IMG/VR virus record: IMGVR_UViG_3300035180_000739 | Coordinates: 1-42,323 of that record | DNA: 42,323 bases | Strand: one strand, 5' to 3' | From: a virus | In this document: positions 1-42,323 of the stretch, in pieces | Layout of the letters: each line of letters begins with the position of its first letter | Position numbering within the stretch: position 1 is the stretch's first letter | The notes under the pieces: model-generated | The model's input: the letters and a program-made list of their open reading frames with translations, nothing else | Databases searched by the model: none | Told to the model about the DNA's origin: nothing | Made by a program: the position numbers and the translations under genes

Positions 1-71
1 CTGGCGGGGCTTTTGATCACATTTCGCAAACTCTTTGCGCGCCCACAGAACCACTAAGCGCTCGTTTTTGT
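1..71. other. host flank, left
   Basis: Short host sequence downstream of the split tRNA-Ser gene. I see no gene or clear terminator in it. Confidence 0.5.
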
Positions 72-127
72 TGGCGGAGGCGGTGAGATTCGAACTCACG
101 AACGGTTTCCCGTTGCCAGTTTTCAAG
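72..127 (-). pseudogene. 3' part of host tRNA-Ser(UGA), split by integration
   Basis: Read on the minus strand this is the anticodon loop CTTGAAA (121-127), the 3' anticodon stem ACTGG (116-120), a long class II variable arm (100-115), a T arm (83-99), the 3' acceptor strand CGCCTCC (76-82), and discriminator plus encoded CCA (72-75). The base-pairing partner of the anticodon stem is missing here: GGA/GAGGA precedes the loop where CCAGT is needed. The missing 5' part lies at 42197-42235. Joined through the shared loop, the two pieces give a canonical 88-nt tRNA-Ser(UGA) with a paired acceptor stem (GGAGGTG with CGCCTCC, one G.U). This orphan piece has no promoter of its own and should be non-functional. 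Confidence 0.9.
121..127. other. attL: attL core (7 bp)
   Basis: TTTCAAG on the plus strand, the anticodon loop of the split tRNA-Ser. The same 7 bp recur at 42197-42203. To its left the sequence continues as tRNA and to its right as phage. The crossover must lie inside this heptamer, because identity stops on both sides. Confidence 0.85.
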
Positions 128-167
128 TCCTCGGAGTAAATGCTGAAAATCAACATGTTAGAGCTAA

Positions 168-248
168 ATCATTTCCGCAACCGCCTACGGTTTGGCTGTG
201 CTAACACGTTGATTATGCTGTAGGCTGGTGGGTAGATGCGGAAATGAT
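168..248. promoter_or_regulatory. integrase arm-type sites, left arm
   Basis: Two copies of the 11-mer GCGGAAATGAT, at 168-178 (minus orientation) and 238-248 (plus). Two more copies lie beside attR (42117-42127 and 42139-42149). Repeats restricted to the two attachment arms at 40-120 bp from the core are typical of arm-binding sites of tyrosine integrases. A 14-bp inverted repeat with one mismatch (148-161 and 201-214, AATCAACATGTTAG) lies in the same arm and could bind an excisionase or host factor. Confidence 0.65.
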
Positions 249-263
249 TTTGAGGGGTACGCC

Positions 264-464
264 ATGACGAAATAGCACAAAGTACTTGCAGGCATCGCCG
301 CGCTGATTGGGGTTTTCTTTGCGCGGGGGTGGAACATCCCGGCCTTCATTTCAGCAATGCCGCTTCGGCTTCGCGCCGCAGCACCAGGCCGGGAAGAATC
401 CGACCACCGGCGCGCACCCATTTGCGCAACTCCACCCTCGCCCCTTGCAGGTCGCCCGCGTTGA
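264..464 (+). pseudogene. small hydrophobic ORF with an amber codon at position 4
   Basis: A GAGGGG Shine-Dalgarno sits 7 nt before ATG (264). The frame reads Met-Thr-Lys, then TAG (273-275), then a plausible short membrane segment (HKVLAGIAALIGVFFARGW). After about residue 32 the frame runs antisense to the lysozyme remnant and looks non-coding. A single C-to-T change in a CAG codon would explain the stop. It could be a decayed small membrane-protein gene at the phage end or a chance ORF. The function is unknown. Confidence 0.3.
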
Positions 465-540
465 TCTTGCGCCGCAAAGTGGAACCCGCCAAGCGCGTGG
501 CCCCCAGGTTGTAGGCGAAGTCGGCCAGGATTGCCTCCAA
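346..540 (-). pseudogene. GH24 (T4/lambdoid-type) lysozyme, C-terminal remnant
   Basis: The frame encodes a recognisable C-terminal half of a phage GH24 muramidase: FAYNLG, then AGSTLRRKINAGD, then RKWVRAGG and the closing PGLVLRREAEAALL. The family is normally about 145-170 aa with catalytic Glu-Asp-Thr in the N-terminal third; that part is absent. The frame stays open upstream into the end of the spanin genes but shows no lysozyme similarity there. It follows a complete GH108 endolysin and Rz/Rz1, so it looks like a displaced ancestral endolysin left at the end of the genome. The nearest possible start is TTG. Confidence 0.7.
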
Positions 541-612
541 GGCACTGGCTAAAGAGCATGGCGCAGACGAATGTAAGCCATGAAGCTGAGTCGAACAGGC
601 TGATGCTGTGAT

Positions 613-1140
613 CTACCGCGCGCCGTGGGTTACTTCGTACCACTGGCGGAGGGCGTCGATGCGGGCACGGCACTGCTCGTATAGGGCGGATGCGTCGAGT
701 ATCCACCCGGCGATGTCGGCGTCGGTACTGTCGCCGGGATCGGAGGCAGGGGAGGTAGTGGTTGGAGAAGCGCTGCCGGTGGGCGCGGACAGTCCGATCC
801 GGAAAGCGGGGGATTGCTGGAGCAGGCCGCGAGCATCAGCAGACAGGCAAGGGCGGCCGGTAGTTGCGGTCGAAAGGGCATGGCGGAGTCTCATGTTTGT
901 GGCGTCGAGTTCGATCACGCGGCGGTCTTTTTCGGCCAGCGTCGCATCTGCGGCGCGGCTTGCAGCCTCGATGCGGCGGCGTGATTCATCGGCGGCGGCG
1001 GCTTCGCGCCGGGCGATGTCGCCGCGTATTTGCGCGACCTCGGCCACGCGGGCGCGGTGATCCCAAGTGTAGCCTGCGGCGAAGCCAATCACGCCAGCGA
1101 TGGCGATAGCGATGGCGGTGACGTTCGGCATGGGGATCAT
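613..1140 (-). CDS. Rz: i-spanin (Rz-like), 175 aa
   Basis: Inner-membrane spanin subunit, which pairs with the outer-membrane lipoprotein encoded inside it to fuse the two membranes in the last step of lysis. The N-terminus has one transmembrane segment (about residues 6-24, rich in Ala/Ile/Gly). A charged, heptad-like helical region follows (about 30-105, many Arg/Glu/Ala), then a Thr/Ser/Pro-rich stretch and a short C-terminal helix. ATG at 1140 overlaps the endolysin stop (ATGA), showing translational coupling. The complete o-spanin lies within it in another frame. Identification rests on topology, coiled coil and lysis-cassette position. Confidence 0.85.
   Translation of the reverse strand: MIPMPNVTAIAIAIAGVIGFAAGYTWDHRARVAEVAQIRGDIARREAAAADESRRRIEAASRAADATLAEKDRRVIELDATNMRLRHALSTATTGRPCLSADARGLLQQSPAFRIGLSAPTGSASPTTTSPASDPGDSTDADIAGWILDASALYEQCRARIDALRQWYEVTHGAR
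630..881 (-). CDS. Rz1: o-spanin lipoprotein (Rz1-like), 83 aa, nested in Rz
   Basis: Outer-membrane spanin. The first 20 residues form a lipoprotein signal peptide ending in the lipobox LAAC, with Cys20 the expected lipidated residue. The mature part is strongly Pro-rich (PPLPPIPATVPTPTSP), as usual for Rz1. It is encoded wholly inside the i-spanin gene in a different frame. Mature length is about 63 aa. Confidence 0.85.
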   Translation of the reverse strand: MPFRPQLPAALACLLMLAACSSNPPLSGSDCPRPPAALLQPLPPLPPIPATVPTPTSPGGYSTHPPYTSSAVPASTPSASGTK

Positions 1141-1646
1141 GGTGCGTTCTCCACAAATTCAGCCACGCGAATCATCCACCCCTTTGCGAACACCGCATTG
1201 GCCGGGCGCACCGTGATGGCTTCGCCAAGGAAGCTGATACGCTCGGCCAACATCTTGCGGTATAGCCATGAGGAATTGGCGTCCTGCACGGCGGCTATCG
1301 TAACCGGCCCCAAGATGCCGTCCGTGGCAAGCCCGCCAAGCGATGATTGCAAAAGCCTTACCGCCGTCTTGACCCCGCTATGCACTGCGGTGTCCACAAC
1401 CAGACCGCGCAGCGGATCCGGCAAAGCGGAGAATCCTGGTTTGTCAACATAGAGCGCCATGTAGATGCGTTTCGCCTCATCTACGGACAACACTTCCACG
1501 TCCTTCGGCGTGACCGGGATGCCACGCCACGCGGCAAGAGTGGCCTGTGTGATGCCGTACTTCGTCGGCCCGCCACGATCCGCCGGGTTATCGACGAATC
1601 CGCCTTCACGCTTGATGATGTCATCGATGATGTCGTCAACGGTCAT
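1137..1646 (-). CDS. endolysin, GH108 N-acetylmuramidase family, 169 aa
   Basis: Degrades peptidoglycan at the end of the lytic cycle. The N-terminus carries the family signature IIKREGGF-DNPADRGGPTKYGIT, with Glu14 as predicted catalytic acid. The second half (about 90-165) matches the small peptidoglycan-binding domain usual in this family (ILGPVTIAAV). Length is typical. ATG at 1646 is preferred over an upstream in-frame start because a GAGGAAAAAGG Shine-Dalgarno precedes it and it overlaps the holin stop by 11 bp. No signal peptide is seen, so export should depend on the holin. Confidence 0.85.
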   Translation of the reverse strand: MTVDDIIDDIIKREGGFVDNPADRGGPTKYGITQATLAAWRGIPVTPKDVEVLSVDEAKRIYMALYVDKPGFSALPDPLRGLVVDTAVHSGVKTAVRLLQSSLGGLATDGILGPVTIAAVQDANSSWLYRKMLAERISFLGEAITVRPANAVFAKGWMIRVAEFVENAP

Positions 1647-1866
1647 CGCCTTTTTCCTCAAGCGGCTGAGTAGTGATCCAGCGCAAGAAACTGATCGAGC
1701 CATAAAGCATGACGCCAGCGATTGCGTAGTCGTCCGCCGTCAGTTTGATTTGCAGCAGCCTCTCAATCTGCGGAGTCGCGCCCACCAGCACGCCCAGCAG
1801 TGCACCGGCCCAATGCGTGCGGCTACGCCAAAGACCGCGCAGCTTGCGTTTGAACTCAAGCATCAT
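1636..1866 (-). CDS. putative holin, 76 aa
   Basis: Small membrane protein with two hydrophobic segments (about residues 18-32 and 48-65), a basic N-terminus and a charged C-terminus (LEEKGDDR). Position directly before the endolysin and start overlapping the previous stop (TGATG at 1863-1867) support a holin role. No sequence motif is diagnostic of holins, so the call rests on topology and context. Confidence 0.65.
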   Translation of the reverse strand: MMLEFKRKLRGLWRSRTHWAGALLGVLVGATPQIERLLQIKLTADDYAIAGVMLYGSISFLRWITTQPLEEKGDDR

Positions 1867-2180
1867 CAGAACAGCCCCACCTTGTGCGCCACGAATACCG
1901 CAACAGCGCTTACCATAGCCCACACGGCAGACTGAATCCGCTCGCTTGTCTTGGCCTGCATTGGTTCAGCAACCTCAAGCGCGCGCACCCGCACTTCGAT
2001 CTTCTCCACAGTTGCCATGACCCTCTCGATCGCATGCGAGGAAGCAGCCTGGCGTTCCTCGATGATGGCAAGGCGGTTCACAGCCTCGCTCATACGCTCG
2101 ATGGTGGCTTTCATGGAAGCCTGATCGGACCTGGTATGCTGGATGTCCCTTGCAAGCGCTGCAATCTGCTCACTCTCCAT
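1866..2180 (-). CDS. XhlA-like lysis accessory membrane protein, 104 aa
   Basis: Residues about 1-78 are a long heptad-patterned helix (coiled coil) and residues about 82-100 a single C-terminal transmembrane segment (VWAMVSAVAVFVAHKVG). This is the topology of XhlA-type proteins that act with a holin. ATG at 2180 is preferred over GTG at 2189, because AGGTG lies 6 nt upstream of the ATG. It heads the lysis cassette and is translationally coupled to the holin. Confidence 0.55.
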   Translation of the reverse strand: MESEQIAALARDIQHTRSDQASMKATIERMSEAVNRLAIIEERQAASSHAIERVMATVEKIEVRVRALEVAEPMQAKTSERIQSAVWAMVSAVAVFVAHKVGLF

Positions 2181-2215
2181 AACCGGCACCTGTTTTAGCG
2201 ATCCCTAGCAGCCAA

Positions 2216-2422
2216 CTACTCTTTGGGTGGCGCATATCCACTTGGCGTATCACGAGCATATGCTGCCGCATCAAACTGCGCCTGAATCTGTGCGTTAATG
2301 TGCTGGATCAACGGCGCGGCAACGCGATAAGGTAACTCCATAAGCGCTGTATTCAAGACACTAAGTTGGGCGGTGGTGAAAGTAAGCGTAACGGCTTTCT
2401 TCGTGTCTGATTTATGGTCCAT
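2216..2422 (-). CDS. small protein between tail fibre and lysis genes, 68 aa, unknown
   Basis: Soluble, no signal peptide or membrane segment. The N-terminus is basic (KSDTKKAVTLTF) and the middle predicted helical. It sits 12 bp after the tail fibre stop. I do not recognise the family. It could be a tail fibre assembly chaperone or a lysis regulator by position only. Confidence 0.55.
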   Translation of the reverse strand: MDHKSDTKKAVTLTFTTAQLSVLNTALMELPYRVAAPLIQHINAQIQAQFDAAAYARDTPSGYAPPKE

Positions 2423-2434
2423 GCCTATTACTCC

Positions 2435-4171
2435 TTAATTTCCGTAGTAAGGAATTTTGTATGTTGAGCCATCTATAGCTATCATCATGAAACCTGCCGG
2501 TTTAGTTGGGAGCGTTGCTGAACCAGCAGTCGCTGTTGTAGAGATATTTCCAGCGCTAAATATTCCTAACCCATTTTGCAGTATCAAACGCCCACCGGTT
2601 AAAGTTAGGCTGCCTGATGACTCTGATAAATATACCGTTGATAAATCATCAAAAGCCAATTTTTTGCCGCCCCCGACTTTAATTGCCGCCACTGAAGTGT
2701 TTACAGTCGAGAGGTCAATACCAATCTGGAGTTCCCCACTAAAAGCTATGCCAACAGGGCCGTTTACATTACTAAAATTTATCCCAGCGCTAGCTATAGC
2801 TGTATTATCAAAGAGCAAACCGTTAAAGAATGTTGCATTTGTAGAAACTCCATTTTGTGGGCCTACGCGAATACCTGCGTATATAGTTGGGGCATCTGTT
2901 GCTCCAACTCCAATCCCACAAACAATGTCAGCACCTATGCGCGCATTGTGTGTATCAGTTCCATTTGCGAAAACGTCAACTTCTAATCCTATGAGTCCTG
3001 TCGTGGAGTTAGCATTTCCGCTAGTGTCTCTCGCCTCAAAAACGCCAGCCCATGTAGGGCCAGCCCCAGAGCTTTTCAAACCCTGCCCATAAATAGCGAC
3101 ATTCTCACCTGCTGTTGCAGTATTATGCAGCGTGCTGGTAATGCCCCATTCAAAATTCGTCGCCTGAGCAGCAACATATGTGTCAACTCTAAGGGCAGAG
3201 TTGACAAATCCGGGCGTTCCTCCTACGTAATTTGCGTTTCTTCTAACAGCAAAATCAGAAATATCTGAACTAGATGCAGATATCCGTGCTGTTTGCTCCC
3301 CTTTGCTTGGCGAGTTTAGAGGGAAAGACACTGCGCCAGCACCAGTCAAAGTTACATTCCCTTGAGCCACTACCACACCATTACCTAGTGTGGGCGTTGT
3401 GTTTAATAGGTAAGTTCCTGACGGGATAACTGCATATGGGTATGGTGCGATAGCAGAAAATGCCGCCGTGCTATCTTTCACCCCAGTCGGGTCAGCACCG
3501 AAGTCTGTGACGCTATAAGGCGTACGCGCGGACACCGACCACCACGTGGTTCCATCGAATACCATTAGCAACTTGGTAGCGGTGTTGTAGTAGGTGTCCC
3601 CCGCGCCAGGTGCGGCGCCATTCGGGTCCACCGCCGGGTTGCTGGCGTATGGCCCGTAGTACACCCCATTGAATTCCGCCAGCTTCGCGGCGGCAGACGC
3701 CGCGCTGGCCGCTGCATTGGCTGCAGCCGTTTCCAACTGGCGGATAAAATCATCTGGACTAATCGCGCTGGAAATCGGCACCTTTACCGCGCGGCCGACT
3801 TGTTCGGCCACCTGCTGTATCTGGATGGTTGCGCGGTCGAGGGCGTCGTTTATGACCTTCGGATAAAACGCGCCCTGATTCGTCAACGTGACAGGTTGTA
3901 GGTTTTGCACCTGGCTGGTGATGGTAATCAGGTAGCCGGTGGCTGGCGCCGTGATGGCCGTGATCGTGCCGCCTTGGTTCGCGTCCTGGTCAGCGTTGAG
4001 GGCTACCGTGTAGTCGGTGCCGAGTACGAGATTGCTTTCCACACCGCTCGGGTCGGTCCGAACGACAAGGATATCGCTCGCGGAAAACACCTTGAAGGAA
4101 AAAGGGAACTGCGTCGTCGAGCCGTTACCGGAATACGGCCCGGCTTTTCGGATACTGGATGAAATCGACAT
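2435..4171 (-). CDS. tail fibre / receptor-binding protein, 578 aa
   Basis: The N-terminal ~130 residues match the virion-anchoring domain common to podovirus tail fibres (FPFSFKVF, then DYTVALNADQDANQGG, then TNQGAFYPKVINDALDR). An Ala-rich helical linker follows (about 140-170). Near residue 225 is an F-GADPTGVKDSTAA motif typical of the start of tailspike beta-helix regions. The rest is Gly/Asn/Thr-rich beta structure and should contact the receptor. Base use changes within the gene: the anchor half (3560-4171) is GC-rich like its neighbours, while 2440-3500 is visibly AT-richer, a sign that the receptor-binding part was acquired separately. AGGAG precedes ATG 4171. A late-promoter element lies just upstream. 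Confidence 0.85.
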   Translation of the reverse strand: MSISSSIRKAGPYSGNGSTTQFPFSFKVFSASDILVVRTDPSGVESNLVLGTDYTVALNADQDANQGGTITAITAPATGYLITITSQVQNLQPVTLTNQGAFYPKVINDALDRATIQIQQVAEQVGRAVKVPISSAISPDDFIRQLETAAANAAASAASAAAKLAEFNGVYYGPYASNPAVDPNGAAPGAGDTYYNTATKLLMVFDGTTWWSVSARTPYSVTDFGADPTGVKDSTAAFSAIAPYPYAVIPSGTYLLNTTPTLGNGVVVAQGNVTLTGAGAVSFPLNSPSKGEQTARISASSSDISDFAVRRNANYVGGTPGFVNSALRVDTYVAAQATNFEWGITSTLHNTATAGENVAIYGQGLKSSGAGPTWAGVFEARDTSGNANSTTGLIGLEVDVFANGTDTHNARIGADIVCGIGVGATDAPTIYAGIRVGPQNGVSTNATFFNGLLFDNTAIASAGINFSNVNGPVGIAFSGELQIGIDLSTVNTSVAAIKVGGGKKLAFDDLSTVYLSESSGSLTLTGGRLILQNGLGIFSAGNISTTATAGSATLPTKPAGFMMIAIDGSTYKIPYYGN

Positions 4172-4198
4172 GCGCGGCGCTCCTGGGAATTTGCCGCT

Positions 4199-4230
4199 AG
4201 GCTATCCAACAGGAGCGCTGGCACGTGCAC
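4199..4230 (-). promoter_or_regulatory. late-promoter element P5 (tail fibre/lysis)
   Basis: On the minus strand GTGCACGTGCC (4230-4220) is followed exactly 20 bp after GTGCAC by TAGCCT (4204-4199). It matches four other copies in the late region. A start about 7 bp downstream would give a short leader to the tail fibre ATG at 4171. Confidence 0.5.
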
Positions 4231-4232
4231 TA

Positions 4233-7200
4233 TCAGCGCTTTTCCTGAAAGCCGAAGGCGATGGCGGCCGGGTTTTCGGTCTTGCCCTCGGCCAGGGCCC
4301 TGGTGCCGGTTATGGTGCGGTTGATCTGCGCGCTGGGCAGGCCGAACAGGTCGCCCACGACATTGACCGCCGCCTTGCGGAAGGCGTCGTCGAACTCACC
4401 CTGGTGCGCTTGCACAGCCAGTCTCCCCGTATCGGCGATGAGGCGCAGGCCGGCCGGGCCGGTATAGTCGCGGCCTAGGTCGTTGGCGCCGGTGACGGTC
4501 TTAGCGGCCTCTGAGAACTCGCGTACCACCACCATGAGGCCCATCAGGTAATCTATTTCTTCGGCAAGCAGCCTCTTGGCGATTTTCTGCAAGTCGTCGT
4601 CGCCAGAATCGCCCGGGGTAAGCGCCGCCTTGAGGAAATGGCCCAGCACGACCGGCACCACGAAGAGCATGACGTAATCGACGGCCAGCTTCGCGCGCTT
4701 GGCCGGGGTATTCGCTGTCATGGTCTGCCCCACGCCGATGTTCAGGGCTGTGTTCATGAATGAATAGAACACCGTGAACAGCTTTTGCGCCGGACCACCG
4801 CGCTCGATGGCCGCCAGGTCTTTGGTTTGCCCGCCGCCCTGGGAGTCAATCACGGCCTGATCCGCCAGGGATATGGCGCGGGTTTCCTCGTTGCCTTCGG
4901 CGATGGCTTTCTCATAGGCCCCCCACCAGGTTGGCACGTCTACCATTTGCTGACAGCGCATCATGAGGAAATAGGCATAACGCCCGGTCAATCCCTTGAA
5001 TGTGCTTTGATCCTGCACCTGGTTGCGCAGCTCGTTGAGCTCGCGGAAACGGGTACGCGCCCGGTTCGCCATGAAGTCGGACATTTCATTGACCTGGCGC
5101 GTGAGGTCAATCGGGTGCGCCATGTACTTGAGCATCCCGCGCGCCACCCAAGGCGCGCCCACGCGGGTGATGGATTGCGTAATGCCAAGCGGCTGAATGA
5201 GGGCGCTCATGATGTTGAACCCTAGGCCGGCAGCACTGATCCCCTGGCGCAAGCGCGAGAGGGCCAGATCCACAGCAGCGTCCGCGCCTTTTTCGCCCTC
5301 TGCGATATCCTGCGCCCAGGCCTTGAACTGCTGCTTTACCTCGGGGCCGTAGTGCTCGCGGATGGCCGCGTCGATGGTATGCGAGCGCAGCAGGCGGTTG
5401 GTATCGATCAACCACTCGTGCCAGGCCAGATCATGAATCACGTCATTGACGCCCGAGTACAGGCCGGCCAGCGTATAGAGCAGCGGCCTGCCTCGCACTT
5501 CCTCGACCCGCGACTTGGTGAAGCTGCGTCGCGTGGTGGCCGTGGTGTAGGCGCCCTGCAACTGGCGCTTTGCGCTTTCAGCGTCGGCGTGTTCCTCGGC
5601 GCGCTGGCTGGCGGCCGGGTCGTACTTGATCGGGTAGTAGCCGCCACGCATTTGCACGGTCTGACCGTCAGCCGTGGTGACGGTGAACGGTTGTGGCTGC
5701 ACCCACTCGGGCTCCTTGCCGTAAATGCGGCGCTCCTTGGCGGCGATCAACGGGCGGTAGCTCTCGAAGTGGTCCCACACGGCCTGCACCGCCTGCCATT
5801 CCTGAGCGGTCAGCGATTGCAGCACCGGGGCAAGCTGCTCCAGTGTCCAGCCCTCGCCACCGAGTAGCCGCTGGATGTTGCCATCGTTGCCCATGTTCAA
5901 GGCGATGGCAAGGCGCGCCTCGCGGTTCAGACTGCGGTTGATGCTGGGGAAAAACTGCCCCTTGCCTCCCATCTTGCCCAGCTTGAACACCGGGGCGAGA
6001 ATTTCCGACAGCTTGGCCGTGGCCTCGGCGCGCATCGTGGTTTCCTGGTCGCCGCGCTCGTTGGCGCTGCGCACGAAATACTCCCACATGGGGCCGCCAT
6101 CCTTGCCGCCGTCCATGACGCGCGCCCAGGTGGCCGCCTTGATGTGCTCCGCCCAAAACCGTTTGAGTCCCTGCACAGCCCGGCCCATGTTCGTGGTCGG
6201 CGTGCGGGTGTCTGCCTCGCGGCCTTGCGCGTGCTCGTGGATGCTCGCGGCGATTTCATCGCGCACGGCCTCATAGGCGCGCTGGTCGGCGGCTGTCAGC
6301 AGCTTGTGCTTCAAGCGCCCCAGGTGCTCGATCTGGCGCACGGTATCTACCAGGCCCCGGAATTCCTCGACCGTCATGTTCTTGTAAGACGTGCGGAACG
6401 CCTCGTTCTCCAATTCGGGCGGAATGTCGGGCTCAAGGCCAGCATCGCGCTGCGCCGTGATCCATTCAGCCAGTGCGGTGCGTTTGTCCACTGCCTTGTT
6501 GCTTTGCCCCTTGCGCAGGTCGAACCGTTCCAGCAGGTTGTGGATCTGGTCGGCGTAGTCGGCGTCCAGACCCTTGATGTCGCCCTCGAACTTCTTGAGA
6601 TAGCGCAGGCCCTTGTCTACTTCCTCCAGGGCGTCGTAGGCCGCGCGGGTGGCGTAGTGCTGGATCAACTGGTTGCGCTTCTCGGCCGCCGCCGTGGCGA
6701 TGTCGCCCGACTTGCTGGCCTGATCGGCGGCCTTGGCTGCGCGCACTTCCGCGCTGGCGTACTGGCCAGGACTGATGTTGCGCACCTTGAGGCGGGCAAT
6801 CATCGCGCGCGCATATTCGCGTGCCGCTTCGGGCAGCACGCGGCGCACGATAGGCCGGCCGCGCCGGTCAGTACCGACCTGCTGTGTCGGGCCAGCTGCG
6901 GCACGGGCCAGCGCGTTGGCCTCGGTCGCCACGAAGCGGGCGCGTGCCTCGTTGTGGATGGCGCGGTCGGCGGCCTTCTTGATGGCCTCGGGGCTCGACA
7001 GGTCGCCGAACTGTTCCAGCATGCGCACGTCGGTGAGCGCTTCGATTGCGTCCTTGGGCGGCTCAACGGCGGCCAGCTTGCGCACCAGTTCGTCGCCCGA
7101 CGTGAATCCGAACATTTCGGCCACGATGTCGGGGTGCAGGCCGTTGGCCGCCGTCATCCGGCGCGCCTTCAGCGCGTTGATAACCTCGACGGGTAGCCCC

Positions 7201-10200
7201 ATGACATTGAGTTCGCCCAGGTCGAAGCGCCCAGCGCCGAGGGCCTGTGGGTTGGCCACCTGGTCGCCAGCCCGTGTTTCCATGCCGGCGGTGTAGTCGT
7301 AGTCGGTGGAGTATTGCGGGTTGCCGCGCAATTCCTCGAAGAACTTTTCCTCGAATTCGTGCAAATCCCACTTGCCGTGTTTGTCGGCCGTGAGATAGCC
7401 GCGCTCCGCCAGCAACTCGGCCATGGCGTCGATGGACAACCCACCTTCCCGGCGCAGCACGTGCTTGCCGAATGCCGGCATGGGGATGCGCTCTTTCGGG
7501 TCAACGCCCCACTCGGACTGCACCGCCGCGCGATTCAGGCCGCCCAGCTTTGCGATGGCCGCGAACAGGGAATCCTGGGTTTCGTCGATGGTATCCGGGC
7601 TCGACGTGCGTTTGGCCTGCGGGGTGATCTTGTCATCGGCCGTCAGCTTGCCGGTGAGGAACTGCCAGGCGCGATAAATCGGCTGGCTCATGACCTCGCG
7701 CCGCACGTCCATCTGCACCTCTGCGCGCTTGGCCTCGGCGTCCTTCTGTAGCTGCTTGATGATGCGCCCGCGCGCGTTGTGCAGCCACGTCATGTCGCGC
7801 AGGCCGCGCGCTTGCAGGTCTTGAATGGCGGCGTTGGTGGCATCCACTCCGAGCGCCTGGTAGGCGGCGAATTCCTCTGGCGCCATGCCGGCCTGTTCTG
7901 GCGAAGCGAACAGCGGCATCATGCTGCGGCCCTGCTCGGCCAGGGCGATCTGCTCGTTGGTGGCGAGCATGCGGTCGAATACGCCGCGCACTTCGTCGTT
8001 GAGTTCTACGTTCAGCGCCTTCAGATTCCTGTAGATAGCCAACAACCACGCGCGGAAGCGCTGGAACAGCCCTTGCAGTTCGATGCTCGGGGCTTTGCCC
8101 TCGAACAGGTACGCCTCGAAGCCGCGCGCGAACTGCTCGTGGTAGGCGCGCTTTTCCTCGAAGTCGAGGCCGTACCATGCCGCCAGCGAATCGGCGCCGA
8201 ACCAGCGCAGCAGCGCGTCAGTATCGTCGAGGATCTGGCGCTCTCCCGGCTTTAGGGTATCCATGCCGAAAGACTCGGCTTCCTTCTGCAACTTGGCCGC
8301 GATGTCGAATTGCGCCTCAAGGAAGAAGTGGCCCGACTCATGCAGGAAGGTGGAGAGGTCGGCATTCTTGAGCAGCGTAATCGAGAGCGTGGCGGGGTTG
8401 AAGCTGCCGCGCGGGGCGGCCTTTTCGCCCTGGTAGAACTGGTCGAGTTTCTGGTCTACAATGGCATCCGAGGCGTCGGAGAGGCGAGCCGTGTCACCCT
8501 CTTCATCAAGGCCGGCAGTGCCCGTCGTCGTGCTGGTCGCGCCTCCCTCTTTTTTCTGGAACGCAGTCAGCAGCCAGTGCTTCGCCCGGCTGTCCCAGGT
8601 CAAACGCACAGCAGCCCGATGGTCGGCTGATTCCAGATTGACCCGGTTCTTGCTGCGGGTCGTGACTTTCATTTCCGAGAGAATGGCCTGCAGGTTGTCG
8701 AGCACTTCCGGGTGCCACTTGGCGAGTTTTGCCACGCCGTAGCCGTCGCTGGCCCCGGTGCCTTCCTCGCCCCACACCAGGTCAATGTCGCCGATGTCCG
8801 GGTGGTGCAGCGCGCCGATGGCTTCGCCGCTTTTCATTTCCTTGAGCTTGGCAATGGCGCCCTCGACGTCGCCCTTGTAATCGGTCAGCACCGGCCCGAA
8901 TGGGCCGTGCCCCTGGTCGAATTGCTGGCCGTCGATACGCTCGGCGCCGATCTTGAGCGGGTAGCGGTTGAACAGTTCCTCTGGTGTCACGCCCAGCTTG
9001 GCGGCCATGGCCGCGTAGAAGCTGCTGACCATGGCCGAATAGGCGTCATTCACCTGCGGGGTGAAGCGCGAGACCGCATCGAGTCGGCTCTTGATCTCTG
9101 CGCGCACCGCCTCGGCGGATTGCTTGAACGTATCGTCGCCTTGCTTTTCAGCCAAGACACGCTCGACCTCGGCCTTCAATTCCTCGGCGTGGTTTTGCAT
9201 GTACTCCTTCGCCTCTGCCCGGCTGAACCCTTCCGGGTCGGTCTTGAGGTGATCGAGCAGGCTTTGCGCGTACTCGGTCGGCGCGATGCGCGCGGTGTAT
9301 TCATCGACCGGGATAGCGATCTGCCCGCCCGTTTTCAGGGCGTCTGGCAACTGCGCAGCGACGGCCGGCGATACGGCGGCCACCTGTTCGGCCACGCCCG
9401 ACTGCATGAGCGCGTCAGCGTCGATGAACACCTGCTGCACCGGGCTATCTTCGGTCGCCTTGCCGATCCATTCCTGAAAGGTTTGCGGGTCGCGTTGCAG
9501 CACTTTGTCGGCTGCGGCCAGATTGTTGAGCCCGGACAGCAGTTCAGCGGCTTGCGTGGCGCTCTTAGCCTTCTGTTCCCCTTGGTGGGCGCGCCCGAAA
9601 ATGCCGGAGAATGTTCCGCCCGTCAGCCCTCCGACGAACAATCCTTGCAGCGTATTTTCCAGAACACCGTCGAGTAGCGATTGACTCGGATCGGCGTTGT
9701 TTTTTACCGCCATGTTCTGGAATACCTGCTCCCCGCCGCTCTGTATGGACTCAACCACGCCCTCGTTGGCAAGGCCCTTACCTACGCGCGGCAGCATCGC
9801 CCCACCCTCGCCGATGATCTTGCCCAAGAACTTTCCGCCGATAGCGTTGGTAGTGGCGTCAACAATACCCGCACCGACACCCGCCTCCGTGCCGCCCCGC
9901 GCGGCGAGATAGATGCGCGCGGCGTTTGGGTCAAAGCCCTGCGAGACGAGGCGCTGGTACTCGGGCGACAACGCAAGCTTATCCAGCGGCGTGCCTTCGA
10001 TCTGGCTTTGCGTTTGCACGGACTGCTGGGCATAGCCGACAGTCCCCTCAGAAGCCGCGCCGAATTTTGCCGCCATGTTGGCTGCTGCCTCGATGCCAGC
10101 TTGTCGCGCCGCCTCTTCCGTCATGCCAGCAGCGAGCGCTTGTTTTTCAGTTTGAATGGCCGCACCACGGCTAAGGTACGTGGTCAGCGCAAGGGCTGCC

Positions 10201-10865
10201 GTCGTCGGAAGCGAGCGGATGGCATCGCCGATGATCTTGACAGGTGACAGATAGGCCGCTTTGCTAGGATCGGTCGTCGCGTATTTCAGTCCGCCGTATT
10301 CGCTTTGCGCGCCCGGCGAAATCTCCTGCATATCCTGTTTTGATGCTTCGGCGCGGCTGCGCGCAAAGCGCGACAAAAACATCGATGGGCTTTGTTCGCG
10401 CATTTGCTGCAATTTTGCCAGGTCGTTCTTGAACAACACGGCGGCGTCTGAATCGCTCAAGGTGAACGGGTTTATGTCGTCGATGAGCTTTGCAGCCGCG
10501 CCAAGCAGGTCATTGAACCCCGCTTTGGTCGAGCCGCCTAGAAAAGACAGCGCGTTCTCGATCTTGCTCAAGCTGTCCACGTTGTCGTGGGCGATCTTGG
10601 CTTTCTCCACGTCGGCCAGGAAGGCGGCCGTGGCCGGAGAGGTTTTCGCCAGGGAGTCGAAGTCGATGGCGCCCATGGTGTCCTGCCGCTTCATTTCCTT
10701 GGGCATGCCGAGCACGGTATGCACGGGCACGCCCGTGCGCCGGGCGACACGCTGCGCCTCGGCGTAGTCGTCTGGGTTGGTGTCGGCAGCAGCAAAAAAC
10801 CCGACGCGGGCGGCTTGCCCAAGGTCGGGTTGCATGGCTACGGCTGCGTCGATTTCGTTGCTCAT
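4233..10865 (-). CDS. giant polyvalent internal virion protein, 2210 aa
   Basis: By size and position (between transglycosylase and tail fibre) this is an ejected internal virion protein. Regions in order: an N-terminal part with small-residue-rich, possibly membrane-active segments (about 210-425); a probable barnase/ColE5/RelE-like nuclease-type domain (about 640-790, with HHPDIGDIDLVWG and GYGVAKLAKWHPEVL); a zinc-metallopeptidase-like motif HESGH (about 842-846); long helical regions (about 950-1700); and a C-terminal domain (about 1750-2190) with an FYSFMNTALN motif and a hydrophobic segment near 2065, like domains of large polyvalent phage proteins. Such proteins are injected with the DNA and carry anti-host or defence-blocking activities; that is inference here. 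ATG 10865 overlaps the previous stop (ATGA). Confidence 0.8.
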   Translation of the reverse strand: MSNEIDAAVAMQPDLGQAARVGFFAAADTNPDDYAEAQRVARRTGVPVHTVLGMPKEMKRQDTMGAIDFDSLAKTSPATAAFLADVEKAKIAHDNVDSLSKIENALSFLGGSTKAGFNDLLGAAAKLIDDINPFTLSDSDAAVLFKNDLAKLQQMREQSPSMFLSRFARSRAEASKQDMQEISPGAQSEYGGLKYATTDPSKAAYLSPVKIIGDAIRSLPTTAALALTTYLSRGAAIQTEKQALAAGMTEEAARQAGIEAAANMAAKFGAASEGTVGYAQQSVQTQSQIEGTPLDKLALSPEYQRLVSQGFDPNAARIYLAARGGTEAGVGAGIVDATTNAIGGKFLGKIIGEGGAMLPRVGKGLANEGVVESIQSGGEQVFQNMAVKNNADPSQSLLDGVLENTLQGLFVGGLTGGTFSGIFGRAHQGEQKAKSATQAAELLSGLNNLAAADKVLQRDPQTFQEWIGKATEDSPVQQVFIDADALMQSGVAEQVAAVSPAVAAQLPDALKTGGQIAIPVDEYTARIAPTEYAQSLLDHLKTDPEGFSRAEAKEYMQNHAEELKAEVERVLAEKQGDDTFKQSAEAVRAEIKSRLDAVSRFTPQVNDAYSAMVSSFYAAMAAKLGVTPEELFNRYPLKIGAERIDGQQFDQGHGPFGPVLTDYKGDVEGAIAKLKEMKSGEAIGALHHPDIGDIDLVWGEEGTGASDGYGVAKLAKWHPEVLDNLQAILSEMKVTTRSKNRVNLESADHRAAVRLTWDSRAKHWLLTAFQKKEGGATSTTTGTAGLDEEGDTARLSDASDAIVDQKLDQFYQGEKAAPRGSFNPATLSITLLKNADLSTFLHESGHFFLEAQFDIAAKLQKEAESFGMDTLKPGERQILDDTDALLRWFGADSLAAWYGLDFEEKRAYHEQFARGFEAYLFEGKAPSIELQGLFQRFRAWLLAIYRNLKALNVELNDEVRGVFDRMLATNEQIALAEQGRSMMPLFASPEQAGMAPEEFAAYQALGVDATNAAIQDLQARGLRDMTWLHNARGRIIKQLQKDAEAKRAEVQMDVRREVMSQPIYRAWQFLTGKLTADDKITPQAKRTSSPDTIDETQDSLFAAIAKLGGLNRAAVQSEWGVDPKERIPMPAFGKHVLRREGGLSIDAMAELLAERGYLTADKHGKWDLHEFEEKFFEELRGNPQYSTDYDYTAGMETRAGDQVANPQALGAGRFDLGELNVMGLPVEVINALKARRMTAANGLHPDIVAEMFGFTSGDELVRKLAAVEPPKDAIEALTDVRMLEQFGDLSSPEAIKKAADRAIHNEARARFVATEANALARAAAGPTQQVGTDRRGRPIVRRVLPEAAREYARAMIARLKVRNISPGQYASAEVRAAKAADQASKSGDIATAAAEKRNQLIQHYATRAAYDALEEVDKGLRYLKKFEGDIKGLDADYADQIHNLLERFDLRKGQSNKAVDKRTALAEWITAQRDAGLEPDIPPELENEAFRTSYKNMTVEEFRGLVDTVRQIEHLGRLKHKLLTAADQRAYEAVRDEIAASIHEHAQGREADTRTPTTNMGRAVQGLKRFWAEHIKAATWARVMDGGKDGGPMWEYFVRSANERGDQETTMRAEATAKLSEILAPVFKLGKMGGKGQFFPSINRSLNREARLAIALNMGNDGNIQRLLGGEGWTLEQLAPVLQSLTAQEWQAVQAVWDHFESYRPLIAAKERRIYGKEPEWVQPQPFTVTTADGQTVQMRGGYYPIKYDPAASQRAEEHADAESAKRQLQGAYTTATTRRSFTKSRVEEVRGRPLLYTLAGLYSGVNDVIHDLAWHEWLIDTNRLLRSHTIDAAIREHYGPEVKQQFKAWAQDIAEGEKGADAAVDLALSRLRQGISAAGLGFNIMSALIQPLGITQSITRVGAPWVARGMLKYMAHPIDLTRQVNEMSDFMANRARTRFRELNELRNQVQDQSTFKGLTGRYAYFLMMRCQQMVDVPTWWGAYEKAIAEGNEETRAISLADQAVIDSQGGGQTKDLAAIERGGPAQKLFTVFYSFMNTALNIGVGQTMTANTPAKRAKLAVDYVMLFVVPVVLGHFLKAALTPGDSGDDDLQKIAKRLLAEEIDYLMGLMVVVREFSEAAKTVTGANDLGRDYTGPAGLRLIADTGRLAVQAHQGEFDDAFRKAAVNVVGDLFGLPSAQINRTITGTRALAEGKTENPAAIAFGFQEKR

Positions 10866-13033
10866 TTGCGGGTAACCATAAGGTTCCAGTAGGCGTTTAG
10901 GATCTGCGCGTCAGTCGGGTTGTCGATGCCACGGCGCTTGAAAGCGGCCTTGATGCTGTCCTTGGTATCGCTATCGATGTCGCCCACCTTCATGCCCAGC
11001 ATCGGGCCGGAAGAATTGGAGAACAATCCCCGGAACGTGACATTTTTTGCGAACAGCGAGTCGAGATGCTGGGCCACTTCGGCGTCGGTGAATTTCTTAC
11101 CGGCCTCACGCTGGGCGGCCATGAAGTATTGATCTACAAACCGACGGATGGCGCCAACACGCGCGGCATCGCTGCCGCCGTCATCCTTGGGCGTTGGGTC
11201 GATTTGCAACATACGCAGGCGTTCATCAAGCGACTGCTTGATGGCCTGTGTGTTGAGGTCGCCCGGCCCGTTGCTACCTGTCGCGCCCCCGAGAAGTTTG
11301 GCGCGCTCGCTGGCGAAATGCTTGAAGTCTGCATCCGACAGTTCGCGGCGCAGGGCGAAGAACTCGTTATCACTCATGCGCGCCAGTCGATCAGGGCTAC
11401 CGGCCAGCTTGGCGTAGAGCCACAAGTTTGTGGAATCGTCGCCGTTGGCGATCTTCTTTGCGAAGCCTAGGAGGTTGTCCACTTCCTTGGGCGGCACTGC
11501 GGCGCGAATGCTGACCGGCAGGTCGGAGAACCTGCCGCCGTTCTGAATGATGCCGCGCATGGCCGTGGCGACGGCATCTTCATCGCGCTGCTTGATGGCA
11601 TTGGTTTGCTCGGTGAACTGGCGCTCGGCTTCCTCGCGCGCCACTTTGTAGCGGGCGGGGTTGCCGGCGAGGCGAGGATCCGCGCGCAGTCGGTCGTCGA
11701 TTTCCCGAAAGGTCGGTTGGTTTGGCCGCCCCTGTCCGGCATCAAAAGCATGCATGTTATTGGTGACGTAATCGCGCGTTTCCTGCGGCATGAAATCGAG
11801 CCAGGTGTACGCATGTACGTTCGGGTCGTTTTTTGCCAATTTCGCGGACTTCTCGGCTTTCTCGATGGCATCAGCCAGTCGGCGTGGTCCTGCGTTGTAG
11901 GCCGCGAAGGCTTTGGCGAGATCGCCGCCGTTGACCTGTAGCTGCTTCTGGAAGTAGGCAAGACCTATGGCCTTGTTGTAGTCCGGGTCGTTTTTGTATT
12001 TGTTCTCGTCCCACGGCAGGCCAGCCAGTTTGGCGGCCTCGCGTGCGGTAGCGGGCATGATCTGGGCGATACCGATGGCCCCCTTGAGCGAGGTCAGCGG
12101 CTTGCCGTCCGCGCCTAACTGACGGCCCCCGGACTCGGCCGCGATCAAGATGTTGAAAGCACGATCTGCCTCGCTCACCTGTATGCGCGGCTGAATCTTG
12201 CCTATCACGTCGGTGGCGACGGCGACGCCCACGCGGGCGTCCATCTCTTTGGTGATATGGCCGCGCACGGCGAGGATGTCGTCTGCATCCATCTGGTCGG
12301 AATACTTCTTGAGGTAGGCGTCGGCGTAGGTCGGGTCGTTATTCTCTATTGCTGTCAACAGCGCAACCTTGTGCGCGTTGCTGGTCATCTTGCGCGCCAT
12401 GGCTTCCTGCCATTCGGCCGACTTGCCGAGCAGTTGCGCCTGCCGATAAGTCTCGGCTCGGATGCGTTCTACGGCAGAATTCACCGCGTCTGGATTGTTC
12501 CAGTTCAGGCCGATTTCGCGCAGGGCAGTTGCCTGTATGCCTTCGGATACAGAAATGCCATAGTTCTGGTATTCCTGCGCCTCGTGCTGCATGGCCTGAC
12601 CGCGCATCGAAGTGAGAATATCGTTCGCGTGCAGCGTGAATGCTTGTCGCTGGGCGTCGTTGCCCAGGGTGCCAGCGATTTCGTCGATGGTGCTCTTGAG
12701 CTTTTCGCCGTACTCATCGGCCAGGGGCTTGCCGTCCGGTCGTTTCAGGGCGCCGAGACCTTTCAGGTTGAGGAACCCCTCGTCCTTGTCATGGGTCAGG
12801 CGCAGCGCGGCTTCCTTGGCCTGGTTAAGCGCATCGTCAACCCGCAACTGGTTGGCCTGCTGCGCAATATCGTTGGCGATCCTGCCGACATCGCCGCCGA
12901 ACTGCTGCATGGCCTGGCCCATTTGCTGATCTTGACGGCCAGCGACATCGGGCATGGTGGGCACATCGAAGCCTTGCGCCGGCAGGCTGGTGGTCGCAAC
13001 TTGCGGGGAGTCATAACGGGGCACGGTGGGCAT
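10862..13033 (-). CDS. internal virion lytic transglycosylase, 723 aa
   Basis: Virion-associated enzyme that cuts peptidoglycan during DNA entry, so the ejection channel can cross the wall. An SLT domain lies at about residues 290-430 and has the diagnostic series AAESGG (catalytic Glu), GAIGIAQIMPATA, FAAYNAGP and ETRDYV. The first ~280 residues are mainly helical (DDALNQAKEAALRL) and resemble an internal virion scaffold region. The C-terminal ~280 residues are helical with no recognised domain. It follows the 178-aa internal protein directly (stop and start 1 bp apart) and overlaps the 2210-aa protein, so the three form an ejection-protein unit. Confidence 0.85.
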   Translation of the reverse strand: MPTVPRYDSPQVATTSLPAQGFDVPTMPDVAGRQDQQMGQAMQQFGGDVGRIANDIAQQANQLRVDDALNQAKEAALRLTHDKDEGFLNLKGLGALKRPDGKPLADEYGEKLKSTIDEIAGTLGNDAQRQAFTLHANDILTSMRGQAMQHEAQEYQNYGISVSEGIQATALREIGLNWNNPDAVNSAVERIRAETYRQAQLLGKSAEWQEAMARKMTSNAHKVALLTAIENNDPTYADAYLKKYSDQMDADDILAVRGHITKEMDARVGVAVATDVIGKIQPRIQVSEADRAFNILIAAESGGRQLGADGKPLTSLKGAIGIAQIMPATAREAAKLAGLPWDENKYKNDPDYNKAIGLAYFQKQLQVNGGDLAKAFAAYNAGPRRLADAIEKAEKSAKLAKNDPNVHAYTWLDFMPQETRDYVTNNMHAFDAGQGRPNQPTFREIDDRLRADPRLAGNPARYKVAREEAERQFTEQTNAIKQRDEDAVATAMRGIIQNGGRFSDLPVSIRAAVPPKEVDNLLGFAKKIANGDDSTNLWLYAKLAGSPDRLARMSDNEFFALRRELSDADFKHFASERAKLLGGATGSNGPGDLNTQAIKQSLDERLRMLQIDPTPKDDGGSDAARVGAIRRFVDQYFMAAQREAGKKFTDAEVAQHLDSLFAKNVTFRGLFSNSSGPMLGMKVGDIDSDTKDSIKAAFKRRGIDNPTDAQILNAYWNLMVTRK

Positions 13034-13570
13034 TTATTTACCCTCCATGTTGCGCCGGTAGTTGTACCAGGTGTTCGCCACGCTGCCGGCACTGCCAAGC
13101 AGGGAGGTGGCCGACGCAGCAAATGGGCTGATCGTGTCGGCTGTGGCAGAACGCAAAGCCGCCTCATTCTGGTAATTGACGCCTTGAGTTCGATACCCCC
13201 AAGCGCTGCGCACGGCGTTGGCGATCAGCGTGTTGGCGTCAATTTCCTTCATGATGTCTGTGGACGCCTGCACCTCGGCCGCGTTGCCCACGCCCAGGTC
13301 GATACCGTTGGCGGCCATGGCCGCGCGCTGGCTGCTCTTGATTTGCCCAGACTTGAGGGTAAGCGCTCCTACTTGCTGCTGACCCTGGTTGAGGGCCGAT
13401 TGCGCGCCGAGTTCGGCGATTCGCGCGTTGGTGTCTGCAATATCCGACTGGAAGCGCAGGCTGCTTTGCTGGGATTTCGCACTGTAGTAGCTGCCGACAG
13501 CCGAACTTAACCCGCCGCCAATCTGCAAAGTCATCGCCGCTTGCGCCAGTTGGCTCGAATTAAATCCCAT
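13034..13570 (-). CDS. internal virion protein, 178 aa
   Basis: An N-terminal Gly/Ala/Ser-rich hydrophobic stretch (about 8-28) is followed by a helical Gln/Ala-rich middle (LRFQSDIADTNARIAELGAQ). The pattern is typical of the small T7 gp14-like internal protein, which forms an outer-membrane channel on ejection. The assignment is by composition, size and position, not by a motif. AGGAG precedes ATG 13570 and late-promoter element P4 lies upstream. Confidence 0.65.
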   Translation of the reverse strand: MGFNSSQLAQAAMTLQIGGGLSSAVGSYYSAKSQQSSLRFQSDIADTNARIAELGAQSALNQGQQQVGALTLKSGQIKSSQRAAMAANGIDLGVGNAAEVQASTDIMKEIDANTLIANAVRSAWGYRTQGVNYQNEAALRSATADTISPFAASATSLLGSAGSVANTWYNYRRNMEGK

Positions 13571-13596
13571 GCTCTAGCTCCTGATACTTGGGGGCG

Positions 13597-13628
13597 ACAT
13601 TAGCGCCCGACCGCGCGGATATGTGCAC
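13597..13628 (-). promoter_or_regulatory. late-promoter element P4 (internal virion genes)
   Basis: Minus strand GTGCACATATCC (13628-13617), then TAATGT (13602-13597) exactly 20 bp after GTGCAC. It lies in the gap between the nozzle stop and the 178-aa protein and leaves room for a leader with a good Shine-Dalgarno. Confidence 0.5.
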
Positions 13629-13632
13629 CGGG

Positions 13633-15678
13633 TCAGGCGCCGAGCGCAACCTCGGCCGTAGCAGATACCACCGTGAGCGGCAACGGGTCAGACTGGCGCA
13701 CGAAAATCTGCCCGCTATCGGCCCACGATGGCGACAGCAGTACTTGGATTTCCTCGCTCTTGAGCGCCGGAGGCGAACCGCAGGGCTCGGTTGTGCGCTG
13801 CTTGGCTTCGGTCAGGCTGCTGGCGTCAGACCCCACGAAGATGCCCGACGAACGATAGACGCGCAGCCACACCTTGTTGACGTTCTTGTAGCGCCCCTGG
13901 CCGAAGCTGCCGTCGATTTGTGCGGCGATGGGCAAGGTTTGCAGGTCAGCAACAATCGGCAGGCCGATCTGCACCTTGCTGGCCGCCTGGTCGAGCGTGA
14001 TACTGCCCGACGTGACCACACGTTGCGGATGCACCGCGCCATCGGCCAGGATGCTGACCGTTTTCCCTTCGAGGTGATTCAACCCGCTGATCGTGGTCGC
14101 GGGCGCGCCCGAGTAGGTCAGCCCGCAATCGACGAAGAAGGCGTCGGCCGGGTCGGTAAACTGGCGCGATGCCATGCGCTCGACATAGCGCACCGAGTTC
14201 CCACCAATGGTGCGGCGAATCACGCAATAGAGCACGTCCTCGCCGCCTTCGGCCACCACGGTGCAAGACTCGAACACGCCGTCCGTATCGTGCTGATGCC
14301 ACGCGCCGATTTGTTGCTCGGGCACGTAGGTGAGGCCCAGCAGTTTGCCGCTGCTGCTGACGAACCAGACAACCGGCTGCGGCGCCTTGGCGTAGGCCAT
14401 GTCCAGCACGTCGAAGGTGTCGAACAGGTGCGCGGCGCGCAGGGACAGATCCCCGGTTATGAACCCGTTGGCCTGCCAGGAATAGCCAAGCTCGCGCACA
14501 TGGCCGCCACGGGCCGCGCAGTAAATCAGGCTGTTGTTGATGATTACCGGCTGCACGTTGGACGCGCCGACATAGGACTGCGGGCGCACGCTGATTGTGG
14601 TCGGCGTGATGGCGTCGCTATTCACCGATGTAACGCGCCACTCGGCAGAGGATGTGAGCAGCAGCAGTTGAGTAAGCGGCACGATATGGCGGATGGTGTT
14701 CGCCTCGCGGGCGGCCACGCGGAAGGCGATGCGGTCGTCGTCGCGGATGGGCAGCGAGTAGCACATGGCCGATTCGGTTCCGCTCCGCGTCATCCAGATG
14801 CTTTGCGGCTTGTTGATCGTGCCCGCGAAACAGCGCCGTTGCTCGAAATAGGACACGGCGGCCGGATAGTCGCCGGCCGGGTTGAACACGGTTTCGTAAA
14901 TCGGCGGAGTAGCCCCCAGGTCGGGCGCGATGTTGTCGTCGATAATCGATGTCCCGGTGGTTTGCCCGATATAGCCGTATAGGCCGCCTTGCATCTTATA
15001 GACCTTGTACCGGGACGCGCCGGCCACGGCGGACCAACTGATCGTATTCCAGAGCCCGGTGGTAAAGAGGTTGTTCTTGCAGGTAGCGACCGCAGAGGCG
15101 GGCGATTCGCTGTACCCATCGGTGGCGATGGCGGTAACGACGTAGTTGTAGGTGTAGGTCGTATCGGTGGCGTTTGGCGTCGCCGTCGCGCCCGTTGGCG
15201 AGGCAATGGCGGGCGTGAAGGCGATGGTAGTGAGTTGCCAGTTGGTCGCGCCAAGTCGGCGCAGTTCGCTCGGCGCGTAGTTCGGGTGCACAAGGGTGAG
15301 CACGTCTGCGGACTGGACATAGTGGATGTCGAACAAATCCGCCTCTGCGTATGGGTTCGCAATCTCATACGGCACGCCGCCATTCATGAGGGTTGCGCCC
15401 TGCGTGTGAAAACGGAAATAGCCAGCGCCCACCTCGATAACCATGGTCTGTGTGGTCGAGTAGGTGAAGGGAATCAGCCGAACCTTCTTGGTCGAGTCCT
15501 TCACCGCGAGCACGAACTGGAAACCGGGCCGGTTCTCGGCCGGGCCTTGCGGCTTGGTGATGAAGTTACGGCATTTCGCCAGCCCTGTTTGGTACTTGGC
15601 ATCATCGATGCGCCCGAACATTTCCGGGCTTACCTCGCCCCCAGCGAAAGATCGTTGCAGGATGCGGATGGCCGCCAT
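13633..15678 (-). CDS. tail nozzle / tubular protein B-like, 681 aa
   Basis: Forms the distal tail tube in short-tailed phages. The start is the family signature: LQRSFAGGEVSPEMFGR followed by GLAKCRNFITKPQGP and RPGFQFV. The remainder is beta-rich, with a fibronectin-like stretch near 170-240 (TYTYNYVVTAIATDGYSESPAS) and a region with EWRV and GWQANGF-like repeats usual in this family. Length is within the 600-800 aa range. It is 2 bp from the adaptor gene, as in T7-like gp11-gp12 pairs. Confidence 0.8.
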   Translation of the reverse strand: MAAIRILQRSFAGGEVSPEMFGRIDDAKYQTGLAKCRNFITKPQGPAENRPGFQFVLAVKDSTKKVRLIPFTYSTTQTMVIEVGAGYFRFHTQGATLMNGGVPYEIANPYAEADLFDIHYVQSADVLTLVHPNYAPSELRRLGATNWQLTTIAFTPAIASPTGATATPNATDTTYTYNYVVTAIATDGYSESPASAVATCKNNLFTTGLWNTISWSAVAGASRYKVYKMQGGLYGYIGQTTGTSIIDDNIAPDLGATPPIYETVFNPAGDYPAAVSYFEQRRCFAGTINKPQSIWMTRSGTESAMCYSLPIRDDDRIAFRVAAREANTIRHIVPLTQLLLLTSSAEWRVTSVNSDAITPTTISVRPQSYVGASNVQPVIINNSLIYCAARGGHVRELGYSWQANGFITGDLSLRAAHLFDTFDVLDMAYAKAPQPVVWFVSSSGKLLGLTYVPEQQIGAWHQHDTDGVFESCTVVAEGGEDVLYCVIRRTIGGNSVRYVERMASRQFTDPADAFFVDCGLTYSGAPATTISGLNHLEGKTVSILADGAVHPQRVVTSGSITLDQAASKVQIGLPIVADLQTLPIAAQIDGSFGQGRYKNVNKVWLRVYRSSGIFVGSDASSLTEAKQRTTEPCGSPPALKSEEIQVLLSPSWADSGQIFVRQSDPLPLTVVSATAEVALGA

Positions 15679-15680
15679 GT

Positions 15681-16331
15681 TTACCTACCGTTGATCCAGG
15701 CGACGCTATGATGCGGAGTGATGCGCCGTTGCGAGGCATCGGATTCCATAGCCTTCAATAGATAGCTCTGCATCATGGCGGCGCATCGCTTGGCCTCGGC
15801 CGCGCCCGCGTCCCCCTTGAGCAGCGGCCCGGCCAGCATCGAAGCCAATTGCCAGGACAATGCCACGGTGAACAGCGGAGAGAACTTGGTCGTGTCTGTT
15901 ACGATGCTGGTATAGCGCAGCACGGCGTCGGACTGGTCCGTCAGGATAACGGCATTGCCATCGCCATCTACTTCGCAAGAGAACGCTTGTGGCACGTATG
16001 AACCGCCAGCCGCTTCCGGTACGTTCGCTGCCCCAATGCTGTAATCGTCGGTGGCGTCTGGTGGCAGAACAGCGATGATGTTGATCGCGTCGGACGGCTG
16101 GGCGTAGGAATAGTCCCACTCTGGCCATCCGCTACCCAGCTGGGCCAGCGAAACGCGCCTGGTGGCGAACCCCCAATTGTGCATTTCCAGCAGTGAATCG
16201 CGGGCTGTGGGGTAGAAGCGCGCACAGTGCTCGGCCTGTGCGGACCCCTCGGGTGGATTTAGGCTCGCTACGGCCGCGCTATCGCCCAGGTGCGCCAGGG
16301 CCAGGTTACAGATATCGACTTCGGATGCCAT
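15681..16331 (-). CDS. head-tail adaptor, gp11-like, 216 aa
   Basis: Bridges portal and tail nozzle. The opening EVDICNLALAHLGD followed by A-HCARFYPTARDSLLEMHNWGFATRR is the conserved N-terminal helical region of gp11-type adaptor/gatekeeper proteins. Length is typical. GGAGAAACCG precedes ATG 16331. A terminator-like hairpin upstream may lower its expression relative to the capsid genes. Confidence 0.8.
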   Translation of the reverse strand: MASEVDICNLALAHLGDSAAVASLNPPEGSAQAEHCARFYPTARDSLLEMHNWGFATRRVSLAQLGSGWPEWDYSYAQPSDAINIIAVLPPDATDDYSIGAANVPEAAGGSYVPQAFSCEVDGDGNAVILTDQSDAVLRYTSIVTDTTKFSPLFTVALSWQLASMLAGPLLKGDAGAAEAKRCAAMMQSYLLKAMESDASQRRITPHHSVAWINGR

Positions 16332-16348
16332 CGGTTTCTCCTAGAAAT

Positions 16349-16370
16349 ACGGGGGGCGCGAGGCCCCCGT
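16349..16370 (-). terminator. GC-rich hairpin, probable attenuator
   Basis: On the minus strand ACGGGGGC and GCCCCC(C)CGT pair around a CTCG loop, followed by a weak U tract (ATTTCT). It separates the capsid genes from the tail genes, where a drop in expression is expected. The short U run suggests partial termination. Confidence 0.5.
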
Positions 16371-16397
16371 AAGCCGCTACCTGCTGAGGGGAAACGG

Positions 16398-16589
16398 TTA
16401 AACCAGGCTTTCGCCTGCCGCTGCCGGGTCCGATCCAGTGGGGTCCGCGGAAGGTGATTCGGCGGCCTTCTTGCCTTTCTTCACCGGCTCCAGGTTCTCG
16501 GAAAGCTCGCCATCGTATTCGATGATTTCGCCTTCCTCGACGATGCGGTTGTTGATGTAGGACTTTTGCAGTACGCGTACTTGCGCCAT
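16398..16589 (-). CDS. small virion-cluster protein, 63 aa, unknown
   Basis: The N-terminus reads AQVRVLQKSYINNRIVEEGEIIEYDG, a short beta-barrel-like pattern seen in small proteins encoded beside capsid cement proteins in phages. The C-terminal half is low-complexity (Pro/Ala/Ser/Asp). The family is not named here. It may be a minor decoration or connector protein by context. Confidence 0.6.
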   Translation of the reverse strand: MAQVRVLQKSYINNRIVEEGEIIEYDGELSENLEPVKKGKKAAESPSADPTGSDPAAAGESLV

Positions 16590-16602
16590 TGTTCAGCCCT
16601 CC

Positions 16603-17067
16603 TTACAGCACAGCAAAGCCAGCCGGGTAGAACTTCTGGCCGTCTTGCGTTTCGAGGCCGAAGTCCGTGACGAAGGCGCCAGCAGTGCCCGTGCCGGTAA
16701 TGACGTAGCGGGCGCCGAGGTAGCGCTGGCCCTTGCTGCCGATGCGAGGGTTCATCTTGGCGGCGAAGCGTGCGCCAGCCGTCAGCGATGCCGCCGGGAT
16801 TGCGCCAGTGGTGCCTACGACGGTCACGTTCGCGGAGAGCGCGGCGTCGTCAGCGGTGATGGCCTGGACTTCAATCGAAGTCGCGCCAGCCACGGCAGTA
16901 ACCACTTCGGACCGAATGAACAGGTCCTCGCCTTCTCCTACGTCGCGGGCTTGCATCAGGTCGATGGTGTTGGTGGAAAGCACCGGGCCGGTGCCGGTGA
17001 CGGTTTGCCCGGTCACCGTGTTGCCGGAAATGGAACCGGAAACGAGCAGGTTGTTGTCGACGATCAT
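16603..17067 (-). CDS. capsid cement (decoration) protein, Bbp16-like, 154 aa
   Basis: Beta-rich protein immediately downstream of the major capsid gene, consistent with a trimeric cement protein on the capsid surface. Features: DARD-like segment LMQARDVGEGEDLFIR near residue 40, an alternating beta pattern and RYLGARYVITGTGTAG near 115. Size and position match the BPP-1 cement protein type. The name rests on family resemblance from memory. Confidence 0.65.
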   Translation of the reverse strand: MIVDNNLLVSGSISGNTVTGQTVTGTGPVLSTNTIDLMQARDVGEGEDLFIRSEVVTAVAGATSIEVQAITADDAALSANVTVVGTTGAIPAASLTAGARFAAKMNPRIGSKGQRYLGARYVITGTGTAGAFVTDFGLETQDGQKFYPAGFAVL

Positions 17068-17086
17068 GGTGTTGTCTCCTTATCCG

Positions 17087-18094
17087 TTAGACGACGCGGG
17101 CTTCGGTGTTCAGAAGCTGGTCAACCTTGCGCAGCGGAACGCCCAGGAAGTCCAGCCAACGGGCGGGCTGACCGAATTGCGTCAAGCCCTCCTGTACGCT
17201 GATGGCGTTCTGGCTCTTGTTCAGGGCCTGAATGCGCATCATCGAGAACAGCGTGCGGTTCATGTAGAACGCAGCGCGGCCCATGGACAGGTTGGGAATG
17301 CGATCCAGCGCGCGGCTCATGAGCTTGATCAAGTCGGCGGCGCCGGACTCATTCACCAGGTTGGCGGTGTTGATGTTGGCGATGCGCACGACATAGCGCC
17401 AATCCTTGACGACGAGGCCGTTTTTCCACTGATAGTGGGTCTGGTACGCCTTGTATGGGTTGCTGTTGCTGTCGTAGATGGTGAGGATGCCGTCGTCCTC
17501 GGACACGAGGCCAGCCTTCGAGCCCTTAGGGAAAGGGCAGAAAACCGTGTTATCGCCCCACACCACCAGCCAGATGGAGGCGTTGTTCGCGGCGGTGCCG
17601 CCCGCATCGATGATGTTCTGCGCATTGCCGGCGCCAGAAATGGTGCCGTAGCGGGTGGATAGGCCGAGGTATTGGCGCGGGTCGGAGGCCGGGTTGCCGT
17701 AGAACAGGGTTTGCACCTGCGCCTGGTTCATGGCTTCCAGGAAGGCCGCGTCCTCGGACAGACGGAATGCGGCGGTGTTGCCGTTCAGTTCGGCCAGGTC
17801 TTTGTCCACCGCGCTGTATGCTTCCAGCATGCCGCAAGACTCATCGACCTGGGCCGTGGTGCTCTTGGAACGCGGGACGCCTTGGTTGAGCGAGCGCCAG
17901 TAAACGGTCGGCAATCCGGTGCGGATGTTGACGCGGTGGCCGGTCGGCAGGTTGCCCTCGATGAAAACAGCATCTTCGAGGATTTCGTTGGTTTGACTCA
18001 GGATTTCGGCGATCTTGACCTCGATTTTGCCATCTGGGTCGAGACGTTTCGCCCAATCGGCGAGAGTAAGTTGACCGCTTGAGAGAGTAGCCAT
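17087..18094 (-). CDS. major capsid protein, 335 aa
   Basis: Main shell protein, expected HK97 fold. Early helical ADWAKRLDPDGKI is followed by a characteristic stretch (NLPTGHRVNIRTGLPTVYWR, residues ~47-66). Later segments such as NPYKAYQTHYQWKNGLVV and SMGRAAFYMNRTL are typical of podovirus capsid proteins of the BPP-1 type. The order scaffold, capsid, cement supports it. A Shine-Dalgarno AAGGAGC lies upstream of ATG 18094. Confidence 0.85.
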   Translation of the reverse strand: MATLSSGQLTLADWAKRLDPDGKIEVKIAEILSQTNEILEDAVFIEGNLPTGHRVNIRTGLPTVYWRSLNQGVPRSKSTTAQVDESCGMLEAYSAVDKDLAELNGNTAAFRLSEDAAFLEAMNQAQVQTLFYGNPASDPRQYLGLSTRYGTISGAGNAQNIIDAGGTAANNASIWLVVWGDNTVFCPFPKGSKAGLVSEDDGILTIYDSNSNPYKAYQTHYQWKNGLVVKDWRYVVRIANINTANLVNESGAADLIKLMSRALDRIPNLSMGRAAFYMNRTLFSMMRIQALNKSQNAISVQEGLTQFGQPARWLDFLGVPLRKVDQLLNTEARVV

Positions 18095-18105
18095 TTAGAT
18101 GCTCC

Positions 18106-18765
18106 TTATTTCAAGTTGCTGTTGGGGTACAAGGACCGAACGTCATCGGCAGCAGGCGGTGCGCCTTTGCCACCAACGAACTTGTCCTCGCTGATCGCTT
18201 TACCGGCGCGGTAAAACGCTCGGATAACTTCCGGGTGATTACCCAGGCCGGTTTCATTCAGCAGATTCGTTAGCCCGGGCGTGCCGAAGGTTTCGAGTGC
18301 CTTCTTGGCCGTGGCAATGTTTTCGGGCAGCTTGTCGCCGCCGAATTCCTTATCGGACATAGCGCTTTGCGCCCATGCGGTGCGCATTGCCTCGATCTGC
18401 TCGGCTTGACGCGCCTGAATGACAGGCGCCACCTTGTCGATCACCTTCTGCGCGGCCTCTTGCGACAGATTCAATTCCTTGGCGACTTCGGAGTAGGCGC
18501 CCAGGGCGGCGTCGTCAAACGTCGTGCCTTCCGGTGCTTTGAACTCGTACTTTTCAGGCGCGCCTTGCGGCTTCGCCTGTTCGCCTTCGGTATTGCCGCC
18601 TTCGGCCTGTTGGCCATCGGCATTCTGTCCATCGGTCGCTTGCTGCTGTTGCGCCGTTTGCTCGCCGCCGGCGGCCGGTTGGCCTTCGGTTTGCGAATTC
18701 GCGGCTTGCTGTTGGTCGGCTGCTTGGGTGTTTTGGCCGTCGGTCATCAGCGTTTCGGTGGTCAT
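18106..18765 (-). CDS. scaffolding protein, 219 aa
   Basis: Directs procapsid assembly. The first ~70 residues are a low-complexity Gln/Gly/Ala/Glu region. The rest is helical and charged (ALGAYSEVAKELNLSQEAAQKVIDKV, split by a short loop), and the gene lies directly before the capsid gene. No serine-protease motif is evident. The protein ends in SLYPNSNLK, a tail nearly identical to that of the staple-like protein at 19157-19474. The start overlaps the previous stop (ATGA). Confidence 0.75.
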   Translation of the reverse strand: MTTETLMTDGQNTQAADQQQAANSQTEGQPAAGGEQTAQQQQATDGQNADGQQAEGGNTEGEQAKPQGAPEKYEFKAPEGTTFDDAALGAYSEVAKELNLSQEAAQKVIDKVAPVIQARQAEQIEAMRTAWAQSAMSDKEFGGDKLPENIATAKKALETFGTPGLTNLLNETGLGNHPEVIRAFYRAGKAISEDKFVGGKGAPPAADDVRSLYPNSNLK

Positions 18766-19070
18766 TCCCTGCTCTCCTTGAGCATTTCAGTGTAACGGTC
18801 GGGGCAGTGCGTGGAGATTTGCGCCAACAACCTCAACCCCTCATTGCGCATGCCTTCATGGAAGGCCATGGTTATCGCGTTGGTGTTGAAGGAGAGGCGC
18901 CACACACCTGCCCGCTCCAACAGGCGGGCCACGAATCGACGGCCTCGCTTGTTGCTCATGAGCCACTTCATGTCGTCGATCTCGATTTGCAAGGCCCTGA
19001 TTGCGCGCTCTTCGGCTTCCGCCTGCGCCCGCTCCTGGCTTCGTATGTCGAGAGGATCGGAGTAACTCAT
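18762..19070 (-). CDS. virion-cluster protein upstream of scaffold, 102 aa, unknown
   Basis: Charged helical protein (QERAQAEAEERAIRALQIEIDDMKWLM) followed by RFVARLLERAGVWRLSFN and a Cys-containing end. Small proteins with a WLM-GRRF...LLE-G pattern occur in this position in many podoviruses, with unknown function. ATG 19070 is chosen because the long upstream frame overlaps a terminator and promoter. If P3 is real, the transcript would begin at or within 2 nt of this ATG, so the mRNA may be almost leaderless. Confidence 0.7.
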   Translation of the reverse strand: MSYSDPLDIRSQERAQAEAEERAIRALQIEIDDMKWLMSNKRGRRFVARLLERAGVWRLSFNTNAITMAFHEGMRNEGLRLLAQISTHCPDRYTEMLKESRE

Positions 19071-19077
19071 GCGCGGA

Positions 19078-19109
19078 ACTCTAGGGGCCGTGCTCTTCGG
19101 TACGTGCAC
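19078..19109 (-). promoter_or_regulatory. late-promoter element P3 (scaffold/capsid)
   Basis: Minus strand GTGCACGTACC (19109-19099), then TAGAGT (19083-19078) exactly 20 bp after GTGCAC. It follows a strong terminator and precedes the scaffold-capsid transcription unit. The first 11 bases are identical to P2. Confidence 0.6.
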
Positions 19110-19114
19110 CGCAA

Positions 19115-19139
19115 AGAAAAAGGCCGCCCGAAGGCGGCC
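19115..19139 (-). terminator. intrinsic terminator before the capsid unit
   Basis: Minus strand stem GGCCGCC/GGCGGCC with a TTCG tetraloop and TTTTTC. It ends the portal-to-staple transcript and is followed at once by P3. Confidence 0.85.
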
Positions 19140-19156
19140 AAAGGGGAGGAATGATC

Positions 19157-19474
19157 CTAGAGCAGCGTGCTGTTCGGGTAGAGCGAGCGGGCGTCGGTTT
19201 GCGGCGCGGCCGTGCTGATTTCCATGTCGGTAATCTGCAATTCGAGGAACACGTCGACGCCAGAATCGTCGCCGTCCTGTTCCGTGGTTTGCGTGGCGAC
19301 GCACACGAAGGCCGCCGCCGAAATGCTCACTTTGGTGCCGGCTGCCGGCGGCGTGGTGATGCCCAGCGCCTCGCACTGGTCATCGTTCAGCCGGATGCGC
19401 AGGCCGTCGCCGTATGGGTTCGGCTCATAGTATTGCGGGCCTGAGGTGTCTGTTTTCATGCTCACAAGCGGCAT
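19157..19474 (-). CDS. capsid staple-like protein, 105 aa
   Basis: Resembles small capsid-binding staple/decoration proteins of podoviruses: PYGDGLRIRLNDDQCEALGI near residues 20-40 and ELQITDMEI near 85. ATG 19474 has AGGAG 7 nt upstream and is 8 bp from the previous stop, so the longer frame is not used. The C-terminus is SLYPNSTLL, shared with the scaffold protein. The staple assignment is from remembered family resemblance. Confidence 0.6.
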   Translation of the reverse strand: MPLVSMKTDTSGPQYYEPNPYGDGLRIRLNDDQCEALGITTPPAAGTKVSISAAAFVCVATQTTEQDGDDSGVDVFLELQITDMEISTAAPQTDARSLYPNSTLL

Positions 19475-19482
19475 GGTGACTC

Positions 19483-19764
19483 CTAGTAGAATGCGACGAT
19501 GCCGGTGGCCGTCGTGCCGGTGGCCATAATTCGGTTCACGGATAGCGAAAGCATGAAGCCGCAAGCAGTCGCGGGTATGATCAGCGTTGCGGTAGAGCCG
19601 TCCGCCATGACCAGGACCACGTTTCCCGCACCGCCGACCATGATGCCGCGCGTTGGGCGGGCCGGGCCGGTAGGCGGTACAAGGTCGGCCGCATCGTTTG
19701 GTATGACCGCCAGCGCGGACTGCATCGGGCTGCCGTCATTGGTCGTAACGTAAAACGGATTCAT
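19483..19764 (-). CDS. small beta-rich virion protein, 93 aa (paralogue 1)
   Basis: The C-terminal half (GAGNVVLVMADGSTATL, then VNRIMATGTTATGIVAFY) aligns clearly with the upstream neighbour at 19777-20070. Alternating hydrophobic residues suggest a small beta fold, possibly a head-associated protein. Function unknown. It lies between portal and staple genes with short spacers. Confidence 0.65.
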   Translation of the reverse strand: MNPFYVTTNDGSPMQSALAVIPNDAADLVPPTGPARPTRGIMVGGAGNVVLVMADGSTATLIIPATACGFMLSLSVNRIMATGTTATGIVAFY

Positions 19765-19776
19765 GATCGGGTACCC

Positions 19777-20070
19777 TTACAGGTTGCCGGACGGGTACAA
19801 GGCGAAGATGCCGGTGGCCGTGGTGCTTGTTGCAAGGATGCGGGTCGCATTCACGCGCACGATCTGACCAGCGGAAAGACCCGTCAGCACGGCAGTGCCG
19901 CCGCCCGCAAGGTTGACGTTCACGTTGCCGGCGCCGGTCACGTAGATGGCCGTGCATGCACCGCTCGGCAAGTCGGTGGAATCGCTGGGAGTTACCGCTT
20001 CGCCTTCAAACTCGGTAGGCGAAAACTGGTTGGAGGTGTAGACGGATTTGCTGAAAAGTACGCGTGGCAT
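19777..20070 (-). CDS. small beta-rich virion protein, 97 aa (paralogue 2)
   Basis: Paralogue of the 93-aa protein (GAGNVNVNLAGGGTAVL, then VNATRILATSTTATGIFALY). The N-terminal ~30 residues (SVYTSNQFSPTEFEGEAV) are different. It ends in LYPSGNL, another variant of the C-terminal tag of the scaffold and staple-like proteins. It is the first gene after the portal. Confidence 0.65.
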   Translation of the reverse strand: MPRVLFSKSVYTSNQFSPTEFEGEAVTPSDSTDLPSGACTAIYVTGAGNVNVNLAGGGTAVLTGLSAGQIVRVNATRILATSTTATGIFALYPSGNL

Positions 20071-20085
20071 GGTTGGCTCCTTGGG

Positions 20086-21753
20086 TTATGTGTATCCGCT
20101 GAAGGCGCGGGTTACGTCGGTGAGCGCGTTGGGCTCGCCGGTGTTGGCTGCGGCCAGTTTTTGCGCGGTGTCGGCGCCCTGGTTCAGCATGGCGGCCTGC
20201 TGCGCTTGCTGCTGCGCTTGGGCGCGTTGCTGACGCACGGCTTCCACCTGGTCGGACGGCACGATGATCCTCGGGTCAAGTCCCAGCGAATCGGAATAGA
20301 TGTCCGCCCACTTGTCGGCGTCGAACTTGTCGAGCACTTCGGGCTTGAATTGCGCCACAGATCCAAGGTTGCCGACGAATCGGTCGATGCTGTTGGTGCC
20401 AATAGCTCGCTGCGCCTGCGCCAACATGCTGACCAGCTCAACGTTGATGTCATGGCCTTGCAGCTCCGATGGCGGTGGCGGCATGATGCCCGCCTCCATG
20501 ACCCTGTCGAAAGTCATCTCGATGAGCGGGTCAAGAAGCTCGTTTTGCAGCCGTTCCAGCACGGGGCCAAGCATGAGCAGCTTTTCCTCATGCCGCTCGG
20601 CCACTTCGGTGGCCGTCATGCGGGCGTCGCTTTGGTTCGTCAACATGAGGAACAGATCCGCGTAGAAGCTGCCCTCTATGCGCCGGCGCACGTCCTGGAT
20701 GTCGGCCAGCAGGTGCGACAGGTCAATAGTCACATCGAAGGCGGTTTTGATGCCGCCATTCGGGCCGGCCATATCCACGTAGGTGACGCCGCCCGGCAGA
20801 GTTTCCACGTCGCGGTTTTTCATGCTCGTTGGCACTTGCAACGGCGGCTTGGTCTTGTAGTCGATGCCCATGGCCTTGCGCAACTGCTCATGCTGTAGCT
20901 GCTTGATGTCGCCAAGGGCCTCCATGCCCGGGCTGTTGCCGTAGATGTCGCCGCCAGATACCGACCAGCGGGGCGCCAATGCGGGGAAGCGCTTAAAGCC
21001 GGACTCGCGCAGCACCTCGCCCTCGCGCGCGCCGACCTCGAAATAGACCGATTTCCACGCCATGTTGAGGCTGTCGTTCTTGGTCGGGTCGCGGTCGGTG
21101 CGGGGCTCTATGCAATGGATGATCGTCACCCACGAATCGAGGCTTCCGCGGTCGTACAGGTTCTTGACCGTGTTGCTCACATTTTCGATGCCGAATTCGG
21201 CGACGATTTCGTGCACGGTTTTTTGGAATTCGCGGTAGAGCGTGGTCACCTCGCCCTTCCAGTTGGTTGCGATGCAATACTCGCCCGTGGTCAGCGGGTA
21301 GTGGTGTATGACGTTTTTGAAGTCGGGCGTTACGATGCTGGCCGCCGTCCCGAACGCGCCCAATTCCTCGTACATGGAATGCAGCGCCCGGTAGGTGTTC
21401 GAGCGCTGGAAGATGGTGTGCATCAAGCTGTTAACGTCGTTCAGCCACAGCTTCACCGTATCGTACTTCATCAGATCCGCGTCTGACGTAGCCAGGCGGA
21501 ACCAGGGACGCGCCGGGCTGGTCATGCCCGACATCATGCCCGCCGCCAGCACGCGCAAGGCGCGCGTGCCGGTGCTGTCGTAGATGTTGTTGTGGCGCCG
21601 GTTGCCACGGTTGCGGTCCTGGACGAAGAAGCGCCCGGAACGGGGCAGCAGGTAGCCGCTGATCTCCTTCCAGTGCGCCCACCAAGTCGCCCTCTCGGTC
21701 TTGAGCTGGCCCCAGCGCGTGAGCAGTTCGGAGCGTGGGGTTTTGTCGGCCAT
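20086..21753 (-). CDS. portal / head-tail connector, 555 aa
   Basis: Forms the dodecameric DNA portal at one capsid vertex. The N-terminus has the family hallmark: RATWWAHWKEISGYLLPRSG, then NNIYDSTGTRALRVLAAGMMSGMTSPARPWF and YEELGAFGTAA. These mark the podovirus head-to-tail connecting family. The C-terminus is Gln/Ala-rich (AQAQQQAQQAA), as often in the portal barrel. Length is typical. Confidence 0.92.
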   Translation of the reverse strand: MADKTPRSELLTRWGQLKTERATWWAHWKEISGYLLPRSGRFFVQDRNRGNRRHNNIYDSTGTRALRVLAAGMMSGMTSPARPWFRLATSDADLMKYDTVKLWLNDVNSLMHTIFQRSNTYRALHSMYEELGAFGTAASIVTPDFKNVIHHYPLTTGEYCIATNWKGEVTTLYREFQKTVHEIVAEFGIENVSNTVKNLYDRGSLDSWVTIIHCIEPRTDRDPTKNDSLNMAWKSVYFEVGAREGEVLRESGFKRFPALAPRWSVSGGDIYGNSPGMEALGDIKQLQHEQLRKAMGIDYKTKPPLQVPTSMKNRDVETLPGGVTYVDMAGPNGGIKTAFDVTIDLSHLLADIQDVRRRIEGSFYADLFLMLTNQSDARMTATEVAERHEEKLLMLGPVLERLQNELLDPLIEMTFDRVMEAGIMPPPPSELQGHDINVELVSMLAQAQRAIGTNSIDRFVGNLGSVAQFKPEVLDKFDADKWADIYSDSLGLDPRIIVPSDQVEAVRQQRAQAQQQAQQAAMLNQGADTAQKLAAANTGEPNALTDVTRAFSGYT

Positions 21754-21756
21754 CGG

Positions 21757-22074
21757 TTACTGCCCGAGAAGCGTGTTTTTGCCGAGGTTCAGCATATCCG
21801 GCGTGATGCCGGCCGGGCCGGTGAGCATGGTACTCGATGCGCCCGGCCGACCAGCCTGGCCCGACGCCGAGAGGATGGCCGATGCGTCGGGTTGTTTCTG
21901 GTTGGCGCGGTTGAACGCCTGGTCCGCGGCAGCGGCTTGCCTGTCGGCATTGGCCCGCGCTTGGTTCTGCGCTTTTTCTTGCGCATTGGATGCGCGCTCG
22001 CCCGAATAGATGCTGTACGCCGTGCCGATAGCCGCGGCGGTCGCTATCGTGGATAGGGTCACTGCTCCAGACAT
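21757..22074 (-). CDS. small Ala/Gln-rich protein before the portal, 105 aa
   Basis: N-terminal hydrophobic segment (about 6-20, TLSTIATAAAIGTAYSI) followed by an Ala/Gln/Asn-rich helix (EKAQNQARANADRQAAAADQ) and a Gly/Ser/Pro-rich tail. ATG 22074 is chosen because the longer upstream frame is arginine-rich shadow sequence overlapping the cupin-like gene. Unknown function, possibly a minor head or ejection protein. Confidence 0.6.
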   Translation of the reverse strand: MSGAVTLSTIATAAAIGTAYSIYSGERASNAQEKAQNQARANADRQAAAADQAFNRANQKQPDASAILSASGQAGRPGASSTMLTGPAGITPDMLNLGKNTLLGQ

Positions 22075-22075
22075 A

Positions 22076-22537
22076 TCACTCCCCCGTAATAACGAAATGG
22101 TTGACCGCACCCGGTTGGCGCGACAGCAGCAGGTGCGCCTCCTCGGTGAACTCATCCTCCGCTTCCGCCACCGTCTTGGCACTCGTGGCGAACACCATGG
22201 TCAGGTGCGTGTCCTCATGCGCGCAAAATGCTTGCTTGCGGCCACGGGCGCCGGCAAGCACGTGGCGGCCGCGCATCGTGACGGCATCCCCGCCCGTGGA
22301 AACCGTCGCGTGCCCGTCCATGATGAGCAGCGTCGGCACACGGATAAGCGCCCCGGTCAAAACGCACCCGGCAGGTATCGTGATCGTCCGCGCATACATG
22401 CCGCCATGCAGAACGTGATGCGTTTCGACGGGTAGCTGCGGCAGCTTTCTGATTTCGTGTTCCAGCCTCCGCAAGCGATCCACAACCGGCGCCGGCGTAG
22501 CTGGCAACTTACCCGCGATCAAGGCTACGTCGCTCAT
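22076..22537 (-). CDS. cupin-like phage protein, 153 aa
   Basis: A single small beta-barrel is suggested by MYARTITIPAGCVLTGALIRVPTLLIMDGHATV. It is followed by a short helical C-terminal part with Glu/Asp-rich EAEDEFTEE. Proteins of this form lie between terminase and portal in several podoviruses. The role is not established. The start overlaps the GNAT stop (ATGA). Confidence 0.65.
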   Translation of the reverse strand: MSDVALIAGKLPATPAPVVDRLRRLEHEIRKLPQLPVETHHVLHGGMYARTITIPAGCVLTGALIRVPTLLIMDGHATVSTGGDAVTMRGRHVLAGARGRKQAFCAHEDTHLTMVFATSAKTVAEAEDEFTEEAHLLLSRQPGAVNHFVITGE

Positions 22538-22995
22538 GCCAGCCTCCGAAAGAAAACCCGGTTTGTTTCACGCCACCCTTTCGCCTTGCCCATCACTTCC
22601 GCCAGGCGGCTGCCCGTAGGCGCGGAGATAAAGAACCCAACGGCCCCCATATCGCGCGCCATGCGCTCCGCTTCGCGTTGCAGCATCGGGCCCGCTCCGC
22701 TCTTGCGCGCGGCGGCTGTCACGAAAAACGATTCCGTCGAGGCAATCGGCACCCCGAAATGAGGCACAACCGACACCAGCAGCACTAGAGAGCCGACCAA
22801 AACCCCGTCTTGGTATGCGCACAACAACCTCGCTACGCCGGCGGCCTCCATGGCCTCGTACATGCGCCATTGCGGATTGACCGGCCCCAGCCCCGCCGTC
22901 GCTGATTCGGCGGCGTACTCCGCCACCAGCGCGGCGATGTTCGGCTCTTTCTCCAGTTCCCCGAAGGCGCATGGTCTGACGATGGTTTTGTGCAC
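22534..22995 (-). CDS. GNAT-like acetyltransferase, 153 aa
   Basis: GNAT-type fold: beta strands LLCAYQDGVLVGSLVLLV, then SFFVTAAARKSGAGPMLQREAERMARDMGA as the acetyl-CoA-binding helix region, then FFISAPTGS. The classical RxxGxG/A loop appears as RKSGAG, so a pyrophosphate-binding loop is plausible. Start is GTG 22995 with GAGG upstream. Similar genes occur in the structural clusters of podoviruses. The substrate is unknown. Confidence 0.65.
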   Translation of the reverse strand: MHKTIVRPCAFGELEKEPNIAALVAEYAAESATAGLGPVNPQWRMYEAMEAAGVARLLCAYQDGVLVGSLVLLVSVVPHFGVPIASTESFFVTAAARKSGAGPMLQREAERMARDMGAVGFFISAPTGSRLAEVMGKAKGWRETNRVFFRRLA

Positions 22996-23024
22996 GACCG
23001 CCTCATACTTCCAATCTGGCGGGC

Positions 23025-23056
23025 ATCGTAGGCGGCTGGCTCTTGGGTACGTGCAC
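23025..23056 (-). promoter_or_regulatory. late-promoter element P2 (portal unit)
   Basis: Minus strand GTGCACGTACC (23056-23046), then TACGAT (23030-23025) exactly 20 bp after GTGCAC. It lies in the 70-bp gap between terminase and the GNAT gene. Confidence 0.6.
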
Positions 23057-23065
23057 TAGGCCGCA

Positions 23066-24598
23066 TCAATTGGCGTAGGGGTCGTAATCTCGGCGCTGCT
23101 TGTTCCTGCCCAGCGCGGCAATTACCGCGCGCTTCGGGGTATCGATCAGCGCCAGCACGTAGGCGCTGCCGTAGTCGGGTGAGCGCCCAATTTTGTCCAT
23201 GATCTGCTCCCGGCTCGCCACGTAGATGGTGGAGCCGGACAACTCCCACGTCGGCGCGCACAGGTCTGCAAGCAGGCGTGGGTCTGGCGGCAATGCGATG
23301 CCCGTGTTGTTGGCCGGGTCCAGGGCCTCGCGCATGCGCCACCAAAGCTCGCTGCGCAGGTTCTTGAAGCGTAGCCGGCCTGACTTGTCGGTACTGGTAG
23401 CCGATTCGGCCACGTTGACGCCGACGACCTGCTGGCCGGCGTCGTTGAGAAAATCGTAGGGCGCCGAGCCCACGCCGATGACGTCGATGTGGATCACGGC
23501 CTGGTCGCGCATCGCTGCAATCGTCAGGCCCGCAACGGTCGGGCCGTCCGGCGTCGTGCTGCCCGGGTAGACCAGCGGCTCGTCGAACCACGTCCCGTGG
23601 CGGCGGGCGATGATGGTGTTGTCGCGCCCGCCTCTGGCCACGTCCACGCCCAGCGAATCCATTGGCGCCAGCCTGTCCGGCCGCTTCCACCGCGCCTGAG
23701 CCGCTTCCACCCAGGCCGTGGGGATGACTTGCCACGGGTCGTCCTCGATGCCCGCGTTGAAATCGCCGTAGAGCATCTGCGAGCGCAACGGCTCGGGCAG
23801 GGATTGCAGTGTTGCCATGTAGCCGGTTCCCATCAGGTATGGGTTATCGGAAACGCGCGATGGGATGAACGTGCGGCTCATCGGCTTAATGATGTCGGCG
23901 CCGTGCTGGAATGGCTCGCCGCTGGCGACTTCGACCTCCTCGCCATCGACCATAGCAAACCACCGCAACTCGCCGGGCTTGGCCGGGTTTGGGTGCTTGG
24001 GGTCAAGCCACGGCGCGAAGAAGGCCACGATCCACCGGCCCTCGGCCGTGGTCGGCGGGTTGAAGGTCATCAACACCCGGCAACGCTGGTTGGGAACCGC
24101 CGTGCGCAGCCAGCCCATGAGAAAGCGAACCGCCGATTCGCGCATGTTCGACGCTTCGTCGTAAACGATCAGGTCGTGGTCGCGCCCTTGATACTTGAGC
24201 TCATCGCCGGGGTTGGGGAAGCTGCCAAGCTCTATTTGCCGGCCGTCCAGCCTCCAAATGCGGTCAGCGCCGTTGAAGCCGTCACGGCTGCCAAGGACGC
24301 GGGTGATTTCGTCGATGACGCCGGTAAGCTCCGTGCCATTCTGCCGGAAGATGATCGACTTGCGATGCTGCGTCAGCGCGAGCCCTACGGCCAGGGCGGA
24401 CTTGCCACCGCCAGCAGCCCCACCGAAGCCGGTCACGTCAGCAGGCGTGCTGTATGCCTGCGCCTGCGGCCCCGGTAACGGCAACCAAAGCGGGGCGGTA
24501 GCCAGCAGGGCGTCTAGCTCCGCGCGCTCCTGGTCGTTTAGATAAGGCAGCAGCGCTGCGATCTGCGCCGGGCTATACGAGGTCGGCGACGTCCGCAT
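23066..24598 (-). CDS. terminase large subunit, 510 aa
   Basis: DNA-packaging motor. Walker A GGAAGGGKSA at about residues 59-68, Walker B HDLIVYDEAS at about 140, a coupling-type motif LMTFNPP near 185. The C-terminal nuclease domain has acidic residues (SLGVDVARGGRDNT near 320, IDVIGVGS near 375). Length is normal. It overlaps the small subunit by 26 bp. Confidence 0.92.
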   Translation of the reverse strand: MRTSPTSYSPAQIAALLPYLNDQERAELDALLATAPLWLPLPGPQAQAYSTPADVTGFGGAAGGGKSALAVGLALTQHRKSIIFRQNGTELTGVIDEITRVLGSRDGFNGADRIWRLDGRQIELGSFPNPGDELKYQGRDHDLIVYDEASNMRESAVRFLMGWLRTAVPNQRCRVLMTFNPPTTAEGRWIVAFFAPWLDPKHPNPAKPGELRWFAMVDGEEVEVASGEPFQHGADIIKPMSRTFIPSRVSDNPYLMGTGYMATLQSLPEPLRSQMLYGDFNAGIEDDPWQVIPTAWVEAAQARWKRPDRLAPMDSLGVDVARGGRDNTIIARRHGTWFDEPLVYPGSTTPDGPTVAGLTIAAMRDQAVIHIDVIGVGSAPYDFLNDAGQQVVGVNVAESATSTDKSGRLRFKNLRSELWWRMREALDPANNTGIALPPDPRLLADLCAPTWELSGSTIYVASREQIMDKIGRSPDYGSAYVLALIDTPKRAVIAALGRNKQRRDYDPYAN

Positions 24599-25088
24599 CG
24601 CCCTTACGCTGTTCGGCCAAAGCCAGCAGGCCGGCCACGCGGGCGGCGCGGTCGGCGTCGTTGATTTGCACCGGGCCGCCGTTGGCGCCGGTCAGTTCCA
24701 TCGCGGTTCGCTCGCCGTACTTGGCCGGGCACCATTTCGCCAGCAGCTTGAGCCGGGTCTCGACTTGCAACTTGCGATGGCCCAGCATGTCGCCGCGCCT
24801 GACCTTCACCTTGCCGCCGCCGTCGTCCTCGGTTTCCTCGCCTATTTCCGGCGTGTCCGCGATTTCGAGCGCTTCCTCGGCGATGGCGTCAAATCCCAAT
24901 TTCCTTGCGCGCGCGATGCGTGCAGCCAGGTCGGGATCAGCTTCGATCCAGTCGTACACCGTGCGCCACGCCGGCATGTGCGGGTCGCGGCAAATCACGC
25001 GCAGCGGCTCGCCTTCGGCCAGGCGCGCACAAATTTCGGCCCCAATCTCGGGTGTGTATGTCGATCTCCTCTTACCCATGCCGCCCAT
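24573..25088 (-). CDS. terminase small subunit, 171 aa
   Basis: DNA-recognition subunit. The N-terminus has an HTH-like segment (EICARLAEGEPLRVICRDPHMPAWRTVYDWIEADPDL). RARKLGFDAIAEEALEIAD and HRKLQVETRLKLLAKWCPAKYG are typical of phage terminase small subunits. A start at ATG 25079 is also possible. The proposed P1 -10 element overlaps the upstream ATG, which would favour the inner start if that promoter is used. Confidence 0.88.
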   Translation of the reverse strand: MGGMGKRRSTYTPEIGAEICARLAEGEPLRVICRDPHMPAWRTVYDWIEADPDLAARIARARKLGFDAIAEEALEIADTPEIGEETEDDGGGKVKVRRGDMLGHRKLQVETRLKLLAKWCPAKYGERTAMELTGANGGPVQINDADRAARVAGLLALAEQRKGDADVADLV

Positions 25089-25118
25089 TCAAGCCTATTC
25101 GCAATCCGACACGTGCAC
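25087..25118 (-). promoter_or_regulatory. late-promoter element P1 (terminase), weaker
   Basis: Minus strand GTGCACGTGTC (25118-25108), then TTGAAT (25092-25087) 20 bp after GTGCAC. It lies within the end of the HTH gene and its predicted start would fall at about 25080, next to the inner terminase ATG. Least certain of the five copies. Confidence 0.35.
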
Positions 25119-25337
25119 CACCTTGTACCCGGCCACGGGCTGCGCCCGGCGCTCATACCGACAGATTCGCCCTATCGTCCACCGGCTCACCTCGAACTTC
25201 TCAGCCAGGGCCTCGTAGCCCATGCCTTCCTCGTGCAACAAACGGACCCGCTCCACCTCAGCATCCGTCAGCCTGGCATTTGGATGGTCCTCACCGATTC
25301 GCAGACCGGCCTCGTTAACCGCCACGGTTTTTTCCAT
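25095..25337 (-). CDS. small HTH DNA-binding protein, 80 aa
   Basis: Residues about 23-60 form a resolvase/sigma-like helix-turn-helix (LTDAEVERVRLLHEEGMGYEALAEKF followed by VSRWTIGRICRY). No other domain is present. GGAGG lies 8 nt upstream of ATG 25337. Its place at the junction of the early leftward genes and the terminase suggests a late-gene activator or a packaging-site recognition factor. No target is proven. Confidence 0.7.
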   Translation of the reverse strand: MEKTVAVNEAGLRIGEDHPNARLTDAEVERVRLLHEEGMGYEALAEKFEVSRWTIGRICRYERRAQPVAGYKVVHVSDCE

Positions 25338-25371
25338 GCGCCGCCTCCATCTGAATCTGCAATTTTTTGCG

Positions 25372-25473
25372 TGGAACGTTTGGAACGTTTTTCATGGTTT
25401 TTTCAATAACTTTTTGTGTGCGTACGTATAGGAATTTCCATAAAAAAGGGCTAGAAACGTTCCAAACGTTCCA
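25372..25473. repeat. exact 19-bp inverted repeat built from tandem 9-mers
   Basis: TGGAACGTTTGGAACGTTT (25372-25390) is repeated exactly in inverse orientation at 25455-25473. Each arm is two direct copies of TGGAACGTT, and each 9-mer contains the palindrome AACGTT. The 64 bp between the arms are AT-rich and non-coding. The right arm encodes the end of the GIY-YIG protein (LERLERF). Possible regulator-binding iterons or replication/packaging site. Confidence 0.75.
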
Positions 25474-25810
25474 AAGCACCACGCCCTCTTCTATTGCTTC
25501 GCGCGTTTTCCTGCGTGTTCGTTATAAATTGCGTGTTCAAGTATGCCCCGCCAACAAGTTGCAACGTCGCCACCCACTCGTCTTTAGCCGCGTTGAATTC
25601 TGAATCTGTTGTTTCTTGCAGAATGACAAGAACCGGGACGCCTGCTTTCCACCGCAACTCCGCGAACCAATCGAGCAGCTTTCCCCGCTTGATCCACTTC
25701 CAGGGCTTCGCGCATTGGTTTTTGTAGGCGACCTCGATCCGCCGACTTGCGCCCACGTAGCGAATCGCCCCGGTATCCGGGCACTTGAAACCGTAGATTC
25801 CGCAGGTCAT
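25451..25810 (-). CDS. GIY-YIG nuclease domain protein, 119 aa
   Basis: N-terminal CGIYGFKCPDTGAIRYVGAS matches the GIY-(x10-11)-YIG core (here GIY...YVG), followed by a basic helix and a Glu later (LQETTDSEFNAAKDEW). Free-standing GIY-YIG proteins in phages are usually homing or repair endonucleases. ATG 25810 overlaps the primase stop (ATGA). Its last codons lie in the inverted repeat at 25455-25473. Confidence 0.75.
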   Translation of the reverse strand: MTCGIYGFKCPDTGAIRYVGASRRIEVAYKNQCAKPWKWIKRGKLLDWFAELRWKAGVPVLVILQETTDSEFNAAKDEWVATLQLVGGAYLNTQFITNTQENARSNRRGRGALERLERF

Positions 25811-28374
25811 GTAAAGTCCCCCACGGCTCGCACGCGAATACCAAGCAGCCCGCGCCCCCTCAATCCGTAGGTATTCATCACCGGCTCCATGCCCTTCGCT
25901 TGCAACCTGCGCCCCAGGCTCTTGGCCGAGGCGATGAACCGCAACTCGCCCCGCGCCTTGGCGAAGGCTTCCCAACTGGCCCACAAGCGGGCGTTGCTTT
26001 CCACAAAACCTGGCCCCACCTCGCAGCACTCGTCGATCCATTCCGCCAGCAGGTCCATATCGCTCTTGTAGTCGTCGCGTGCCTTGCGCACGGCTGCGGG
26101 CGCCTGCAGGCCAACCTTCTGGTAGGCCAGCGCCCCTCGTACACACCAGGCGAGGATGCCCTGCGCCTCGGCCGCCAGCTTGGACGCCCGGTCGGGGTCT
26201 TTGGTGAGGGTCAGATCATGGTCGAAGTTTCGGGTGAATGGCACGGGCAGCAGCCGGCGCCAGATGGCGTGGTCGTCACCCTTGACGATGGGCCGGTGGT
26301 TGGTCGGCATGAAGGCCACCCAGGTGGGCGCCACCTCGACCGTGGTCTTGGAATACAGCCCGCGCGCCGGCAGCGGCTCGCCCCCGGTCATGGACTTGAT
26401 GAGGCCCTCGCGCAGTTCGCTGCCCTCGTCGGGCTCGCTGACATAGACGAACCGGGCGCCGCGTAGCCGCAGCACGTCCTCGCGCGCCGCGCCGGCATTG
26501 CCGCCCGCCACGCCGCTACTCAAGAAGGTATCGGCACTCGCCATCTTGGCGTGATCGCCCAGGGCGTCGCGGATGGCCCCCAGCACCGTGCTCTTGCCGT
26601 TGGACCCGGAACCGTAGGGGATGGCGAGCACGTCCTCGTCCGGCTTGCCCAGGAGCGAGTAGCCTACAAGCCGTTGGAAAAATCCTATCATCTCGGCATC
26701 GCCGAAGAACACGTCGGCCACGGTCTGCTCGAACATCTGCGCCCTGGCGGCCGGGTCATAATCCACCGCCGTGATAGTGGTCACGCGGTACGCCTGGTCC
26801 GGCGGCAACAGCTTGCCCGTGCGCAGGTCGACCACGCCATTGCCCACACCCAGGAGGTGCGTGTGCTTGTCAAGATCGGTCACGCCCACAACGACGCGCG
26901 GGTCAGACTGCGCCAGGCTCACCATGTTGCGCACCATAACCGCCCGCTGGCTGATTGCGCAGAACTTGAAGAACTCGGCCCGCTCGCCGTCGCTCTCGAT
27001 GGTCTTGGCCTCGTCGGGCAGCGCGCGGATGGTCTCCTTCGCCAGATGCTCAAGCTCGACGCCCGCCGCGCGGCGCCAGTAGATGCCAGTCCACGCGAAC
27101 CAGGCGTCGATTTCCGGCACGTACATGAGGCCGTCGCCGTAGTGGTCCAGCATGCGCTCGGCGTTACCGAACTCGGTCATTTGCCGGCGCTGCTTGCTGA
27201 ATACCGCCACCTTGCGTCCGCCAGCCATGGCCGCGCGAACGTCGGCCACCGGCAAGCTGGTGTCGGTCAGTTCCTTGAAGCGCGCCCGGATGAGGCCGGC
27301 CAGTTCCGCACGCAGGGCCAGATCCGCGCCGGCGGCTTCGCCGGCCTTGCGCGCGACATCATTCACCAGGTCGATGGAATCCCCACAGGCGAGGATCTGC
27401 GCCTTGGCCTCGTCCAGCGCGGTGCGCTTCTCCGCCTTTACCGCATCACGCTTGCCCTGGTTGCCGACCTTGAGCAGCCAGCGCGCCGTGGTCGGGTTGC
27501 GGCCGGACTTGCCGAAGCTGTCCCACCGCTTCTCCAGATCCTCTCGGCTTGCGTAGTTGGTGGCCGTGCTGCTCCATTCGTCCCACAGGTCCAGGGCCTC
27601 GATGCCGCCTTCAAACTCGTGGTGCAGGCTCATACCGACCTTGAGCCAGGTGTCATAGTCCTCGTTGTCGACGAAGGACACCAGCCGCTTGGCCTCGACC
27701 AGCTCGATGCCCACCGGCGGCTCGTAAGCCATGAGCGGGTCGTCGCTGGGCGTCGAGGTGACGGCGCCGGCGCGGCTATTGCTGCCTGAAACCCGAACGA
27801 GCCCGGCCTCCAGCGCCATGGCCTCGAACACCTGCAGCGCTTCCTCGACCTGGGCCTCGGTGATGACCGGCAAGTCGCCGGCACGCATGGCATCCAGCCC
27901 GCCGAAAAAATCCACCCACTCGTAGGGCTCGCCCGTGTCGGGGTGGATATGGTAGGCCACGAACTGCTGGCCTTTGCCGAGAATTTCCAGCCGGTGCCGC
28001 GCGCCGCCCGAATCCTCGAACCAGGCACTGGTGGCCTTGCCCCAGCCCTCGGACGCCGCCCGATAGGCGAGCAGGATTTTAGGCGCGAAGCCGACCCGCT
28101 CGCAGGTCAGGCCCAGGTGTTCCTGGCACCAGGCGACGAATCGGGCCGCCAGTGCGCCGTCCGTTGTGTCCACGTCGATTGCGGCGATGGGGTGCGCACC
28201 CTGCCCGCACAGCACGCCGACCCCATGGCCCGGGTATCGGGTCAGGTCGGCAGCGCCAAGGCGTGCGGTTTGCCAGTTTTCGAGTGCTGGGCGCTTGTGG
28301 CCCGGCTTGATCGGGAGGATGAGATAGCCGTTGCCCAGCAGGGCGCGGCCGTGGTTTTGAAAGTTGGAATTCAT
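25807..28374 (-). CDS. primase-polymerase / SF3 helicase, 855 aa
   Basis: Replication initiator with primase and helicase activities. The N-terminal ~200 residues are a PrimPol domain (ILPIKPGHKRP, HPIAAIDVDTTDG with the metal-binding DxD, HRLEILGKGQQFVAYHIHP). A middle PriCT-like region follows (about 225-310, DYDTWLKVGMSLHHEF). The C-terminal half is a P4/D5-type SF3 helicase with Walker A GSGSNGKST near residue 590 and FMPTNHRP near 690. ATG 28374 is preferred to ATG 28380, because AAGGG lies 7 nt upstream of it. It diverges from a signal-peptide gene across an 18-bp palindrome. Confidence 0.88.
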   Translation of the reverse strand: MNSNFQNHGRALLGNGYLILPIKPGHKRPALENWQTARLGAADLTRYPGHGVGVLCGQGAHPIAAIDVDTTDGALAARFVAWCQEHLGLTCERVGFAPKILLAYRAASEGWGKATSAWFEDSGGARHRLEILGKGQQFVAYHIHPDTGEPYEWVDFFGGLDAMRAGDLPVITEAQVEEALQVFEAMALEAGLVRVSGSNSRAGAVTSTPSDDPLMAYEPPVGIELVEAKRLVSFVDNEDYDTWLKVGMSLHHEFEGGIEALDLWDEWSSTATNYASREDLEKRWDSFGKSGRNPTTARWLLKVGNQGKRDAVKAEKRTALDEAKAQILACGDSIDLVNDVARKAGEAAGADLALRAELAGLIRARFKELTDTSLPVADVRAAMAGGRKVAVFSKQRRQMTEFGNAERMLDHYGDGLMYVPEIDAWFAWTGIYWRRAAGVELEHLAKETIRALPDEAKTIESDGERAEFFKFCAISQRAVMVRNMVSLAQSDPRVVVGVTDLDKHTHLLGVGNGVVDLRTGKLLPPDQAYRVTTITAVDYDPAARAQMFEQTVADVFFGDAEMIGFFQRLVGYSLLGKPDEDVLAIPYGSGSNGKSTVLGAIRDALGDHAKMASADTFLSSGVAGGNAGAAREDVLRLRGARFVYVSEPDEGSELREGLIKSMTGGEPLPARGLYSKTTVEVAPTWVAFMPTNHRPIVKGDDHAIWRRLLPVPFTRNFDHDLTLTKDPDRASKLAAEAQGILAWCVRGALAYQKVGLQAPAAVRKARDDYKSDMDLLAEWIDECCEVGPGFVESNARLWASWEAFAKARGELRFIASAKSLGRRLQAKGMEPVMNTYGLRGRGLLGIRVRAVGDFT

Positions 28375-28381
28375 TATCATG

Positions 28382-28399
28382 CCCTTGAAACTTCAAGGG
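28382..28399. promoter_or_regulatory. 18-bp palindrome carrying both divergent ribosome-binding sites
   Basis: CCCTTGAAACTTCAAGGG: two 8-bp perfect arms around AC. The AAGGG of each arm is the Shine-Dalgarno of the gene on its own strand (primase left, secreted protein right). A transcript through it from either side could fold the site into a hairpin, and a dimeric regulator could bind the DNA. Confidence 0.7.
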
Positions 28400-28407
28400 A
28401 GAGCAAT

Positions 28408-28677
28408 ATGCGGGTTGTTTTCTTGGGGCTATTGCTGTGCTTTGGCGCTGCCCACGCCGACCAGGTAGTGGAATCCATCGCCCGCTCCCGTGAAAAGTTG
28501 GACGCAACGCACGTAACAATCACGAACGAGACGCGCGAATGGTTGCGCAAGGAACACCAAGAAAAGGAGCGGCAGCGAGTTGAAAAGCTGCTGCCACCGA
28601 CAAAGCCCGCGCCAGCACTGGAACCACCCGTGGAACAACAAGTGGCCGATGACTTGCGCCGCAGAGGTATGAAATAA
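28408..28677 (+). CDS. small secreted protein, probable lysogenic moron, 89 aa
   Basis: Sec signal peptide MRVVFLGLLLCFGAAHA with cleavage expected after residue 17 (AHA-DQ). The mature ~72 residues are charged and helical (REWLRKEHQEKERQRVEKLL) and end in a Pro-rich stretch and basic tail. AAGGGAGAG precedes the ATG. It is the only plus-strand gene inside the leftward early block, an arrangement typical of genes expressed from the prophage. Periplasmic location expected, function unknown. Confidence 0.75.
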   Translation: MRVVFLGLLLCFGAAHADQVVESIARSREKLDATHVTITNETREWLRKEHQEKERQRVEKLLPPTKPAPALEPPVEQQVADDLRRRGMK

Positions 28678-28687
28678 GGCGGCGCCA

Positions 28688-29437
<750 letters not shown>

Positions 29438-29441
<4 letters not shown>

Positions 29442-29677
29442 CGTACCACCTCGAAGTCTCCGCTCGTGCGCAGGTAATTCCAATCCACGTCCGGGCGCAA
29501 ATCCTCGCAGCGCACGGCGCCGCCGGTAGCGCGCTCGATGTCGGGGCAGCGCACGGCTGGCACTTGGCGCGAGCCGTTGCGCCACTGGCTGACCAGTACG
29601 GGATGCGCTCCGATTTGTTTGGCAAGTTGGGCAGCGGCGCCCTTGCCGCCCTGTTCAAGGTAGGTGTCAAGGTTCAT
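29438..29677 (-). CDS. Cro/YdaS-like HTH regulator, 79 aa
   Basis: Small DNA-binding protein with the YdaS/Cro pattern: AAAQLAKQIGAHPVLVSQWRNGSR as helix-turn-helix and VPAVRCPDIERATGGAV as the family-typical continuation, then LRPDV. It is the first gene of the leftward early operon, read from a promoter with operators. By position opposite the repressor it should be the Cro counterpart. Confidence 0.8.
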
Positions 29678-29709
29678 AGCGGTTTCCGATCAAGAACGAA
29701 AGCCGCTTC

Positions 29710-29738
29710 ATGTTAGCGATACGCAAATACCTAGTCAA
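29710..29738 (-). promoter_or_regulatory. leftward early promoter
   Basis: Minus strand TTGACT (29738-29733), 17-bp spacer, TAACAT (29715-29710). Operator O1 (29713-29727) covers most of the spacer and part of the -10, so repressor binding would block it. It drives the Cro-like and methyltransferase genes. Confidence 0.65.
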
Positions 29739-29777
29739 TAGCGCATCGCGTACCTATAATGGTAGCGTTTTGCTACC
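29713..29777. promoter_or_regulatory. operator cluster A (three sites)
   Basis: Three 15-bp sites of the form TTnGCG-N3-CGCnAA: O1 TTAGCGATACGCAAA (29713-29727, perfect), O2 ATAGCGCATCGCGTA (29738-29752) and O3 GTAGCGTTTTGCTAC (29762-29776; within the 17-bp palindrome GGTAGC-N5-GCTACC at 29761-29777). O1 covers the leftward promoter, O2 the spacer and O3 the start region of the repressor promoter. Confidence 0.7.
29732..29760 (+). promoter_or_regulatory. repressor promoter
   Basis: Consensus -10 TATAAT (29755-29760) with a weak -35 TAGTCA (29732-29737) at 17 bp. The -35 overlaps that of the leftward promoter, so the two cannot be occupied together. O2 and O3 suggest autoregulation. Confidence 0.6.
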
Positions 29778-29791
29778 AAATGTGAACCGCC

Positions 29792-30160
29792 ATGCACGAC
29801 ATTGACGAAATACGCCGCAAGGCGATGGGCATTTTAGAGAAGGAAGCCGGCGGCCCCGTGGCCGCTGCGAAACGGGCGGGCATGTCCCACTCGCAGTGGG
29901 CCAATCTGCGAGCGGGTGCGCCCGACAGCAAAACCGGAAAGCCGCGCGGGATGCGCAAAGAAACTGCCAGAAAGATCGAAGCGGCCTTTGGAAAACCAGA
30001 AGGCTGGCTCGACGTGGCCGACATCATCGACCCGAACTTCCCGCACGAGGACGACCGCTTCGCGCTACTGGCGAAAGCGTGGAGGGTTGCCGATGAACAC
30101 GAACGCACCGTGCCCCTTGCCTGGGCCAACGCCACACTCGCCGCGCACGAGAAGAAGTAG
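29792..30160 (+). CDS. CI-like prophage repressor without peptidase domain, 122 aa
   Basis: The DNA-binding half is a CI-type HTH (AAAKRAGMSHSQWANLRAG, then MRKETARKIEAAFGKPEGWLDV) at residues ~22-75. The C-terminal ~45 residues are helical and no S24/LexA peptidase (Ser/Lys dyad) domain is present. Phage CI proteins of this type are usually over 200 aa. It is monocistronic, ends at a strong terminator and lies between two operator clusters. This is the layout expected for the maintenance repressor. It could also be a second Cro-like protein. Confidence 0.7.
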   Translation: MHDIDEIRRKAMGILEKEAGGPVAAAKRAGMSHSQWANLRAGAPDSKTGKPRGMRKETARKIEAAFGKPEGWLDVADIIDPNFPHEDDRFALLAKAWRVADEHERTVPLAWANATLAAHEKK

Positions 30161-30194
30161 ATCCCGGCGCCGCCCCGCCAGCGCCGACTTTTGA

Positions 30195-30218
30195 AGCCCG
30201 CCCAATGGCGGGCTTTTT
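30195..30218 (+). terminator. terminator after the repressor gene
   Basis: AGCCCGCC-CAAT-GGCGGGCT followed by TTTT. It isolates the repressor transcript from the replication operon. Confidence 0.9.
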
Positions 30219-30231
30219 CTCGCCAAAAATA

Positions 30232-30274
30232 TTTGCGTTTCGCTATTGACAGGCGTTCGCGTAGCGCTAATAAT
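30232..30274 (+). promoter_or_regulatory. rightward early promoter with operator cluster B
   Basis: TTGACA (30246-30251), 17 bp, AATAAT (30269-30274): a near-consensus promoter. Operator O4 TTTGCGTTTCGCTAT (30232-30246) touches the -35. O5 TTCGCGTAGCGCTAA (30256-30270, perfect TTnGCG-N3-CGCnAA) fills the spacer. It drives the replication operon. Confidence 0.8.
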
Positions 30275-30307
30275 TCGTCCCGAGTCATTCAACGAAAGGA
30301 CGGAACG

Positions 30308-30442
30308 ATGAGCGCAACCCCGCTGATTCCCGGCCGCCTGTACCGCGTTCGCGGCTCCGGCCTCGACCTGAAAGTCATCGCGTCGCACCCCTGCGAAGCT
30401 ATCTGCATCGGCCTGGGCCTGTTGGGGCGCGCGAAATGCTGA
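30308..30442 (+). CDS. 44-aa leader protein of the replication operon
   Basis: AAAGGA lies 8 nt before ATG 30308. The sequence (LIPGRLYRVRGSGLDLKVIASHP) resembles a small beta protein. It overlaps the next gene by 7 bp. Function unknown. Confidence 0.6.
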   Translation: MSATPLIPGRLYRVRGSGLDLKVIASHPCEAICIGLGLLGRAKC

Positions 30443-30831
30443 CCGCCCAACTCGCCAAGTCCATGTACGACGAGCACCTGCTCGCCTCGGCCCGTGCCGA
30501 GATTGATCCGCTGACCAGCACCGCGCTGGAACTTGAACTGCTCGAACGCTTCGAGCGCTTGCTCGACGAGGCCAGCGAACACAAGCCGGCGGCCGCCTTA
30601 CTCGAAGAGCACGAAGTTGGCGCCGACGACGTTAGGGCCGTCATCGAGTCGCACCCGGCCAGCCTGAAAGACCAGGCCGCGCTGCTCTCCCTGCTCAACG
30701 ACCAAGACATCCACGAGCCCGACCAGTTGAAGAAACTGCTCGAACTTGCCGCCGATTTCCGCGCCCTGGCGAACGACGCCGGGGATTTCTTCACCCGCCT
30801 CAACGAACTTTTGAACACCAACCAGGAGTAA
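30436..30831 (+). CDS. acidic helical early protein, 131 aa, unknown
   Basis: Strongly acidic and Leu-rich, almost all predicted helix (ALELELLERFERLLDEA, KKLLELAADFRAL). No motif I recognise. Its place between the leader gene and the DUF2800/DUF2815 module suggests a replication or regulatory accessory protein. Confidence 0.7.
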   Translation: MLTAQLAKSMYDEHLLASARAEIDPLTSTALELELLERFERLLDEASEHKPAAALLEEHEVGADDVRAVIESHPASLKDQAALLSLLNDQDIHEPDQLKKLLELAADFRALANDAGDFFTRLNELLNTNQE

Positions 30832-30835
30832 GCCC

Positions 30836-31291
30836 ATGTTCCCGATGACCATCACCATCAGCAACCCCGCACAACTCAACGCCGTGATGGCGGCCCTCAA
30901 CGTCGGAGGCATCGAGTTGCCTAAGACAACACCCGTCGCCGAAACCGTCAAGGAAGAAGCCAAGGCAACCAAGACCGAACCGAAGGTCGGGGAAAAGGCC
31001 ACCAAGACCGAACCGAAGGTCGGGGAAAAGGCCACCGCTGACCAGAAGCCGGAAGCCCTCGCGCAAATGACGGCCGGCGAAGCCGAAAAGGCCCTGCACG
31101 GCCACGCCAACAACCCGGCGCGCGCACCGTCCTACCAGGACACCGCCGACGCCGTTACCAAGCTGGCCCGCGCCAAAGGCCGCGACGCTGCCGTCGCCGT
31201 GCTGGCCAAGTTCGGCGCCGCCAAGCTGCCCGACGTGCAGCCCGCGCAGTTCGCCGCCGTGATCGCCGCATGTGAAGAAGCCGGGGCCTGA
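30836..31291 (+). CDS. early protein with internal repeat, 151 aa, unknown
   Basis: Three parts: an N-terminal ~30-residue segment, a Lys/Glu-rich linker with two copies of KATKTEPKVGE, and a C-terminal helical region (ADAVTKLARAKGRDAAVAVLAKFGAAKLPDV) that resembles C-terminal domains of phage recombination-associated proteins. The function is not known. AGGAG precedes the start. Confidence 0.65.
   Translation: MFPMTITISNPAQLNAVMAALNVGGIELPKTTPVAETVKEEAKATKTEPKVGEKATKTEPKVGEKATADQKPEALAQMTAGEAEKALHGHANNPARAPSYQDTADAVTKLARAKGRDAAVAVLAKFGAAKLPDVQPAQFAAVIAACEEAGA
30962..31027 (+). repeat. two tandem 33-bp repeats
   Basis: Copies at 30962-30994 and 30995-31027 differ at one base; a third partial copy begins at 31028. 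They encode the KATKTEPKVGE linker repeat. Confidence 0.85.
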
Positions 31292-31294
31292 TCC

Positions 31295-32536
31295 ATGAGC
31301 GAGCACGCCACACTCTCCCCCAGCAGCGCGCACCGTTGGCTGCGTTGCCCCGGCAGCGTAGCCCTTGAGGCAACGTGCCCGGACGATTCCAGCGACTTCG
31401 CCGACGAAGGCACGGCTGCCCACGAACTGGCCGCCATGGCATTGACCTCCGGCAACGATGCCGCCGCCTACCTGGGCCGCATCATCCAAGTGAACGGCAA
31501 GGGCTGGGAAGTCACCGACGACCTGGCCGGCCACGTGCAGAAATACCTCGACTATGTGCGCGCCATCGGCGGCGAACCGATGGTCGAGCAGCGCTTGAGC
31601 ATTGAAGGCATTACCGGCGAGCCCGGCGCCAAGGGCACGTCCGACGCCGTCATCCTCGCCGGCGACGAACTGGTCATCGTCGATCTGAAGTACGGCCGAG
31701 GCGTCAGGGTCGAAGCAGAAAACAACGAGCAGTTGCAGATTTACGCCCTGGCCGCCCTGGGTGAGTTTGAATTCCTCGGCGACTTCCAGCGCGTGCGCAT
31801 GGTCATCGTGCAGCCCCGCCTCGACCACATCGACGAATGGGACTGCACCGTCGAAGCCCTGCGCGAGTTCGGTCAAACGGTCAGGCGCGGCGCCGAGCAC
31901 TGCTTCGCGGCCCTGGAATGCCACCTGAACTACACCGAACTGCACGCGAAATACCTCAACCCCGGCAGCGAGCAATGCCGCTTTTGCAAAGCCAAGGCGA
32001 TCTGCCCGACGCTGACCGCCCAGGTGCTCTACACCGTGGCCGACGATTTCGTCGATATCACCAAGCCGGCGGCCCCGCAGATCGAGCACGCCGCCGAGCG
32101 CACCTTCGACAACGCCACCCTGGGCAACCTGCTGGGCGCGGTTGATCTGATCGAATCCTGGTGCAAGGCCATCCGCGCCAGGGCCGAGGCCGAACTACTG
32201 GCGGGCCGTCCGGTGCCCGGCTACAAGCTGGTCGAAGGCCGGCGCGGCGCCCGCCGCTGGTCCGACGACAAGGAAGTCGAAGCCACCATGAAGTCCATGC
32301 GCATGAAGCTGGAAGAAATGTACGACTTCTCGCTGATCTCGCCGACCACCGCCGAAAAGCTGCACAAGGCCGAGGCCATCGGCCCGCGCCAATGGGCGAA
32401 GTTGCAGGACCTCATTTCGCAGAGCGAAGGCAAGCCCAGCGTGGCGCCCGAGTCCGACAAGCGCCCGGCCCTGGTCATCCAGGCCACCGCGGCCGAGTTC
32501 GCCGACGTGTCCGAAAGCACGGAGGGCTTGGTGTGA
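31295..32536 (+). CDS. DUF2800 PD-(D/E)XK nuclease, 413 aa, possible Fe-S protein
   Basis: Matches DUF2800: opening [15 protein letters not shown], then [12 protein letters not shown]. The nuclease core is GTSDAVI (Asp117) and VIVDLKYG (Asp130, Lys132). Cys18 together with Cys228-x2-Cys231-x5-Cys237 follows the four-cysteine pattern of Cas4/AddB-type iron-sulphur nucleases. In related phages it lies beside DUF2815, SSB-like and polymerase genes, and probably processes DNA ends in recombination-dependent replication. Family membership is strong; activity is inferred. Confidence 0.82.
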
Positions 32537-32784
32537 AAAACCCGCCGCCTGCCAACGTGCCGCCACCGCCTGCCAACGTGCCGCCACCGCCTGCCAACGT
32601 GCTGCCACCGGAAGCCAACGTGCCGCCACCGCCTGCCAACGTGCTGCCACCGGAAGCCGCGCGGCTGCTGCAACAGGCGGCACAAACCCCCATCACGCGG
32701 GCCGACCCGCTCGCGCGTGTGAAAGCCATCGAGAAAGCTACCGAGCGGGTCAAGCGTCAATACCCTCAATTTTTCAAGGAGTGA
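32533..32784 (+). CDS. proline-repeat protein, 83 aa
   Basis: Starts at GTG 32533, overlapping the DUF2800 stop, with GGAGG 7 nt upstream. The first half is a repeat of a 7-residue unit (PPANVPP and variants with VLPPEA). The second half is helical and basic ([25 protein letters not shown]). It looks like a flexible tether carrying a short binding helix, perhaps bringing DUF2800 and DUF2815 together. That role is inferred. Confidence 0.65.
32545..32658 (+). repeat. tandem 21-bp repeats
   Basis: About five in-frame 21-bp units (CCGCCTGCCAACGTGCCGCCA and variants) at 32545-32649, with a partial unit to 32658. Variants alternate CCGCCT and CCGGAA. Confidence 0.85.
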
Positions 32785-32790
32785 TCCACC

Positions 32791-33339
32791 ATGAAACTGA
32801 AACTCAACAACGTTCGCCTCGCCTTCCCCGTGCTGTTCGAGGCCAAAACCGTGAACGGCGAGGGCAAGCCGGCATTTTCCGCCGGATTCCTGATCGACCC
32901 TGCCGACCCGCAGGTGAAGGCTATCAATGAGGCTATCGAGCAAGTCGCCAAGGACAAGTGGGGTGCCAAGGCCGACGCCATCCTCAAGCAGATGCGCGCC
33001 CAGGACAAGGTGGCCCTGCACGACGGCGACCTCAAGTCCAACTACGACGGATTCCCCGGCAACCTGTACGTGTCCGCGCGCAGCACCACCCGGCCGCTGG
33101 TCATCGACAAGGACAAGAGCCCGCTCACCGAGCAGGACGGCAAGCCCTACGCCGGCTGCTACGTGAATGCCAGCGTCGAACTTTGGGCGCAGGACAACAA
33201 CTACGGCAAGCGCATCAACGCCAGCCTGCGCGGTGTTCAGTTCTTCAGGGACGGCGACGCCTTCGCGGGCAGCGGTGCCGCGAGCGAGGACGAGTTCGAC
33301 GATATCGCCGAAGGCGCTACCGCCGACGATCTCGTTTAA
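32791..33339 (+). CDS. DUF2815 ssDNA-binding-like protein, 182 aa
   Basis: Typical DUF2815 features: LNNVRLAFPVLFEAK at the start, then DKVALHDGD, GNLYVSARS and GCYVNASVELWAQDNNYGKRINASLRGVQF. The OB-fold-like body ends in a disordered acidic tail (SEDEFDDIAEGATADD), as in SSB and T7 gp2.5-like proteins. It should coat single-stranded DNA in replication and recombination. Confidence 0.8.
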   Translation: MKLKLNNVRLAFPVLFEAKTVNGEGKPAFSAGFLIDPADPQVKAINEAIEQVAKDKWGAKADAILKQMRAQDKVALHDGDLKSNYDGFPGNLYVSARSTTRPLVIDKDKSPLTEQDGKPYAGCYVNASVELWAQDNNYGKRINASLRGVQFFRDGDAFAGSGAASEDEFDDIAEGATADDLV

Positions 33340-33345
33340 CCACCC

Positions 33346-33372
33346 AAGCGCCGGCCTTCGGGCCGGGCGCTT
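33346..33372 (+). terminator. strong TTCG hairpin without U-tract
   Basis: AAGCGCCGGCC-TTCG-GGCCGGGCGCTT with a one-base bulge, in the 90-bp gap after the DUF2815 gene. No U run follows, so it may be a processing or stabilising hairpin rather than a terminator. Confidence 0.45.
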
Positions 33373-33429
33373 TGGTGAGGGCGTGAACTCAACTCACACC
33401 CTTGCCAAAGCGAACACGGAGAACGCCAA

Positions 33430-33831
33430 GTGGAAATCTGGAAAGACATCCCCGGCTATGAAGGCCGGTATCAAGTAAGCAACGCGGGCAATGTGCGCTC
33501 GCTGGCGCATCGCGTTCGTTTGGTCGCCCATGGTAAAGAAACGACGAGGCTTTCGCCGGGGCGCATCTTGAAACCGGGGCCGCAACAGTCGGGGCATTTG
33601 TCCGTCGCCATTGGCAAGGGTAATTCCCGGCAAGTTCATCAACTCGTCCTTGAGGCTTTCGTCGGCCCATGCCCGGAAGGCTGCGAGGTGCTACACCTGA
33701 ACCACAACCCCGCCGACAACCGTTTGGAAAACCTGCGCTACGGAACGCGCAGCGAGAACCTGCGTATGGATTACGTCGCCGGCCGCCGTACCGTTCCGAA
33801 AAATTTCATCGGGGCAAGGTGGCGCGCATGA
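33430..33831 (+). CDS. NUMOD4-HNH endonuclease, 133 aa
   Basis: N-terminal NUMOD4 motif (EIWKDIPGYEGRYQVSNAGNVRS), then an HNH domain (HQLVLEAFVG, VLHLNHNPADNRLENLRYGT). Start is GTG 33430. Typical phage homing-type nuclease, inserted between the ssDNA-binding protein and the polymerase. Its stop overlaps the polymerase start (ATGA). Confidence 0.85.
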   Translation: MEIWKDIPGYEGRYQVSNAGNVRSLAHRVRLVAHGKETTRLSPGRILKPGPQQSGHLSVAIGKGNSRQVHQLVLEAFVGPCPEGCEVLHLNHNPADNRLENLRYGTRSENLRMDYVAGRRTVPKNFIGARWRA

Positions 33832-36278
33832 CCCGCCTGTTTCTTGATCTGGAAACATTTTCAGAAATCCCGATTACACACGGCACCCACGCCTACGCCG
33901 AGCACGCGGAAATCATGCTTTTCGCCTACGCCCTCGACGACGGCCCGGTGCAAGTGTGGGACTGCACCGCCCGGCCCTTGATGCCCGACGACCTCGCCGA
34001 CGCGCTCGACGACCCGGCCGTCATCCTCTACGCCCACAACAGCCACTTCGACCGCACCGTCCTGCGCCACGCCATGCCGGAACTGTGCCCGCCGCTGCCC
34101 CGCTGGCGCGACACGATGGTCAAGGCCCTGGCCCATTCCCTGCCGGGCTCGCTGGGCGATCTGTGCGACATCCTCAAGATTCCCACCGACAAGGCCAAGG
34201 ACAAGGCCGGCCGCCAGTTGATCCACCTGTTCTGCAAGCCGCGCCCGGCCACCAGCAAGGTGCGCCGCGCCACGCGCGAAACGCACCCCGCCGAGTGGGC
34301 CAAGTTCGTAGAGTACGCCGGGCTGGACATCGAGGCCATGCGCGCCATCGACAAGAAGCTGCCCGCCTGGAACTACCAGGGCGAAGAACTCGCCTTGTGG
34401 CACCTCGACCAGGCGATCAACGACCGGGGCTTTTTGGTTGACCTAGACTTGGCGCACGCCGCCATCCGCGCCGTGGAGCGCGCGCAGAAGGTACTCGCCC
34501 ACCGCACAAACGAACTGACCGAGGGCGCGGTGCAGGCGGCCACCCAGCGCGACGTCATGCTCCGCCACCTGGTCGCGGCCTACGGCATCGACTTGCCGGA
34601 CATGCAGCAGAGCACGCTGGAACGGCGCATTGCCGACCCCGACCTGCCGGCCGAGTTGCGCGAACTGCTCGCCATCCGCTTGCAGGCCAGTACCACCAGC
34701 ACCAGCAAGTACAAGACTCTCGCCAATGCGGTGAGCAGCGACGGCCGGCTGCGCGGCACGCTGCAATTCAACGGCGCCAGCCGTACCGGCCGCTGGGCTG
34801 GCCGCCTGTTCCAGCCGCAAAACCTGCCGCGCCCGGCGCTCAAGCAGGACAAGATCGACATCGGCGTCGAAGCCTTGAAAGCCGACTGCGAGGACTTGCT
34901 GTTCGGCAACGTCATGGAACTGACCAGCAGCGCAATCCGGGGCTGCATCGTGGCGCCCAAGGGCAAGAAGCTGGTGGTCGCCGACCTCGCCAACATCGAA
35001 GGCCGGGTGCTCGCCTGGCTCGCTGGCGAGGAATGGAAGCTGCAAGCCTTCCGCGATTACGACACGGTGCAGACCGAGGGCGGCCAGTGGATTACCGGCG
35101 CCGAACTGGTGGCGGCCTACCTCGAACGGCGCCCTGTACCGCTGGCGCTCGACGACAAGGGCGAACCCATCCGTAAGGGGCACGACCTCTACAAGCTGGC
35201 CTACGCCAAGTCGTTCGGCATCCAGCCCGACGCCGTGAGCAAAGACCAGCGCCAGATAGGCAAGGTGCAGGAGCTAGCGCTCGGCTATGAAGGCGGGGTC
35301 GGCGCCTTCCTCACGTTCGCGGCCGCCTACAACATCGACCTCGAAGCCATGGGTGAGCAGGCTATCGGTGCCATCCCCGACGCGACCCTGGGCGAGGCCA
35401 CCAGCGCGCTGGAATGGACGAAGCAGCAGAAGCGCCCGACCTTTGGCCTGTCCGACCGCACCTGGCTGGTTTGCGATTCCTTCAAGCGCGCGTGGCGGTA
35501 CGGCCACCCCGCCATCGCCTCATTCTGGAAGGACTTGCAGGACGCCGCCGTGCTCGCTGTGCAGCGGCCCGGCGTGGCCTTCACATGCCGCATGCTCAAG
35601 CTGCGCCGCGACGGCGCCTGGCTGCGCATCCGCCTGCCGTCCGGTCGGTTCCTGTGCTACCCGAGCCCCCAGGTGGATGAAGCCGGAAAGCTCTCGTACA
35701 TGGGCGTGAATCAGTACAGCCGCAAGTGGTCCCGTCTCAAGACCTACGGCGGCAAGCTGGCCGAGAACGTGACACAAGCCGTGGCCCGCGACGTGCTGGC
35801 CGGAAGCATGCCGGCCATCGAGGCGGCCGGCTACCGGATCGTATTGACGGTGCACGACGAAATCATCAGCGAAGCACCGGACACCCCCGACTTAAACGCC
35901 GACCACCTGGCCGGCTTGATGGCCACCAACGTAGAAGAACGAAAGGACTTTGACATGATTGACGCAACAGAACTTCCAGATGGATTTTATAACCTACGCT
36001 GCCCGAGAGTTCCAGAGTCTGAAACTTGTTTGGTGCGCCTGTACACGCCACACGAGCCGCCAGTTCGCGGCATTGGTTTCGGTGTATGGGATGGTGGCGC
36101 ATTCATGCCACTGGCCGATATTCCCGATGATTCGCGGCTGATACAGCTGACGATCACGGAAACCCCCGACTTCAACGCCGACCACCTGGCCGGCTTGATG
36201 GCCACCAACCCAACCTGGGCCAAGGGCCTGCCGCTTGCTGCGGCAGGCTTCGAGGCAATGAGGTATCGCAAAGACTAG
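33828..36278 (+). CDS. family A DNA polymerase with 3'-5' exonuclease, 816 aa, with inserted cassette
   Basis: Replicative polymerase. Exonuclease motif I LDLETFSE (Asp7, Glu9). Polymerase motifs: NGASRTGRWAG (about 308), motif A VVADLANIEGRVLAW (Asp386), motif B region KLAYAKSFGI to ALGYEGGVG (about 450-490), motif C VHDE (675-678). The family normally ends soon after motif C. Here residues about 702-794 are an extra 93-residue segment, bounded by two copies of TPD-x-NADHLAGLMATN (686-701 and 779-794), with the frame kept. ATG 33828 is chosen for the ATGA overlap with the HNH gene. Confidence 0.88.
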   Translation: MTRLFLDLETFSEIPITHGTHAYAEHAEIMLFAYALDDGPVQVWDCTARPLMPDDLADALDDPAVILYAHNSHFDRTVLRHAMPELCPPLPRWRDTMVKALAHSLPGSLGDLCDILKIPTDKAKDKAGRQLIHLFCKPRPATSKVRRATRETHPAEWAKFVEYAGLDIEAMRAIDKKLPAWNYQGEELALWHLDQAINDRGFLVDLDLAHAAIRAVERAQKVLAHRTNELTEGAVQAATQRDVMLRHLVAAYGIDLPDMQQSTLERRIADPDLPAELRELLAIRLQASTTSTSKYKTLANAVSSDGRLRGTLQFNGASRTGRWAGRLFQPQNLPRPALKQDKIDIGVEALKADCEDLLFGNVMELTSSAIRGCIVAPKGKKLVVADLANIEGRVLAWLAGEEWKLQAFRDYDTVQTEGGQWITGAELVAAYLERRPVPLALDDKGEPIRKGHDLYKLAYAKSFGIQPDAVSKDQRQIGKVQELALGYEGGVGAFLTFAAAYNIDLEAMGEQAIGAIPDATLGEATSALEWTKQQKRPTFGLSDRTWLVCDSFKRAWRYGHPAIASFWKDLQDAAVLAVQRPGVAFTCRMLKLRRDGAWLRIRLPSGRFLCYPSPQVDEAGKLSYMGVNQYSRKWSRLKTYGGKLAENVTQAVARDVLAGSMPAIEAAGYRIVLTVHDEIISEAPDTPDLNADHLAGLMATNVEERKDFDMIDATELPDGFYNLRCPRVPESETCLVRLYTPHEPPVRGIGFGVWDGGAFMPLADIPDDSRLIQLTITETPDFNADHLAGLMATNPTWAKGLPLAAAGFEAMRYRKD
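35883..36209 (+). repeat. 279-bp in-frame cassette with a 48-bp direct repeat inside the polymerase gene
   Basis: Copies at 35883-35930 and 36162-36209 match at 47 of 48 bases. The DNA between is AT-richer and contains ATG 35955 with AAAGGA 9 nt upstream, in the polymerase frame. Its product starts MIDATELPDGFYNL and has GFGVWDGGAFMPLADIP, like small stand-alone phage proteins. Confidence 0.85.
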
Positions 36279-36288
36279 GAGGCACGAC

Positions 36289-36390
36289 GTGAACCGAATC
36301 CTCATTGCCCTGCGCCTGTTCGGCTTGTATCGCCGCGCCGGCAATTTCCTGCGCTACGCCGCTCGCCGCGCCTGGGAGGTATCGGCATGA
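36289..36390 (+). CDS. 33-aa basic peptide gene
   Basis: GTG start with AGGAGG 6 nt upstream, immediately after the polymerase. The product is Arg-rich and amphipathic (ALRLFGLYRRAGNFLRYAARRAW). It overlaps the next start (ATGA). Function unknown. Confidence 0.5.
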   Translation: MNRILIALRLFGLYRRAGNFLRYAARRAWEVSA

Positions 36391-36869
36391 ACATGGAGCG
36401 CGCCGCCGAACTCCTAACCTATAACCCGGCCACCGGCATCTTCACGTGGAAGGTATCGAGAGGGTGCGCCACGAAGGGCTCACCGGCCGGCACGGTCAGG
36501 GGCGACGGATACATCAGCATCCGAGTGGATGGTGTTCGCTACCTTGCACATCGCCTCGCTTGGTTACTGATCCACGGCGACTGGCCCAAGGGCGAGGTCG
36601 ACCACATCAACGGAATCCGCTACGACAACCGCATCGAGAACCTGCGCGATGTTCCGCGCAGCCTGAACCAGCAAAACCAAACCCGTGCGCAGGCCGGCAA
36701 CTCGACCGGTGCGCTGGGTGTTTCCACGGCTGACGCGAAAGGCCACTTTCGCGCCCGCATTTTCAACAACGGCAAGCAACACCACCTCGGCACGTTCAAA
36801 ACCGTGGAGGAAGCAAGCCGCGCCTATGTCACGGCAAAGCGCCAAATGCATCAAGGAGGGGTTATCTAA
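36387..36869 (+). CDS. HNH endonuclease with AP2 DNA-binding domain, 160 aa
   Basis: HNH core at about residues 55-95 (HRLAWLLIHGDWPKGEVDHINGIRYDNRIENLR) in the usual order, then a C-terminal AP2-like domain (GVSTADAKGHFRARIF, HLGTFKTVEEASRAY). This is a common phage homing nuclease layout. Second HNH gene flanking the polymerase. Confidence 0.85.
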   Translation: MNMERAAELLTYNPATGIFTWKVSRGCATKGSPAGTVRGDGYISIRVDGVRYLAHRLAWLLIHGDWPKGEVDHINGIRYDNRIENLRDVPRSLNQQNQTRAQAGNSTGALGVSTADAKGHFRARIFNNGKQHHLGTFKTVEEASRAYVTAKRQMHQGGVI

Positions 36870-36871
36870 CC

Positions 36872-37135
36872 ATGCGCGAATCACAGATTGAAAGCTATCT
36901 CGTCGAGCGCGTCAAGGCGCTGGGCGGGGAGTGCAGAAAATTGAAATGGATAGGCCGCCACGGCGCGCCCGACCGCCTTGTCATGCTCAACGGAAAAGCG
37001 ATTTTCATTGAACTCAAGGCCCCCGGCGAGAAGTGTCGACCGCACCAAATCCGCGAGCACGAGCGCATGCGCCGCATGGGCCAGCGCGTCGAGGTCGTCG
37101 ATTCCTTGGATAGCGTCGACGAGGTGCTGGCATGA
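36872..37135 (+). CDS. VRR-NUC nuclease, 87 aa
   Basis: Matches the VRR-NUC fold of small Holliday-junction-type nucleases: E...YLVERVKALGGECRKLKW, then GAPDRLVMLNGKAIFIELKAPGE (catalytic D and ExK) and the helical R-HQ-R-HERMRRMGQRVEVVDS end. Probably resolves branched replication intermediates. AAGGAGG precedes the ATG. Confidence 0.88.
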   Translation: MRESQIESYLVERVKALGGECRKLKWIGRHGAPDRLVMLNGKAIFIELKAPGEKCRPHQIREHERMRRMGQRVEVVDSLDSVDEVLA

Positions 37136-37171
37136 GCAAGTGGGACCGAAACCACCATCAAGGAGCAAAAC

Positions 37172-37849
37172 ATGGAAGTCAAAATCACTGTTCCCGCTGA
37201 ACATATCGCAGTGCTCAAGCTATTCGCGGCTAGCAATGACATGCGCTACTACCTGAACGGTATCAACCTTGAAATTGGCCGCGCAGAATCGCGCCTTGTC
37301 GCAACCAATGGGTACATGCTCGGGTGTTTTCGCGTCGAAAGCGAGCAACCGGAAGTTACCGCGCCGCTGACCGACATCATTATCCCCAACGACTTGCTCA
37401 AGTCGATAAAGCCCAGCGGCATGGTTGAAATAACCATCGGCGATCTGGAAACCAAAGACAACGGAAAAGGCGAGCAAGTGCCGGTGCCGAATTCGCGCCA
37501 GATAACGCTGACCTATGCCGGCGTGTTGATCAGCGGCAAAACTATTGACGGCGTTTTCCCTACGTGGCGGAACGTCATCCCCACCAAAGTATCTGGCAAG
37601 GCAGCGCAGTTCGACCCGCACTACATCGGCTTGCTGTCGAAAGCCTGGGCAATCCTGCGCGGCAATAAAGGCGCCCGGTGCGTGGGTATCGGTCATAACG
37701 GTGGGGGCGCCGCGTTGATCGACCTTGACGACGCTTGCTTTGTCGGAGCCATCATGCCTATGAAGGTTAGCGCGCCTGTATCGCCACCCGATTGGTGGGC
37801 CGACAGCTTGCGCGTCGCCGCCGACTCGGCGGCTGAGGGGTTAGTCTGA
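37172..37849 (+). CDS. sliding-clamp (DnaN-like) protein, two-domain, 225 aa
   Basis: Similar to bacterial beta clamp domains 2 and 3: NDMRYYLNGINLEIG followed by RLVATNGYMLG, then SGKTIDGVFPTWRNVIP, then VGAIMPMKV near the end (compare MPMRL in DnaN). Cellular DnaN has three domains and about 366 aa. A protein with two domains would close a six-domain ring as a trimer. It should tether the phage polymerase to DNA. AAGGAG lies before the ATG. Confidence 0.78.
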   Translation: MEVKITVPAEHIAVLKLFAASNDMRYYLNGINLEIGRAESRLVATNGYMLGCFRVESEQPEVTAPLTDIIIPNDLLKSIKPSGMVEITIGDLETKDNGKGEQVPVPNSRQITLTYAGVLISGKTIDGVFPTWRNVIPTKVSGKAAQFDPHYIGLLSKAWAILRGNKGARCVGIGHNGGGAALIDLDDACFVGAIMPMKVSAPVSPPDWWADSLRVAADSAAEGLV

Positions 37850-37902
37850 CCGTGGCCCGGCGCACGGCGACGCCAGCAACCGTGGTGGGGGGATAGATAG
37901 CG

Positions 37903-38832
37903 ATGGCCGTCAAGAAGATCATCCACCTGGTTTCAGCCAGTGGCGGCAAAGACAGCACGGCTACGCTACTGCTATCGCTAAAGCAGTTCCCCGACTCGAC
38001 CTTCGCCGTGTTCGCCGACACCGGCAACGAGCACGAGGCGACGCTGGAATATCTCGGCTATCTGGAAGCCGCGCTCGGCATCAGAATTGAACGAATCAAG
38101 GCGGATTTTTCCGACCGCTTCGAGCGCCGCCGCAACTGGATTCTTCAACACTGGCCCGAGAAGGGCGTCCCGGCTGAACGCTGCGAACATGCGGCAAAAC
38201 TGATGCAGCCGACCGGAGTTCCGTATCTTGACATCTGCATGTTGAAGGGCCGGTTTCCTTCGCGCACTAGCCAATTCTGCACCCAGGAGCTAAAGACAAA
38301 GCCCCTCGCGGAATATGCCTTGTGGTTCATCGACACGCTTGATGTTGACGTGTGGAGTTGGCAAGGCGTTCGGCGCGATGAATCAACAAACCGCGCCAAT
38401 GCCAAGGGCTTCGAGGATTTAACCGGGGGCTTGTTTGCTTTCCGCCCAATTGCAGGATGGACGGCCCAGCAAACGGTCGATTTTGTGAAGTCATGCGGGC
38501 TTGAACTGAACCCGCTTTATAAGCAAGGCATGGGCCGCGTGGGCTGCATGCCCTGTATAAATGCGAACAAGGCCGAACTGGCGGAAATTTCCCGGCGTTT
38601 CCCCGAGCACATCGGGCGGATCGCCGAGTGGGAGCGCCTTGTTGCTGGCGTTTCAAAGTGTAGTGCTGCATCGTTTTTCGCTGCGCCCAATGACGGCCGG
38701 GGCGATCTACGAGGCCGCAACGTAACCGCATATATCCAATGGGCCAGAACTTTCAGGGGGGGTGTGCATCAAAACCCCCAATGGCAGGAGGAAGCCCCTG
38801 CTTGCGCTTCCAGTTACGGGCTCTGTGAATGA
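37903..38832 (+). CDS. PAPS reductase / PP-loop ATPase family protein, 309 aa
   Basis: PP-loop SGGKDST (13-19), then FADTGNEHEATLEYL, a Cys-containing motif CTQELKTKPL, RRDES, RVGCMPCINANKAEL and the usual C-terminal CASSYGLCE. The cysteines could bind Fe-S. The family includes PAPS reductase and DndC, which inserts sulphur into DNA backbones. A role in DNA modification is possible but no other Dnd gene is visible. Confidence 0.78.
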   Translation: MAVKKIIHLVSASGGKDSTATLLLSLKQFPDSTFAVFADTGNEHEATLEYLGYLEAALGIRIERIKADFSDRFERRRNWILQHWPEKGVPAERCEHAAKLMQPTGVPYLDICMLKGRFPSRTSQFCTQELKTKPLAEYALWFIDTLDVDVWSWQGVRRDESTNRANAKGFEDLTGGLFAFRPIAGWTAQQTVDFVKSCGLELNPLYKQGMGRVGCMPCINANKAELAEISRRFPEHIGRIAEWERLVAGVSKCSAASFFAAPNDGRGDLRGRNVTAYIQWARTFRGGVHQNPQWQEEAPACASSYGLCE

Positions 38833-40223
38833 CCTGCCAGCGCTTCATCCCCCGCGAGTACCAGCAGCCCGTCATCGACCACATTATCGACGTGCGGCGC
38901 AGCGCGGTATGGGCGGGCATGGGCATGGGCAAGACCGTATCCGCGCTGACCGCGCTTGACATCCTGGAAATCACCGAGCCCGGCCCGGCCTTGGTTCTCG
39001 CCCCGCTGCGCGTGGCCGCGAGCACATGGCCTGATGAGGCGAAGAAGTGGGAGCACCTGCGCAATATAGAAGTGTCGGCTGTAATCGGCACGCCCGAGGA
39101 ACGGCGCGCCGCGCTCAAGCTACCGGCGACGGTCTACACCACAAACTACGACAATCTTCCGTGGCTGGTAGAGCACTTCGGCGACAAGTGGCCGTTCCGC
39201 AAAGTGGTGGCCGACGAAAGCACGAGGCTCAAATCCTTCCGCCTTCGTCAAGGCGGCGTTCGCGCGCAGTCGCTTGCCCGCGTCGCCCATTGCAAGGTAG
39301 ACCGTTTCATAGAACTTACCGGCACGCCCAGCCCGAACGGGTTGCAGGACTTGTGGGGGCAAGGTTGGTTCTTGGACAAGGGAGCGCGCCTTGGGCGTAG
39401 CTTCGAGGCATTCAAGGCCCGGTGGTTCCAGTCCATCCAGGTGGGAAACGACCGCCACGCCGTGCGCCTTGAACCGCTGCCGTTCGCCCAGGAGCAGATC
39501 GAGGACCGCATGCGCGACCTGTGTCTGTCCCTCGACGCGCGCGACTACTTCGACATTTCCGAGCCCATTGTGAACGTCATCCGCGTGGAGTTGCCAGCCA
39601 AGGCTCGGCGCATGTACCGCGAAATGGAGCGCGAAATGTTCCTCGCGCTGGAATGCGGCACCGAGGTGGAAGCCTTCAACGCGGCGAGCAAGACCATCAA
39701 GTGCCTGCAACTTGCCAACGGCGCGATCTACACCGACGACACGTGCAGCGCCTTTGCCGAGGTCCACGACGCCAAGCTGCAAGCGCTTGAGGACGTGATC
39801 GAGGAAGCGGCCGGCATGCCCGTGCTGGTGGCCTACCACTTCAAGAGCGACCTCGCCCGCCTGCAACGTGCCTTCCCCAGGGGCCGCGCCCTGGACAAAG
39901 ACCCGCAAACCATCCGCGACTGGAACGCCGGGAAGATCCCGGTCTTGTTCGCCCACCCGGCCAGTGCCGGCCATGGCCTGAACCTACAGGACGGCGGCAA
40001 CATCCTGGCCTTCTTCGGCCACTGGTGGGACTTGGAGCAGTTCCAGCAAATCATCGAACGCATCGGCCCCACGCGCCAGGTGCAAGCCGGGCACGACCGC
40101 CCGGTGTTCATCCACCACATCGTCGCGGCCGGCACCGTGGACGAGCTTGTGATAGCCCGCCGCGAATCGAAGCGCGAGGTACAAGACCTATTGCTTGAGG
40201 CCATGAAGAGGAAACAACGATGA
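38829..40223 (+). CDS. SNF2-type DEAD/DEAH-box helicase, 464 aa
   Basis: Walker A GMGMGKT (30-36), motif Ia LVLAPLRVA, DEAD-like box VVADEST (about 133), motif III ELTGTPSPNG, and the C-terminal RecA lobe (VAYHFKSDLARL, HPASAGHGLNLQ, IIERIGPTRQ). Length is typical of phage SNF2 helicases next to VRR-NUC and DUF2800. Probably remodels forks or protein-DNA complexes. The start overlaps the previous stop (ATGA). Confidence 0.88.
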   Translation: MTCQRFIPREYQQPVIDHIIDVRRSAVWAGMGMGKTVSALTALDILEITEPGPALVLAPLRVAASTWPDEAKKWEHLRNIEVSAVIGTPEERRAALKLPATVYTTNYDNLPWLVEHFGDKWPFRKVVADESTRLKSFRLRQGGVRAQSLARVAHCKVDRFIELTGTPSPNGLQDLWGQGWFLDKGARLGRSFEAFKARWFQSIQVGNDRHAVRLEPLPFAQEQIEDRMRDLCLSLDARDYFDISEPIVNVIRVELPAKARRMYREMEREMFLALECGTEVEAFNAASKTIKCLQLANGAIYTDDTCSAFAEVHDAKLQALEDVIEEAAGMPVLVAYHFKSDLARLQRAFPRGRALDKDPQTIRDWNAGKIPVLFAHPASAGHGLNLQDGGNILAFFGHWWDLEQFQQIIERIGPTRQVQAGHDRPVFIHHIVAAGTVDELVIARRESKREVQDLLLEAMKRKQR

Positions 40224-40651
40224 GCGAAGAACGCCCCGGGTACGCCGCAGCCCTCACCACCCAGGTGGGCGGCAATCACTACAAGGACATGGCTATCCAG
40301 CCGGTCGAGTACATCCACAAGAACGGCATCGGCTATTTCGAGGGCTGCGTCATCAAGTACGTGAGCCGGTGGCGCAAGAAGAACGGGGTCGAGGACTTGA
40401 AGAAAGCCCGCCACTTTCTCGACCTGCTGATCGAGTTCGAGCAGGAAGGGCCGGGATTACTGCAACTAGGACTCGACGCCCGTACTGTTTCCGTTCTTGA
40501 GCGTGAGGGTATTACGACGATCAACCAGTTGCTTGGAAAAAGTGACAACGAATTTCTCCGCATCCCCAACATGGGCAGAAAGTCTATGAACGCGATCCGC
40601 GAACTGCTGGACGCGCTAGGGCTTGAGAAAAAAGAAGCCGGCCGTGACTGA
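40220..40651 (+). CDS. DUF3310 protein with RNA polymerase alpha-CTD-like domain, 143 aa
   Basis: Residues about 14-75 match DUF3310 (GGNHYKDMAIQPVEYI, GCVIKYVSRWRKKNGVEDLKKARHFLD), the domain of T7 gp1.7-type nucleotide kinases. Residues about 80-135 (LGLDARTVSVLEREGI, TINQLL, IPNMGRKSMNAIRELLDALGL) match the helix-hairpin fold of the RNAP alpha C-terminal domain. The fusion could recruit or mimic host RNAP; that is inference. Confidence 0.78.
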   Translation: MSEERPGYAAALTTQVGGNHYKDMAIQPVEYIHKNGIGYFEGCVIKYVSRWRKKNGVEDLKKARHFLDLLIEFEQEGPGLLQLGLDARTVSVLEREGITTINQLLGKSDNEFLRIPNMGRKSMNAIRELLDALGLEKKEAGRD

Positions 40652-40874
40652 AACCGAATTTTTGACAGCCGCCGAACTGGCCGAGGTAACGGGCTACAAG
40701 CACGTCGCCAGCCAGCGCGAGTGGCTGGACGAGAACGGGTGGGTTTACGTGGTCAATGCTGCCGGCCGCCCCATAGTCGGCCGCTGGTTCGCGCGCCTTC
40801 GCCTTGCCGGGGTGCAACCCACGGCGGCCGGTGCCCAGCCAGTTGGCCGACCAAACTTTGCCGCTTTGGATTAA
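40644..40874 (+). CDS. DUF4224 protein, possible excisionase, 76 aa
   Basis: FLTAAELAEVTGYKHVASQREWLDENGWVYVVNAAGRPIVGRW is the DUF4224 pattern. Genes of this family usually precede phage integrases. GTG 40644 overlaps the previous gene by 8 bp and is preferred to TTG 40623. It may act as recombination directionality factor. Confidence 0.72.
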   Translation: MTETEFLTAAELAEVTGYKHVASQREWLDENGWVYVVNAAGRPIVGRWFARLRLAGVQPTAAGAQPVGRPNFAALD

Positions 40875-40877
40875 GCT

Positions 40878-41948
40878 ATGCTTTGCATGCGCCCGAAATC
40901 AAACCACCGCGACTTGCCGCCCAGGATGCTGCGCCGCGTGCGCACCCTGAAAAGCGGCAAGGTTTGGGAATCCTTCTACTATAATGGTCGCGACGCCGAA
41001 GGGCGCCGGGTCGAGATTCCGCTCGGGCACGATCTGAACGAGGCCAAGCGCAAGTGGGCCGAGTTGGAGTGCCGCGCGGCGCCGGCGGAAACCGGCTTGA
41101 TGCGGTTCGTGTTCGACCGCTACGAGCGCGACGTGATACCGACCAAGGCGCCCAGGACGCAGAAGGACAACCTCGGGTGCCTCGTCATGCTGCGCAAGGT
41201 ATTCGACGCGGTGGGCATCGACACCATCACCCCGCAACACGTGGCGCAGTATCGGGACCGGCGCGGCCTCAAGGCCCCGGTGCGGGCAAATCGTGAAATC
41301 GCGCTGCTCTCCCACGTGTGGAACATGGCCCGCGAGTGGGGCTATACCGCCAAGGAAAACCCGGTCAAGGGCGTGCGCAAGAACAAGGAAAAGCCCCGCG
41401 ACTTCTACGCCGACGACGCCGTGTGGTCCGCCGTGTTTTCCGCAGCGTGCGTCGAGTTGCAGGACGCCATGGACCTGAACTATCTCACCGGCCAGCGGCC
41501 GGCCGACGTGCTCAAGATGCGCTTCGCCGACATCAAGGACGGCGCCATCGAGGTGCAGCAAAACAAGACCAAGAAGCGCCTGCGCATTCTGCTGGACGAC
41601 GAAGGCACGCGCACCGAACTGGGCAAGGTCATCGACCGCATCAAGGGCCGCGAACGCAAAGTGGCTAGCCTGTTCCTCATCTCCACGCCGGCCGGCAAGG
41701 CGCTGAACAAATGGACGCTGCGCACCCGGTTTGACGACGCGCGCAACGACGCCATCAAGAAGGCCACCGAAGCCGGCGACGACGCCCTCGCCGCAAGAAT
41801 CCGCGCCTTTCAGTTCCGCGACATCCGGCCCAAGGCCGCCAGCGAACTGCCGCTCGAACATGCCAGCAAGCTGCTGGGTCACACCGAGCACGCGATAACC
41901 GAGAGGGTGTACCGTCGCGTGGGCGAGATCGTGAAGCCGACCAAGTGA
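40878..41948 (+). CDS. int: tyrosine integrase, 356 aa
   Basis: Site-specific recombinase for att recombination. Catalytic residues: Arg207 (TGQRPAD), Lys near 230-233, the RDIR box (314-317; Arg in place of the first His, normal in this subfamily), His335 (LLGHTEH) and Tyr345 (ERVYRRVGE). N-terminal region has an arm-binding domain. It ends about 50 bp from the phage tRNA and about 250 bp from attR. A start at ATG 40887 is possible. Confidence 0.93.
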   Translation: MLCMRPKSNHRDLPPRMLRRVRTLKSGKVWESFYYNGRDAEGRRVEIPLGHDLNEAKRKWAELECRAAPAETGLMRFVFDRYERDVIPTKAPRTQKDNLGCLVMLRKVFDAVGIDTITPQHVAQYRDRRGLKAPVRANREIALLSHVWNMAREWGYTAKENPVKGVRKNKEKPRDFYADDAVWSAVFSAACVELQDAMDLNYLTGQRPADVLKMRFADIKDGAIEVQQNKTKKRLRILLDDEGTRTELGKVIDRIKGRERKVASLFLISTPAGKALNKWTLRTRFDDARNDAIKKATEAGDDALAARIRAFQFRDIRPKAASELPLEHASKLLGHTEHAITERVYRRVGEIVKPTK

Positions 41949-41971
41949 ACACCAGGCACACCAATTAAAAT

Positions 41972-41994
41972 GGCCCCGATTGAGGGGCCGTTTT
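41972..41994 (+). terminator. terminator between integrase and tRNA, perhaps bidirectional
   Basis: GGCCCC-GATTGA-GGGGCC followed by GTTTT on the plus strand. The minus strand gives the same stem followed by ATTTT. It can end the integrase transcript and the convergent tRNA transcript. Confidence 0.85.
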
Positions 41995-41999
41995 GCTTC

Positions 42000-42089
42000 T
42001 GGCGGAAGCGGTGAGATTCGAACTCACGGAGGGTTTCACCCCTCGGTGCTTTTCAAGAGCACTGCCTTAAACCACTCGGCCACGCTTCC
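42000..42089 (-). tRNA. complete tRNA-Ser(UGA), carried by the prophage
   Basis: 90 nt with encoded CCA. Acceptor GGAAGCG pairs with CGCTTCC, anticodon stem GTGCT/AGCAC, loop CTTGAAA (42051-42057) with anticodon TGA (42053-42055), a long class II variable arm and a T arm identical to that of the split host gene. Since the att core repeats lie outside it (121-127 and 42197-42203), it belongs to the phage. It differs from the split host tRNA in acceptor, anticodon stem and variable arm, so it is not a recent copy. Confidence 0.93.
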
Positions 42090-42116
42090 AGTAATCCGCC
42101 GCACCCCTTGGGGGTT

Positions 42117-42149
42117 GCGGAAATGATTTCCGCAAGATGCGGAAATGAT
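42117..42149. promoter_or_regulatory. integrase arm-type sites, right arm
   Basis: GCGGAAATGAT at 42117-42127 and 42139-42149. The first copy is part of a perfect 17-bp palindrome GCGGAAATGATTTCCGC (42117-42133). It mirrors the left-arm copies at 168-178 and 238-248. Confidence 0.7.
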
Positions 42150-42196
42150 AAATAAAAACCCTTATAAATCAACGCTCTCGGAAGCGATGCAACTGC

Positions 42197-42203
42197 TTTC
42201 AAG
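42197..42203. other. attR: attR core (7 bp)
   Basis: TTTCAAG, identical to attL core at 121-127. Left of it is phage DNA, right of it is the 5' part of the host tRNA-Ser. Confidence 0.85.
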
Positions 42204-42235
42204 ACTGGTGCAATCGACCACTCTGCCACACCTCC
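42197..42235 (-). pseudogene. 5' part of host tRNA-Ser(UGA)
   Basis: Minus strand: 5' acceptor GGAGGTG (42235-42229), D arm, 5' anticodon stem CCAGT and loop CTTGAAA. After the loop the phage sequence GCAGT replaces the needed ACTGG. It completes the 3' part at 72-127. Confidence 0.9.
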
Positions 42236-42245
42236 AAGGGGCGGC

Positions 42246-42274
42246 ATTCTAGCTTGGCTTGGCGCGAGTTCGAA
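42246..42274 (-). promoter_or_regulatory. host tRNA-Ser promoter
   Basis: Minus strand TTCGAA (42274-42269), 17 bp, TAGAAT (42251-42246), 10 bp before the tRNA 5' end. After integration it reads through the 5' tRNA fragment towards the phage tRNA-Ser. Confidence 0.6.
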
Positions 42275-42323
42275 ACCGTGATTTCTGAACCGCGCTCGGG
42301 TGGTCAGGCTAACGGTCATGACC

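Follow-up and report, generated by a model that had tools for sequence, protein, structure and literature searches.

A prophage that appears to split the host tRNA-Ser(UGA) gene at its anticodon loop and to carry a replacement tRNA inside attP

An 11-bp sequence, GCGGAAATGAT, recurs near both ends of the window, by which we mean the whole 42,323-bp stretch of DNA analysed here, an IMG/VR virus contig, and the question that it raises is what kind of attachment site these copies belong to. The host counts given below come from genomes other than that of the window's own host. The original prediction held that the repeat occurs four times and nowhere else in the window. Exact matching bears this out, as the four copies each lie beside one of two att cores and the window holds no further one; in 300 dinucleotide-preserving shuffles of the window the exact sequence appeared 0.03 times on average, with a maximum of 2. 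It should be emphasized, however, that a four-fold count is not unique, because 26 different 11-mers reach at least four copies in this GC-rich window (compared with 0-6 in 20 shuffles); the unusual part is the clustering at the att cores. When up to two mismatches are allowed, the motif is only mildly enriched, with 22 matches against a shuffle mean of 12.9, and 22 was reached in 2 of 100 shuffles. The sites beside the cores are as follows, with the distance of each site centre from the core centre:

168..178, minus strand: putative arm-type site, P' arm, +50, exact motif
238..248, plus strand: putative arm-type site, P' arm, +118, exact motif
42115..42135: 21-bp palindrome TTGCGGAAATGATTTCCGCAA, which contains two overlapping putative arm sites
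42117..42127, plus strand: putative arm-type site, P arm, -79, exact motif
42123..42133, minus strand: putative arm-type site, P arm, -71, inverted, one mismatch
42139..42149, plus strand: putative arm-type site, P arm, -57, exact motif

Two copies on each arm, as originally described, is thus correct for exact copies but overlooks the fifth at 42123-42133. It is with this inverted copy that the palindrome is formed, and its two 10-bp arms around one base amount to 21 bp rather than the 17 bp claimed. The similar distances from the core hold only roughly, the exact copies standing at -79 and -57 on one side and at +50 and +118 on the other.

The cores themselves reveal what the element has done to its host. 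The relevant features are:

72..127, minus strand: 3' half of the host tRNA-Ser(UGA), left junction
121..127: att core TTTCAAG, which is the anticodon loop, left copy
128..42203: prophage, including one copy of the 7-bp core, with host tRNA-Ser halves on either side; the joined flanks give a tRNA-Ser(tga)
42197..42203: att core TTTCAAG, right copy
42197..42235, minus strand: 5' half of the host tRNA-Ser(UGA), right junction, overlapped by a weak tRNA match at 42179-42235; the part beyond the core is 42204-42235

When bases 1-127 are joined to 42204-42323, ARAGORN reports a complete tRNA-Ser(tga) of 88 nt, in which the anticodon stem CCAGT/ACTGG encloses TTTCAAG, and it reports no tRNA in attL, attR or attP alone. 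Thus, the prophage at 128-42203 interrupts a gene of the host for tRNA-Ser(UGA), and does so at the anticodon loop. This gene and attB overlap, and with a core of 7 bp no tRNA is rebuilt at attL or attR. The joined site matched 389 of 399 Limnohabitans-family genomes at E <= 0.001, mostly over the tRNA alone among the matches listed; the best match to span the junction (97% over 88-89 nt) was contiguous in G123 and G375. The original prediction had defined the arms without recognizing the core as an anticodon loop, the split host tRNA or the replacement tRNA inside attP. The last of these belongs to a compact module at the right end of the prophage:

40623..40874, plus strand: excisionase gene, preceding int (PHROG 4764, E 3.8e-25)
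40878..41948, plus strand: tyrosine integrase gene, int, 356 aa (Pfam PF00589 and PHROG integrase)
41972..41989, minus strand: terminator-like hairpin, directly after the phage tRNA
42000..42089, minus strand: complete phage-borne tRNA-Ser(UGA), the putative replacement gene (ARAGORN tRNA-Ser(tga); Rfam 58.3 bits)

This tRNA, the only one found in the window by ARAGORN, lies between int, which encodes a tyrosine integrase by both Pfam and PHROG, and the P arm, and is identical to the host tRNA from the joined flanks in 70 of 93 aligned columns. A search with the att-tRNA region matched 82 records of named phages, none covering 80% of the query, and in the best 15 of the 82 the coverage is about the tRNA. 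Among plasmids the integrase had 17 matches, the best 41% identical. Elsewhere in the window, 4233-10865 on the minus strand encodes a 2,210-aa protein that matches PHROG 9880 (unknown function), with weaker profile matches to virion RNA polymerase, DarB and endolysin.

We are highly confident, from the layout of the locus and of its relatives, in an explanation by which the prophage splits the host tRNA-Ser(UGA) at the anticodon loop, the 11-mers serve as arm sites and the phage's own tRNA, inside attP, replaces the gene. A lambda-like tyrosine integrase would act on an attP with the order int - tRNA-Ser - P arm (three arm sites) - 7-bp core - IHF - arm - IHF - arm, the anticodon stem flanking the loop providing the inverted repeat on which the enzyme would sit in attB. 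Integration would cut the host tRNA-Ser(UGA) in two without rebuilding it, while the phage would supply a complete tRNA-Ser(UGA) from within the att module. With the host gene, presumably essential, cut and the phage tRNA supplied and expressed, the lysogen would live on the phage tRNA and lysogeny would depend on it, until excision restored the host gene.

Relatives of the integrase place this locus in a wider context. Viral contigs yielded 35 loci that encode a related integrase, and genome contigs 277 relatives, in one scan of each; 80 of the 277 were kept. The classed set contained 119 loci with a known integrase end, including five phage records, and the rule was applied to the DNA after int. 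Carriers, defined as loci where a complete tRNA-Ser(tga) is followed by a separate core, in a split host gene or a free attP, made up 25 of the 119; L007 is no independent case because its integrase is 100% identical to that of the window. The rule counted a further 46 as restoring at tRNA-Ser (in 32 the tRNA is complete and no second core follows, 8 have a 3' half and 6 have a 3' half in the opposite orientation), a score that is doubtful for L040 and L052, two of the 32 that are restoring by rule, and that was checked against a second 3' half in three genomes only (G015, G016 and G017), where a second, near-identical 3' half does lie elsewhere in the genome. Another tRNA came first after int at 15 loci (14 tRNA-Cys and one tRNA-Leu), 26 had no tRNA target after int and count neither way, and the remaining seven had no sequence after int.

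Integrase arm sites, as in lambda, flank the core on either side with constant spacing; they form direct and inverted pairs and alternate with IHF sites. The attP of the window follows this plan: by sequence, five putative arm-type sites flank the core on both sides, and matches to WATCAANNNNTTR, the IHF consensus, fall between the core and the arm sites:

148..160, plus strand: perfect match to WATCAANNNNTTR, candidate IHF site, +30
202..214, minus strand: perfect match to WATCAANNNNTTR, candidate IHF site, +84

These are the only two perfect matches in the whole window, and they alternate with the P' arm sites. With at most one mismatch, both are kept in seven of the eight other carrier attP sites, neither being present in L019, and across nine integrated left junctions the +30 match occurs in seven and the +84 match in three. 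The geometry of the arm sites is conserved as well, with centres at -79(+), -71(-), -57(+), +50(-) and +118(+) in the window and in L010, L011, L014, L015, L017 and L021. L019 and L020 keep three of the five, within one base and at the motif cut-off, and in L020 the motif at these positions is altered to TTGGGAAAACGAT. Nine other integrated carriers were searched at their left junctions with up to two mismatches: both P' arm sites were found in six, a single one in another, and neither in G002 and G008. Relatives that use the other attachment mode (PA8, VB_EV13, L034 and L036), whose integrases are 57-59% identical, also have P' sites, whole or partial. PA8 and VB_EV13, in which the 3' half of a tRNA lies beside the core, have arm sites at -157, -137, +51 and +118, L034 has them at -133, -125 and +117, and L036 has a P' site at +117, its P' arm being kept in part as in L034. 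The P' side is kept, and the P arm is displaced outward when tRNA sequence intervenes between it and the core.

Because five sites hold fixed core distances, and the same strands, in seven of nine carrier attP sites and are accompanied by two IHF consensus sites, the arm-site reading is well supported, and the 11-mers are most likely the arm-type sites of the integrase, as was originally predicted. It could be argued that they bind another protein instead, either the excisionase, a gene for which is present, or a regulator of the tRNA promoter, three of the 11-mers being upstream of the tRNA on its strand. We consider this improbable, as sites on both sides of the core, fixed in spacing and alternating with IHF sites, reproduce the arm layout of an integrase such as that of lambda, and the P' sites persist wholly or partly in relatives that have no complete tRNA there. 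With regard to tRNA promoters, none was conserved among the 25 carrier rows, of which just the window and L054 gave promoter-like matches at the 5% level. On the minus strand, a sigma-70-like match at 42172-42145 overlaps an arm site; it was rejected as the tRNA promoter for want of conservation in 24 relatives.

The tRNA carried in attP is equally constant in kind. In all 25 carriers, as the classing rule defines them, it is a tRNA-Ser(tga), the isotype of the target, with 86-134 nt between its 5' end and the core, and exactly 107 nt in ten of them. Apparent free attP sites with the complete tRNA inside the phage were seen in eight viral records (L010, L011, L014, L015, L017, L019, L020 and L021), each with one tRNA, in records that may be fragments. 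VB_EV13 has three tRNAs, away from its att site, and no tRNA was found in the records of L034, L036, PA8 and PseuP_222. Integrases of L010, L011 and L014 are 92-94% identical to that of the window, yet the tRNA-Ser of L014 is clearly distinct, with 79% identity to that of the window; phages seem to have exchanged the tRNA gene with isotype and anticodon unchanged. Phage tRNAs have been proposed to serve lytic translation or to resist tRNA-cutting defence (PMC10865867), roles compatible with the explanation preferred here, and the match to the disrupted gene could on that account be a by-product. Such an origin is, in our judgement, very unlikely, in view of the shared isotype and the short distance to the core in every carrier, and of the free attP sites with a 3' half (L034, L036, L042 and L045), where no complete tRNA stands at the att site.

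Replacement of the host gene by the phage tRNA is consistent with the content of the host genomes. In a pattern search, each of 13 host genomes with a carrier, six of them from isolates and seven of them MAGs, showed one intact tRNA-Ser(TGA), the element's own, extra pattern matches in G001, G002 and G004 having been judged by eye not to be intact tRNA genes, and the pattern being one that could overlook variant copies. Lysogens available as isolates include Sulfurisoma sediminicola BSN1 and Aquabacterium commune DSM 11901. A left junction was recognized in nine of the 13 genomes (G002, G003, G004, G006, G007, G008, G009, G011 and G012) and in none of the other four; both junctions are on one contig in five of the nine and on different contigs in four. 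In all nine, the joined flanks make a tRNA-Ser(tga), the left junction alone gives no tRNA and the right gives just the phage tRNA, which has 67-81 of 88-93 aligned columns in common with that of the host. The gene beyond the split half adjoins tRNA-Ser copies in other genomes at four of the nine carrier loci tested (L048, L051, L056 and L062), and no such shared neighbour was found at the other five. Among 60 Limnohabitans-family genomes, including G004, the intact pattern was found in 54, exactly once in 53 of these, and gave no match in six. G005, which holds the doubtful carrier locus L052, has two intact tRNA-Ser(TGA) genes. That the window instead represents an ordinary tRNA-restoring prophage, in which 42000-42089 is the gene of the host, made whole by a 3' half from attP, and marks the prophage end, would be the usual arrangement, one scored for Pseudomonas and Janthinobacterium loci with related integrases, and the left end does contain a 3' tRNA half, but this is extremely improbable, as the host tRNA from the flanks and the tRNA at 42000 differ to the extent given above, the partner that the left half fits is the 5' half at 42204-42235, attP has only the core TTTCAAG in common with attB rather than a tRNA 3' half that restores the gene, and both the free attP records with a whole tRNA inside the phage and the joined flanks contradict it.

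The mode in which the phage tRNA replaces the split gene probably has a restoring ancestry. An integrase tree of 112 rows was built by a quick method and midpoint-rooted, so that its root is not inferred, with L007 and L040 left out by hand along with the identical integrases L022, L024, L025, L027, L035 and L036. Of the 25 carriers, 23 fall in one 32-row branch (support 84), which also includes three restoring-scored rows (L067, L068 and L052). With 10 changes of the label required across the tree, at least 5 by the starred branches, the carriers do not form one clean clade. The midpoint root has restoring rows on either side, and L080 and L095 have long branches. It is likely that the carrier mode arose within a restoring family, and the distribution would fit later switches. 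Simple loss of the 3' half was considered as the route and rejected: in L034, scored as restoring, the distance from P arm to core exceeds that of carriers by 54 bp, close to the 51 nt of tRNA carried there, yet PA8, which carries the same 51 nt, has its P arm 78-80 bp further out. The deletion idea fits L034 only, because the P arm of PA8 is displaced by more than its 51 nt.

Other loci of the family were noted in passing. After int, L052 has a carrier-type tRNA-Ser and a P arm, and at the core position TTTGCAG, which resembles the anticodon loop of tRNA-Cys, a possible change of target. In Pseudomonas and near relatives (L086, L089, L100, L109, L112, L114, L117, L122, L123, L125 and others), int is followed by tRNA-Cys(gca), sometimes with a tRNA-Gly behind, as if integrases of the same family there used tRNA-Cys. 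L066 contains tandem TCAGAAGT repeats between int and tRNA-Ser, about 1.05 kb after int.

Loci with tRNA-Ser genes were also seen in other settings. Beside tRNA-Ser, at 54 loci of 53 Limnohabitans-related genomes, the arm motif had three one-mismatch matches (L158, L188 and L207). In G043 (L159, L210), the only intact tRNA-Ser(TGA) has the 5' half of a different tRNA-Ser as its neighbour, and GCGGAAAYGAT arms are missing. The 3' half is found at a distance of 12.5 kb, some 0.9 kb from a tyrosine integrase, and the locus resembles another type of element that replaces a tRNA. At L165 (G040), L176 (G053), L177 (G063) and L205 (G066), also among the 54 tRNA-Ser(TGA) loci, a 5' half starts 22-140 nt beyond the match of the intact gene; these four are possible remnants. 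The 3' half in G063 is just 1.07 kb away, and in G063 and G066 a search of 10 kb revealed no integrase. G053 has a short integrase frame at a distance of about 5.4 kb, and the single nearby match in G040 resembles XerC; the G040 locus may be a tRNA duplication. In an Accumulibacter MAG (G005, contig C58), L153/L208 is a tRNA-Ser(TGA) of the phage type with a decayed right junction, on a contig with no relative of the window's integrase, and is possibly a domesticated replacement tRNA.

A phage tRNA of this kind must contain the core of its own integrase, because the core is the anticodon loop. If the anticodon stem of the host tRNA forms the integrase-binding arms of attB, the loop would have to be kept and divergence of the replacement tRNA would fall in the stem. 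In the window, the phage tRNA has the stem GTGCT/AGCAC and the host tRNA CCAGT/ACTGG. The two were compared by halves, as only the right half of the target stem is readable at an integrated right junction. Among 17 integrated carriers there is no case in which phage tRNA and target are identical in the stem half right of the core. When native tRNAs were drawn instead, there were 6.1 matches on average, and zero in 0.05% of draws. This says nothing, however, about the pairing of phage tRNA and host, because reassigning the phage tRNAs at random within the 17 phage-host pairs yields an average of 0.18 matches, and zero in 83% of shuffles; the signal is the absence of CCGGT only. This commonest native stem is found in 0 of 25 phage tRNAs (L007 standing for the window), which are not independent draws, compared with 25 of 48 natives, which come from one family and are the 54 loci minus six (five with a split neighbour, plus L198). 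It is conceivable, although we would not favour it over its negation, that the replacement tRNA has been selected to be integrase-proof, with loop kept and stem diverged, and that the module also swaps bacterial tRNA genes permanently through prophage decay. A stem that the integrase cannot use would shield the phage from self-recombination, and decayed prophages that leave just their tRNA would, if this were true, amount to a lasting swap of tRNA genes between bacteria.

The phenomenon would be a case of tRNA-dependent lysogeny, which was described in 2024 for the actinobacteriophages Fionnbharth, LeBron, Gaia and others, with cores of 8-17 bp (Table 2 of that report) and tRNA-Lys, Ile2 or Leu as targets (PMC10865867). 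Its authors considered the relation to restoring systems unclear and the spread beyond actinobacteriophages open, and named the Lactobacillus prophage Lj965 as a possible case (PMC10865867). Similar to those systems as described there, the window has a tyrosine integrase, a core too short to rebuild the tRNA, a phage tRNA of the same isotype and putative arm-type sites, and related phages use either mode (PMC10865867). In contrast, the relatives studied here have beta- and gammaproteobacterial hosts, the target is tRNA-Ser(UGA) and the core is exactly the 7-nt anticodon loop. The tRNA, moreover, is here part of attP, with a nearly constant spacing to the core; that of Fionnbharth overlaps gene 37 and that of Gaia is downstream of int (PMC10865867). 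In Sinorhizobium meliloti, prophage-like sequences replace an inactivated tRNA gene with an element-borne isoacceptor (PMC11476347), and tRNA replacement in a proteobacterium is thus common to both; these elements are alphaproteobacterial (PMC11476347). Variovorax prophages with tyrosine integrases, betaproteobacterial like several of the elements discussed here, occupy the same tRNA-Ser(TGA) target and have reported att sequences; no tRNA gene was found in the isolated phage VarioGold, and the available part of that report mentions no replacement tRNA (PMC9658991). Among the literature matches listed, none described tRNA-dependent lysogeny in betaproteobacteria. Closest by integrase are the Pseudomonas phages PA8, VB_EV13, PseuP_222 and F10 (53-58% identical to the window's), of which PA8 and VB_EV13 agree with the window in core and in P' arm geometry but differ in having the 3' half of tRNA-Ser next to the core, as in a restoring attP, while PseuP_222 has its 3' half in the opposite orientation.

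Island mapping by a restored tRNA and its fragment, the Islander principle, would probably misplace the ends of prophages such as this, and the compact module of int, tRNA and attP would make a testable integration vector in laboratory betaproteobacteria. As both modes occur in one beta-/gammaproteobacterial integrase family, with the same core and similar P' geometry, the switch between them can be studied directly. This study extends a known principle: what is new compared with the systems above is the placement of the tRNA within attP, the exact coincidence of core and anticodon loop, and the presence of both modes in a single integrase family.
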